Assembly: GCF_008831285.2 (NCBI RefSeq)
Contig: NC_045142.1
Location: 5,711,501-5,775,500, forward strand
DNA length: 64,000 nucleotides
DNA from: Nymphaea colorata
Taxonomy: Eukaryota > Streptophyta > Magnoliopsida > Nymphaeales > Nymphaeaceae
Direction: 5' to 3'
Every line of letters begins with the position of its first letter. The first letter of the stretch is position 1. This document shows positions 1-64,000 of the stretch, piece after piece. The notes below the pieces were generated by a model. That model was not told where the DNA came from, searched no databases, and was given only the letters and a program-made list of their open reading frames with translations. Position numbers and translations under genes: made by a program.

Positions 1-60
1 CAATAGAAATAATATTTTATAGATAATATTCACATAGTTTTTAAATGTATAATCCAAATC

Positions 61-421
61 TAAGATGTCAACCGATCATATTCAAATCCGATATACTCTT
101 AATATCTACTTTTTCAGATTTTTACAATTCAAATTCAAATTCAAATATGAATGAAATTTTTTTTATCCAAAACCGAATTCAAAATCCAATATTAGAATCC
201 AAATCTAATTTTTATATCTATATCCGAATCCGAAATCCAGCCGATTTTGAAAAGGTAAGGGCATTGGATATATGATATTCATTTAAAACTAAATCTGATC
301 CAAATCTAAATCCGCATCAATTCAATTTCTTAATCAAATACTATTTTCTTTTTCATATCTGATTTTCTGGAAACAGTTTGATCATATATCTGATCTAAAT
401 TAAATATATTTAACATCTTTA
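61..421. mobile_element. Degenerate hAT-type MITE (TAGGGATGTCAA family)
   Basis: The segment starts with TAAGATGTCAA and ends with TTAACATCTTTA, an imperfect terminal inverted repeat. The interior is made of degenerate 'aatccaaatc' words and has no credible coding capacity. The flanking octamers TCCAAATC (53-60) and TCCAGACC (422-429) agree at 6 of 8 positions, which fits an old 8-bp target duplication typical of hAT elements. It resembles the better-preserved copy at 32442-32791. The assignment to hAT is inference from terminal motif and duplication length. Confidence 0.5.
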
Positions 422-1171
422 TCCAGACCTCCACTTTTTTGCCATTCAAACAAAAATTTTTGTCATGTAAGTTTTAAAAACTTGCCGAATTTTCATGCGT
501 CATACAATGCAACCTTTTGTTTAACATATTATAAAACTGCTTTTAATTTTAATTGGAACACCTTCGTTTGCTGCCACTTGGCAATGTCAAATGATGCGGC
601 TAAGACTTTAGGCTGGCCTTTGATAGCTTCAAGTGTCAAATATAATATTATATATTAAACCGATAACTCAAATAACCTTGTATCTTATACTCATCGCAGT
701 TAAATAAAGCTTATTTTCATTTGGATGTACAATTATTTCATGTTTAGAAGTCCAGTTGTATCTGTCCATCAAATTGGCATTTTCTACTCCCAATTACATT
801 AACTCCATGATGAAATGTTAGAAAAAATAAAAAAAATAATAGTTTTTAGCTGTTTCTCTTACTATCTCATTAACATTTCAAAGAATACCTCTCATTCTAT
901 ATGATATACACAGTTTTTCATTGTAAAAGATCCTTGGGAAACTGAGATCCATATGAGTCTGTTTGTTTCACAGTGAATATGAGATCCGTGGAGATTCTAG
1001 ATCTCAGATCCATGAATAAAAATCCTTAGGTTTTTTACTAGAGAATGGAGGTTCTTCTAGAGAATGGAGGTTCTTATCATCATTCATCAATAAAGCCAAA
1101 CTAGGAAGGGAGAATAGCCTTATGATTTCACTAGAAAAAGCTTAGTAGGGGTAGGGATATCTGCTGCAAGC
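422..1171. other. AT-rich intergenic stretch, no gene seen
   Basis: No open frame here looks like a protein. The only notable pattern is a GATCC(G/A)TGGA-rich patch near 940-1020, which resembles the sequence around 50690-50770 in an intron of the AAE14 gene and is probably a short repeat shared between the two places. Confidence 0.55.
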
Positions 1172-1339
1172 ATGGGCGGAAGGAAGGGGGGCCCGCCTAG
1201 GCCATGATACTATCAAGCTAATGATTTTTTTTTTATATTGAAAAAAATAATATTTTTTAATTGCATAATGTATTTTATGTATTAGAATTCAGTTTGGCCT
1301 TACCCGAATCCAGAGATCAGACTGTCGGCACGCTCCTAA
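1172..1339 (-). repeat. Dispersed repeat family A copy, interrupted by the 1340-3333 element
   Basis: This matches other copies in the window (4312-4412, 33131-33297 in the opposite orientation). The shared order is a 'cctaggccatga' block, an AT-rich middle, a TTTGGAT/GAATTCAATTTG block, then 'ACTGTCGGC...CGCTCCTAA'. The intact copies continue directly past this TAA. Here the family sequence stops at the TAA that forms the left target duplication of the Harbinger-like element, so the element appears to have inserted into this repeat. Confidence 0.6.
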
Positions 1340-1715
1340 GGGTGCGTTTGATGCACAGGGAAGAATTTAACGTGGTAAATTTTTCTGAAAAATTTTTCTG
1401 AAAAAAAAAACAGGATGAAATTTAACCCTCTTTCTATTTGAGGTCATGTTTGATGCACTGAAAGAATTTAACATGTTAATTTTAACCTTGTTTGATGCAC
1501 AAAAAAGAATTTAACCTGGTAAATTTAACCTTGTTTGATGCACAGGGTAAAAAAATTAAAAGACTTTTTTTAGAACTGCAAATAAAAAAAACCCAACCGT
1601 AACTGTAAAACACATATCACATTGCAAAAAATCATAAACCATGCAATAAAAGCCATGCATTTTAGAATGAACTTGTTTCAAGGGCTTGCTCATCTATATC
1701 AGCCACAGAGAGCAT

Positions 1716-1839
1716 CACAGAGAGCATTTTAGAACAGTACATCACGATAAAACCAATAACAAGGATCGCAGCTATATCAGACACAGAGAGCATTTTAGAA
1801 CGGTACATCACGATAAAACCAATAACAAGGATCGCAGCT
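1716..1839. repeat. Tandem duplication, 58-bp units, 66-bp period
   Basis: The block beginning CACAGAGAGCATTTTAGAAC occurs at 1716-1773 and again at 1782-1839 with essentially one base changed. It lies inside the Harbinger-like element, next to the captured gene fragment. Confidence 0.8.
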
Positions 1840-1964
1840 TGGAAATCTTACATATTTCATCAATATGGAACAACTCAATCCATAAGTACGTCACTCCCAT
1901 TGATTCAATAGTACAATAACAATTGGAGTGGAATGTACAGAAACCAAATGACAACAAAATAAAA

Positions 1965-2950
1965 TCTTCCACTAGTAGAAGTGGTGAAGACTCCAATTCC
2001 TCTTTTAATTTCGTTCTTTGTAGAAAACCCATGTCTGATAATCCGGCATACACTACATTTTTCAGATATGCAAAGGTTGGACAAGCCGTTCATGCCTAAC
2101 GAGCATGTGACAGTGGTGCCATAAAATCTCAACAATTCATTGCCATCAGCAAGGCAACGTGGATGTTTCTTTGGCAACTTGATGGCTTTTATCTTCACCA
2201 TTTCTCTGTATTCTTCGAATCGAGCAAGTGTCTTTTGCATGTTATGAACTTTTAAAACCCTTTCTATTCTACCACAGTGGCTCTCCGACTTCAACCAGCT
2301 TGTCCTGCAGATAATCTCCACAATCTTTCTAGATGAATCACCTTCAACCAGCTCAGTAACTGCAAAAAAGATGACATCAGATATCACTAATCCCAGAAGA
2401 AACATCTCTTCAAACGAAGTTCGTCTAACAAAAGGTTGTCCTGTAAAGAAGGCTATGAATACGGCAGTCTGAAGAAACTTTGTTATCAGATGAATGCAGA
2501 CCATTAATAATCGCATTCGAACGAGCCATAACCTCCATGACAGAAAAGAGGTCTAATGACTCCAAATCTTGAAGTAGGTGAGATGAACATAAATGCATGT
2601 ATCGTCATTCATTGTTTTCCAACACATCATTAAGCTTTTAATACAAGTTAAAGGTAGTGCCCAATTTTCACAGGGTGTCTATGCTCAGCCACAGACACCC
2701 TCATGAATCAGAACAGAGAGCAAAAGGGAAAAAAAAACCTTCATCCACTGTATTAGAAGACGCGATCTAGAGCCTCCCACTTTCCAAACTGTTCTCCGCA
2801 TTTGTGGCAAGTCACATTGAGCTTCAGAACTGCGTGAGAACCTTCGGCTGGACACCGGAAGACCGCTCCCGCTAAAGATAGCAGCAGAGAGAGCAGAACC
2901 ACCGTGCTTGGACTGATCTTCTTGGAGGCGTTGCAGCGACGGTGATTACG
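1965..2950 (-). pseudogene. Captured fragment of a plant C2H2 zinc-finger / PARP-like-domain gene
   Basis: Read on the minus strand, an exon-like stretch ends near 2735 and encodes the first half of a zinc finger (CHKCGEQFGKWEAL, codons at about 2768-2809). It is followed by an intron-like segment and an acceptor (AG at 2361-2360). The next exon, from 2359 down to about 1965, encodes TELVEGDSSRKIVEIICRTS, then a KVHNMQKTLARFEEYREM block, a KLPKKHPRCLADGNELLRF block, and finally GVFTTSTSGR. This is the conserved core of a plant C2H2 zinc-finger family represented by Arabidopsis At1g75710. The finger is broken: after the cysteine pair the frame runs into a stop before the histidine pair. The rest of the family's C-terminal half after TSTSGR is absent. 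The downstream exon has no stop, so it is either recently captured or under some constraint. It lies wholly inside the element at 1340-3333. A low-level transcript is possible, but a working protein is unlikely. Confidence 0.7.
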
Positions 2951-3336
2951 GCACTGATTTGGGAGAAGACGAGGGCATCAGAGAGCAAGAGAGAAAGGGG
3001 GAAAGATCACCGACAGAGGAGCGGAACGGCGGCGGAGCGGCGACGGTGGGAGCGGCCAAAGACAATGAGCAAGGAGGAGCTGCCGGCTATCGCTGCGGGC
3101 AGAGGAAATGAGGGGGAAAGTCGAGCGGGGGAGGGGAAGAGTCTCGAGCGCGGGGAGATCCATCGAGCGCGGGGATTCATCGAGCGGGTGGAATTCCACC
3201 CGCTCGTGTTACGTGTTAAACGGGGGTGAATTTCACCTCGTTTGACACATGTTTAGGTCGGGCGGGTGAAATTTCACTCGCCCGTACGGTTTTTTCTGAA
3301 AAATCGGAATTTATTTAGGAATCAAACGCCCTCTAA

Positions 3337-4311
3337 AAAAACTACAAGTAGTGAAAATCTATTGACAAAATATCTGCTTGGGAATAGCACCTGTTAACTA
3401 TAGATAAACTACTTTTACTTTTACTAGTCGTGTGTGGTGCAAGTCTTCAGTTGGTATATTTTTGCGACTGACAAGTACATATGCAAGTACATATGCAATA
3501 GATAGTGGTACATGATCGTATACTTTCTCTACTTTGAATAATTTTGCAAATGTCTAAGCTTTTTTGGTCACTCCTTTCATACTTTATGTTGTTTCAGCAA
3601 AACATGTTTACATTTAATAATGATTTCATTTATCAGGTGCCCCTACCATATAATGAACACAATGTCAAGATTAGTTAAAGTGCATAGAGGAACAGAAAAA
3701 TTACCATATAATCAGCACGATGTGAAAATTACTTAAAAGTGCATAAAAGAACACAAAAAGCAATACTTGGATGTTAACTGAAGTAAAAGATGCTCATATT
3801 TAATATGTTAAGATAAATATGTTGTTGCCATATGTAAATTGGTTGTAAATTATAGCTGAAATATGTGACCCATTTTTTTCTAGATTGGTTTTTATTTTTA
3901 ATTTCAAGACCCAAATTGATGTTGCAATAAAGCTTGGAGTTCCTATTGCTTTTTTTTTTTTTGGTTTCTTTCTGTTGACCCTTTTTCCTTTTAAATAAAT
4001 ACTTAGTGTTTACCTTCTTGACCTTTTGATATCTTGGTTTTGTACATAGTTCTTAACAAATATAATAAGGACGTCATGTGTTCGTTCATGATTTATTTAT
4101 TTGAATCCTACATGAGGTTTGAACCCATATGTAATGGTGGTTGAGTGGATTGTGTTCATTTATGGGCTTTACTGCAACCCTTTTATCTGGAGGACTGATA
4201 ATTATATTTTTCTCACTTCAGTAGAGTGGCCACGCTACTGAATGGAAGCTTAACTTGGTTTGAGAATTTTTTTGTACGTCAAATAATTTTCATTAAAAAA
4301 TATATATATAT
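3337..4311. other. AT-rich intergenic stretch, no gene seen
   Basis: Nothing beyond poly-T runs and short AT repeats is visible. No codon pattern or RNA gene was recognised. Confidence 0.55.
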
Positions 4312-4412
4312 TTTAATTATACTTTGTATTTTTTGGATTTGAATTCAATTTGACCCTACCCAGATCCAAAGGTTGAACTGTCGACCCGCCCCTAAAGAAA
4401 ATCCTGTACCTC
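4312..4412 (-). repeat. Dispersed repeat family A copy
   Basis: It carries the family A signature: a TTTTTTGGATTTGAATTCAA block, CCCAGATCCAAAGGTTG, then ACTGTCGACCCGCCCCTAAA. It shows the uninterrupted version of the site into which the Harbinger-like element inserted at 1337-1339. A second partial copy (GGTCATGGCCCCACCCTAAC and following AT-rich sequence) lies at about 4561-4678. Confidence 0.55.
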
Positions 4413-4678
4413 ATCCCGTGGATTTCCTTATATTCCCGAAAAAATCTTCTCTTCCGATGGATTCCCGCCGAATGTTGCTGTTCCAGTCGATCCCTTGGTG
4501 CTTGTTTTCTGGTGGGATTTGATTTTCCGACAACCTACCTTTGATCCCCTTTCGCATGGTCGGAGCAGCGCCTAGGTCATGGCCCCACCCTAACTAACTT
4601 AAAAAAAAGTTTACATTGGAAAAATAAAAAATTGTTAGTTGTGCAATGTATTTTTTTTATTTGAATTCAAATTAAAAT

Positions 4679-6589
4679 AGAGCTTGCATGTTAGATATGG
4701 GATGTCTCCGCAGAGACATTTGCATGCTGGATATAAAGTTTCTATTCTAAATATGAAGAAACTATTTACTACTGCTGCCTTCTTTACAAGCTACATATGA
4801 GCTACTGACTTCATGCTATGCGAGAAATGGAGTTACTTTTCATGAGTATAGATAGCACTGATTCCTTGCTTTCAGACAACCATGTGCATGTATTATACTC
4901 ATGTCGTAAATTTCAACTATTTGGTCTAGAAAAAGCATTAGACCCAATAATGTCAAAGAAACAATTACAAGAATGAGGATTCAGTTTCATGTTATATATT
5001 CGATAAAGTAAGAAAAGAAGAGAACACCACCAATTTAGAATATCAGCAAAAGAATAAATTTAAATAGTTAAACTGAGCTGTTTTGGACAAATATAAGCCT
5101 TTGTAAGATTGTAACTAAATCTGTAGTTATTGCAAGTGTTGTTACATGTAGTTTATCTTCTTTCAATTTGTAAGGGAAATTTACAACCGTTTCGAAGGAA
5201 TGGTCCTCAATAAAAGGAGCTGTTACATTACTAAATATTTGATACTAGAGTGACCGACCTTTTAGAGGTTGCATGATCACCTAAGATTTAAAATCTATGA
5301 ATTTTTTATACTGGGGCATGCCTTTGCAGATATGGCATAAGATTATGGTAAAATCCATTATCCATATATAATTCGTCGATCTTAAGTCATACTCGAGTGC
5401 CATGCTTGAAATTGTGGTTTTATATGTGCTTTTGCATCAAGAAAATCACAGATTTAAGATCAGATATATGGGATAGGATTTGATCTTAAATCTACTCGAA
5501 ATTTTAAGTCGGAGACAATCAAACGCCCCGTAGGTTGTGAAATTTTAAGTTTTTATTTATTTATTTCAAACCGGCATATTATATCCTTTTTGGTAACAGA
5601 AAGCGGTCATCTTGAGGTGATTTAAAAAAAAAAAGCACTTAAACAAGACGGAACAAAGGAAGAAAAATTTTGCACAAAAATTGCAGTGTCGATACGGATA
5701 TGAGCACAAATTTAATTTACTAAGGTTCGAGTTGAATATTGATTTTTTCCCTGATTGGTGCCATTATTATGACTGGTTCTCACAGGCACGAAAAAGTGAG
5801 CGAGCATAGCGTGAAAATTTGGGTAATAAATACTGATCAGTTCTTTTTAAGGCTTATTTCTCTTTTCCTGTTTAATTTTACTTATAATTTTAGGAAACAA
5901 ATTTTCTAGTAACGGTCACGTCTTCTTCGAAGTAAGCTTTCGTTGTAGAAAACTAAATACATTTTCTCAATATTGTGTTCTCAAATTACACTTTTATGCT
6001 TTTCCACTTTTATCAAATCCACATGCCATTTGAAAAGGAAAAATACATAGTTTAAAACATTGCAAGAAACTATAACTAAAAAATACATAGTTTAAAATAC
6101 TGCAAGAAATTATTACTACTGTTTTCTGCTTCTCAAATTAACGGAAATCTTTTTTTTTTTTTTTTAATACAAGGGAAATATACATGATTTGCATGTTGTT
6201 TTTAGCTTGTAGTGTGAAATGTAGGTAAAAAAACGGGGCCATTAGGAAATCAATTAGTTTGAAAATTAATTTTCCATAGGAACATTAACACCATTCAAAC
6301 ATATATATATAAACGTTGTCACATTTTTTCTCAAATTTCTGAAATCATGGGAAAGAAATATAGAAGGAGATGGGCTAACTTCTTATTTCAATTAAAAAAT
6401 AATTTAAAATATTTTGAATTGATTTGAAAATAAAAATGGAGGGAATCAGCCCATACATTCTGATCCAAGCAACAAGGATTACTAGAATATGCTCTGATGA
6501 CCTGAATCTCGATACTTAATTCGGACCTGCTGCTATCTGGCCACACCACTTTAAATCAGCCGGATATGAAGAAAAAAAGAAAACGTTTG
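4679..6589. other. Intergenic, AT-rich, with one Harbinger-like terminus
   Basis: No gene is seen. At 5517-5529 the sequence AATCAAACGCCCC matches the right terminus of the element at 1340-3333, suggesting another Harbinger-family end, but no convincing left partner was found. Just inside it, GATTTAAGATCA (5451-5462) and TGATCTTAAATC (5481-5492) form a perfect 12-bp inverted repeat. Confidence 0.5.
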
Positions 6590-6782
6590 ATCGGGTTAGG
6601 CCCAGACTTGATTTTTGGATGTTGGGCCGGGTCGAGTTAGGCCCGACTCTTATCGGGGTCGAGCCGGGCCCGAGCTTGGATGTCAAGTATCGGGCCTAGC
6701 CCAGACTCCATTTTCGGATGTCGGGCCGGCTCGAGCCCGACTGTTAATCGGGCCGGGGCAGGTCAGCCCCATACCCAGGCCT
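6590..6782. repeat. GGGCCGG/GGCCCGA low-complexity repeat
   Basis: It is a degenerate array of words such as TCGGGCC, GGCCCGA and TCGAGCC embedded in AT-rich DNA. Similar patches occur at about 22285-22360, 55484-55625, 61905-62130 and 63360-63460. The frames that cross it are repeat-derived and not genes. Confidence 0.6.
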
Positions 6783-6834
6783 ACTGCTACCCTATGGGTC
6801 CTGAATTTTAATTAAAAAATGGACTCATAATTTC

Positions 6835-6898
6835 AGGATTAAAATTCTTTGTTTGATAATGCAATTGTCATTTCATCAAACATGGGAATTTTAATTCT
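6835..6898. repeat. Hairpin-forming inverted repeat (MITE-like)
   Basis: AGGATTAAAATTC...GTTTGATAA on the left pairs with the reverse complement of TTCATCAAAC...GAATTTTAATTCT on the right, giving arms of about 25 bases around a short loop. The AAATTC and TTTGAT words are common in Tourist-like MITEs. A transcript would fold into a long hairpin. Confidence 0.55.
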
Positions 6899-7367
6899 AG
6901 AATATGCGCCCTAAAAACTTACCAGTTCTTTTTATTGGACAAACAAAAAGTATTTAGTAATCCGTATTAAGCAGCTTATCTACATTTGTAATTTGTTGAA
7001 CATAAAAATACATTGGTGCAGGTGAGGTAACTGCTTGACTGCATGTATCTCTCGATTTCCATCAGCCATGCTAATGGAATATATGCTACGTGATAAACTT
7101 CACCATGGGCTGAAGGCAATACAATACGGCCTGTATGGGAGGGAGGCTATCAAACACGATGACTTCTTCCCCAAACTCAATATGCAAAAGCTTTGGCATG
7201 ACTTTTCCAAGATTTTCGTCTCGACCTTAGAATGCATCAATCATGCTCTTACTGCGACAAACAGCTAAGAAATTCCATGCCGAAGAGACATTGGGCAAGT
7301 TCAAATCTTAACCAGCGTTTGGATGAGATGGTGTTTTGTAAAGACCAATTTTTGAAAAAAAAAAGAT

Positions 7368-7420
<53 letters not shown>

Positions 7421-8637
7421 CCGATAAAATGAGAATTTATACGAAAATTTAGGGACAAGAAGTTTCCTAAACAATAGCCGCAAAACATAATCAAGAGAGA
7501 GAGAGAAAGAGAGAGAGAGAGAACCGATAAAATTGAAATGTATATCAAAATTTGGAGACAAGATGTCTCCTAGATACAAAAACAAAAGTTGGGGACAAGA
7601 AGTCCCCTAGGTACAGTAACAAGCCACAGAGAAAGAGAAAAAAATAGAGAAAGAGAGAGAGTATCAATGAAGCAGTCTATCTGGGTTCTTGGCTCAAGCT
7701 ACATTAAAAATTGTATCATTCAAAGAATCTGGTATAGTCTGTGAGCCTGATGGGTAAAAGCAGGGAGGAATTAAGAGGTACTACTTATAAAATTTATTTT
7801 TTAAGGGGCATAAATATGTAAATAAGAAGAATTACTCTGAAGCATCAATATGAAAGTAAAAGGAAGCATGTTTTTACCCACAGACTCCTCCGTGAGAAAG
7901 TCAGCCACTGATTGAATCTTCGTCCCAGGTGCAATTTTCTCAAGTCACCAGAAAAAGAGAGGGTATGATCCATCTTGGTTCTTGGCTCACTCGATGATTT
8001 AAATGCTCCCTTCTTTTTAGGAAAAGAAAAAGGAGCAAAATTTTGCATTTTCACGGCTCCATGATTCAATGCAGTTTCCAATCAAAAGCTCAATCTCTTG
8101 TAGAATGGCAAAGTTGGGACTTGTCCTCACAGTTATCAACTCAAAACCTCTCACACTTCGTATCTCAACTCCCACCACCTACTGTTCATGTTGAACATAT
8201 CCAGCACGGTGTGATCTCTGGTTTAATACTTGCTTCAATAGTTCCCAATTTTTATAAGATTCTGCTCAAAGAGACTAATCGACGGCTATATTTCTAAAAA
8301 ATTTTAGCAAGTTGGTTACATGGGTAGGGCAGAAAATAAAAAAAGGCATAAGAAACTTACTCTACGAATTCATTGTTTCAACAGAAAGTATGCAATTAAG
8401 TGCAGCCGATTCTGTTATACTATTGAATAAAAGATCTAAACTCATGATTAGATTTAGCTGGAGCTGATCTTCTTTCTGCAGCACTTCATGTTTCACTATC
8501 ACAAAGCAGAAAGCGAGAGAGAGAGAGAGTACATATCTCACAAATGCAAAGCAACTAATTAATAAGTACATTACGGGGCACGAGGATGCCAGCTAAGAAT
8601 GAAACTTCATTACAGAATCGAGAAGACAATCTCAATT
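6899..8637. other. Intergenic with microsatellites, no gene seen
   Basis: It contains a compound microsatellite, (TA)n at about 7368-7386 running into (GA)n to 7415, further GA-rich tracts at 7496-7521 and 7632-7662, and a partial family B repeat around 7770-7815 ('ttaaggggcataaatatgtaaa'). The frames at 7035-7268 and 8043-8297 match nothing I recognise. Confidence 0.5.
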
Positions 8638-9141
8638 TCAACAATCAACAGTTGGCATTCCGAGCTGCAGAGAAGGCCCACCCTGTGTCTTCTTCAAGCA
8701 CTTGGAAGCAGCACCAAACAATCGATACCAGGCCTGAAAAAAGACACTACCCACATCAGATTCCACTATAGTTCGTGTAATGGAAGAATCATAAGATTCA
8801 AAGAAGAGTCCTCTTCTACTTACTTTCTTTGGCGTTGCTCCATTTGCCAGATTGAAGCACAGAGCCTTCCCCTTCTTCTTCTTCTTTCTCTTCACGGATT
8901 TCATCGGCTTCGCAAAGAGGGGACTCCGCCCAATTGAGCATCTCCTTCTCTTCCTGAGAGACTCCAAATGGTCGCCGGAGGAACTGACGGGAAAGGTGCC
9001 CCGCGGGAGCAACGGCGACCAGATTCCGCTCTGTTGGTAGTCGAAATCGTAGGCGGTGGCGTCCGGGAACTTACCGGCGATCTGTCGAGACATTCTCTGG
9101 TCGAAGTACTCGATTGTTATGATCCTCTCGATCACCTTCAT
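8638..9141 (-). CDS. Unrecognised 167-residue basic protein
   Basis: A single uninterrupted frame from ATG at 9141 to TGA at 8640-8638. I cannot place it in a named family. Visible features are an N-terminal segment with MSRQIAGKFPD, then YDFDYQQSGIWSPLLPRG (around residues 31-49), which looks like a compact conserved motif. Two basic clusters follow, RKRRR (about 63-67) and KRKKKKKGK (about 84-92), that could act as nuclear localisation signals. The C-terminal part includes FFQAWYRLFGAASKCLKK. There is no signal peptide or membrane segment. The upstream sequence (9142-9200) is purine-rich on the minus strand and could be a 5' leader. It is GC-richer than its surroundings, as expected for coding sequence. 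It could be a real lineage-conserved small protein or a chance frame. Confidence 0.45.
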   Translation of the reverse strand: MKVIERIITIEYFDQRMSRQIAGKFPDATAYDFDYQQSGIWSPLLPRGTFPVSSSGDHLESLRKRRRCSIGRSPLFAKPMKSVKRKKKKKGKALCFNLANGATPKKVSRRGLFFESYDSSITRTIVESDVGSVFFQAWYRLFGAASKCLKKTQGGPSLQLGMPTVDC

Positions 9142-10261
9142 CTTCGCTTGCTCGGTTTAGGCTCCACACCATTCCCTCCTCCCTCCCCCTCTTTTTAGTC
9201 AACGAAGAAAGAAGCAGTAGAAATAAAAAACCATTTCTGGAGGGGGGAAAACGGAAAATATTCAAACGGTTACTTGGAGGACCGTTGGTGAAGTGGACAA
9301 AGGGAACGGCGGGGTAATTTTTTAAAATATCGGGGAATAGTGAGCTTGTAATTAATGTACACTGTCAATTTTTTCTTATTTTCCGAAAGCCGCGCAACTA
9401 CTCCAATTAATGAAGCGAATAAAATAACTTTCACAAATTAAATGCACAAGTTTGGACTTTGAAGTGATCGACCAGTTTACTGTACAGTTAATTAATGAGC
9501 AATTTTGCAAAATAAAAGTAAATGTTAAACCTTATTACTAGGAAAGGAAAAAAAAATAGGCCTTGGCTTAAACTCAAAAGAATGATACAATATAAGTGAA
9601 CCATTTTTCACAAATTGACATGAATTGACCAACTTTAAATTATAAGGAGAACTAATTATGACAAGATATTTTTTTTTTTGGTTATTTTCTTCCTTAAAAT
9701 CAAGACCAATGTCAACTAATATCCAAGAAGGAACAAAAACAAAAAGGAAGAAAGAAAACTATCACAATCGTAACCAAAACTTAATGACCAAGGTGAATGG
9801 CTAGCTTTGACAAATTCACAAGCATCACATGCATGCATCACAAATGTTTTTAGGAAATAAAGTAGCAAAAAGTTTACGAGAACGGTGGCCTAAATCACTC
9901 TGCCTCATCTTATTTGGATAACATTTATTACTAGACATGAAATCATATGTTGGATAGTCCAAACAGAGTAAGCCATTTTCTTCATGTCCTCTACAAATCA
10001 TCCAGTGATTTTGAAAGATCAGAAAAAGTTACAGAGTAGTTATCTTTTACAAATTTCTTAAGTGAATAGATAGGATTGGCAAACTGTCGAAAGTCTGGTC
10101 GTTAGTTTGATTCTCGTAAAAGTGCTACTTTTTGAACTGCAGATGGTAGATTCGATGGATATTCCACTTTCCAATCAAATCCTCAAGCAGCGGTGTACAA
10201 CATCCAGAACAAGGTGATGGGCCTTTGACATATTTGAGGTATATCCAACCATAATAGATAT
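9142..10261. other. AT-rich intergenic stretch, no gene seen
   Basis: Apart from a putative 5' leader of the minus-strand frame ending at 9141, only AT-rich sequence and poly-A/T runs are seen. No promoter element can be assigned with confidence. Confidence 0.5.
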
Positions 10262-10445
10262 GATTGGTAGACAGATCCAAGGTAGGGCCCACTTGGGCCC
10301 TTGCCCCAACCTCAATTTTTTTTTAAATTTATATAAAAGTTTACTTATTCTATATAAAAATTTTGAAAAATGATATTCGACCCTAGTCAAAATTTAGAAA
10401 CTTTAATTCGGCATCGCTCATGAAAATTTTTTGGCTCCGCCCTTG
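10262..10445. repeat. Family A-like repeat ending in GGCTCCGCC
   Basis: It begins with 'tagggcccacttgggcccttgcccc' sequence, continues with an AT-rich middle and 'tcgaccctagtcaaaattt', and ends with TTTTTTGGCTCCGCCCTTG. This is the reverse of the GGCGGAGCCA..TTTT heads seen at 22403 and 33131, so it is probably a relative of family A. Confidence 0.5.
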
Positions 10446-10967
10446 GATTGGTACATATTTAAAATAGGAAACCTCCAAGTTTGCACACGAATAAGGTTTT
10501 CTAATGAATAAAGAGCATTTATGTGACTTGCAAAACTTCAAAAAAAATTTAACTTGTTAAATCTTCTGTTACTGCAATCCGATTTAAATGCCGAATGTTT
10601 AACATCTTATGACTTATAAAGAGCATATACCTTATTATATTCTTATTCAAGAATCAGGTTTCAAATTTGGATGTTATCAAAATTTAGAAACTTTAATTCG
10701 CACCCCCCTCATGAAAAATTTATGTCTCCCCACTTGCATTGGTACATGTTTAAAATATGAAACCTCTAAGTTTGCACACGAATAAAGTTTTATAATGAAT
10801 AAAGAGCATTTATGTGACTTTCAAAACTTAAAAAAAAAAAAAAAACTTGTTGAATCTTCCATTACTGCAATTCTCTTTAAATGCCAAATAATTAACATCT
10901 TATGACTTATAAAGAGCGTATACCTTGTTATATTCTTACTCAAGAATCAGGGTACAAATTTGGATGC
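10388..10967. repeat. Direct tandem duplication of about 290 bp
   Basis: CAAAATTTAGAAACTTTAAT occurs at 10388 and again at 10678. The two following 290-bp stretches run parallel, with shared blocks such as AAGTTTGCACACGAATAA, AATGAATAAAGAGCATTTAT and CTTATGACTTATAAAGAGC. The copies differ at scattered bases and in an A-run length, so the duplication is not recent. Confidence 0.75.
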
Positions 10968-11765
10968 CATTTTTAGATCCAACGATCAAACACTAAACAT
11001 AATCACAGGTCCATATTTCTAGAAACAAAGAGAAGACATTCTTGGGACGTATATTATAAGGAATTTTTTTTCTAAGAAGACGCTATTCTTCTTATCAAAC
11101 TCTACTCTCGTAGAGGTTGGTATAGTAATAAGATCGGTTCTTCGTTTTATGTATGAGCACCAGGATTGATGCTTTATCACATGTTTGATGAGTGTGGAGA
11201 ATTTTGAGTTCGTTGAAACCTATTCATGGTGATGGTTTTTACACGTCGTCCCATCAAACACAAAAGTCGTGGATATCTTTCGGTTGTGAGATGAGATGTG
11301 ACGTTCGGCTTATTTCAACCATAGTTGTCGAACCCATAACTTGGACTCCAGAGACTGGATGACCAAGTCAAAAAGTTGATTTAGCACTCACTTGTGTTAG
11401 GTTATATAATGATTTTTATAATGCATTTTTTTTAAAAAAAATGAAAAAGGTAAAGATTATCAAGACTTGGTCTTTGATTTTTTCATCAACTAAAACTAAA
11501 TAATATGTAATATGAGTGTATATGTATACTTAGTAAAGTTTGTGATATTCAACACATTTCAAAAAAATAACGAACTTCAACATTTGAGCAATGCAGGATA
11601 AAAATAAAGAACATGTAATTACTTAGGAATTTTAGCGGACGCATGACCCACAAAATTGATGATCTGAGCCGACCATGAGTTTCTAGAGCATAGCATAAGC
11701 TCAAACTAAAATTAACAGTGGCGACATTAGAAAAATTGGTTGGAGAGACACCTGTTTAAAATACT

Positions 11766-11768
<3 letters not shown>

Positions 11769-11802
<34 letters not shown>
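11769..11802. repeat. (TA)n microsatellite
   Basis: About 16 TA units interrupt otherwise ordinary AT-rich intergenic sequence upstream of the chitinase-like gene. No gene is seen between 10968 and 12215. Confidence 0.9.
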
Positions 11803-11807
<5 letters not shown>

Positions 11808-12215
11808 TACCAGCTTATTCAGAATTGTGGACACTGGACAAAATTTGAAGCCTCGAGAAAAAGTAAAGTAATTGAAGACAAAATGTTCGGTTCTTATATA
11901 ATCTTATTTCTGCATTCAAACAAACACTTCTCATACAATTTCCATATCAAAATTGTGTGATTGAAGCTCTGAAAAGAAAACCTTCAAAATTGGATTCACA
12001 GTGTGAATTCAAGGATCCATTTGTGTGTGATTAGAGGCCTGGTAATGGGTCAAGTCCGCCCCATCTGCAGACAAATGAAGGAGACGTGGTGATCTGGAGT
12101 CAACCACTTTGTGGGCGATCAGTGCGTGGACCATTCCCGCATCTCCTCTGATTGTTTTTCTAACCAGCTTAAATTTCTCCATCCTCTGAGCAATACTCTC
12201 GTATCTCTGTCTTTC

Positions 12216-13225
12216 ATGGCTGCCTTCATCAGTTTCCAAATGCTTGGGTTGCTTCTTGCTCTCCTCTTAACGACGGGTTAGTCTAGTTTCTCTTTCTCCC
12301 TCCCTGTCGCTCTTTATACCTCTGTTTACTAACTCTGTTGATACTGTGGATCGAAGGAGGCGGAGGTGCAGAAGCAGCTCAGCGGCGGGGGCTGTTCCGC
12401 GAGTACATCGGCGCAGAGTTCAAGGGCGTCAAATTTTCCGACGTCCCAATAAACCCCTCCGTCGATTTCCACTTCATCCTCTCCTTCGCCATCGACTACA
12501 CCCCGACCGCTTCTTCAAACGGCCAATACCTCCCCACCAACGGCCGCTTCACGGCCTTCTGGGACACCGCCAACCTCTCCCCCTCCGCCGTCCTCTCCGC
12601 CAAATCCCTCCACCCCAACGCCAGATTTGCTCTCAGCCTCGGCGGCGACACCGTCGGCTCCCAGCCCGCTTACTTCTCCCCCGTCAACGCCGACTCCTGG
12701 GTCGCCAACGCCGTCGACTCCCTCTCCTCCATCATCTCCCGGTACCACCTCGACGGCCTCGACGTTGACTACGAGCACTTCCAAGCCGAACCCCCCGTCT
12801 TCGCCGACTGCATCGGCCGGCTCGTCGCCGAGCTCAAAAGGCGGCGCGTCATCTCCTTCGCCTCCATCGCGCCGTTCGACGACCCCACGGTGCAGAGCCA
12901 CTACATGGAGCTGTGGAGCCGGCACGGCGCCGCCTTCGACTACGTGAACTTCCAGTTCTACGCCTACGCGAGGGGGACGACGGTGGACCAGTTCCTGGCG
13001 CACTTCCACGAGCAAAGCCGGAACTACGCCGGGGGCAAGGTGGTCGTCAGCTTCAGCACCGACGGGAGCGGCGGCTTGAAGCCGGCAGACGGCTTCTTCC
13101 GGGCCTGCGAGGAGCTGAAGAAGGCGAATGAGTTGAATGGGATCTTCGTCTGGTCGGCTGATGACTCTAAGAAGGACGGGTTCATTTACGAGCAGCAGGC
13201 TCAGGCTCTGCTCGCCGCCGCTTGA
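12216..13225 (+). CDS. GH18 chitinase-like protein (chitinase 2-like, secreted)
   Basis: Exon 1 (12216-12276) encodes a hydrophobic signal peptide beginning [20 protein letters not shown]. The intron starts with GT at 12277. Exon 2 starts at 12357 or at an in-frame acceptor slightly downstream, and ends with TGA at 13223-13225. The product is about 302-309 residues. The family signature [20 protein letters not shown] opens the mature protein. The GH18 catalytic motif DxxDxDxE is intact as [11 protein letters not shown], with the acid Glu near residue 160. Conserved [20 protein letters not shown] and [10 protein letters not shown] blocks follow. These belong to the plant 'chitinase 2-like' / RobpsCRA branch of GH18, secreted or vacuolar proteins that hydrolyse or bind chitin; some members are mainly storage proteins. 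Four acceptors in the same frame (exon starting at 12357, 12372, 12375 or 12378) could vary a few residues at the signal-peptide cleavage region. Exon 2 is very GC-rich against AT-rich flanks. Confidence 0.88.
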
Positions 13226-14779
13226 TATCGGGGGCAAAAATTTAAACCAAGAAGAACACAACCAAATAACAATAAAAATTCCGTTGCCGGAAAATGTCAC
13301 CGGCGAATCGTGCAGGCTGATTTTGGTTGTCAATGGATCTGATTTGTAACGGATATAACTATTATCATATTCGATTAATCGGATAAAGCTGAATCGGACC
13401 TTCCACTCAATAGTCTGCTTTTTGAATTTGTCTCATGGCCAGGTATTCGTCGGACTTGATAGAAAAATGTAATTCAAATGCTGAATATGACTACTAGTCC
13501 GATCTTTGAGTTTCTTTTTAAATCAGACTGAAATCCGACTGATCCAATTTGGATTTGAAAGCTTAAATGAGCCAACTAAAATAAAAGTGGTTAGTGTTCT
13601 ATGAATTTGCTTAAAAAATTAAGAAGATTTTTATCTTGATCCACACAATGATACGGAGTACATCATTGAACTGGCATGACAATTTTCGAGCAGGCTATAT
13701 GTCATATGTTACGTTATGTTCCTTAACAAGGGACCATATGTTATGGGCTGGGCTAGGAACGATCAAAATGTCCTTAAACGTTCCTTCCCTTATAAGAGTT
13801 TTCCCCATAAAATTACCAAAACACCCATCAAGTAGTAACACACGGGAACATGTCTTCTTTTCTCCTCAAGCAACTTTCACTAGTTAGAAAATGAGTTAGA
13901 GATTGGTTTATTCTTGAACAAACCTCAGGCCAATTCTGAGAGTGTAGTTTTTTTAGTTGAAAAAAGAAAACCTCAGGGGTTGGTCCACCAAGTTCCTTTT
14001 CTTGTTCTAAGTTCAAATTTTTATGAGTATGTGTTATTTTATTTTGAACATCAACCTTTTATGTTGTCAAATGATGTCACATATATATAAGTTGAAACAT
14101 AGTAGAGGCATTAACCTAATCATCGAAAGTAGCCTTGAAATTCTAAGGGGATGGGGGGAAGGGCCTAAATGGCACCTACCTGCTTCACACTTTTGACCAT
14201 GAATTTAATATTGTAATTGATTGATGTGATCTTTATTCTCTTGGGAAGACTTTTCCAAGATCATTATCAAGGATTATTCTTTAATTTTTTTGTTGTTAAT
14301 AAAGGTAGGGGACCAACCTCCCAACATCCGTTCATCTAGAGAGATAGTAAAGGGCTAGATCATCATGGCCACCCATGAAAGATAATTTGGTGAAGGTCTG
14401 CCTAACTCCAGCTTGCCAACTAGAAAAGATGACATCAGAAGAGTTGCATGTTCCTTTAAAGTGGGTGATTGCATTGTCTTCTTCATCGCTTTTTGTCTAG
14501 TTCATTGATATCTGCTCTTCTTTGATAGTTTATATATATATATGATGTGTTGTCAGTGATTCCTATTGAGGAGCATTTCAATTGCATCTTTTCTTTCTTT
14601 CAATTACAATTTATGGTTTTTCTTTCTGTTTATCTATCTTATGGCATTTCTAATAGTATCTTTCACATTTCAAATTTTCTTCTTCTTTTTCTCTCTCTAG
14701 AAATAAGTTTTCCATGTGACTCAATCCAGTTTTATACTTCTGTCTCAAAATTACGGGGTTGTGAGGCTTGAAACAAACT
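13226..14779. other. AT-rich intergenic stretch, no gene seen
   Basis: The first ~150 bases are probably the 3' untranslated region of the chitinase-like gene. Around 13440-13570 there is a patch of 'atccgact/gatccaattt' words resembling degenerate MITE interiors. No coding or RNA gene is visible. Confidence 0.5.
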
Positions 14780-15285
14780 TAGGAGGTGTTTGTATGACAT
14801 CCTTTTTTAACCAAGTTTTGTAGGCGTGTTTGGATGATACCGAAAAAAAAAAAGCTGTTCTGAAAAAATTAGTTTGTAAAAAAAATGGTTTCCAATCATT
14901 TTTGAAAAATTGGTTTGTGAGATTGAATGAATGACACATCCAAAACACAATTTTTTTTTTGGGTAAATAACTTGAGGGGGGAGCAGGTTATTGGATCCCT
15001 TTTGAAAAATCAGATAATCTCAAAACTCACTTTTTTTTTTTTTTTAGAAAATCGGTTTTAATGTTACCCAAACACTCCAAAAATGCGATTTTGGAGGCAC
15101 TAAAATGCCGTTTTGAAGTGTCATCCAAACACTATCTTAGTTTAACGGCAACCTGAAAAAGGTTTTTCACTCTTTTTTCCAAATCTTGGTTTTTTCAAAA
15201 TTGGGATTTCTTCAACCCCAGTTTTAGCGGCACCAAACTCTCGCAAAACTTGGTTTTGAAGTATCATTCAAATGCTTCTTTATTG
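14780..15285. mobile_element. Nested inverted-repeat element (MITE-like)
   Basis: The outer ends AGGTGTTTGTATGACAT (about 14783-14799) and GTATCATTCAAATGCTT (about 15262-15278) are inverted relative to each other with mismatches. Inside, GTGTTTGGATGATACC (14826-14841) faces GTGTCATCCAAACACT (about 15118-15133). A further ACCCAAACACTCC lies at 15065-15077. The interior is AT-rich with poly-T runs and no gene. The pattern suggests one MITE family inserted or duplicated inside another copy. Confidence 0.45.
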
Positions 15286-15990
15286 CTTTTATATCAGGAT
15301 TGTGACCATTGAGAGTGACTCGATTTCTAACTAGACTGCAAATAATTCAACGGAGGGCCAAAGTTCATGCCATGACATCTATGCAGAGCGCCCCCTCATA
15401 TTTAGTTTCTCCTCCAGGCATCTGTAAGAAAGTTGAATAGACTTGGCACAGCTCTTTCCGTCTTCGACCAGTTGAATAGAACTAGAATTTTTTTTAGGAG
15501 AGCCAAATGGTAGAACTATATATTTTTTTTATTTTTTTCGGAGAGCAAAATAGTATTTTCAAAAATTTGTACAGGGCCCGAATAATATTTTTCAATTGCT
15601 ATACAGGCTAAGTTAAAAATTTTTAGAATATAAGTATATTTTTTATTTTTATATTTTTTCAAATGTAAGTGTGGGCCATGGCCCATGGCGGAAAGAATTT
15701 TTCTGTCCAAACCCGAGAAATTAAAGGCGATGGCCAACTACCTAACCTTAACTTGGGCTAGGGAATGACTGGATAGTCCGGATTGGACTTCACCAAAGGT
15801 CTTCTGGAGGAGAGAAAGTTGTGTGCGCCGGCACATGATACCCATGATACGTAGTAAAGGAAGGAAGAACATCTTGGTAATTTGTTAAAAAGAAATGCCT
15901 TCTATAGTCTTTTTATTTTTTTTCATCTCTATTTTTGTCTTCACAATTTTTTTTTCTCAGTGTGAACTAAGGATATTTTAGTCATTAATC

Positions 15991-15994
<4 letters not shown>

Positions 15995-16058
<64 letters not shown>
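15995..16058. repeat. Compound (TA)n(GA)n microsatellite
   Basis: About 15 TA units are followed directly by a GA-rich tract with a few GAAA interruptions. The TA-then-GA order recurs at 7368, 22468, 28195 and 28630. Confidence 0.9.
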
Positions 16059-16059
<1 letters not shown>

Positions 16060-19000
16060 TGTACATACTAGGTTAAGTACATAAACCAAACCACTGTGAA
16101 AGATATTTAAAACCAATTAAATGATATTTAAAGCCAAAATCAACATGATTACATGTTTATTTTCAACAATTGAATACTGAACATGCTCCAATTCGAGTCA
16201 TTTTATGAGAATATGGGTTTCTGTAGGAGCAATTAATTTTTTGATAACTAAAATATCACATTTAAAACAAAAAAAAAATGGTTGAAGACTTGCTATGCAT
16301 CACTCTTAAAATATCAGCAACCTTTTTCAGGTGATTTGGTTTTCGTCCCTAAGTGAAGTAGTCCATCATTAATCACAAGAATATGGACATTTTCCTCTTG
16401 AAAATTAGTCAAGATAATGTTAATAAACGTCTTTTGGGTTTCAATGGAAGCTTGGGTGGTAGGACGAAAATGCTCTTCTACTCACCACTATCTTCATTTT
16501 TTGTTTTGGTAGTTTTTAACACATAGAATATTTTTTTGTTTTGGTAGTTTTTAACACATGAATATTGGGATGATATTTTCTTGTGCAAGTTTTGGGCATA
16601 TTCACATACTGTGCCTTATCATGTAATAGGTGTGACTTATTGCCCATATAACCAATAGAATGTTGTCATATTGAAAATCTTATAAAATTAGTGCAAGATA
16701 CTCAAAGGCTCTCATACTTTTTTATTCACATATATACTCATTTACCTAGCTAACATGTGCTATGTCAATCATACTAGATATTCATATAAAAAATCCAGTT
16801 CCAAAATGCCCCCCCTCTAAACTACATCAATATAGGTGCTGACCCCGCCTAGAAGTATTTTTTATTATTTGTTTGTACCGCTTTTGAGGAAAAATTTCGA
16901 CAACTTTTGACACAATTATTGAGATGATATTTTTCTTGACCAACGTTTGAACGTATTCACTTTCTGTGCCTTATTATAATAGGTGTGATCTTTTGACCAT
17001 AAGCAATACAAAGTTGAGATATAGAAAATTTTGACAACATTCCATGAATCTCATATTTTTGTTCATACTCTATTTACCCCAACATGTAATATATCAACCA
17101 TACTAGATATTCCTAAGTTTGCAGGAGGTACATACTATCATTTTTGTCATTTATCATAAGGAATTTTTTTTTTTCCATTAAGAAACTCTTGAGATCTGAG
17201 TTTTTTATAAAGTATACATACAAGGCTTAATATTGATAAAATTCACCTAACTTTCTTTAGTGGTTAACCGCCAAGGTTTATGAGTTTCTTTCCACGATTA
17301 AGACTATTTTCCTTACTAAGAAAGAATTAATCAGCAGCACAAACTAACTTTTTGGGCAACTTTTGATATTAATATGCAAGTTCTTGGAACAGCTTCATGT
17401 CATAAAATTTTGAAAAATAACTGTATTGCTAATCTTCTAATTAAATATCCATTGCCAGGGATTTGTAGCTGAATTGGACGAGGGTAAATAATGAAAATTG
17501 TAACGAATATTTATTTACAGGCTATTTAATTTGCCAATTTCATCTACCTCAGCCTCAGTTAATAAAACCCGAGCTAAATTGATCAAATGCACCTATATAA
17601 AGGACATCTGCAGTTTGATAATACAAAAAAACTTAAGCTCCTTCTTCTTTATTATTTGAAAAATTTTAATTCGGTTATCATTATATTTCTTAAATCTTGC
17701 AGTCGTTCATCTAAATGTGGGATTAATGCTTATAGAACTGATCTTTATAGGATGCTTGTTTCAAAACTTACTTAGCCATAATCAAATGAACTAAAACTAC
17801 GGTTCAAACTTTTAAATTTATGCTCCTATCTATTATGAAGATATACCAAAAGATCTGTACGGGTCAAATGAAGCTACTACGAAATATTTACTCACGAGTG
17901 CGCCAAACTCTTCTATTCTTGTTTATGATTTCTCAAGGATATATGGTTCATCGGGGGACAAGATCGAGTTTCAAAAAATGGTGGACAGTTCCATCACTGT
18001 AGAAATTGGGTTCAAGCTTTCCCTGACCCCTTTTCGACAACAAACTCCTGATGTATATGAAGGAATGTGGTTCATCCAAAAAATTCCCACCTCTATATCT
18101 ATCTCTTCTCGAAGATGTCTGAAATTTTCAAAACTCGAGAAGAGATTCGCCTCATCTTGTACCAAGAATCCTTATAATGTTAGCTCAGTGCACCAATTGT
18201 TGGGGAAGACAGAACTGAGCTAGCTAAGTTAACAACTCCAATGGAATTTCAATATCTCCCTTATACATAGATTGACTGTACCCAAGTTTGAAAAGCAGAT
18301 CATGATCAGAAATCAAGAAGTTGAGAAGCAGCTTAAAGTCTGGATCTAAGCATTGGGAAATTCCTCCACTCCATGAAAGAAAATGCAAGATTAACATGGA
18401 CTGAATAGTTTAATTTCTCACCATAGCTTCTAACCAAGTATGAAAGAGCAGACTTTGGGTTAGGATATTGAGAGTTGGCTGAGAATATGTGAAGCCTATC
18501 CATAGTGTCTTCATGCAAGGCATCTCACAACTAGTGGATTTGTATGAAGAAGAGCTGACCCTTTGAGGCTCTATGACCCCGCAACTGGTACACGGCCGGA
18601 CTCGCGGCGACAGTGACAATGGGCGCTGCTGGAAGACGACGACTGTGAAATTCGAGACTTGGTTCTCTGCGGACAATTCGCTCCGACCCCACCATACCAA
18701 CCCACTTGCACCTACTACCAGATTGCTGTGAAGGTTTTGTCACCTTTAGCTGTTCTGGAATCTGATTCCAATTGAATTGTTTGTTCTAGTCCCTATGCAA
18801 TTGTAGGTGGCCTTTTGATTTTTGGCACCTCACCCAGTTTTATGCACTTGTGATTATGAATGTTATTCATCGATTCAGCAATCAAACATTGGACGTAACC
18901 ATATAATTTTTTCCACAATAAGAATATGGTGCTTCTAAAACATGTGTTTTAAGCATTGTCACATAAAAAACATATAATTAAAAAAGCGCGTATAATACCC

Positions 19001-20221
19001 AAGAAATAAGTCAGCTGTATAAAATGACAATTAGACGCGTATTTAAAAAAAAACATCAGAAAATTAAAAAAGCATAAAAAATGTGTATTTTACTGAGATT
19101 TTCTCAAGATATACAACTTTGCGTATTACACCCGAGAAATTCCTCGTAGTCTAATACCCATACATACACGATATATGTGACAACGGTTTTAAAATTACAA
19201 TGTTCTTATATTAAACGTTTTCTATTGAAATATAATGATAAATCCCCTTAAGGTGCATAGCTCAAATAGGTGAACTCGGAGCGTGTTAGATGGCGTGCCT
19301 CTGGTTCAACTTGTGGGCAGTTATCTTCTTGTACCATAAGGGAGGTGGGTTGGATCTTAGTATAAGTTGAAGCAAGTATGGATCTTGCCACCAGGTACTG
19401 ATAGACCCGAGGAGCAAGAAGGGGAAGAGAAGGTGTTCACCTCGAGCTCAGGCGATGGGATTAATCCTCCCACTCACCTAATTCTCGAAGATGTGGTCAA
19501 GCTAAAGTAACTTGATTCAAACATAAAGTGTGTGTCTAACTAGTTTATGTACCTGCCAAATCCAGATCCAGTTTGGACCATTGCTTAGATTTAGATGAAA
19601 AAATTAGAACTGGTGCTTAATTGAATTCAGAAATGGGAAGGTATTGGATCAAAATTTGACCAGTGGACAATCCTGACTGTGATATTTGGAGGCTATCTTC
19701 ACCTACTGGACTAGGGTGGGTGGTTCAGTCCAAATAAGATGTTCCAAAAAATAGGTTGTCCATGGTATAATGTAGGCCAAATTTGGTTTATTTGGATCCA
19801 AAATTGCAACTTTGTCTTTTTAAATGAGAGCTAGATTTGAGGAAGAAGACCTTTCCTACTGGAAATATGTCTTCATGCAAACCCCCTTTCTCATTTTGTT
19901 GAAAGATAAAGTCTAAGCTATCTTTTGTTTTTTCTTGAAGGGTATGCTAGGGCTAGCTAGAGCCCGAATTGGTCGAACCGGGAGCTGCCACTTGGCTCCG
20001 GCGCTGGCCGGGGATTTGATCCAGCGAAACAGAAAACGGCGAAACCCTTGTACTAGATTCAACCCATTTGCAAGCTCAGCATCCTTCAACTTGAGATCTT
20101 CAAGTTGAATTCCACAGCCAAGTGGATGGAGCTCTTGTTTTTTTCCACGATTTGAAATGACATGAATATGGTCATCATGTGATTTGAAATCCCATTTCTA
20201 GAGGACTGCGATTTGGATTCC
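16059..20221. other. Gene-poor AT-rich region with diverged duplications
   Basis: No gene is recognised. TTTTTTGTTTTGGTAGTTTTTAACACAT occurs twice (about 16499-16526 and 16532-16559). A longer diverged pair covers 16563-16785 and 16918-17115, sharing GATGATATTTT, CTGTGCCTTAT, AATAGGTGTGA and CATACTAGATATTC blocks. 18985-19165 carries the CGTATTATAC/ACACG-rich AT family also seen at 41290-41600. TTCAACTTGAGATCTTCAAG starts a 25-bp near-palindrome at 20085-20109. Frames around 18330-18740 match nothing I know. Confidence 0.5.
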
Positions 20222-20393
20222 CATCAGTAGCGGAGTCAGAAATTTTGGCTGGTGGAAGCACTAACCTTAATGTTTTAAGGGGCACCTATATATAAAAAAC
20301 CAAATATATAATATGATTAACATAAAAATAAGTAGAGTTTGTGAGGCTGGTGTGGGCAACTGCCCACACTAGTCACCATGTGGCTCCGACACT
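20222..20393 (+). repeat. Dispersed repeat family B, fullest copy
   Basis: It opens GCGGAGTCAGAAATTTTGGC, has TTTTAAGGGGCACCTATATA in the middle, then GTGTGGGCAACTGCCCACAC, and closes ACCATGTGGCTCCGACAC. The CGGAGTCA head and TGGCTCCG tail are roughly inverted. Partial copies with the same blocks occur near 7770, 22690, 23836, 27036, 33546 and 38855. Confidence 0.65.
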
Positions 20394-22363
20394 GATTCAC
20401 ATTTGGATTGACTTTCATAAGAGGAAAAGAAGTTGGAGAAAGGGAAATCTGATTTCTCCTCTTTCCCTGAAGAGCTACACAGGACAAAGTCGTGATTGAA
20501 TTATAACTCGGGTTTGTCATGACCTAGGCACATGCTCCAGGTCCAGATCCAACTAGAGGTTGAAACTGCATATCAAATCCAAATCCAATCAGTAACCTGA
20601 TCCAGATTTCGTTTCCAGATCTGGCTGAAGTAGTTTGAATCTGTATTGGTGATCAGTTGTATCTGATCCATTTACACAAGTAATCATGCTGGGCAGGTGC
20701 AGCTTCACATATGCGCAATATCTGAAGAACGTGTTTGATTCGAGGAACACCTTTGCTTGGAACAAATTTAATACAATACGTCGCTATGTGCCCAGCAGTC
20801 AATGGCAAATCGTTGACAACACCATGCGTGGAACGAAACATGTTGTTCATTGTGTTCCACGCATTTCCTGGTAAATCGTGGAACACTGAGGAACACCAAA
20901 AGCCACTCTTCAAGGACAAAAGTAGGCATTAGGATGGTATTTGGTAACATGAAGATTTTGTTCTTCAAATTAATTTAGTTGAATATTTTAAAGTCCCATT
21001 ATTGAACGGATTCAGATATGAAGGCAGATAAAGATCCCATTCTAAGTGCGTATAAATACCAAGCTTGTGTTTGAATCTCAAATCAATTAGTACAAAATCT
21101 AATTAAAACTGAATAAATTGTAATCTGAGTATTTATATATACTTTGCAAAGTATGTGATATTTCGCAATTGGAAAAATAACAAATTTTAATATTCAACAA
21201 TGCATGACAAAGAAGAATACGTAATTACTTGACTATCCCGATTGACGCGGTGAACGATGAATCGTACTTGACCTAGCAAGTGGTCGATCCTAACGGACTT
21301 GAGCAACTTCTTGTGACTCAGATTCGCGAGTTTGTCAACTATGCTGGATGCGGTAGACTGCTCGAGATCTTGCCGACATGCTTGTCTAGCTGGCAATTTT
21401 GGCAGCAGCCGCTCGGTTGCCATGTGGGTTCCATCTCACCTTGACCCTGGTTCTGCCATGTGGGTTTCACCTCACCTTGACCCGGGTTCCACGCGGCCTT
21501 GATGGCTAGAGAAATGGCAAAAAACGCGTGATCAGGACATGGGATGATGGTGAAGAAGTCGGAAGGGGGCTACTGATGTACAAGTTGCAGCACGGCAGGA
21601 GCAGTACTTCGAGACATCAAAAGCAAGCCCTAATATCATAGTAGTCATTGAACAGCCAAGTCGGAATCGGGTTGGGTCTGCCATTATGATATCAAGTTCA
21701 AACTCGAATTCCAACAGTGGAGTCCAATATATATTTTTTAATCCAAACCAAATTCAACTAATGTCATTTTTTTTTCATCTATAAAATCATTTAATAGTTA
21801 CAAAAACTTACTTCATGTTCAAAACTAGCTCCATTATCCATGCTTTTGTCTCCAAGTTCTCTCTCTCTAGATCCACATCAAATTGCTAATATAAAATCAT
21901 GCTTTTGACCTTAGCTTCAAGATATTGTTTGGCAGTTTCAGTGTCATCCTTATAAACTTCCAAAAGATAAGCCTCCTTTTCAGATTACAACAAAAAGCAG
22001 TCCCCTAAATGGAACGCTCCATTTTTTTCAAATGAACCACTTTGTCGCGCGCAATAGGGAAAGCGAAAGAACGCGTTTTGTTTTGGAGGGAAGCCATTAG
22101 TAAGACCACCGCGTCTTGCTTTAAATGGAGCGAAAGCGGCCTCTTTTGGAATTACTGACAAGTGCGAGCTGGAACAAATTTTCTTGTGGACTCCAAATTC
22201 TCAGCCATTTTTTCCAAACTTGAAGATATTGGCCATCTTCCTTCTAAAATGGAGTGTAACATAGCTTTAGCTTGCACATTAAGACTGGGCATTGAGCTAG
22301 CCGGGCCCGATAACAGTTTCGCTTGTGAGCTCATCTCGCCCATAATTGGAGCTCGAGCTGTTC

Positions 22364-22365
<2 letters not shown>
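20394..22365. other. Intergenic with short repeats, no gene seen
   Basis: TGCGTGGAAC (20825-20834) and GTTCCACGCA (20854-20863) form a perfect 10-bp inverted repeat with a 19-base loop. A 36-bp block starting GCCATGTGGGTT is tandemly repeated at 21419-21454 and 21455-21490. 22285-22360 is a GGGCCCG/GCTCGAG low-complexity patch. The minus-strand frame near 21190-21420 is not recognisable. Confidence 0.55.

Positions 22366-22402
<37 letters not shown>
22366..22402. repeat. (TA)n microsatellite
   Basis: About 18 TA units. A second (TA)n tract at 22468-22493, followed by (GA)n to about 22515, lies just past a truncated family A repeat (22403-22467). Confidence 0.9.
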
Positions 22403-22404
<2 letters not shown>

Positions 22405-22467
22405 CGGAGCCAAGATTTTTTACAGGAACGGGCCGGCAGTTCGACCTCTGGACTCGGGTAGGGACCC
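22403..22467 (+). repeat. Dispersed repeat family A, truncated head
   Basis: The head GGCGGAGCCAAGATTTTTTA is followed by ACGGGCCGGCAGTTCGACCT and GGACTCGGGTAGGGACC, as in the copy at 33131. It is then cut off by a (TA)n tract. Confidence 0.65.
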
Positions 22468-22689
22468 TATATATATATATATATATATATATAAAAAGAG
22501 AGAGAGAGAGAGAGTAAATAAGTTATCACGTTATACTTCTTTTGTCAACCATTATATCCATCCAACCGGAGGGCAGCCGAAACGTCGTTGTATGTGCAAA
22601 GGCAGCCACAAATGTTGCCGTATGCGCGAGGCACCTCCCCCGCCCAAAACACAAAAAAAAAAAAGTTTGTCAATATATAAGAATTGAGA

Positions 22690-22835
22690 AAAAAAATTTT
22701 GGGGAAGGAACACTAGTTATAAAATTTTTAATTTTAAGGGGCATTAATATGTAAATGAATAAAATTTTCTTGAAATATCAATATCAAAATAAAAACTTTT
22801 GTGGTTCAATGTGGACAATTGCCGGCACCTGCTTT
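22690..22835 (+). repeat. Dispersed repeat family B, partial
   Basis: It contains TTTTAAGGGGCATTAATATG, an AT-rich middle and GTGGACAATTGCCGGCACC, corresponding to the middle and tail blocks of the copy at 20222. A further partial copy with AGTCAGAAATTTTTGAC and CTTAAGGGGCACAAATTAAA lies at 23838-23960. Confidence 0.6.
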
Positions 22836-25010
22836 TGCTCCTCAAATATATACATACATACATAAATATATATATAAATGTATATATACATGTATGTATT
22901 ATAATGATAAAAATTATGGCTCACCAATTATGCATCCAATCATGCAGACTTGCTTAGCCTGAAGAATTTTCCATATATACTCTTCATCTTGCTTAGTAGT
23001 ATTCAACTTTATTTGCTCTTATGATTTAATTTTAAAACATATGGTCAAAAAGAGGCAGCAGTTTAAACATCAGCTCATAAAGTTGCAGCAGCCGAGCGAT
23101 CTGTACATCAATTTTCGGCAACAGTAACGATTTTAGACGATTGTTCAATTCAATAAAGTGTGAAAAGTACAGAGAAAGGAAGAAGATACTCCCCTCTGAA
23201 AGGGTTCCAGAGGAAACGACAAGCTGTCTCTGGGAGTTGGATTGAGACTTGAAAGAGATGGCAATGGAAGCAGAGGTTGGGAAGAGGTAAGATTATCGTG
23301 TCTCATGGTTTTAGAGTCGCTTGCAGAACGAATGAACGACTGCCAACTTTCCATGGAACTGCTACTCTCTCTCTCTCTCTCTCTAAAAAGAAACAAATGT
23401 TTTTTGGATGTGCAGATGATCAGAGCTTACAAACCAACTGTATCAACACATTCAGGAGAAAACTAGAGTTTATTTGTATAATCTAAAGTATTGAAAACCA
23501 TCATTTTTCTCATTACTTAATATTTTCTATATTAACATTCAATAAAGATAGAGATAAATACAGTTCATGTTGTCCATTTTTCCATGAAATGGATCTAGTT
23601 AGCGTTATCATGATTGTCTCTCTCGAATGTTTTTGTAGAAATAGCATGAGAGAGAGAGAAAGAGAGAGAGAGAGAGATCGTAATTGTTTGGTCCTGCCTG
23701 CAAAAGCTGGAAGCAGATCAACCAGAGGTGCTTCATATTTCATCAGTCTTTGAGGTCTATGGTTCTATACCAATCTTCATCAACGTAAACCACACGTCAA
23801 ACTCATCGTCTGCGAATACGACTGAAAAAAAAACGGCCCGAGTCAGAAATTTTTGACAGAAGAGCACTACTGTAGAAACTCTCAATTCTTAAGGGGCACA
23901 AATTAAATAATTGTAAGACATTTATATATAAAAAAAATTTGTTACTGGGTATGAGCCTTTTAAAATACTAAAATTCCAAGGCAAAAATGTCGTCACAGTG
24001 TTAGGGATAAAACACATTGGCAAATAAGGCTTCTTTAACACTATAAGGGTTTAAACTTTGACAACGAGTAAAAAAAAATATTAAAGATTATGATGGATCT
24101 TCAAGAGCTTATAAAGTGAGTCGTAACCAACGAATTGTCTTGATTTTTAACTTTTTTGTGACTGAAATCAAAGATGATAGGAGTTGTTGGTCGGGAGCGG
24201 GTCGCGTTATTATGGCTCCAACTTTCTTAATTTGCTTTGGAGGTACACATCTACAGACCATGTGATCATACACCCAATTAGAGAACTATCCTCTAATCAA
24301 ACACGGCTTAAGGGACGAGGGGTACTAACAAGTACTGGGGTCGACCTTCTACATGGACATATATAATTTTTCAACTTTACTTGTGTATTCTTTTCTTATA
24401 CAAGTAATTTTTTGGAACTGTTGATCTTGTCTTAATAAGTGATCTCCATTTTGTTTCCCCTTTTCTATGGAATAGGGGCATTTGAGTCATTTGGCTTCAG
24501 GTATTGACAAATTTGTTTGAATTAATTAAATTTATCTATACAAAGGGGAACACAACACTTGGGTAGTCCACTTGAGTAGTTAAACTTATCTTGATCTGCC
24601 AGGAACCACACTAGGAATGAACAACCAGCCCGTCTTGAGCTTGACTCGTTTAAGCTTTTGTTACTTGATTTATATATATATATATAATTTTAAATGAAAA
24701 AAACCACAAAAATGGTGTTAAATTCATCAAAAATTACCAACATGCCTTTGAATACTAACAAACGAAGAATAGATGAACTAAGCCAAGCTGGTGTAATTCA
24801 ACTTAACTCATTTATAACTCGAGTTTTAACCTAAGCTTTGAGCTGGAGTCAAGCTTACACGGGTAAGTTCGAGTCAAGCCAAAGTTGATCCGATTGGTTG
24901 TACTTTCTTAAACCACATCCAGTCTTGGGGTTTACCCTGATAGAAGAGTAACAAAACATCAAACCTGTTTGAGGTAGGAAAAAATATCACTTTCTATCAG
25001 CCCCACCTCT
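22836..25010. other. Intergenic with microsatellites and TCGAG-rich repeat, no gene seen
   Basis: It contains CT/GA tracts at about 23363-23384 and 23646-23678. From 24618 to 24900 there is a repeat of GAGCTTGACTCG and TCGAGTCAAGC type words interrupted by a short (TA)n; it resembles 62780-63260. A minus-strand frame at 23145-23396 is too isolated to call a gene. Confidence 0.5.
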
Positions 25011-25056
25011 TTGACCAAATAAAAATTAAAAACTGCACCAGTTGGGCCTATAAAAG
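25011..25056 (+). promoter_or_regulatory. Core promoter of the proline-rich protein gene
   Basis: A clear TATA box, TATAAAAG (25049-25056), lies 67 bases before the start codon. This places transcription start at about 25080 and leaves a leader of roughly 40 bases. A W-box core TTGACC (25011-25016) lies just upstream. In plants that motif is bound by WRKY factors, so stress or defence control is possible but unproven. Confidence 0.6.
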
Positions 25057-25122
25057 GAGTCGTGTGCTTATCCCACATCATATTCTGAGCTCCTCTTTGG
25101 ATTCCTACTATCTTCTCTTGCC

Positions 25123-25977
25123 ATGGGAAAGCTTGAGCTAATTAGTCTTCTAGTTGTGATCCTCTTCCACAGTAGAGCAACTGTTGCCTGCCCAGTATGC
25201 AACCTCCCACCATTGCCTCCTAAGCAACCTCCCAGGCTCTGGAGTCCACCACCACCCTCCCCACCATTGCTACCGCCACCGCCGCCACCATCGCCACCAC
25301 CGCCATCACCATCCCCTCCTCCACCCTATGTTGAGCCACCTCCTAAGGTCACTCCATGCCCACCACCACCGCCAGTATATGTGCCGCCACCTGTTCCGAA
25401 GCTCTCACCGCCGCCGCCGCCACCGGTTCCAAAGCAGTCACCACCCCCACCGCCAGTGTATGTGCCGCCACCAGTTCCAAAGCAATCACCACCCCCACCA
25501 ACAGTGTATGTGCCGCCATCGGTTCCAAAGAAATCACCACCACCACCTCCAGTGTATGTGCCGCCACCAGTTCCAAAGCTGTCACCACCACCACCACCTG
25601 TGCCAAAGCTATCACCACCACCACCACCACCACCATATGTTGTGCCCAATCCGCCTCCTAGTAGCACGCCATGTCCTCCCCCACCTCCAGCCATGGTGCC
25701 GAGCCCGCCAACAGGCCAGACATGCCCCATCGATGCGCTAGAGTTGGGTGCATGTGTGGACCTGCTGGGCGGGCTGGTGCACATAGGGCTGGGCAATGAG
25801 ATAAAGGAGACCTGCTGCCCTGTGCTGGAAGGGCTGGCAGACCTGGACGCAGCGGTCTGCCTCTGCACCGCCATTAAAATGGAGCTCCTGAATATCAGCC
25901 TCATCCTCCCTGTGGCACTCGATGTACTTGTCACCTGTGGGAAGAACCCACCCGCCGATTACCAGTGCCCCGCCTGA
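25123..25977 (+). CDS. Hybrid proline-rich protein (HyPRP) with eight-cysteine domain
   Basis: Intronless gene for 284 residues. Residues 1-22 (LELISLLVVILFHSRATVA) are a secretion signal. Residues ~27-200 are a proline-rich wall-protein region with runs of PPPP and repeats of the type VYVPPPVPK(L/Q/K)SPPPP. Residues ~203-284 are the eight-cysteine motif of the plant LTP/2S albumin superfamily, with all eight cysteines in the order C-C-CC-CxC-C-C (CPIDALELGAC, ETCCPVL, VCLCTAI, VTCGK, YQCPA). HyPRPs of this type are exported to the wall or apoplast. The proline-rich part is thought to bind wall polymers, and the cysteine domain may hold a hydrophobic ligand. The CCACCx DNA repeats are prone to slippage, so length may vary between alleles. 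A long minus-strand frame over the repeat reflects base composition only. The exact physiological role is unknown. Confidence 0.93.
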   Translation: MGKLELISLLVVILFHSRATVACPVCNLPPLPPKQPPRLWSPPPPSPPLLPPPPPPSPPPPSPSPPPPYVEPPPKVTPCPPPPPVYVPPPVPKLSPPPPPPVPKQSPPPPPVYVPPPVPKQSPPPPTVYVPPSVPKKSPPPPPVYVPPPVPKLSPPPPPVPKLSPPPPPPPYVVPNPPPSSTPCPPPPPAMVPSPPTGQTCPIDALELGACVDLLGGLVHIGLGNEIKETCCPVLEGLADLDAAVCLCTAIKMELLNISLILPVALDVLVTCGKNPPADYQCPA

Positions 25978-27035
25978 TGAACTGCTGTAAGTAAGCAAAT
26001 CTCAGTTGGATTAGTCCAAAATTTAGCTTTGTATTGATTGGTTTGGGGAGCATAATGAAGTTTCATAAGCACTAAAAAATTCAAGCTTCTTAAGAAAGTG
26101 AACCAAACAATTCAAGAGCAGATTTAGAATTTCTCAACATTTCTAGATTTCAGAATCACATTTATACTCGAATAAACTGATTCACCAATACATTTGTCCC
26201 AAGTTTTCAATAGGAGGACGAAAATTTTCAAGTATAAATGGACAGAGTACGGTCGCAATACTTTCTTCTGTCTAATTTAACCATGTATGTTTTGTTTTTT
26301 ATTTTAATCTCATTACTTATTCTGCTACCTTTCAAGAAACTTTTGTGAAATAATATCACCTTTTTTTTTTTTTTACTCATCTTCAGATTTTCAAAAAGTT
26401 AAACCCAAAATGCTAGTACAACCTGAGGACTTCCGGCCGGAGCTGTCAACATGGGCCTCACATGTGCTACGCATACAACGTGTTGAGAAACTAAGCATTT
26501 TTAGTTTATTAAATAATTTCACATTTTTGTTAATCTCTTTTGTTTATTAAAATTTAACATATTTATTAATATTTTTTTTTTTGTATGAAAAAAGCAGCTG
26601 GTATAACATGGATATGATGTTGATAACACCGGTCGTCACGGCAAACTCGTGGGCCTTAGAAAATTCCAACTTTAGAAAATTCCAACTTCACTGTTTTTGC
26701 GTGGGCCAATAAAGTAGCGAGTGAGTTACAAAAGAAGCCCGTCAATTGCTAGTTGAAGCAATCTTCTGTGAGAAAGCTTATGACGTTTATGCATCTTTGG
26801 TCCAAGGAGGTCATACGTTTATGATATTTCGATAATTTGTTAAAAAATGTCTTGTATAGTTTTTTTTTACTTTTTTTTTTTCATTTTCAATTTTGTTTTT
26901 ACAAAAAGTTTTCTTTTACAATGTGAACTAAGGGTAATTTAATCATTAACCATACTGGCGCATATACCAGGTTCGTATGTTCGGACCCAATACATGTCCT
27001 ACTACATTTTGTTGAGACACACGTCTTGTTGGTGG
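25978..27035. other. 3' flank and AT-rich intergenic, no gene seen
   Basis: The first 150-250 bases are likely the 3' untranslated region of the proline-rich protein gene. The rest is AT-rich with poly-T runs. CCAACTTTAGAAAATTCCAA marks a short direct repeat near 26660-26690. Confidence 0.5.
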
Positions 27036-27215
27036 ATCAACTAGAAATTTTAGGTTAAAAGGGGCATTATTTCAAAAAAAAAATTCGGAAACTTTGATAT
27101 ATATAAATATGCAAATAATTGGTGGCACCCATATAAAAGGTAATGAAAATTTGTGAGGCTTGTGTATGCAACTGCCCATACCCGCCACCATGTATCTCCG
27201 TTACTGTCCCATCCC
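27036..27215 (+). repeat. Dispersed repeat family B copy
   Basis: It contains AACTAGAAATTTTAGG, AAAAGGGGCATTATTTC, AATTTGTGAGGCTTGTGTAT, GCAACTGCCCATACCCGCCA and CATGTATCTCCG, in the same order as the full copy at 20222-20393 but more diverged. Confidence 0.6.
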
Positions 27216-27349
27216 TCCGAGGTTCTTAAGGCTGCGTCGAAGCTTGGTCGTGAAGGTACAATAGTATCTTCTAGCTCAACTACGGCGGTTCACACAGTGG
27301 GGTTGCCAAAAGGGGTCGGCAGCGGCCATAACTCCCGGTCAATTTTTGA

Positions 27350-27560
27350 AAATTTAAAATTTCCTACTTACTTCTTTAAAATAATTATAGTTTGGCTCCT
27401 GTACAAACCCTAAAACCTGTAGGTTGACCCTTTGCTTAAAACAAATTCTGTCGCCAACACTTGGTTCACACAATAACATTTCGAGTATGACATCCATAAG
27501 AATCGAACTGACAACATGCCGCTTACACAATCGGGAGCCCAACCAGCTAACTATGCCCTT
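27350..27560 (-). mobile_element. tRNA-derived SINE
   Basis: On the minus strand the head reads GGGCATAGTTAGCTGGTTGG, containing a good RNA polymerase III A box (TTAGCTGGTTGGG, 27550-27538). The B box AGTTCGATTC lies at 27509-27500, 28 bases further on, which is the right spacing. The region cannot fold as a complete tRNA: the acceptor and T stems do not pair. A roughly 150-base tRNA-unrelated body follows. The 3' end is approximate. It is a fossil or low-copy SINE and not a tRNA gene. Confidence 0.65.
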
Positions 27561-29765
27561 GGAGGAAAGTTTTGGGACATTGGACAAAAGCAACCATGGA
27601 CCATAGATACGACAGGTTAAACGACAACAGCCAACTCTCCCACACCTTGAAAATATCATTACTTATAAAATGAAAAAATCTCCAAAAGATTTATCTCAAT
27701 TTTGCTGAGAACATGATATGGGCATTCGTGGTTCCGATTTACTGATGAAGTACAGGGATTTTGTCGGTGCAGGAAGAACGGCAAGGGAAAATCGAGTGAT
27801 ATGGAGTTGGAAAACCAACACAAATTGCAGATAAAAGTCGGATTTATGTGCACCACTCTCTTAGTTTAATCTGAAGATATCTTAGTTGGGTGAGAATTGT
27901 ATGAAATAAGGCGTTGCAATGTATTGAAGTTCCCCATCTTCAATAGTAATACTTGTATCCTTTTTATGATCATATTGGGTTGCATTAGAATTTGCATCAG
28001 CAGATAATTTGACAGAATGAAATACTATGTGTGTGTGCGTGTGTGTATTTTTCATTTGGGCAATATCTATAGTTGTCTGACTAGTTCAATCAAATTTCAT
28101 GAGTCCAACTTTCAGATCTGTTTTCACTTTTATGGATGAGTTGAGACGACTCAAGTCTACATAATAAAAAAGTCATCGCCAGAAATCTTCTGATATATAT
28201 ATATATAGAAAGAGAGAGAGAGAGAGAGAGAGAAATTAGAAAAAACCAGGCCCTTAGGTCAGGGATTAAAAACTAAACTCTTGAATTTTCATGTCTAAAA
28301 AAGTTTGTAATTTTTTGCAATCTAACTTTACTGATATGATCTTAAGCATAGGTTGATACAAAAACATATATTAAGTTGATCATTTGTTAGATTTTAGTAG
28401 GATTTTTATAATAGGAAAAGAAATGAATGACTTCCATAGCATCAACATTTTGATAATAAGAAGTCCACATTTTTAGGAAAAACAACTTGAATCAAAGCAT
28501 GTTTTACATGAAAATAGTTTTTATAAACATAAAAATGTTTATATTTTTTAAAAAATAATTTTTTAAGAAAATATTAGTCGGCCTGGCTTTTATCCCTAAC
28601 ATAAGCATCTGGGCTTTACCAATTTCTGATATATATATATAAAGAGAGAGAGGGAGAGATCTTGAAAATATGGTAGCTGTGTCAGACCCTTAGGTGATAT
28701 TATGTTAGGTCAAAAACTAGACCTCTTAAATTTCTTTTCTAAAATTATTTTAAACAATATATGAACATTCTAATGTATTTGTAAATACTCTTTGAATACA
28801 AAATATGTCTTTGTTCAAGTTATTTTTAAGAAAAAAAAATTGATTTTTGCACTTTTAAAACTTCGATACCCTAAGAGGCATCCATTTTTTTTATTATTAC
28901 ATAAACATGTTAAGCGTAAGAATGACTTAGTGCATGATTTTCATCAAAACATTCTTAAGATCATATTTATACAGTTAAATTGTAAAAAAAAGGGTGTTTT
29001 AGTAATCAGTGGTCTGGTTTTTGTGCCAGGCTTAGTGGTGTCCGATTTACCTATCTGTCCCTTCTCTTTTCCTCCCTTTTCTTCCTTAACCATCAATGTG
29101 GAAAAAAAATAAAAAGCTGTGAAGGTTTCTTTACAAGTCTAACACCTAAAGGTATGACACCTAGTGAGAGACAGAGAATATAAACTTGCAAGGAGCCATG
29201 AGAGAAAGTTGTACTCAATAAAGGAGAAAAAGTCATTTTGATAATTTATCTAAAAAGTCCTTCATAGTCTTTTTATTTTTTTTTTCCTTTTTAATTTTGT
29301 TTTTACAAAAAAAAGTTTTTTTTAGTGTGAATTAAAAATATTTAGTCATTAACCATATTGGAACACAAAAATTCATGCAACATTATGGCGCATATAACTA
29401 TGTTCGAGGTGCCACAGCTGATTTTTTTTTTCAAGATTGATGGTTAAGAAAAAAGAAGAAAAGGGGGGCAGATATATATATATACTTTTGTATCTATAAA
29501 CTATAATAACTTGGTAGCTATGAACTGTAATAACTTGGTATGAACGTGCTTTCCAAATTAAAGTATTCCAATGCATAAACTAGTAAAAGAAAAAGATGAA
29601 ATTGGAGTCTCAACGCATCATGTTCATGAGGCTAAACCAGTTACTCCAAATTTCACGTACCCATCTTGGATTGTATGACCGACGACCCGGAAAACTCAAT
29701 TACTTCCCTAATGATCAAAGGAAAAATAAAACTGAAACATAAATAATAAAAAAAAAAACGAAACA
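27561..29765. other. Gene-poor AT-rich stretch with TA/GA microsatellites
   Basis: Compound (TA)n(GA)n tracts occur at 28193-28233 and about 28628-28660. The stretches following each are partly parallel (both have 'cccttaggt', 'aaaactaaactct/aaaactagacctct' and 'aattt' words), suggesting a diverged duplication of about 430 bp. Frames such as 28792-29112 are AT-rich and unconvincing. Confidence 0.45.
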
Positions 29766-29856
29766 TTTACTGACGGTAGAGAAACGTCAGTAAAAATATC
29801 AGTCTTGTATAGATAGTTCAATGAAAAACAAGTAAAAACCGGCAATTACTAGTAGG
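29766..29856. mobile_element. CACTA-like terminal remnant
   Basis: TTTACTGACG (29766-29775) and CGTCAGTAAA (29785-29794) form a perfect 10-bp stem with a 9-base loop. The reverse complement of 29839-29855 reads CTACTAGTAATTGCCGG followed by TTTTTAC. Such a CTACTAG end with subterminal TTTAC(T/C)GACG words is typical of plant CACTA elements. A related motif, ACGTCGGTAAAAC, appears at about 30077-30089. No full-length element or target duplication could be defined. Confidence 0.35.
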
Positions 29857-30089
29857 ATCTCCTTTGAGCTAGATTTGATTATGATAAGGGGACTTCTACA
29901 ACCCTCTCCCTTCTACAATTACACTTTCCTGTTGCTAAGCAAAGCAGCATTCATCAGACTCCAACATGTTTTAGCCTTTTCTTTCTCTTCTTTCTAATTG
30001 ATGTGCAAGTTAGAGCTAGACTGACTCTATCCCCTCGATTCGCAACAAGAAAAGGTTTTATCAACACATGAAAAACGTCGGTAAAACAA

Positions 30090-31581
30090 GCAAAAAATCG
30101 ATACATGTTTTCCGCATTCTAGATCTTAAAGTTATCGAGCCGAGCCGAGCCGAACCGACACCTCAATTTTACCATGCTTAGTTTGCGCACCGACGATCCA
30201 AGGGCAAAATTGCTTGCATTACATGTGATGTAGATTTTTTCCATCTTGAGATGTAGAAAGCTAGTTTTCTGTCACTTCTCTTGTGGGCCAAGATGCACAC
30301 ACCAGTCCTTGGTGATCTTGTTTGTGGTTTGGGTGGCGCCCTCACTGGGTGGTCGCAATCAGCCAGCCCATAAGTGTGACCCATGGCACATGCATTTGCA
30401 CTACAAGCCAACTTAGAATGCTGCAAGAGAAAAGTTTAAAGTTCAATGTTCAAGTCCTTTGGACGTACGCACCTGCCAACCTAACGCGGTATATGGTTTT
30501 TTAAATATCAATCAACTCTATGTCAGTCACCATATGAATAAAAAAATATTAAAGTTACAGTTTATTATTTCAATGTGAAAAGAATGATATAAAATGAGCA
30601 ACACCAAGTGGGTTGAATGATGGTTTGGAATTTTAGTTCAAGAATGAAAACTCCTCTTCAAATTGGAATTGAATCCAAATTAGAGGTTTAAGTTTCTTAA
30701 TTCGAAAAACAAAGTACTTGGTTTGTTTAATAATTCTAATTTCTTAAAAATTAGCAATTTGGTTTCAGGTATACCAAACGCCCCCCAACAGAAATCACTA
30801 AGAAAATATGATAATACGATGTCCATCGCTTTAGCACTGTAGTAAAAAATATGCATTCTTAAGGGATTACTGCAAAATTGAAGCAAATTCATGAAACAAT
30901 AGAACTAGGTGTTCATGGATCAACCCAACTCATAAAGTATTTTATTTAACAAGCCAAAGAAGCTTGAAAAGTATTTTATTTAACAAGCCAAAGAAGCTTG
31001 AAAATAGTAACAATTTGTTACTTTTCATTTTTCTGCTCACTGACTCTAAGCTTTCTCACCTAGCTAGGCACCAGCTCGAGGCCTAAGTAGCTAGCCAAAT
31101 GAATCTTTTGTTTTCTTGTATTTTGCTTTTACAGAAGATTTTCTTTTTAACCTTTTCTATGCTAGAAAACAGCTTTATGAACTCAAAGTTTCGTTTGTAT
31201 TATCAAAAACCCAATATCCACCTTACAGATTTCTTACATGGATTTTAGTGAACATATGTCTGATAAATTATCTACAGTGCCAATGATTTCATAGAACGGC
31301 CACTTGACCGATGGCTTCATATGTGATTCTATCACCAACTGCTTCACTCTCACACACACGGTCTGATGCATTATTACGAAAGACCGAGGATTTCTCCATC
31401 CAAACCCGGAGGAAGAAATCCACAAATTCTCTCTCTCTCTCTGTGTGTAATCCTCTAGTCATTCAGATATGCATCTAATCACAATCACTCAATAGAATGC
31501 ATCGGGTGAATGTAATTAAATACACTAATATGATATGAGAGGACGGAGGATTATCTGTCCAATCATAACTACTCAATAGAT

Positions 31582-31642
<61 letters not shown>

Positions 31643-32433
31643 TATTATACAACACCATTCTTAATGGAGTTTATGATTTCAAAAGCTGAATTCAAATTAG
31701 CCTGACACTCAACCTCTCTTATATTTGAGAGAGTTCCCTAGAATAGCCATGAGCCAAGAGAACTGATAGTAAGGCATCAAGGTCTTGAGCACGCATGAGT
31801 GTGTTTAACTTGGCCGCATGTCTGAGTATGGTAAAACGTTTGCTGTTAGCTAATTAAAATAATGTATTTTTGTATTACATATAGGGAGGGGATACCTCAA
31901 AGAGGCCAAAGCCCCTTCTTTTTTTCTCTTGTTCTTGGGGTCCATGGCTGTTGCAGGACCTAAATGAAAAGTGGGACACCCGTCAACAAAAGTATCATAT
32001 ATCTACCATTTACAATCAAGCAGAGTAGCTTCCACATAAATCTAACTAATAACAGACTTATACTGGCTCGCTGATCCGACCAGCTATGCTATGTCCCTCA
32101 AGATTTTTTAGACCACACAACGATCAATCCTAGTTTCCTTTTAGTCTATGAAAGATTTTTTAAACCACACAACGATCAAGCCTAGTTTCCTTTTAGTCTA
32201 TGGATGTCTTCATTGGTTTCTTGTATGATTAGAATGTGATCTAACTAGTTTACCTTCACTGTACTTATGTACATGCAGTTTTATCCTTCTTCCTCACTCA
32301 CACTCATGTATTCCCTACTAACATGATGCTAAGAATGCACAAAATTTGAAGTTGATTCGTCCCCACTTCATAGAAATAAATGAAATAACGTCATTGCCCC
32401 GTCCATGTGCCGCACTATCCAGCACTTGTTGGC
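30090..32433. other. Intergenic with short tandem duplications, no gene seen
   Basis: A 34-bp block starting AAAGTATTTTATTTAACAAG is repeated at 30934-30967 and 30968-31001. A (TA)n array of about 27 units lies at 31585-31639. A ~52-bp block starting AGATTTTTTA is repeated at 32101-32152 and 32153-32204. ACCAAACGCCCCCC near 30774-30787 resembles a Harbinger/Tourist end without a partner. Confidence 0.55.
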
Positions 32434-32441
32434 TTTGCTTG

Positions 32442-32791
32442 TAGGGATGTCAATATATCCAATTTGGATCGGATATAGGATTGAACCATTTCAAAATAAT
32501 CATATAAAAAAAAACAATATTTTATTAATAACTCAGATGGACTTCGGATTTAAGAAATGACATTTGACCAGTTTCATTGGATTTGGATTAGATTTAGTTT
32601 TGAATCAATATGTTATGTCCAAGGATCTTACATTTTGAAAATCAGCCAGATTCGTGAAATATGATTTTGGATTTGGGTTTAGATATGACTTTCTTTGTTC
32701 ATATATGAATCCAAATATGAATCTAAAAAAAAAAAAAAAAGGATATGATTAAGGGTATATCCGATTTGAATATAATCGGTTAACATCCCTA
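32442..32791. mobile_element. hAT-type MITE, 350 bp, well-preserved ends
   Basis: The left end TAGGGATGTCAA and the right end TTAACATCCCTA are inverted repeats with one mismatch over 12 bases. The flanking octamers TTTGCTTG (32434-32441) and CTTGCTTG (32792-32799) match at 7 of 8, an 8-bp target duplication as made by hAT transposases. The interior is AT-rich with degenerate GATTTGGATT words and no frame. It is the best-preserved of several related copies in this window (61-421, 51052-51449, and an end at 62564). Confidence 0.75.
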
Positions 32792-33130
32792 CTTGCTTGT
32801 CTCGATTAATGTCCTAGTTTACTATTCTAGCATTGTTCGTTGAATCAATGACCTCTTAGGATTTTAACTATGCAACCTTTCATTCTATCAAAATTTTAGA
32901 AACATTGTTCTTCACATGCCCACAAGCAAGTTCAGATTTTCTCTTCATATATCCTCCTTTCTTCATGGCCTTGGAAGGCCCAGTTGAGAAAACAATGACC
33001 TAATCTTCCTTCCTAGAGGCAATTGGCCAAAAGAAGTCTTACTTCATAGTAGTATATGTACTCTTATTTTATCTTGTTGTGCATTTTATTATTGCTATGT
33101 ATTTAGAACTAAGGCCATTTCATGCATAAA

Positions 33131-33297
33131 CAGAGGTAGAGCCAGGATTTTCTTTAAGGACGGGCCGACAGTCCAACCTTTGGATCTGGGTATGGACAAA
33201 TTGAATTCGAATCCAAAAAATACATGGCAATTAAAAATTTATATTTTTTTCAATGTAATTTTTTTTTTTCCGTTGACCAGGGTGGGGCCATGACCTA
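33131..33297 (+). repeat. Dispersed repeat family A, fullest copy
   Basis: Head AGAGCCAGGATTTTCTTTAA, then GGACGGGCCGACAGTCCAAC, CTTTGGATCTGGGTATGG, an AATTGAATTCGAATCC block, AT-rich sequence and the tail AGGGTGGGGCCATGACCT. It defines the uninterrupted order of the family. Immediately before it (32800-33130) no gene is seen. Confidence 0.65.
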
Positions 33298-33545
33298 AAT
33301 CAAGTAAATCTATAGAGCGATCAAATCATGTTTCCTGAATAAGTTTAACTAACAATGCAAGACCCTAACCCTACTTATTTCAACCTTAACAGGTTTTCAA
33401 GTTGGACTTTCTCCTTAGATTCTAGGGATGAATGTGGTGAAACTAGAATTAATTTTCGACTGACTACTACTGTTACTCAAATTAAGGACCACCATTATGC
33501 AACCAAAAAAAAATAACACCCATAAGGTATCAACACAGAAATAAA

Positions 33546-33730
33546 AAATGGGTTTCTGTGGGGGCGATTGTCCACACAGTCCCACATTAGATTCTGCTAC
33601 TGCAGTCAACCCATCCCTACATGGAACGCTTAAAGGGAAGATATTTATTTATTTATTTATTTATTTACATATGAGTACCTACTTTCCACTACTTTTACAT
33701 GTTTTTAATATACCTCCTCAAACTACCTCC
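33546..33730 (+). repeat. Family B tail and short intergenic sequence
   Basis: GGGTTTCTGTGGGGGCGATTG and CCACACAGTCCCACATTAG correspond to the GTGGGCAACTGCCCACAC tail of family B. It is followed by a TTTA microsatellite (about 33646-33668) and then the 3' end of the receptor kinase gene. Confidence 0.5.
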
Positions 33731-36700
33731 TCAAACTTTTGGCGTGGCGACTGCCCCTCTGCATTTCAACAACGATGAAACAACTGCATTAATGTCCGGC
33801 CGTTGGTCTGGAATCTGGGAGCAACAAGACGAGGCCAACTGTAGGAGCATGGTGACCTTTCTATTTTCCAATTTCGACCACCCGTGATGCACAAGATACT
33901 CGTCTATGACGTCGGAAACACCAGTTGTTCCACCGGAGAGAGCACCGTCGACCCAGTCTTTTAGAGTGGAAGTTTCTTGGTTCCCTGAGTTCATCGTCGC
34001 TGTAGGCCGCTTCCCGGTCAGGATCTCCATGATCACTATGCCCAGGCTGAAAACATCCGCATTCGTTGCCACCCTTCTCGTATAAGCAAATTCTGCGGCA
34101 CGAAAAGGCAGAAACAGGAAACAGTTAAAGACAGTGAAGGATGCACATGTCAAGTGAAAATCTGCTCTTACATATCTAATCAATTTTCCCAACAGAAAGG
34201 AAGCAACATCATGAACAGATATGCTTTAATAGATAGCAAATTCTTGAACGCATTGGAACAACACTTTCGGGGAAAACATTTATAGACTATACGTTCATTT
34301 AATTAGTGTTTATAGAATAAACAAATTATAAAAGCAATACAGGGAATACTAAAAAATTTAACTCCATTTTAGGTATTGTTTCTGTTTCATCATGATAAGC
34401 TTTCAATAGTTTCAGAATGTTGTGATACACCATGTAAAAGAAACTGGCAAAAGAAAAAAAAAAAACCTGGTGCCATGTAGCCAATAGTGCCCTGAAATGC
34501 AGATGAAGAAGACGGGTTGCTCCCATCTTGACGATGAACTCCTAAAATTCTAGAAGTCCCAAAATCACTGACATGTGCAACCCAGTCTCTGTCCAGCAAA
34601 ATGTTCGAAGGTTTTATATCACAATGGATGATAGGGAAGTCATGACCGTTGTGCAAATATGCCAGTCCATTAGCTATATCAATGACAACATCCAATCTCT
34701 TTGATAAATCCCAACCTCCATTATCGGTCATTGCTGAACCATGTATGACATCTTCTAAGCTTCCGTTCTCCATGAACTCTAAAACCAGAGCTTTCATCTT
34801 TCCAATTTCCCACGCATACCCCAGTATCTTCACCAGATTCCTGTGTCTCAGTCGACACAGAATGTCCAATTCTCTCATGAAACTTTTCTCTGGCACATAA
34901 TTGAATTGCTCCTTCAACCTTTTGATGGCTACCACCTGGCCATCCTGAAGCCGTCCTTTATAAACTGTGCTGAAACTGCCACTGCCAATCATGTTATTAG
35001 GATCAAAGTTTTCAGTAGCCGCCTCTAACTCAACTCCGGTGTACCTTTTAATGGTCTCTGGCAATGAGAAGGACACCTGTGGATGATCCCCAGCAGTGTT
35101 TCTCTTCCTCCATCTTGCAGCAACTAGAGCTGCACAGAAGATGCTTACAAGAAAGAGGATGGAAGAAAACACTACGATGATGAGATGGGTTCTGCTGATG
35201 ACCTTGTGGGAGTTTTTCTGGCTGCAGGGCTTCAGTACTTTTGCTCCACAAAGTCCAGGGTTTCCTGCTAACTCAGACAAGTTTAATCTTTGAAGTATCC
35301 CTACTTGCGGAACATTTCCTTCAAGGTGATTGAAAGAAAGATTTAGATGCACAAGTCTGGTTAAATTGCCTAAACCAGAAGGAATACTTCCATTGAGATT
35401 GTTGACAGAAAGGTCAAGAGTTGTTAGCTGCTTCAGGTTTCCTATCTGCTCAGGGATTTCGCCTTCCAACCTATTGCTTGAAAAATTTAAATGTTTGAGT
35501 GAACTTCCTGCAAAGAAAATGTTGCTTGGAATTGGACCTCTTAGCATGTTTTTGGACAAATCAAGTGACACCAGGTTCTTGCAACCTTCCATGGTTGATG
35601 GAATACTGCCAGAGAGGTCATTGTTTGATATGTCAATGGACTGCAGCATTGAGAGCTCCCCGAATTCAACTGGGATTGGACCCGAGAAAAGATTGTAGGA
35701 TAGATTCAGAGATACCTGCATAGACTTCATAGCTGATATTGAGGAAGCAGGAATGTTTCCAGTGAGCTGATTATGGGACACATCCAAGTACATAAGCCTA
35801 GAGAGCGATTCCAAGCCTGAAGGAAGAGAACCATTAAGCATATTGCCACTGAGATTTAGTGATGTTAGCCACTGAAGTTTGGAGATGGATTCAGGAATGC
35901 GACCAGAAAACTTGTTAAAACCGATTCCTAGAAACGTGAGACGTTTCAGCTTAAAGATTTCTTCAGGGATAGTGCCCTCGAGACCATTGTTAGACAAGTC
36001 AATCAACTGAAGGCTAGAAAGGAGGCCAACCTGCCCAGGAACAGGACCACTCAGTTTATTCTTACCAAGTTTAACAGAAAGCACCTTGCTCATGTTCCCA
36101 ATCTGCCATGGAATCATCCCAGTCAAGTGGTTATAAGACAAATGGAAGCGTTCAAGATTGATTAGCTTTCCAACTCCTGAGCTCAGTGACCCGCTCAACT
36201 CATTTTTTGCCAGGTCCAGACTCCTAAGTCCAGTGCAATTATAGAGATCCTCTGGAATCTTTCCGGTCATTCCTTGACCCCCAATAGACAGGAAACTTAG
36301 ATTCTTCATATTACCAAAACCAACAGGGATCTGCCCTGAGAAGTTATTGAATGTCAATCCTACATTTTCTAGCTTGGAGCAGTTTGTAATACTGGAAGGG
36401 ATCGGGCCCTGAAGCTGATTGCCTGCCAAATTAAGAACCTGTAAGTTGTAGAGCTGGCCAATGTTTGGCATCAGTTCACCTTTCAAAAAATTAAAGCTCA
36501 GGGCTAGGAAGTTGAGGCTCCTTAAATTGGCAATCGTTGAAGGGATTGTTCCAGTTAAACTGTTTTCATGCAATGCCAAGTGTTGGAGCGACAGCAACGA
36601 TCCCAGTTCTTGGGGGATTGAACCAGTGATACGATTCTCGGAAAGATCCAAACTTATTAAAGACTTACAGAATGAAAGCGATGGTGGAATCACCCCCGAG

Positions 36701-37668
36701 AGATTGTTCTCATATAGTCTCAGTGCCATCAAATTAGTCAGACGCCCCAGCTCAATTGGTATGCTTCCCTGGAACTCATTGCCGTAAAGGTTCAGAAGGG
36801 TCAAGTTCTTACAGTTCCCCAACTCGGCTGGAATTCTTCCAACAAATTTGTTTCCGAGAAGCTGAAGCACTGTCAAGCTTCTGAGATTTCCAATTTCAGA
36901 TGGTAGTATCCCACTTAACTGGTTATTGCTCAAGTCCAGAGTTTGTAATTCTGTTAATCTACCAAGAGAAGCAGGAAGCGGACCCTGAAAGTTGTTTTCG
37001 TAAGCAGCAAAAAATTGAAGGTTGCTCAAGTTTCCAACGTTCCAAGAGATCAAGCCAGTTAGATTGTTTCTTGCAAAACTAAGATAAGCTACGGCCGAGC
37101 AATTGTAGATGCTTAGAGGAATGCTCCCATGCAAGAAATTGTTGGCCAAGAGAAGAGTGTTAAGCTGTTGCAGAAGGCCTAATTCGTGTGGTATCGTACC
37201 TGTGAGGCTGTTACTGCTTAGATCAAGCAACTGAAGGTTTTGAAGGAGACCCAGCTCAGAAGGGATGGCACCAGTCAGGTTGTTGTAATAGAGGGAGATG
37301 CTGATGAGCTGAGAATTGGACCCCAACTCCAAGGGAATGGTTCCCATGAAAGAGTTCGAACTTAAATACAGAGTTTGGAGGTTGGAGATGTTCCCTACGA
37401 ATGGCGAGATGGTTCCCCTGAGCTTTCTTCCGGGCAGGGAAATGGAGATCACAGACTGGTCAGAAGCGTCGCAGGAAATGCCAGACCAATTGCAGTGGTG
37501 ATTGGAGTCCACCCAGTCTGAGAGATAGCCCATTGGGTCGTCGAGGATTGATTTCTTGAACTCGACGAGCGCCTGTACATCTGCATTCGGTTTTGGTAAC
37601 TGCGAGAAGACGGATAGCCAAAGAGAGAAGAAGAACGAAAGCAGGAAGGCATTGCGTATTGCTGCCAT
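33731..37668 (-). CDS. FLS2: FLS2-like LRR receptor kinase (subfamily XII)
   Basis: Two exons, 37668-34467 and 34092-33731, with a 374-bp GT-AG intron splitting the GTIGYMAP|E kinase motif. The product is about 1187 residues. A second in-frame ATG seven codons upstream (37689) is possible, but MAAIRNAFLLSFFFSLWLSV from 37668 is the better signal peptide. Then follow an LRR N-cap (ALVEFKKSILDDPMGYLSDW...NWSGISCD), nearly 30 plant-type repeats (about residues 85-790), a membrane span (about 820-848, IIVVFSSILFLVSIFCAALV) and a Ser/Thr kinase. The kinase shows the P-loop IGSGSFSTVYKG, VAIKRL lysine, HCDIKPSN catalytic loop, DFG and ADVFSLG. The HCD makes it a non-RD kinase, as in pattern-recognition receptors. 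GKMKALVLEFMENGSLEDVI and HGSA match the FLS2 kinase closely. FLS2 senses the bacterial flagellin epitope flg22 at the plasma membrane together with BAK1-type co-receptors. The gene is intact. Whether it binds flg22 or is a paralogue with another ligand cannot be read from the sequence. Confidence 0.88.
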
Positions 37669-37689
37669 TGCAGTCAGAAAGTGACTCAA

Positions 37690-40600
37690 TACTGGGAATT
37701 CTCTTCCTTTGAAATGCTTTTATGATTGTTCTAGTAGACAAAGATAAGATTCTTGGTTTATCAAAGAAATGCAGGATCTGAAACGGGTCAACGTACAGTC
37801 CTACACAGCCATGAGCATGGCTTTAACAGGGGAGAGAGCACTCGATTACTTGGAGTGGGCAGTATCCTTATGGGCCATTTGATATTTGAGTTGCAGGTAG
37901 GCCCCTCAATTCCGCGGATTCAAATGGGGTCTCGTCTCTCAAAGGTTGAGCAACCATTGAAGATAATCTCGTGCGAAGGATTGGAAAATCAAGTCGGCGC
38001 TCTCCGTTTCAGACACGGTTTCCCATTTTCGGCGCTTGGAATTTTGTGGGGAGTCTTAGAAGAAAGCCATTCTGGGTCACACAGCCTTCGTTTTTTCTAA
38101 CGGTGATGTACAGTGTCCTGTCGACAGAACGCGTTGGTGGGAGGGAGGGTTCTCCTCTTCAGAGAAGATAGAGAGAGAGCACTTTTGTCACGATACGGCT
38201 GATGATATCCTGCCAATAGACAGCGAGCGTCTGTGGGTCAGGTTTTCTCTTCACAGATAAGAATGAGGGGGAGAAAGATTGTGCAAGCATCAATGGAGAT
38301 AATGGGGAATGTTTGAGTTAGAATGCAATGTTTGTCTTCAAGCGTTGACGGGGCGCTCGGTTTTGAACAATAAATGAAGTGCTATTCGTCACGGTTCTCT
38401 TGTCGCCTAATAAGAAGGCCTTTGATGCGAGGAACAGAACCTCAGGGTCACGTAATGCAGCGTCCAATGGCTGTTCCATCAGTTAGGCAGAGTGGTAAGA
38501 AACTCAATTTTGTAACGAGCCCTCTCAAATTTTATGGAAATAAAAAGTAGAGTGTTTGGTAAACCTTAAAAATAAGTTTTTTTTTTTGTGTAATTTTGAT
38601 ATTTGGATATATTCCCCAGGGGTGGAGCCGGCTAGAGCCCTCTCAATTTTGGCTTTATTATTTCGGAAAAAAAGTAGAGTGTTTGGTAAACCTTAAAAAA
38701 ACGTTTTTTTTTGTAATTTTGATATTTGGATTTTTTTTTTTTTTTTTTTGGCATAGGCATGTTCAAAAAATTTTTAGATATAATAAAATGTATGATTGCA
38801 GCATAGTACATGAATAAACAAATTGTTCGAAACCACCAACCTAAAAAAAAAAATGTAGGGCTGTATGGGCAACTGCCCACATACGTTTCTATAGTGTTCT
38901 CATTTCTGCATGGCCTTCTTAGTAGCATTTCAAACTCATCTTTTATTTATTTTTTTTTCTCTTTTGTCTTTTCCCTCACCTGTCCTTTTTTTGGGGTCGT
39001 GTCTGGAGGTTGTAGTTTATATCCTTTTGACAACGCATTTGGGAGAAGCACAACAACAGGGTTTTCAGGGGTACCTTCTCATTGCCGAATTATTTTGTAG
39101 CACACCTTGTGTAGGGGGATGTTCAATTTGTTATTCGGCTACGGTGACGTCATTCATTTGTTGTTCGATGACTCTGTCGTTCCGTCTATCAACTCTCTTC
39201 CCACCCCGCTTATTTTGTTTTATTGTGTTGTTGTCAGTATATTTCATTCTTTTTTTTCGTTTTTGCGATTTGTTCTTGTATTTAAGAGACTTTCTGTTGT
39301 CAAGATTTTGTTATGCATACCCATTTTATGGGCCCTCTCTCTCTTTGTTTTTCTTATTATTTGCAGGTGGTATTGAAAAATTGCTAAGCCGTCCATAGAT
39401 TGAAGACATAGTGCGATGGCTTCAAAATTTCCAAAACTGTTTCCTAATCAAGAAGCAATGAATATAATAACTGAAAAATCAGAGAATGAAGGCAAAGAAA
39501 ATTAATCTTGCTGTGTGTGTGTGACTACAGGTAGAATGTATAGGTCTGGATTTAATTGTTTTATGCATCTTGGCCTTCTTTAAGTCAACTCTACGTCGAT
39601 CCAACGAAGGTGGAGCCAGCCATGTGCTTATTCCCCTGCTTTTTTCTTCAGGGTACAAGCTCCTGGTCAGTCTAGCTTGCTGAAATCTTGATATGAATTG
39701 GCCTCATCCGGTTATTTTCAACGTCAAAGCTTGGACCTTACTTTAGTGATTAGTGGACATACATCATCAAAGTCATCTGATAAGAAAAAACATTGTATAT
39801 TCTAGATCCCATGACCCATGAATACTGCCCGTTTCAAGAGACATTATGATTATGGATGTTGCTAGTAAATCCAATAATTTGGATATAAGAACACCACATT
39901 TCTTGAAACCAGAACATAGTGTTCTTGAAATATAATTTTAGGGGACATGTTTTCCGTGAACACAATGTTCTTCTTAAGGAATACCCTCTGAGAAAAACAA
40001 TTTGATACATGTGTGCGTAATGCACTACTATTAATGTTGTTTTATCATTGACGCCTGAGTAGGGTTCGAGCTCGGCACTGGAACCAACCCTTCACAAAAT
40101 AGCTAAGCTCGGTGTATATGAAATAGAAACCAAACCTAGCAAGTCATAGGTCTAGAATCCGAACAAGGATTAACAGTTCATTTTCATGCGTGGACGCTGA
40201 CCCAAAACATCTTGATTAAGCCTGGTAAATGACCAAATATAATCTTCTACTAAGCTCTAAAGAAGAACTGACGTATTGAATTTTCTAGCATTTGACACAA
40301 AGAAAAAGTAGCCCACAATATAATGGAGTTTAGTGGGTCCAGGCTGGGCAAACTGAGTTGCATTATTGAGTCAGGTCCCGCTATGTCATCACAAGACCGG
40401 CTCGAGCTTGCGGTGAGTTCAGTCCGATATAGTGGACAGCGGTCTGAGCTTGACGAACAGGTCTAACTTGGTCCAAACACAACTTAGGTGCTGCCCTATC
40501 TGATACACACACTACCACCAGTCCAAGTCTATAGTCATATTCCCATTGGACTTCAGAGGCATCAAGTTCAGCATTTTGCACAAATAATTGAGTTCATGAA

Positions 40601-42299
40601 GTTCTTCTGGAATATAGGATCACCATCCACTAATTTGGTCTGCCATATCAACAACAATTCAAATGGCTGTGAAGCACCAAAATCAAAGGCCTCATTTGTT
40701 CTCAAGCGTTACCTTGCATTAAAGATTGAAGTTCTAACCTCAAACTAACTAGCTTGAATCCAATTTGAATATGCTTCCCAAAAAATTGCCCCATTTCTCT
40801 TAAAACAAGCACCTAAAAACCAATCAAACATGGATATTAAAGCTAGTGAGCCTTCTCTTGATCAGTAGAGAATTCAAAAATAAAGGAAATCATCAAAAAA
40901 TGCCAATGTCACTAAGTACACATTAGTCTATGACAATATGGGTACTCTTTAAGTGGACACATTGATGCTCTTCAATTCCCAACCACTGTATACAGGGTCT
41001 TAGACAAAAATACATGCATCGGTACAAGGTAAAGATGGAATAGGCTTGAGGATAAAAGATGGTAAAGAATACCACTTTTAGTTAATATATACATTTTGAC
41101 AAATAAAAATAATTAAATGAAAAACATTGAGAAAAGCAAAGTGATATTTCACTTTACAATCAATAACTTGTTAATTTTATCACCAACAATCCAAATGATT
41201 AATAAACAGATGCACAACCAGACCTAGAGAGCACGTATCTCAGCCAGTGGTTCACTTTCATAACCCACCCACATTGTCAATTTGGGAGGATGCGTATAAT
41301 ACGACAAAACGTAGTCAGTCATATATAATATAATACCCGTACAAAACACATCTTTTAAAAAAAACGTCAAAAAATAAAAAACGTGAAAAAAACACGTATT
41401 ATACAAATATTATACCCGTTATTTTGCGTTTTTTAATATTTTTTATGATTTTTTATTTTTTTGTAATTTTTAAGATTTATTAAATGTTTTAAATGTTTTA
41501 AAAATTTATCAAGATTTTTTCATTTTATTTACGAGATATATAACTTTTTATCGTATTATACTCGCCCTTTTCTTCGCTGTATAATACTGGTACCGTATGA
41601 AGGTGCGGGTTGGAATGCAGAAGTTTTGAAAATCACAAGTACGAGAGTACTCGTTGACGGGCGTCCGGTACCCGCGCTTGGTGCCGTCCGTACATCTGTG
41701 GCCTGGAAATGTTTCACTCAAGTTCAAAAGTCTTAGCAGGGGTGTGACTTTCTGTTCTATGTGGAGAATGAGGAGCTACTTGCCCTGGCACTTGAAAACA
41801 GGAAGCAGCATATTCGGGGGAGGTGTCAAGCACCAGTCTACGGAAGACTAATGGATCTTTTCTTTCTACTCTATGGGCGAGGCACCGTTATTGGAGCCAG
41901 TCCTCTAGAACGTCTGTGTTCAAGGTTGTGGCAACTCAGGTTATCCTTCATCAAGGGATAATGTAACCTGGTGGAAATAGGTTGTTTTCAGTCATTAGTC
42001 ATGTCCAGTACCCTGCCTTAATCCTATTTCAGCAGATGGACATATTTAGAAGTGTGAAAAAATGAGACAGTGTACAGGTAAACTTTTCAATGTTACCAAT
42101 GGTGACCATATATGGGCAATCTTGGGCGGGTAAACTTTTCAGTGAATCATAATACAATAAATAACTTGTGATCTTTACATGAAAGAATTGGGAAAGGGGA
42201 AAATACATCTCCATAGCAGCTAATAACATGATAAAATTTTGGGCCAGAAGCTCTGAGAGACTGTAGGCTTGTGGTATTGGCGGAACTTGTGTCCATTAT
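37690..42299. other. Intergenic between receptor kinase and AAE14, no convincing gene
   Basis: 37690-38500 is likely the 5' leader and promoter side of the receptor kinase gene; no clear TATA box was found. Two parallel ~100-bp stretches (about 38520-38605 and 38637-38735) share GTAGAGTGTTTGGTAAACCTTAAAAA, separated by a GGTGGAGCCGG family A-like word. A family B tail is at 38855-38890. 38940-39370 is strongly pyrimidine-biased, producing misleading frames. The plus frames at 41654-41961 are unrecognised. Confidence 0.5.
41290..41600. repeat. AT-rich foldback repeat with CGTATTATAC ends
   Basis: GCGTATAATACGAC begins the segment and GTATAATACTGGTACC ends it. In the centre CACGTATTATAC is followed closely by TATTATACCCG, with A-rich 'aacgtcaaaaaataaaaaacgtg' sequence on the left facing T-rich 'gcgttttttaatattttttatg' sequence on the right, so a strand could fold back on itself. 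Related sequence is present at 18985-19165, 61100-61260 and 63765-64000. Confidence 0.45.
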
Positions 42300-45200
42300 T
42301 TATAGATTGCTATGCAGTGCTTGCAGGTGAGCCATGGCTTCTTCTTTCACCTTGTCTCTCATCAGCTTCCCACTTGAGGTCGATGGGAACGATTTCTTCC
42401 AAGGAATGAAGATCTTTGGAATTTTGAATCTGTAAACAAAAACAAGCTTTTTTTTATTCGTCTTGTTACAGCTCGGCTTCTATTGAAAAAAGAATGGCAG
42501 AGTGCCCTTTATGAAGTGACATTCTTCTTGGTCCAACCACTAAAATCATGTTCTGTCATCTGTGGCTTTTCTATGAAATGATGGCTATTTTACTGTTCTC
42601 TAACAATATCGAGTATGCTCAGGTCCTATTGCAATGCCCATTTACAGACAGTTAAAGTTTATGTGCTAGGCATCCACAACTGCTTCATTGAGTGGCACCC
42701 GCCTCAAAACCTTGATGCAAGTAATAAACATTATTTGCATTTTATGTACTTTATAAATAATTGAACAGAAGCATGATACAACATCCTACTCGAAGGATTA
42801 TTTGATATAGAATGCATGCTTTCAAGGATTATTTTCGCTGTTTCTAGTAGCATAGAATGCAGGCTTTCATGCATGAGTTCATGGCTCAACATGAGCAGAA
42901 ATTTACCCAGAAAGATGCATCCGCTTGCAGTGAGACTGCAAAATTTTGCACGATAGATTTTGCGATTTCACATCTGGGGACAAAAAACTTGAATTCCCGT
43001 CGATCCAATTCCACTCTGTTTTAACTCTGATGCATGCAGCCACTGCCTCTGACAACCGAGTGTCTGGAATTCCAACAATGACACTTTCCAAAATTCCTGG
43101 ATGCTGCAATAATACTGCCTCCACCTGATGTATGCAAGCAAAAGAAAAAGAACAAAATGTAAGAACCTAACAGCCAGTTCTCATGTGGGTGTTGAGTGTT
43201 AAAAGTGCACAAGTCTCAGCTTTAATTTATTGATCACTGAAGCCCTGGTTTTGATCTTTATCCATTTGCTTACTTTAGAATTTATCATAATTCTATTCTG
43301 CGGCATTCTGTTGGTGATGGTGAAGTGCAAGTTAGGTTGGAGTATTCAGAGTGGCCTCTTCAACCTCTCTTTGTACAAATTTGAAACCAATAACTCAACG
43401 TAAGCCAAAAGACAAGGCTTGTTTAAATTTTAAAATCACTACACAGTAGCACATACACACAATAGCACACGCACAGTAGACACGAATGCCTGCTCACAAT
43501 GTGAACAAAAGTCACACAAGACAAAAAAATAAGCCAAGTCATATGGGTATGGGTACTGGTACGACGATGCAGTATGGGTACGGCAATACCAGAAGATGCG
43601 GCTATGAAGATACAATGATATGCATATATAATATATACAAAAAATCCCAAAAGATTCATGGAATTATTAAAAAGAAAAACGGTTTAATGCATTTTGGATC
43701 AGGTCTGATATATGTATACACAAACACACAAAGCCCACAAAAGATTCATGCATTTTATTAAAAATAAAAAGGATTTAATGTTTTTTGGATCGGATGACCC
43801 AGACCCCGTCCAAAACTTACCAAGATGTGTCCCCATTCCCATTATCAGTGTGTTGACATGGTACAGTACCAATCTGCTGTATCCATGTGAGATTAAAAAT
43901 AAGTCTTCTGTTAATCTCACAAAGTGTTCAGAGAATCATGCATCAGAAGGAGGAAATCCCTCCTTTATATACACAAAGATGAAGGTGGCCTAGCTGTTGG
44001 GCGAAGCCCCAGTGTTTATAAAACTAGCTATTGCGACTGGTCAACAGCCAGTCCAGCTGGGTCATTGATGCAGTGATTAGAGGGTTAACTCTAATCCCCA
44101 CAGAAGAATAACCAAACAATAACAAAATGCAAAGAACGAAGGAAAACTGAATAGAGCAAAGGAATATACTGAAATAAACAAAATTAGGGTTTTCTTAATC
44201 ATCAACTAATCCGAAATGAACCACATGTCCCTTTAAATAGATTTTGTAACTACATTGGATCTTGGATCCACAATCAAGATAAAAGGTCCAAGCTTGACCT
44301 AATAAATAGAAACAAAAAGGGAACCAAAGAAATAAAGCAAAGCAATATCAATCCAAACTAAATATGATCTAGATGGATAGCCCTCGCATCAGTTATGGTC
44401 CATTCTTAATCACAACTAAAAATGGATCAATTTTCAGAAGATGTGGGTGGAGGAACACGGCCGTACACACACATAGGCCGTACATACACATATATGACAA
44501 AAAATAATTTCATACAACTATAAGCAACAAAAAGAAATAAATATGAAAAGATGAAACCCAGACAAGCATAGGAGAGTCCCTTCTTGCCCTGTGAATGTAT
44601 ACACATTAAAAGAATCCTGAAAATTAGACATCTTTCAACATGGTCAAAGTTGACCAACTACAGAAAATCATGGACTTGGCGTTGGGTGCGTTGACCGCAC
44701 CTGACATGGTCAACATCATGTCCCAGACGTGTCCAGGGTTGCATGCACATCCAGGCATGTGGACATGGGTACCTCAACTTAACCAGGTGTTTGTGTTACT
44801 TAGCATATAAAATTATTATTATATGTACACCATATACACAATATATATACATATAGATAATAGAAAAATTGACAGCTAATAACCCAACACAAGCGGCAAA
44901 AGGAATGTCTGAAATCATTAGACAATAGTATACAGACTAAGCACAAAAGGCCACTCACAATGTGCACAAAGGCACACAAGAAGTTTTCTTTTCTTCCTTT
45001 TTTTTCCTTTTCTTAAGCACAAGGTTTAGATTATGCCAATATGCATGCCCACGTATATTGGGTTGACAGCCTTCAAATTGAAGGCCTTTACTCAACCACC
45101 TAGACAGGCGTCCAGAGATCTTATTACAAATATAACTGTTATATTTGTAAGTACATGATTGTTTTTCAATTTTAAATATGAAAATATCTTCACATATTTT

Positions 45201-45769
45201 ACAGATAAAAAAGTTATCAACTTATTGAGAGGCTCTCTTACCAAGAAGATATAATATTTGAATTAGTGACCAGCTTCTTCTAAATATGAAGATAGAATTA
45301 CCTCCTCAGGATAAATATTCTCTCCACCACTCTTGATCCGGTCCTTACTTCGCCCTTGAAGCCATAAGTTACCATAATCATCCACCCAACCAATGTCACC
45401 TGTTTCCAGCCAACCACACTTGCAAAAGACAGGACTCAGGTTATCTGGTGCATTGCACCAGTACCCATCCATCACATGCATTCCTCTTGTTAGTATGCTT
45501 CCCGCAACAAAAGAATTGACCAGCTTTCCGTTTTTCCTTATCTGTATTTCAACATGTGGTGGTGGTTTCCCAACACAAATACCACTAGGACCTGGAACTG
45601 TTTGGCCTGTGTCACTAGAAAAGTCATGAGGACTAGCAGAAGTGCCTTGCTTCTCTGGGTTGTATAAGGTCATGAATGTTATCGAGGAGCATGCTTCTGT
45701 CATACCTACAAAACACAGAAAATACCAGGTTGAGATGAATTCAAATTCCCTCACATGGGTTCCAATGTT

Positions 45770-45806
<37 letters not shown>

Positions 45807-48800
45807 TCTGGCCTCTCTATTTCGCATGTGGATCAAGTATGAGCCATATTACTTTTTGATGCTGCATATCACTATTTCTGGTTTTGTAAATCAAATTATA
45901 AAATGTGATTTCTGTAGCTTGTTTACCGGAGTCTGTCCATTAGTTGAAGAGTTTCTCATGTTAAGACAAGTTCTTAATATGACCTACAGCTATGCTGCAC
46001 AAAATGTTTGCAATGGAACGTTAATCTCGTTTTCCATTTTTCCAAGCCAGAGCTTGTTTTATGAAAAAATCGATATTAATCAACACAAATGTGTATACTG
46101 GACTAAATCAAAGACCTATAAAATGTGACTTTTTCTGCTCTAGTCGTAAATAGTTGATCAACATGTAACTCAGGGTGGGCATGCACCACCCCAACTATAG
46201 ATCTTCAATATTAGATTCCTGTCAGCAGTTGGCAATGCCCACTCTGGTTCTAGATCAACCTCTGGTTTGACTCCATGTGGGTGGAATGGCTTCAGTTAAT
46301 CTTTGCTCAGATGAGATATGATCAGTTAACAAATTAATGTAATCGAAGGTAGACTTTCAATAATAGATCCATGTCCATCCTGATCCTATATCCAAGCCTG
46401 CTTTGGGTCCATTTACTAACTATGCTCAGATACGATATAATCAATTAAACAGATTAACATTACATCTTTTCTGTTCCTTTCAACTGCCTATCCTTTTAAA
46501 GAATGGGGCACACATACCATAGGCAGAGAGAAGCTTTGCATTGGGAAATGCCTGCGAGGCCTTCTGACACAGCTCCTGGGACAACCTTCCACCACCATTG
46601 AGTATCCTCCTCACACTTCCCCCAATTCTTAGATTTCTAATCAACATCATGTCAAGGAACAATAGTCACAATATTTGCCAAATGCCAAGGAACTTAAAGA
46701 CTGACATATTTGGATCCTGGACATTCAAGAATATAATTTCTTGCTTTTCCTTTTGAGAAGCAAAAAAACCAAGTTCTCTAATATTGGACTTTGCCAACTT
46801 AAACGATGCATGATCTCATGCCTTGTAATCTTTTTGTCCAGCCAGGAAACTCTCTTATTTACGTGCAAAAGAGTTACTTAAAGTCACAAATTTGGACAAC
46901 ATCTTGCCAGGCAAAGGGGGAATGTGCATTTACTCATTCATAGGAAATAATATATTAGGACCTTTATCTCTTTTTTGTCAAAAATACAATGCCTGGAAGT
47001 CTCGAATTTTTTTTTTCTAGGCAAGTTGCATTTAGGGCCTTAGGCAGATACTTCCCAATTTATGCCAGGAAAATGCATTGTAACCAGGTAAGACAGTTAG
47101 TACCTGGGAAGAAGATCTATGATAGAAAAATTGACATAAGTTACTAAAATAAGATATGCACATGAACGCATCTTAGTTGCTTTTCTTTAAATGCAATCCT
47201 TATGGTCAACCAAAAGTTATGAGGACTTCTCAGGAAGAACAGACTTCAAAATTCTTCTTAGGGAAAAATTGGAAAATCGGTATATCTGGAAACACAAAAA
47301 ATAGATGAAAACTTTTAAATGTAACATGTCCGAAAATCATGGGCATGCTTAACATATTCAGGTTTTCTTTTGACGAATAGTGAGAAATTCACTTTGTCAG
47401 CTATACTTGCAGCCACACAAACAGTGAAAATAGAATCAGGTTTCATGTATGTGAATGAGAAATTTAACACCCAAACAAGAGTCCTAGGAATTGGGATCAT
47501 GCAATTCAGTTTCGGGTCATGAACTTGCCAATTCAGCAAACCTAATTGCCCACGAGATTATCCTGGGCTGATGCATCATTTTCAGACAGAAAATTACCCA
47601 GAGAAAGAGACCAAGTCAGCCATCATTGCAGGCACAGTGATAAAGGAAGTCACAGAATGCTGTTCAATGAATTGAAAGGCTAATTCTGCAGAGAATTTGG
47701 GCATGACCACATGGCAGGCCCCAACCATTAACATTGCCAATGCTGAGGAAATGCCACCAATGTGGCAGAGGGGAGCTGTATGAAGATACACCTGCACAAG
47801 CACACAAGAAATGCATATTTCAGAATATTCACAGAATTAGGTTACCAAAAGGTTCTCTCCACCTACTGCTGTAAACAAGCTGAGTGAAGCATGCTTAGTG
47901 TATTTGAGCTTCACTATTTTGAAAGTGAGCCTGGCCTAAAAGACATTGTGCCGAGAGAGCCGGAGTTTGAGCCAGCATGTTATCATTTACAGTACATTAA
48001 GCTCTATGAACCTGGCTCAGAATTGTTCAGAAAACTTCTGAACTCTAAGCTCATACTTTGCCAAAACAAAAACAGGACAACAGACAATAAGTTGCTTTAC
48101 ATCAAATATATAGCATATATGGTCAATGATACATCAAGTGTTAGTTAATGAGTTTATTTGACTCAAGCTAAATTTTGCATTTATAATTCCTATTTGGCTT
48201 ACCAAGCCACTTTTCGTGAATATGAACATTCTCTGTAAATGCTGAGATGAGCCAAAACACAAGGCGCTTTTTACATCTAAAGCTTGTGTGCATGAAAGTA
48301 GATGACTGTATGAATAAGCCACGAACTCAAAGAATTCCTGGGATTAGCAACCTTGAAAGGTCATTTGATGGCCTTTTTTTTTGTGAAAAAAAAAATATGC
48401 GTACAAAAGGATAATATTTTCGAGAAAAATAGTCAAAACCCCACAATGCTGACTTTTTTCATAAAACTGTACCCTTCCCTTCATAACTATTAGTGCTGAC
48501 GATAAGGGAAAAAGGGAAAGAGAGAAAGAACAAGGAAAGAGGGTAAGAACAATTATCAATTGATTCTATTGACCCTGATCCATGAATAAATATAGATGAC
48601 ATAAACAATTACAAGACAGACTATACTTTTTTCAGGATTTTCAATTTTCTAAAGCAGACTGAAGATGCATATCAAATATTTCTTTCAACATATTCCCAAA
48701 GATCATGTCCGCAAATCAAACATCTCCTTATTAACCATTGTATCCCGAAAATCTTAAGAGGAATATGAAAAAGAGAACTGAAGAACATAAAAGGCTTACA

Positions 48801-51800
48801 TCATCCTCATTGTAGCCAACAACAGCAAGCTTGGCCAGAGACTGAACCACTAAAGCTGCATGGCTTAATGCAACTCCTTTTGGCCTTCCTGTTGTCCCTG
48901 AGAACGACGAAGTATAATTACAATATGCCATAAATAATTTTGCACTTTTATGGACGACGTCACATGTTTTTCCATAATATTTTCAAAGGATAGTTTTTTT
49001 GGAATACATTAATTTGTAAAAAGGTTGTGCTTAATCATAACAAAGACAAAAACCATAACTTTGTATGCTGTTTCGCTGAAAATTAGTTGACAAATTCAAT
49101 CATGAACTTTACCATGTCAGCTTTTGTGTCCCTGTTTGTACGCCGCGAATTGTAGTAGCCCAAGTTCATGAATTTCAGGGTTCACAATAGGTACATGTTG
49201 AATTATTGGACTTGGATCCGCCCATGGTGGGCAGGATCTAGACGCGCTCAAATGAAGGGACGGCTGCATGCGGCAACCTTCCCCATGCTCATCCAAATGT
49301 GTGTTGGTTTCATATACGGAAAACGAAGGACCAAATCATAGAAGGTCAGCAGAAGGAAGAGATGACAGAAGCAATGATGATTATCTGTTCATCTTTTCAA
49401 TATTTTTTTTAATGCGATGAGGATTATGGAATCAGAGTTCTCTCCGTTTGTGAGAAACTCGTCCCTGAATCCCTGTCGAGCCATCAGGAGCCGATCTCCT
49501 CAACGTAACCTCCAGTGCAAGTTCAAAGGATCTTCTTCCTCCGCTGCAAACTGAGATATGAATCCTCGAACTTGAATTTAGATATTGTTTCCAGAAATGA
49601 CATATATTTACGATAATAGCATCACAGCCATTTTCACAGGCGGCTCTGGTGGTGCGCGGGTCTCCGGCCAGGACTAATTTCTATTCTGTCGCCCTTCGCC
49701 CACAGCACAGAAGGTTATCCATCCTGCTATGGCCGTCGAAGGACTGTTCGCCGACGAAGGTTGTTCACCTCCTTCTTCGTACGTAAAGATGGAGAAAGGT
49801 GAAGGGCCAAACACGTACTTGAGTAGATGTCCACCAGAATCTGTCGCCGGTGGCTGAGTCCTCTCTTGCTGGCTGCAATGACGGCGGAGCAACATGGGCT
49901 GCCGCAGACGGAATGTGTCTGGCCGGTTGTTTCTCTGTTCGATCCGGACGTCGCTTTGTATCCGTTGCGAGACAGAGAAGAACACCGTCTTCCGGCCGAT
50001 CGCCGGCCCCTAGCAGGACAGCGTCCACGACCTTCGCCTTCTTCTGCCCGCTCTTCCCCACAGTCCAAACACAGACGAGCCGAAGGCGGCCACGAGAGCT
50101 ATCCATCCTACGCTGCACGAAGCAGGCATCATAATGGTGCCTCCCTTCCCTGAGTCGGGAGGACACGGCAGTGGCCGTTGCGCTACCTAAGGACGTTAGG
50201 GGCAGGGAGAAGGCTCAGTGGCGGAGGGAGAGATCTTCTACCTCCCGCCGGCCGCCACCTCGAGCAGAGAACGGCAATGGTGGCCTCCTTCCCCTTTCTT
50301 GGCGTGTCACAAATACGGCAGGCTCTGGGCCTGCGATGGCCGGTGGAGGAAGAGACCCCTCCCTCCTCCCGATTATTGCCGGCCGGCGGCAGGCGGTCAT
50401 GCGGGGCCCCTCCAATCCTGCAGTTCCTTCTCCTGTGAACAGCAAGAAGAGCACAAGGCGCCCATGGAGGCCACGCCCTCCCGCGCACTCTTTTTTATTC
50501 ACGTACTACTGGCTTTTGGATACAAAGTAGCGTCGAGTCCAAATTTGTTTCGTATTCATCGGCTCACATTTTTTAACGAGATCCAGATCTTGGCATGTTA
50601 GTTTTTTCAGATCAGATCCATTTTCTGATGCAGATCTTATTACATGCTGCATTAGGTCCCTGTTCTGCAAACTTTAAGATCGTGTTTGATTCCCCACGGA
50701 TCTCGTGGATCTCAACCATCATCATGTGTGAGCGGAAGAATGTTGGATTTCTTGGATTTAGATCCACGAGTAATGTTTGTTTAAGAAAAATGTTTGATAA
50801 TTGAAAATATCAAACAAGACAAACAGTGGGTCGCACAGACATGTATAGTTTTGATAGATATTAAACTAAATAACGGAAATGAAATCTTACCTGACGTGAA
50901 GCATATTATGGCAATAGACTTGGGCGACCATTGGAAGTCGAATATCGACACTTCTTGTGACTCCGGAACACACCTGGCAATAATTCCTTTGGAGAAGAAA
51001 AATTAGTCCACTAGATTGGTATAAGGTCATCTATGCCATGTCAACAAGAACTAGAGATGTTAATTGATCAGATTCGAATTGAACATACTTTTAACAATAT
51101 CCATGTTTGGATTGGATTTGAATATGAATGAACAAAAATCATACCTGAATCCAAATCTAAAATTTGGCCATTGATATTCAAATCAGAATTTGAACTGGAT
51201 CAGGCAGATTTTCAGAAAGCAATAGTATTATTATTAATTTTTTTTTTTTTTTGAAATCCAAAGTTTTAGCCATTAAAAGAGAGGGATACTTATATGAAAC
51301 CAAACCCTATTAAGATTGTAAGCAGTTATCTTTTCCTAAATCAGAAGCGAATCCAGCTGCGGATTCAAATATAGAATTATTATAGATTCCACTGCTTTGA
51401 TGCGATTCGTTTGGATATCCATTCTAAATCCAATCCATTAACATGGCTAAGGGAAGTGGAGATACGTACCATGTGTTTGGATATTGACGGAAGGATCAAT
51501 GGAGAGGTGGAACCTCACAGAGGGAATGCTGCCCCAAAGCTTTGGTGCCCATGACTTGCACTGCTCATCCACCACTAAAATGGCTGGACTTGCCGACTCC
51601 ATGGCCGCTTTGACTTCTTCCAGGCTCTGTCCACGGAGAAATTTGATTAACTTGTAGTTAATTGGATGAGTATGAAGAGTATTTCATCCTACTGTTTAAC
51701 AAGATGTTCAAAACCCCGACTCTTTCTCCATCTCTTAAAGCCCAAACCTTGCTACTGACATTTGAACAAGAGACATGCTGCCTACCAGCCCCTCATCCAA

Positions 51801-52867
51801 ACCATTGTATCGACTATCAACCCCCTTGAGATTCTTACTTTTAGTTAAATTTCATATGAAATTGGCATCTTATCAACAATAAGATTTCATTTCTTACCAA
51901 ATCTGGCACATCTGATTTTATGGGTATCAAAATATGTTCACATGTATTTTTGTTTAATCTTTGAATCAAGATGTAGCTGAGTTATGTTAATTAAGCAATA
52001 CCTCACTAGTCAATTTTGGTGAGAGGAAATTAAAAGCGAAGAACATATATAAAGTAAAATAAATGTTACCCATCTATAGTTAAGGGGAGCAACAATTCCA
52101 CCAACAAATGTGATAGCCAACATCCACTCCAGATAGAAGTCACTGCATATACACATAATAGACACATAAATAGATGTATCTGCGTTTAGAAGTAGAGATG
52201 TCAATGGATTAATATATTCGAATCTTCATATGTATTTTATCGGATAGTTAAATATTTCTTATTTGAATTCATATTTGAATAGAAATGAAGAGAGGTCTAC
52301 GTACCATATCCAAATTCATATTCACAATTCAGTGAAACGGAGCTTTCTATGTAAAAAGTTAGAAAATTGAAGCCCATATTAATGTTAAACGAATAGATAT
52401 TCCCTTAAATTGAATTTATTTTTTTTTAATTGCAATAATTTTTCATCAAAAATTACATCTAACAATAACAGGTTGAAATTCGCTTTATAAAGAAAAGAAC
52501 ACGTATTATCTTCAACAAAAAATTTGCAAGAGGCCCTGCCTCTGAGATTCACGATAAGGGACACGTTCGCCATTTTTTAATTTGTTCACGAGGAGCATTA
52601 TGAACCTCACAAGTCACAGCTCCGGCGCTACCGAGGCAACAGAAGAAAGGCGATGGGGAGAGTGACCAACCTGTTGAGTGCTGCAACTGCAACCACTTCT
52701 CCGGGCCTCAAGCCAAGCTCCGTCAGCCCTCCGGCGATGGCGAGCACCTCTGTCACCAACTCCTTGCCGGTTTTGCGCCGGCCCTCGCACTCGCTGACCG
52801 GAGAGTCCCGCCGGAAAGTCGAAATCCGTCCCAGGCACTGGCATATGTGTGCTCTGTAGCCTGTCAT
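42300..52867 (-). CDS. AAE14: 2-succinylbenzoate-CoA ligase (phylloquinone synthesis)
   Basis: Ten exons: 52867-52671, 52142-52070, 51626-51470, 50986-50891, 48897-48800, 47791-47598, 46636-46518, 45705-45302, 43124-42907 and 42429-42300. All junctions are GT-AG and in phase, giving 561 residues; the Arabidopsis enzyme is of nearly the same length. The enzyme activates o-succinylbenzoate with ATP and CoA, the MenE step that precedes naphthoate ring closure in vitamin K1 synthesis. Visible motifs are the N-terminal AHICQCLGR, the AMP-binding loop CFTSGTTGRPKGVALSHAA split between exons 4 and 5 (about 169-187), HTAPLCHIGGISSA, ILNGGGRLS, LSAYGMTEACSS, LETGDIGWVDDYGNLWLQGR with KDRIKSGGENIYPEEV (about 410-446), and the C-terminal catalytic lysine in SSGKLMRDKVK. 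It ends in SNL, a PTS1-like tripeptide, so peroxisomal as well as plastid targeting should be considered. Introns are large (up to ~2.2 kb) and hold repeats. The assignment is firm. Confidence 0.93.
45769..45806. repeat. Compound (GT)n(GA)n microsatellite in AAE14 intron 7
   Basis: About nine GT units pass directly into about nine GA units. It lies 64 bases upstream (in gene orientation) of the exon 8 acceptor, so length changes could touch the branch-point region. Confidence 0.85.
49480..50530. other. GC-rich island inside AAE14 intron 4
   Basis: The 1993-bp intron between exons 4 and 5 (48898-50890) contains about 1 kb of GC-rich DNA with GCCGGCCGGCGGC-type words and several overlapping frames on both strands, none recognised. 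Its composition contrasts with the AT-rich exons and introns around it. It resembles the GC-rich part of the gene-carrying element at 2950-3280, so it is probably an insertion, perhaps an element carrying a gene 5' region, but no terminal repeats or target duplication were found. Confidence 0.4.
50702..50770. repeat. Short inverted repeat in AAE14 intron 4
   Basis: CTCGTGGATC (50702-50711) and GATCCACGAG (50761-50770) are perfect inverted 10-mers. They sit between the GC-rich island and exon 4. Similar GATCC(G/A)TGGA words occur near 960-1015. Confidence 0.55.
51052..51449. mobile_element. hAT-type MITE copy in AAE14 intron 3
   Basis: The ends TAGAGATGTTAAT and ATTAACATGGCTA are inverted with two mismatches, and the interior has the same GAATCCAAAT-type words as the copy at 32442-32791. 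The flanking octamers match poorly, so the insertion is old. A further left end, TAGAGATGTCAATGG, lies in intron 2 at about 52194. Confidence 0.5.
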
Positions 52868-54376
52868 TGTTTGAGAATCCCGATTTTAGCTCTCCAGAGG
52901 ATCGAGTCGTCTATAGAGCGAGAGAGAGAGAGGTGTCATGATGAACGGTGTACGATTTGACTGGAAATCTCCTACGAAGATGAGGAGGATTGGAATTGTC
53001 TCGAATAAAACGAGGAGCAGAGAACGGGTCGGGTCATGGGGTGTACGGGTCAGATTTAGTTTGCAACAACCACCCCTACAACAAAAGTCGAATTTAGAAA
53101 CAGCTTATGAACAACATAGTATCAATCTTTAGAAAATTTGACAAATACAATGCAAATATCACATCAATACAAACAGGAACACAGCAATCAATAGCTTATG
53201 TTTGTATGAAAGAGTTCGCATTAATTACAATAACTTGATCAATGCCTCATGACATTGTGATCCAATGAAACAAAATTGAGTGAAAATAAATCTTTGTTGT
53301 TGTTCGGCTGTGTGACATATATATATATATCTCACAGCCTTAAGGAGAAGGCTTTACTCACTCATATTGCACTAGATTGGAACACGGTATTGGACTGCAC
53401 AAGAGATTGAAATTATGTTCATGTTTTTGTTTGGATAGTGAGGCATCCCTGGTCCCTTCAACCCAACTGCCTAGAGGAGCTGGTTTACCACTAGGTGACC
53501 CTAATGGTGTGACAATGATATTGCAGCACCAATTTGAGATATTTTTATTCTTAATTTATGTGGATCGCTTAGTGAAAATATATTTTGTTCTGCCTATGCA
53601 TTGTGCCCACATGGTTTTTTATTGATGCTCGCCACAATGATCATGTTTGTAGTCAATAGATTGCCAATGTTTTATTAACCATATAACTTTTGCTATAAGT
53701 AGATCATCCCCCTTTTTTGTGGCATGAACGGTTCGACTCATGGGTGATATTCATGAGTCTCTTTATTCGTTTGTTTTAATGTAATGGTATATCTATTTTG
53801 CTGTCATACTCAAAATAAATTGACTTCTTCTTTCTATCTCTATTGATGACTTTTGGATTGACTCCTTCAGCTTTGGAATGGACCTTCAGCTTCAGAATGG
53901 ACTGACATTGACAATCTAAGCACTGGGCAGAATCTAGGTTTTGTGGATTTCATGTTGGTTGAGTCTTAGTATATTCATGTGAGGCTCTAAAGAGGTGACT
54001 TGAAATAGTGTTTTGTTAATTTTGGGTTTGTTTTTATTAATCATCATTGTGGTTTAACTTTATATATTTAATATTTATTTCCATTGTGAGAAAAAAAAAT
54101 TGTGTCAAAACTTGGGTCGTGACAATGTTTGGTTCATGTTGGCTTACTTGAAGAAGTTTCCATTGCTGAGGCTGTTAGAGACCCAAAATGCGGTGCAGCA
54201 AATACTTGGGACCTAGTTCGCCTTGTGTCTCCTGTGGCAGGCGTTGTTAGGATTCCCAAAGGCAATGACTTTGTGTTGGACAGCAAACGAGATATCTGTC
54301 AGTAAATTATGCTATCTCGTTTTCAATGGGCACTCGATCACAATCCGATTTTCATGGGGTGCGAAACTCCCGTTTC
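52868..54376. other. Intergenic between AAE14 and the lambda GST, no gene seen
   Basis: The side next to 52867 is the promoter and leader of AAE14 (minus strand). A GA-rich tract at 52920-52932 lies in it; no TATA box is obvious. A short (TA)n is at 53317-53330. Frames here are short and unrecognised. Confidence 0.5.
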
Positions 54377-54400
54377 AAAAAAAAAAAAAAAAAAAAAAAA
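54377..54400. repeat. Poly(A) tract, 24 bases
   Basis: An uninterrupted A run follows CTCCCGTTTC. It could be the 3' tail of a retroposed sequence inserted on the plus strand, but no matching target duplication or recognisable body was found. Confidence 0.6.
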
Positions 54401-54718
54401 GATTTCTAGATTGTTCAATCCTTGAAAATTGAAAAAAAGCTTAAATTTGCACAAATTTTCGGAAGAAAACAGCAGCAAGGATCCACCAATGCTGTTTTTG
54501 GTATCTCTGGAATCTGAGCGTCATATTGATGGGATTAAATTGGATGGGTAGTCATCCTTCAACCAAGTAAAACTCGTTAAATCCACAAAGTTCTCCAAGG
54601 CTACAATGGTTCAGATGGTATTGTTGTTCTGCTAATTTATTTCTTTTATTCAAGTCCAGTAAGCACCAGAGTGGCACCAAGACGTCAACCATAAAGTATA
54701 AAGTAGCAAAGATTATGG

Positions 54719-57700
54719 CTACAGGTTTCTAAGCTCCAATATCATTTCCTCTCCGTATATAGAGCATTTCTCCAACCACCAACTTCCATAACCTAAGCTC
54801 ATTTTGCCTGCACAGACAAACCATGCATATAAATATACACACTCACCAAAGGAGAAGCAGATTATATACGAAATATAATGGACATATGAGGAGAAGCAGC
54901 ACACCCCAAAACGAGTCCTAAGGACATGCAACAGCTCTTCTGGATCTTGTTTGGTCTGCTTATAGGCATCTATCTTGTTCAACTCCTGCACCAAACAATT
55001 CAGACTCAAAATTCAGATCCAAGTGAAAGAGAGGAATTATGAGTAAGCTAAAAGCCTGAAACTAGATTTAAAAAGAGTGATGAAGAATAGAAGACTGTGG
55101 TATCATAAGCAGGTCTGGTCAGAATATTAAATGAGAATGTTATAAGTTGTAGATCAAACTATAACGGCTGAAGTTATTATTTGAGATCAAAGGTCATGTT
55201 TTGAATGATATAGGGATATAGATAAGAGAGTTCTGTGGTGGTAAGCCGTTTGTAAATGTTCATGTAACTAAATACTTATGATCACACATATACCGTTCAT
55301 ACTATACGTATACACATTATAATTCATATCCTTGAGAAATGAAGAACGAGAGATGAATCAAGAGATAATTTACTTTTCCCTAGCCTGTAGATTGTCTTGG
55401 AGACATGAAAGTAATGAAGAAACGCGTCAACAAAGGAAGAAATTTCTCATGCATGAGTGCAGTAAAAGCAACATTATACATAAGGCTGGGCACTAGGCCG
55501 GGTCAGGCTGGCCCGAGGCTCGACAAGCCAGACTCGGGCAGGCCCAAAACCCTTACCAGCAGACCAAGGCCCGGCATGTTTAGTTATCAACCTGGACCCG
55601 ACTGTCAATTTCATGGCCGTCAAGTACCCAAGAGAGCCAGCTATGTCCCTTGTTCACCAAGTTTTAAGTTTCCCAACCTTTAAAGATTACTAATCAAATT
55701 CTTCAGATAATTGCATAAAATAAAGAAAGCCAGCTTATGATCATTATCACTAGAAACTAAAGTAGTAATAGAAGGCAATGCATAGAGAAGGTCAAAACAT
55801 AGAATGGAGAATCTGAAAGGACTTGTTTTGCTGCCATACCTCAATCCACAACGCCAGCTTAGGCCTTCCTTCAGTGATATCATAGTTCTTTATGTTGGAG
55901 AAAACCAGATGGAACCTTTCAATGAATGGCGCATATGCTATATCAACCTGACAAATGTGCACGAATCAGTCAGGACATGTGAAGGAAAACAAAAGTATAT
56001 TTTCTATAATAAAAAGCTTGCTGCCTTTTCAAGCTACCCTTTCTGGTCAAAAGGGTGGAATAAGGGCAGGCTCCTGTTACAACTGAATACAAGTCCAAAA
56101 TACTAAATTGGACAAAGACACATATCTCCAGTTACAAATGAACCCAAAACCAAAATATATCGTTTAGCACTAGATCCAATAGAAAATGATTAAACACGCA
56201 TTATTTATATCTAAAAAACATTTCAATTGGTTTCTTTAATTTGGATCCAGTTCACATTATTGATTTGAGTCTTATCAGTATCCAAACCCAATTTGGGTGC
56301 ATGTGGGTAACCGCCACATTGATCTAGTTTGAGAATAACAGGTTGCATTCAAATTGAATACCTTCAAATAATTTGGCTGTCAGCAGCCCTATGTCATTTG
56401 TGTCTCTACAACCATTATCCAGCCCTATGTCATTTGTTTGTCTCTACAACCAGTATCCAGCCCTATGTCATTTGTGTGTCTCCACAACCATTATCCAGCC
56501 CTATGTCATTTGTGTGTCTCTACAACCATTATCTGCCACTGGTTAGCCTGAATCTTAACATCTCCAGAAACTTTTAACAATACACACACACACACACATA
56601 TAGAAACTAGAAACACATACTTCTTAACATGATCATGCAATTTGCCCGCTGTAGAAACTAGAAACACATACTTCTTAACTGTATTGACTGCTGCAAATTA
56701 GTAGACACTTGACTGGTTCCAGGTTTACATTTTGAACTAATCTGATTATGCAGGTAACCAGCTCAATGCAAGCTATTTCCGTGCAGCTGTGCATGAAATG
56801 CTTTAACAATAGTAACCTAGAAAGAATATTAGGTTCAGAATGTTTTTTTTTTTGTCCAGGGATTCAATAATTATTGCTGCACATAACATAGTTTCTCCAA
56901 ATCACAAACAAGATTAACTGAAACAATTTAACTACCATAGACAGGTGAACTTGTACACTACAAATACAACTGCGACCCATGCTTTTTGCAATAATCACTG
57001 TATTCCACAATTCTGAAAGGCAATACTAGAAGATGCATTCGACAGGCACCAAACTAAGGTCAACAAGCTAAAACCAGACTGCAGTATTATATCAACAAAC
57101 TGCAATTTTGAACGTTTGTACTTCAGATTGTGGTTTATTTGCAGCCAACCAACATGTAACTACATTTCTTTTTTTTACTAAAAGAGAGATCTATAGTATT
57201 AGCCACTCACGAGTAGCCATATGGCACAAAGTGATCTGCCAACGTTTTCTTCTATAAAATATGCTCTGGATTGTATTTCAATGAATGATGAACAGAAAAC
57301 CACAATTCAGGGCTTTTGACATATATTTCAGCACTCATATGATATGATACCCATAAATTTGACATACTTTTGCATCAAAAGGTTATTTTCAGATTAAAAT
57401 CTTTACCAGGCTAAATCTTCCAAGGAAAAATGGGCCATCATCGAACCTCGAAAGAGCATTCTCCAAGTAATCAAAAACAGGATCTAAAAAAATCATCGAC
57501 AAAATAAAAAATTATAAGCAGGCATGAGCATTAGGAACAGAACTTGCTAAACAGTTCATCTCAAAAACATTGAAAGGAAGATCGAAGTTCAACTAACCAA
57601 CATCCTTCTTCCAGTCTCCAGTACTGGAAAAGGATGCATACACAGTCTTATTGCAAGCATCAGTATAAGCAAGCAACTCTTCAGCAAATACTTCTTTGGC

Positions 57701-60700
57701 TGAGTCCTAAACATTAGAAAAATGGGCAATTAAAATAGTTAAATTTCAAAAGAAGGAATGACTTTGTTTAGTAACTATAAGCTGAATACATACCGCAGGA
57801 AGAATTTCAGGTCCTTCAAAATGGGCTTCAATATACTTCAACAAATCTAAACTCTCCCCAGAGACTTTATTATTATGCTCTAGTGCAGGTACCTATTAAA
57901 AGAGACACATACATAAAATAATGCAAAAAGATTTACAGGGGGCAGAAACTCATAATCAGCTCATCAAGAAAACTAAATGATTTTAATGGAATTATAACTT
58001 ACAAGAAATTGCTCCCATTCTAGGAAACAAAGATGCAGAAGAAATTTCTCCTATTCTAGGAAACAAATATGCAGACAACAAACACTATAAATGACTTTAC
58101 CATGTTAAGGTCAATACGTAGACAAGAACATGAGACACTCAGCTAGTCACTAGCAATGAACTCTATCCAAAAACAAAAGTACTGCAGGCACAGATTCAAA
58201 CTCCTTTACATACATTGGAAATTTTCAGGAGTCTGTTTCTAGGTTTCCAGTATGATGATCATAATCACATGGTTTGATTTGCAATGAATATTTGTATATA
58301 TGTATTCTGCTGTAGCACACAAGAAAATAAATGAAAGACAATAGCAAGTTTTCTAGATATTAGGAAAAGGACTGCAGAAAACAAGAAATATTATACACCA
58401 GTGCACGATATGCTCACTAGTTCCTGAAACCTCTATAACATAGCTCTAGGTAGCAACTGCCTGACATCAACTAACTGATGACAAAGTTCAGTACCTTATT
58501 TGTTGGATACACCTTTTCTTTGTACCAGGCAGGCCTATTCTGAAGATCAATTGGAACCAGCTTGATTGTGTCCTGCAATCCCTGCATAACAGTAGAAATG
58601 GGACGCTACAAACTCAATATCCAAGAGACATAAATGCAGAGAGAGAGGGGCATGTTTGAGTTTCAATTTGAGTGGGAATGAGAGTGGGGGAAACAGGGAG
58701 TAATGATATCATGGTATATGAGCACCCATCTATTCAGTAGGAAAACTAAATGCTTCTGAACACAATGTTTTCCCATCAAAATAACCTGGTAGGACCTTCT
58801 GCAGCCAAAAAACCTCTCTCTCAAAAAATAATTATAGTTCCATCAGAAAAATAATTTAGTAAATATTTATTGCAAGGAAAAAAGGGAACCATAGAAAACC
58901 CAGCTGTTGCCTAGGTCATCATCAACTTATCGGGCCTGGCATTAGCACAAGCCATAAAACAGTTTATTCACCAAATCTGTAACTTTGATGAACGTGAAAC
59001 CAATTGGCTTAAAAAGCAATTGGAGTAAGTACTGACCTTGTAGTTTCTAGCAATCCAGACACGCTGTGCATAGGGGCAAACATAAGATATGTACAATCTG
59101 ATAAAAGCCAAATAAAACTCGTTATATTGCACATATTTTAAGCTGGATGCAGCCTATTCAGTTTCCATATAAATGCCAACATGTTCTTTCAGCAAAAAGT
59201 ATATATATAATTGGCATACCTCGTGGTTCCATCAAAAATAGAAGGTGGTTCAGATGTGGAATCCAGAGCAGGAGGCAGTGTTGTTTGGAACCTACAATGC
59301 AGCATATATATGACCAATAAACATAGTACTGCTAAAAAGATAAACACAGATGAGACCGACATGGAAAATATTGGTATTGGAACTGCATCATTTACTGGCC
59401 ATTACAGTGATTCAGGCTATATCGGCCAATATGAATCAGGTCATTTCAGCATATTTCTTACTTTTTCTATTTTAAAAATAACTGGAAACGCATTTAAACT
59501 GACTAAAAGATGGAAAAAGATAAAATGTTCAATAACGTAGCAAACTGTATAGCTTCAGTGACTCGATGATACTAAATGATATTCACAAAACTAGGTGAGA
59601 TACACATATTGTGTATATGTAACCAGTGCCATTTTTGGACTGAATTTTTTAACCCCAGTTTTCTCACCTACTCTCTCACACACCTTTTCTCTCCACATTA
59701 TTATTTTTCTTTTTCTTTTTTTCTTCTCTACAACCTCAACCAGTCTTCCCACCTATGGATTGCGGGATCCTAGGGAGAACAGTAAATCTGAAAGCTCCCA
59801 ATATACATATGCGTGTGTGTGTGTGTGGAAAATTATGATAAGCATGCAAGTGCGATATGCTCTATCTGAATAGCACAGTAGTCAATATGTTCCTAACAAT
59901 ATGAAGGTGGTCTCCATGTTTGAACTTTGAAAACATAAATTTAGTGGTCACATTTTTCGATGTGTCCATACTCCTTATTTTATATAAGTTTTAAACTCAT
60001 GGTTAGAGCTTTTTCAGTACATAATCTTATCCATGCATCGAACAGGCATGATTTTTCTTTTTGCAAGTTCCTAGGTTTTTTTAAACACGTAGCACAATCA
60101 TGTTCTTACTTCTTATCACATGAATTTAGTAAAATACGAGTTTTCAATTTTTTGTTCCCCTGGGTAGTACAAGAATATCTGTTCCATTGCTTGCTTTTTC
60201 AAAAATAAGAAACCAAGAAACAACCTCCAAACTGTTCGAATCATGATTGTGAACAGACCATCTATTGAGCAAATCATGAGGAGCAGATCATTTTGCCCCG
60301 TGTGCTTTAATTCCAAAAAAAATCGGAACTACTTACTCAGAAAAATGCGGCAAAACTTAGGAAATTTCGTTGCACGTTTGGACTGCAAATTTCCTATCAA
60401 GCCTACTTGTCTAGATAATCGAACTGTGTACCGAACACCCAGTATACGCATACATAGCTACATATATTCTAAAAAGAATCAAACGAAGATAAAAAGAATG
60501 AAAAAAACAATAACAACTGGTCAAGGGTCATCCCTAGCAGCCTGAAGGAATGGAAATTAGTTAAGAGAATATCGGACACAAGATCAGTCAACCAAGAAGT
60601 GCTTAAACAAAAGGAAATGCAGAAGTGGGTAATGAAGCTTACGCTGAGGCCATCGCCAGAAATCGGGATTTGGGACGTAGCCGGAAACCTGGAGGCGGTG

Positions 60701-60729
60701 GTTGCGACGTTCTGGCGAGCAATTCCCAT
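54719..60729 (-). CDS. GSTL: Lambda-class glutathione transferase
   Basis: Exons: 60729-60689 (uncertain), 59291-59220, 59097-59037, 58581-58495, 57892-57794, 57706-57598, 57483-57407, 55947-55840, and a last exon from 54985. The core reads LPPALDSTSEPPSIFDGTTR, LYISYVCPYAQRVWIARNYK, a GLQDTIKLVPIDLQNRPAWY block, VPALEHNNKVSGESLDLLKY, DSAKEVFAEELLAYTDACNK, a DPVFDYLENALSRFDDGPFF block, VDIAYAPFIERFHLVFSN, ITEGRPKLALWIE and ELNKIDAYKQTKQDPEELL. The CPYA cysteine (about residue 45) replaces the serine of ordinary GSTs. Lambda enzymes act as glutathione-dependent thiol transferases that reduce glutathionyl adducts, for example of flavonols. Exon 1 keeps phase only with the donor after TCCAG; a stronger donor (GTAAGC, 30 bases on) does not. 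An in-frame ATG at 59305 is an alternative start. Without further splicing the last exon runs to TAG at 54719, giving an unusual ~60-residue tail. Splicing 54905 to 54807 instead ends the protein at RFGAK (TGA, 54799), about 247 residues, nearer the family length. Confidence 0.87.
56385..56534. repeat. Minisatellite, four 36-38-bp units, in GST intron
   Basis: AGCCCTATGTCATTTGTG-type units, each ending CAACCATTATCC or close, occur at 56385-56420, 56421-56458, 56459-56496 and 56497-56534. The first unit lacks two bases. A separate direct repeat, GTAGAAACTAGAAACACATA, partly recurs at about 56603 and 56652. All lie in the intron before the exon 55947-55840. Confidence 0.85.
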
Positions 60730-62354
60730 GTCGGAATATTAAATATAAATATAAGTGGTTGGTAAGCAATGGGACACCGGCACTCTCATGGACTTTCACT
60801 CCCCTTTGATTTTTGGGAAATGTTCTTTTGTGGTCCTTCGTCGAAAAGTTGATTCGTTTTATAAAGTTTTCAATTAAATGTTTATATCAGGCGACCGTTT
60901 GGCGGTTGGCGTATTAATGAATCTACCTTAAATATCAGAATAGATTCATGAAAGAATAAAAATCCAAGATAAATTCATGAATTATATTAATGAATCTACC
61001 CTAAATATTGAAATAGATTCATGCATAACTTAGTCAAAATTACAAAACACGTTTCCTTGCTTAACAGGATGTCAAATGCATGGCCACAATTTTCCTTGAT
61101 TCTAACACGCTAAAAGTTGTTTTTCTCAAGAAAAGACAAATCTTGACAGATTTTTCAACAATTTAAGGAAATCTTAAAAGTAAGATGCAAAAAATGCAAC
61201 AATAAAAAAGGTAATAATAGAAAATGCAAAAAAAAAACATGAAAAAACACGTTTTCTTAGGTTCTGTTTGTTTTAAAAAATACCAGTCTTTTTAAATGTT
61301 ATACGGTTGATCTATTCAGTATAAAACGGTTTTTTTTAGAAAAACCATGTTGAATGTACCATTATTAGTCCGGTAAAATAGTTGCTTATTTGAATTCGAA
61401 TTTGAAACCATATCTGAATTTGATTCTTAAAATTGCAATTAAATCAGACCTAAATCCAACTTTGCTGATAGATATGATACATTTTAGGCATTGGATGGTG
61501 AAGTTAAGATTCGGTTTCAAATATTGAATCGGATGTCTCTATGCAAAGAAATTAACTTCTGAATATTATATAGGCGAAAAAAAGGCAATTGGGACCAAAA
61601 TTTGTTTTTCTTATACAAAAATTTCCAAATTACATGCATCAGCCCATAGGCCCTGATATTAGCCAATACATAAATAAAAAAATTAATTTGATAGAATTTA
61701 TAATATTAGCCAAAACAATTTTTACAACATGGGTTGTTAACACAAGATATTTTAAGTCTAATTCTCGACATTAGTATGTGAAATTAGGTTGCAAATGGTT
61801 CATCTTTCAAATCTTTAAAAGCATCAATTTCAATTTCTTGTATTGTAAAAATAGGGTCACCAGTGCAAGTTAAGTGCCCTGAATAGTACTTTGAGACTAG
61901 ACTTGTGCATGAGACCAGCCTGATGTTCAAAACCCAAGTTTAGGTCCAGCCTAGTCCGGTTATAATAAAAAAAATATTTTTTTAATATAAAATATTTTTT
62001 AATATAAAATATATATTATTAATAAAATAAAAATAATATTAAAAATTATTGGACCAAATCGGGCCCGTCAGGCCGATCCAGGCTGTTTTTTTTTTTTTTT
62101 AACCGGGTATTAGATACATGTTGGGTACCTAGCCCAATGCCAAAGTCGACGTGAAACACCAAAAGCCGACCTTGTACCTTATTGACATGAGCAGTTAGGT
62201 GGGGGTTTCTGCTAGGTAGTGGGGCCTTCCTCGTTCACCCAAAAATTGGGGCGAGAATCAAATGTGACATGCATTAAATCTGATCCATTTGCAGCCAAGC
62301 TTGAAACCGCTTTCGAAGCGTGACAGCCACCAGTGTGTATCGGCCAGACATTGG
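60730..62354. other. Promoter side of the GST gene and repeats, no gene seen
   Basis: 60730-60830 is likely the leader and proximal promoter of the lambda GST. ATTCATGAAAGAATAAAAATCCAAG-type sequence around 60930-61025 is a local duplication (AATGAATCTACC(T/C)TAAATAT repeated at 60916 and 60990). 61100-61260 belongs to the AT-rich foldback family. 61905-62130 is a GGTCCAGCC/GGGCCCGTC patch with a long AT-only insert. Confidence 0.5.
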
Positions 62355-62564
62355 GCCGTAAATGATTCCGATTCAGATTTGGATTCTGTTCAGAATTTGA
62401 TTTGGATGTAAATATAAAACAGATTCAAATTTTGAAACCGGATTTCGGATCAAATTCATATGTAACTTTTCTTTGTTCGTATTTGGATTCAAATATATGT
62501 ATATCAAAAAAAAAATGGATACTATTAAATCCGACTCTGATCCATTGAGTCATTGACATCCCTA
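62355..62564. mobile_element. hAT-type MITE copy, right end clear
   Basis: The right end TTGACATCCCTA (62553-62564) is the exact reverse complement of TAGGGATGTCAA, the terminus of the element at 32442. The interior has the same GATTTGGATT words. The left end is degraded; the start given is approximate. Confidence 0.5.
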
Positions 62565-62779
62565 GATATATAAACTAAACAACTATAGCAAGTCCGTGCA
62601 AACTCAATAAGCTATAGAATGGAAAGAGCACGTATACAATGTTCTTCACATTTTCCTCACGGGAAGAGTCGCAGGCCCAAGGACCGCCTCCATGATCACT
62701 TCATAATGGCTTGTTAGTCCGAAATATTGTCTTAAAAATATATGTTTCAAAAAGTGGAAACATCTTAGTGCTTGAGATG

Positions 62780-63260
62780 GACAACGCGAGCTCGACTCGT
62801 TAAAGCTCTGCTTATGAACGAGTTCGAGCTGAGTCATTTGCTTAACGAGTTGAGCTTAAGTTCATGAATCGACTCGTTCAAATAATCGAGTTGAGTTCGA
62901 GTTCACTAAACTCGAATTGTTAAAACTCGACTCGGCTCGAAAATGATGTGTATCAATCTTTTAAATATCCGACTCGTTTTTTAAATTAAAAAACCGGTAT
63001 ATTTACGTTAATTGTTCGTGTAAGTTTTTACAAAAGCTCATTCAAGTTTGTCGAGTCTTAATCAAGTTGAGCTCGATTTATGGCAAAGTAATAGTTCACA
63101 TATTCAAATGACTTTCTCGAGCCTTAATCGAGTCGAGCTCGAGCTCAACAAGTAACTGCTGAGTCTAGCTATTCTCGAGTTCGAGTTCGAGGCTTCATTA
63201 GTCGAGCTGAGCTCGAGCTGGCTGAACTCGGGCTCGGCTAGGCTCATGTTCACCCCTAAG
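62780..63260. repeat. TCGAG-rich degenerate repeat
   Basis: Dense words such as GAGCTCGAGCTC, TCGAGTTCGAG and ACTCGACTCG in both orientations. It is similar to 24618-24900. The minus frame at 63104-63307 is a by-product of the repeat. Confidence 0.6.
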
Positions 63261-63359
63261 ATTGATGATGTAGCTAGTGAGGTAAAACTGAAGCACATCA
63301 ATTTCAAACTTGGCCAAACTCAAGGTGGAACAGAATTCAAGATCGTGGACTCGAACTTA

Positions 63360-64000
63360 GGACTAGGCATCAGGCCGGCTTAATAAGAAGTTGGGATTGG
63401 CCTGACCTAGGCCGCAGCCCACTCGGCCTGAGTGCCCGAAACCTGGGTCTGAGATCTGAGCTCATTAAAATAAAAAATATTTTAAATACAATTAATTTGC
63501 GTAAGTGTACTAACTTTCTATCCGCATTTATGATTTTGCATAATTTTTTGAAAGAAATTTCTATTCACTCCAGATTCTTGGACATGCATCGTTGTAATCT
63601 AGCCCTTAAGGTTACAACTGTGAATGAGTTGCCAATGCACCCATAAAATTTAATTATGTAACACGGTTCAAAATTTGTATGTCAAGAAGAATATCATTTT
63701 AATGGGAACAGAATATACAATGCAAATCGAAATAACGTTTCAGAGTTTTAGATTGCGAGGTTTTTATTGAGTATAATACAACAAGTTTGAAAAATATGAA
63801 AAAAATTATATTTTTTAAAAATTTAAAATCTAAAAATTGAAGAAAAATAAAATAAGTGAGAAAGTAATAACACAAACATAAAAGACAAGTAGATTTGCAA
63901 CAAATAAAAAACAGAAAATGAAAAAAACAGTTTGACATTAAAAAAATAAAAAATGAAAAAAAGTGATAAAAACACGAAAAAAACGTGTTAAAAATTCATT
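63360..64000. other. Low-complexity repeats to the window end, no gene seen
   Basis: 63360-63460 is a GGCC-rich patch of the kind at 6590 and 55484. 63765-64000 is A-rich sequence with GTATAATAC and AAAACACG words, probably a truncated copy of the foldback family at 41290. Confidence 0.5.

Follow-up and report, generated by a model that had tools for sequence, protein, structure and literature searches.

The segment of about 2 kb at positions 1340–3333 of the 64-kb window (the whole stretch of Nymphaea colorata DNA that was analysed) is probably a degraded, non-autonomous PIF/Harbinger-like transposon of the Pack-PIF type, which inserted at a TAA and carries a captured fragment of a single-C2H2-type gene. 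A preliminary description had placed a Harbinger-like element with a gene fragment at 1340–3333, between TAA at 1337–1339 and TAA at 3334–3336. The coordinates of both the element and the TAA pair were confirmed on the sequence: the stretch 1337–3336 has the layout TAA-(1340–3333)-TAA, with GGGTGCGTTTGAT and GAGGGCGTTTGAT as inverted ends (Table 1). These ends had been called near-perfect, which is too strong a term for 13-base ends that agree at 11/13 positions. A Harbinger-like element is still the best reading, although its assignment to the superfamily depends on a TAA of 3 bp and the appearance of the ends.

Table 1. Features of the putative element and its boundaries (positions in the 64-kb window).
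Feature	Position	Strand	Basis
Putative target-site duplication, left TAA	1337–1339		Sequence; alignments to sister copies of the flanking repeat stop at 1339 / 1337
Left terminal inverted repeat, GGGTGCGTTTGAT	1340–1352	+	End comparison
Left subterminal array with exact copies of GTTTGATGCAC at 1346, 1448, 1490 and 1533	1346–1560	+	Repeat search
58-bp direct repeat in filler (1716–1773 and 1782–1839, 98%)	1716–1839	+	Self-comparison
Exon 2-like piece, open, TELVEGDSS...GVFTTSTSGR	1966–2359	-	Translation; end point presumed from family resemblance
Intron-like stretch, acceptor TTTTTTGCAG ending at 2360	2360–2764	-	Sequence
Exon 1-like piece, hydrophobic stretch followed by CHKCGEQFGKWEALD	2765–2977	-	Translation
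GC- and CpG-rich stretch, 58–65% GC per 100 bp	2840–3239		Composition
Perfect 26-bp palindrome, close to right end	3181–3206		Palindrome search
Copy of left subterminal unit 1518–1538	3225–3245	+, direct	3/21 mismatches
26-bp palindrome, 24/26, close to right end	3259–3284		Palindrome search
Right terminal inverted repeat, GAGGGCGTTTGAT	3321–3333	-	11/13 against the left one
Putative target-site duplication, right TAA	3334–3336		Sequence

The 3-bp TAA or TTA duplication by which PIF/Harbinger elements are recognized is present at the two boundaries, though in combination with the ends it is found at the level of chance. We searched for pairs of 13-mers that are at least 11/13 complementary, lie 300–5000 bp apart and are flanked on either side by an identical TAA or TTA; the window holds 13 such pairs, compared with an average of 9.3 (sd 3.1) over 60 dinucleotide shuffles. 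When each end also had to contain 5 or more G/C, 2 pairs remained (mean in shuffles 1.9; 34/60 shuffles reach 2). When the rule was instead tightened so that each tip had to be a G and the left end had to contain 5 or more G/C, the 1340–3333 pair was left alone, with a mean of 0.47 in the shuffles and at least one pair in 23/60 of them. The ends and the TAA, being at chance level in a scan of 64 kb, therefore do not by themselves establish an element. That shuffled sequence yields such pairs about as often is what one would expect if a pseudogene fragment lay in repeat-rich DNA and the inverted 13-mers and the TAA were coincidental; we consider such a coincidence quite unlikely, however, in view of the left flank and the subterminal sequences.

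The left flank of the element is a dispersed repeat with sister copies elsewhere in the window. Its alignment with the sister copy at 4292–4395 stops at the final A of the TAA (1339), and that with the copy at 33157–33258 (minus strand) stops at 1337; both sister repeats continue past the TAA as TAAAGAAAATCCTG, whereas the sequence after 1339 differs. The break of the repeat at the TAA favours a real element and argues against coincidence. On the right side, the flank is A-rich and no resumption of the repeat was detected in comparison with the two sisters (213/300 and 254/300 shuffles score as well); the continuation of the sister repeat, found at the sisters, gave 0/1 and 0/6 matches after 3336. 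Because the sister repeat fails to resume there, the right boundary is weaker and not confirmed. The two sisters themselves agree with each other for only ~13 bases after the TAA, which leaves room for decay or a small deletion as the explanation of the right flank. An A-rich flank in which the repeat is not resumed would also suit a coincidence of ends and TAA, and the failure to resume would suit two separate MITE-like elements that flank an ordinary gene fragment or pseudogene, their outer ends mimicking one element or a never-moved intermediate.

The subterminal regions bear on both of these alternatives. All four exact matches to GTTTGATGCAC in the window lie within 1346–1543. The subterminal unit GGTAAATTTAACCTTGTTTGA, picked from 1518 after the end alignment had been inspected, recurs in the 64-kb window at two further places only, 1475 and 3225, when as many as 3 mismatches are allowed, and has no match in 100 shuffles of the window. 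A subterminal unit present near both ends, and in the window only there, favours a real element and speaks against chance. The two ends also resemble each other more broadly: when the left 221 bp were compared with the right 164 bp, the direct score was reached by 1/500 shuffles and the inverted score by 4/500, or by 2/500 for each orientation with softer scoring. When the last 100 bp are reverse-complemented and aligned with the first 100 bp, the score is 38; scores as high were obtained for 4 of 1984 random pairs (2000 draws, 16 dropped as too close) and for 1/1500 GC-matched stretches. This score is not unique, since among 10,400 end positions (1600–11999) the highest peak, at 5949, scores 39; seven more peaks were listed, six at 35–37 and one, 38 at 3363, that overlaps the right end. 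Near the right end the subterminal unit is repeated in direct and not inverted orientation, and repeats or palindromes particular to each side occur in the two subterminal regions, as they would in two separate MITE-like elements. The TAA pair, however, is located at the outer boundaries, as predicted for a single unit, and we regard two separate elements as unlikely, while giving that reading some weight.

Other right ends and other superfamilies were considered for the putative element. As partners of the left terminus, right ends at 5530, 30785 and 17594 scored 23, 33 and 24, respectively, against 38 at 3333, and none of them is directly followed by TAA. Motifs similar to CAAACGCCCC and resembling transposon ends are also found at 5518–5530 and 30773–30785, with no TAA directly after either. 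Ends of the GGG..GTTTG kind are not unique to PIF, and might also belong to a hAT or Mutator-like Pack-type element with a true duplication that has since decayed. Flanks of 2, 5, 8 and 9 bp at five boundary choices, however, revealed no duplication: the 8-bp flanks, the length that applies to hAT, match at 2/8 at most, and the 9-bp flanks, as for Mutator-like elements, at 4/9 at most. We therefore rejected both assignments, and consider an origin in another superfamily very unlikely. A comparison of the PIF/Harbinger-like element (run with 1340–3330) against the rest of the window gave no sister copy within the 64 kb, where it is present in one copy only.

The preliminary description had reported an exon-intron-exon fragment with its intron retained. 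The open exon 2-like piece and the acceptor TTTTTTGCAG agree with this, but no donor is recognizable and the exon 1-like frame is broken, so that the gene content amounts to an incomplete, disrupted fragment that includes intron-like sequence and not to a clean exon-intron-exon copy. The exon 2-like frame (1977–2357, minus strand) begins with TELVEGDSSRKIVEIICRTSW and runs for 127 codons without a stop, within a 215-codon stop-to-stop frame at 1905–2552. No donor was recognizable among the four GT(A/G) sites in the minus strand of 2700–2860, none of which reads GTAAG, GTATG or GTGAG. In the exon 1-like frame, CHKCGEQFGKWEALD is followed by RVF and then a stop; a further stop codon, at 2978–2980, is located directly upstream in the same frame. 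The frame 2765–2977 contains no ATG, and the ATG at 2976–2978 is in another frame. The GC-rich stretch, which overlaps this piece, is possibly the 5′ region of the source gene.

We tentatively assign the exon 1-like and exon 2-like pieces to a conserved plant family whose members have a single C2H2 finger, the likeness of the exon 2-like piece to this family presumably ending near 1966–1970; on the same assumption, the element's gene piece seems to lack both the donor site and the latter half of the finger. No Pfam family matched the gene pieces above the cut-off, and a third frame gave no match. Below the cut-off, the exon 1-like piece matched zf-LITAF-like (E 0.018), zf-C2HE (E 0.028; weak, at 15.2 bits against a cut-off of 30.1), DUF983 and BIR, and the exon 2-like piece matched Zn_peptidase_2 (E 0.033) and two weaker families. 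Matches to five PDB sequences (E up to 10) were disregarded, as the best two, light-chain TPR-like repeat proteins (E 3.3e-6 and 5.4e-6, over 33 residues), lack any stretch passing alone; the remaining three had E values of 0.0085 to 0.22. Pattern matches were obtained in viral contigs (14) and in prokaryote genomes (47); none of them was confirmed as a relative, which is expected for a plant gene. A literature search with four peptides returned no match. AT2G29660 was considered as a candidate parent. This protein has a membrane stretch at 9–29 and a DNA-binding domain at 126–149, according to a review table (PMC9237531). The spacing of these two features differs from that in the element's exon 1-like piece, where the hydrophobic stretch and the finger are ~16 residues apart, and we therefore do not put AT2G29660 forward as the parent.

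A Pfam scan of 8 of the 26 open reading frames of at least 120 aa in the window found no transposase family. One of the other 18, 1905–2552, was run against Pfam with the gene pieces. Elsewhere in the window, an open frame at 12287–13222 (plus strand) matches glycosyl hydrolase family 18 (chitinase-like; E 1.2e-11), and a proline-rich frame at 25054–25974 (plus strand), with internal repeats within 25360–25629, matches the hydrophobic seed protein domain (E 4.9e-26). An LRR receptor-like kinase (33734–37719, minus strand) lies in two frames, 34393–37719 with LRRs and a kinase domain, and 33734–34225 with the rest of a kinase domain (E 1.1e-06). There is also a partial match to an AMP-binding enzyme at 45266–45832 (minus strand; E 1.3e-05, under the family's cut-off) and a tandem duplication of ~290 bp, 87% identical, at 10387–10966.

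Capture of this kind had been thought unusual for Harbinger-type elements, a view weakened by published cases. Pack-PIF elements, annotated in maize and rice, are, like the putative element here, non-autonomous, of PIF/Harbinger type and carriers of captured coding DNA, and most of the PIF elements identified have, as here, TTA or TAA duplications (81.2% in maize and 52.4% in rice; PMC8903248). They were described, however, as clusters across whole genomes, whereas ours is a single copy within one window. The grapevine Pifvine-3 elements contain stretches that also occur in the genome, exons and introns among them (PMC2528002), and so resemble our putative element in having genomic exon and intron sequence inside a PIF element; their captures lie in a long 5′ region of members of a transposase-bearing PIF family, whereas no transposase was seen here. 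The element is likely a further example of these published Pack-PIF and exon-plus-intron PIF captures.

An ancestor of the element would have acquired, at the DNA level and before insertion here, a fragment of a single-C2H2-type gene comprising part of exon 1, intron sequence and most of exon 2. The capture may have involved two neighbouring elements that lost their inner ends, by analogy with the route proposed for Pack-CACTA (Catoni et al. 2019, as described in the review PMC13317346), which belongs, however, to a superfamily other than PIF/Harbinger. We infer that the element then moved as one unit with transposase supplied in trans, and inserted at TAA within the older dispersed repeat; subsequently it would have degraded, with its coding function presumably lost. 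That the GC-rich stretch, maybe the parent's 5′ region, and the exon-like pieces are transcribed into a chimeric or antisense RNA affecting the parent gene seems highly improbable.

A single case by itself changes little, the process being known from maize, rice and grapevine. If confirmed, the element would add one more case, with intron sequence, of gene capture by PIF/Harbinger-type elements.
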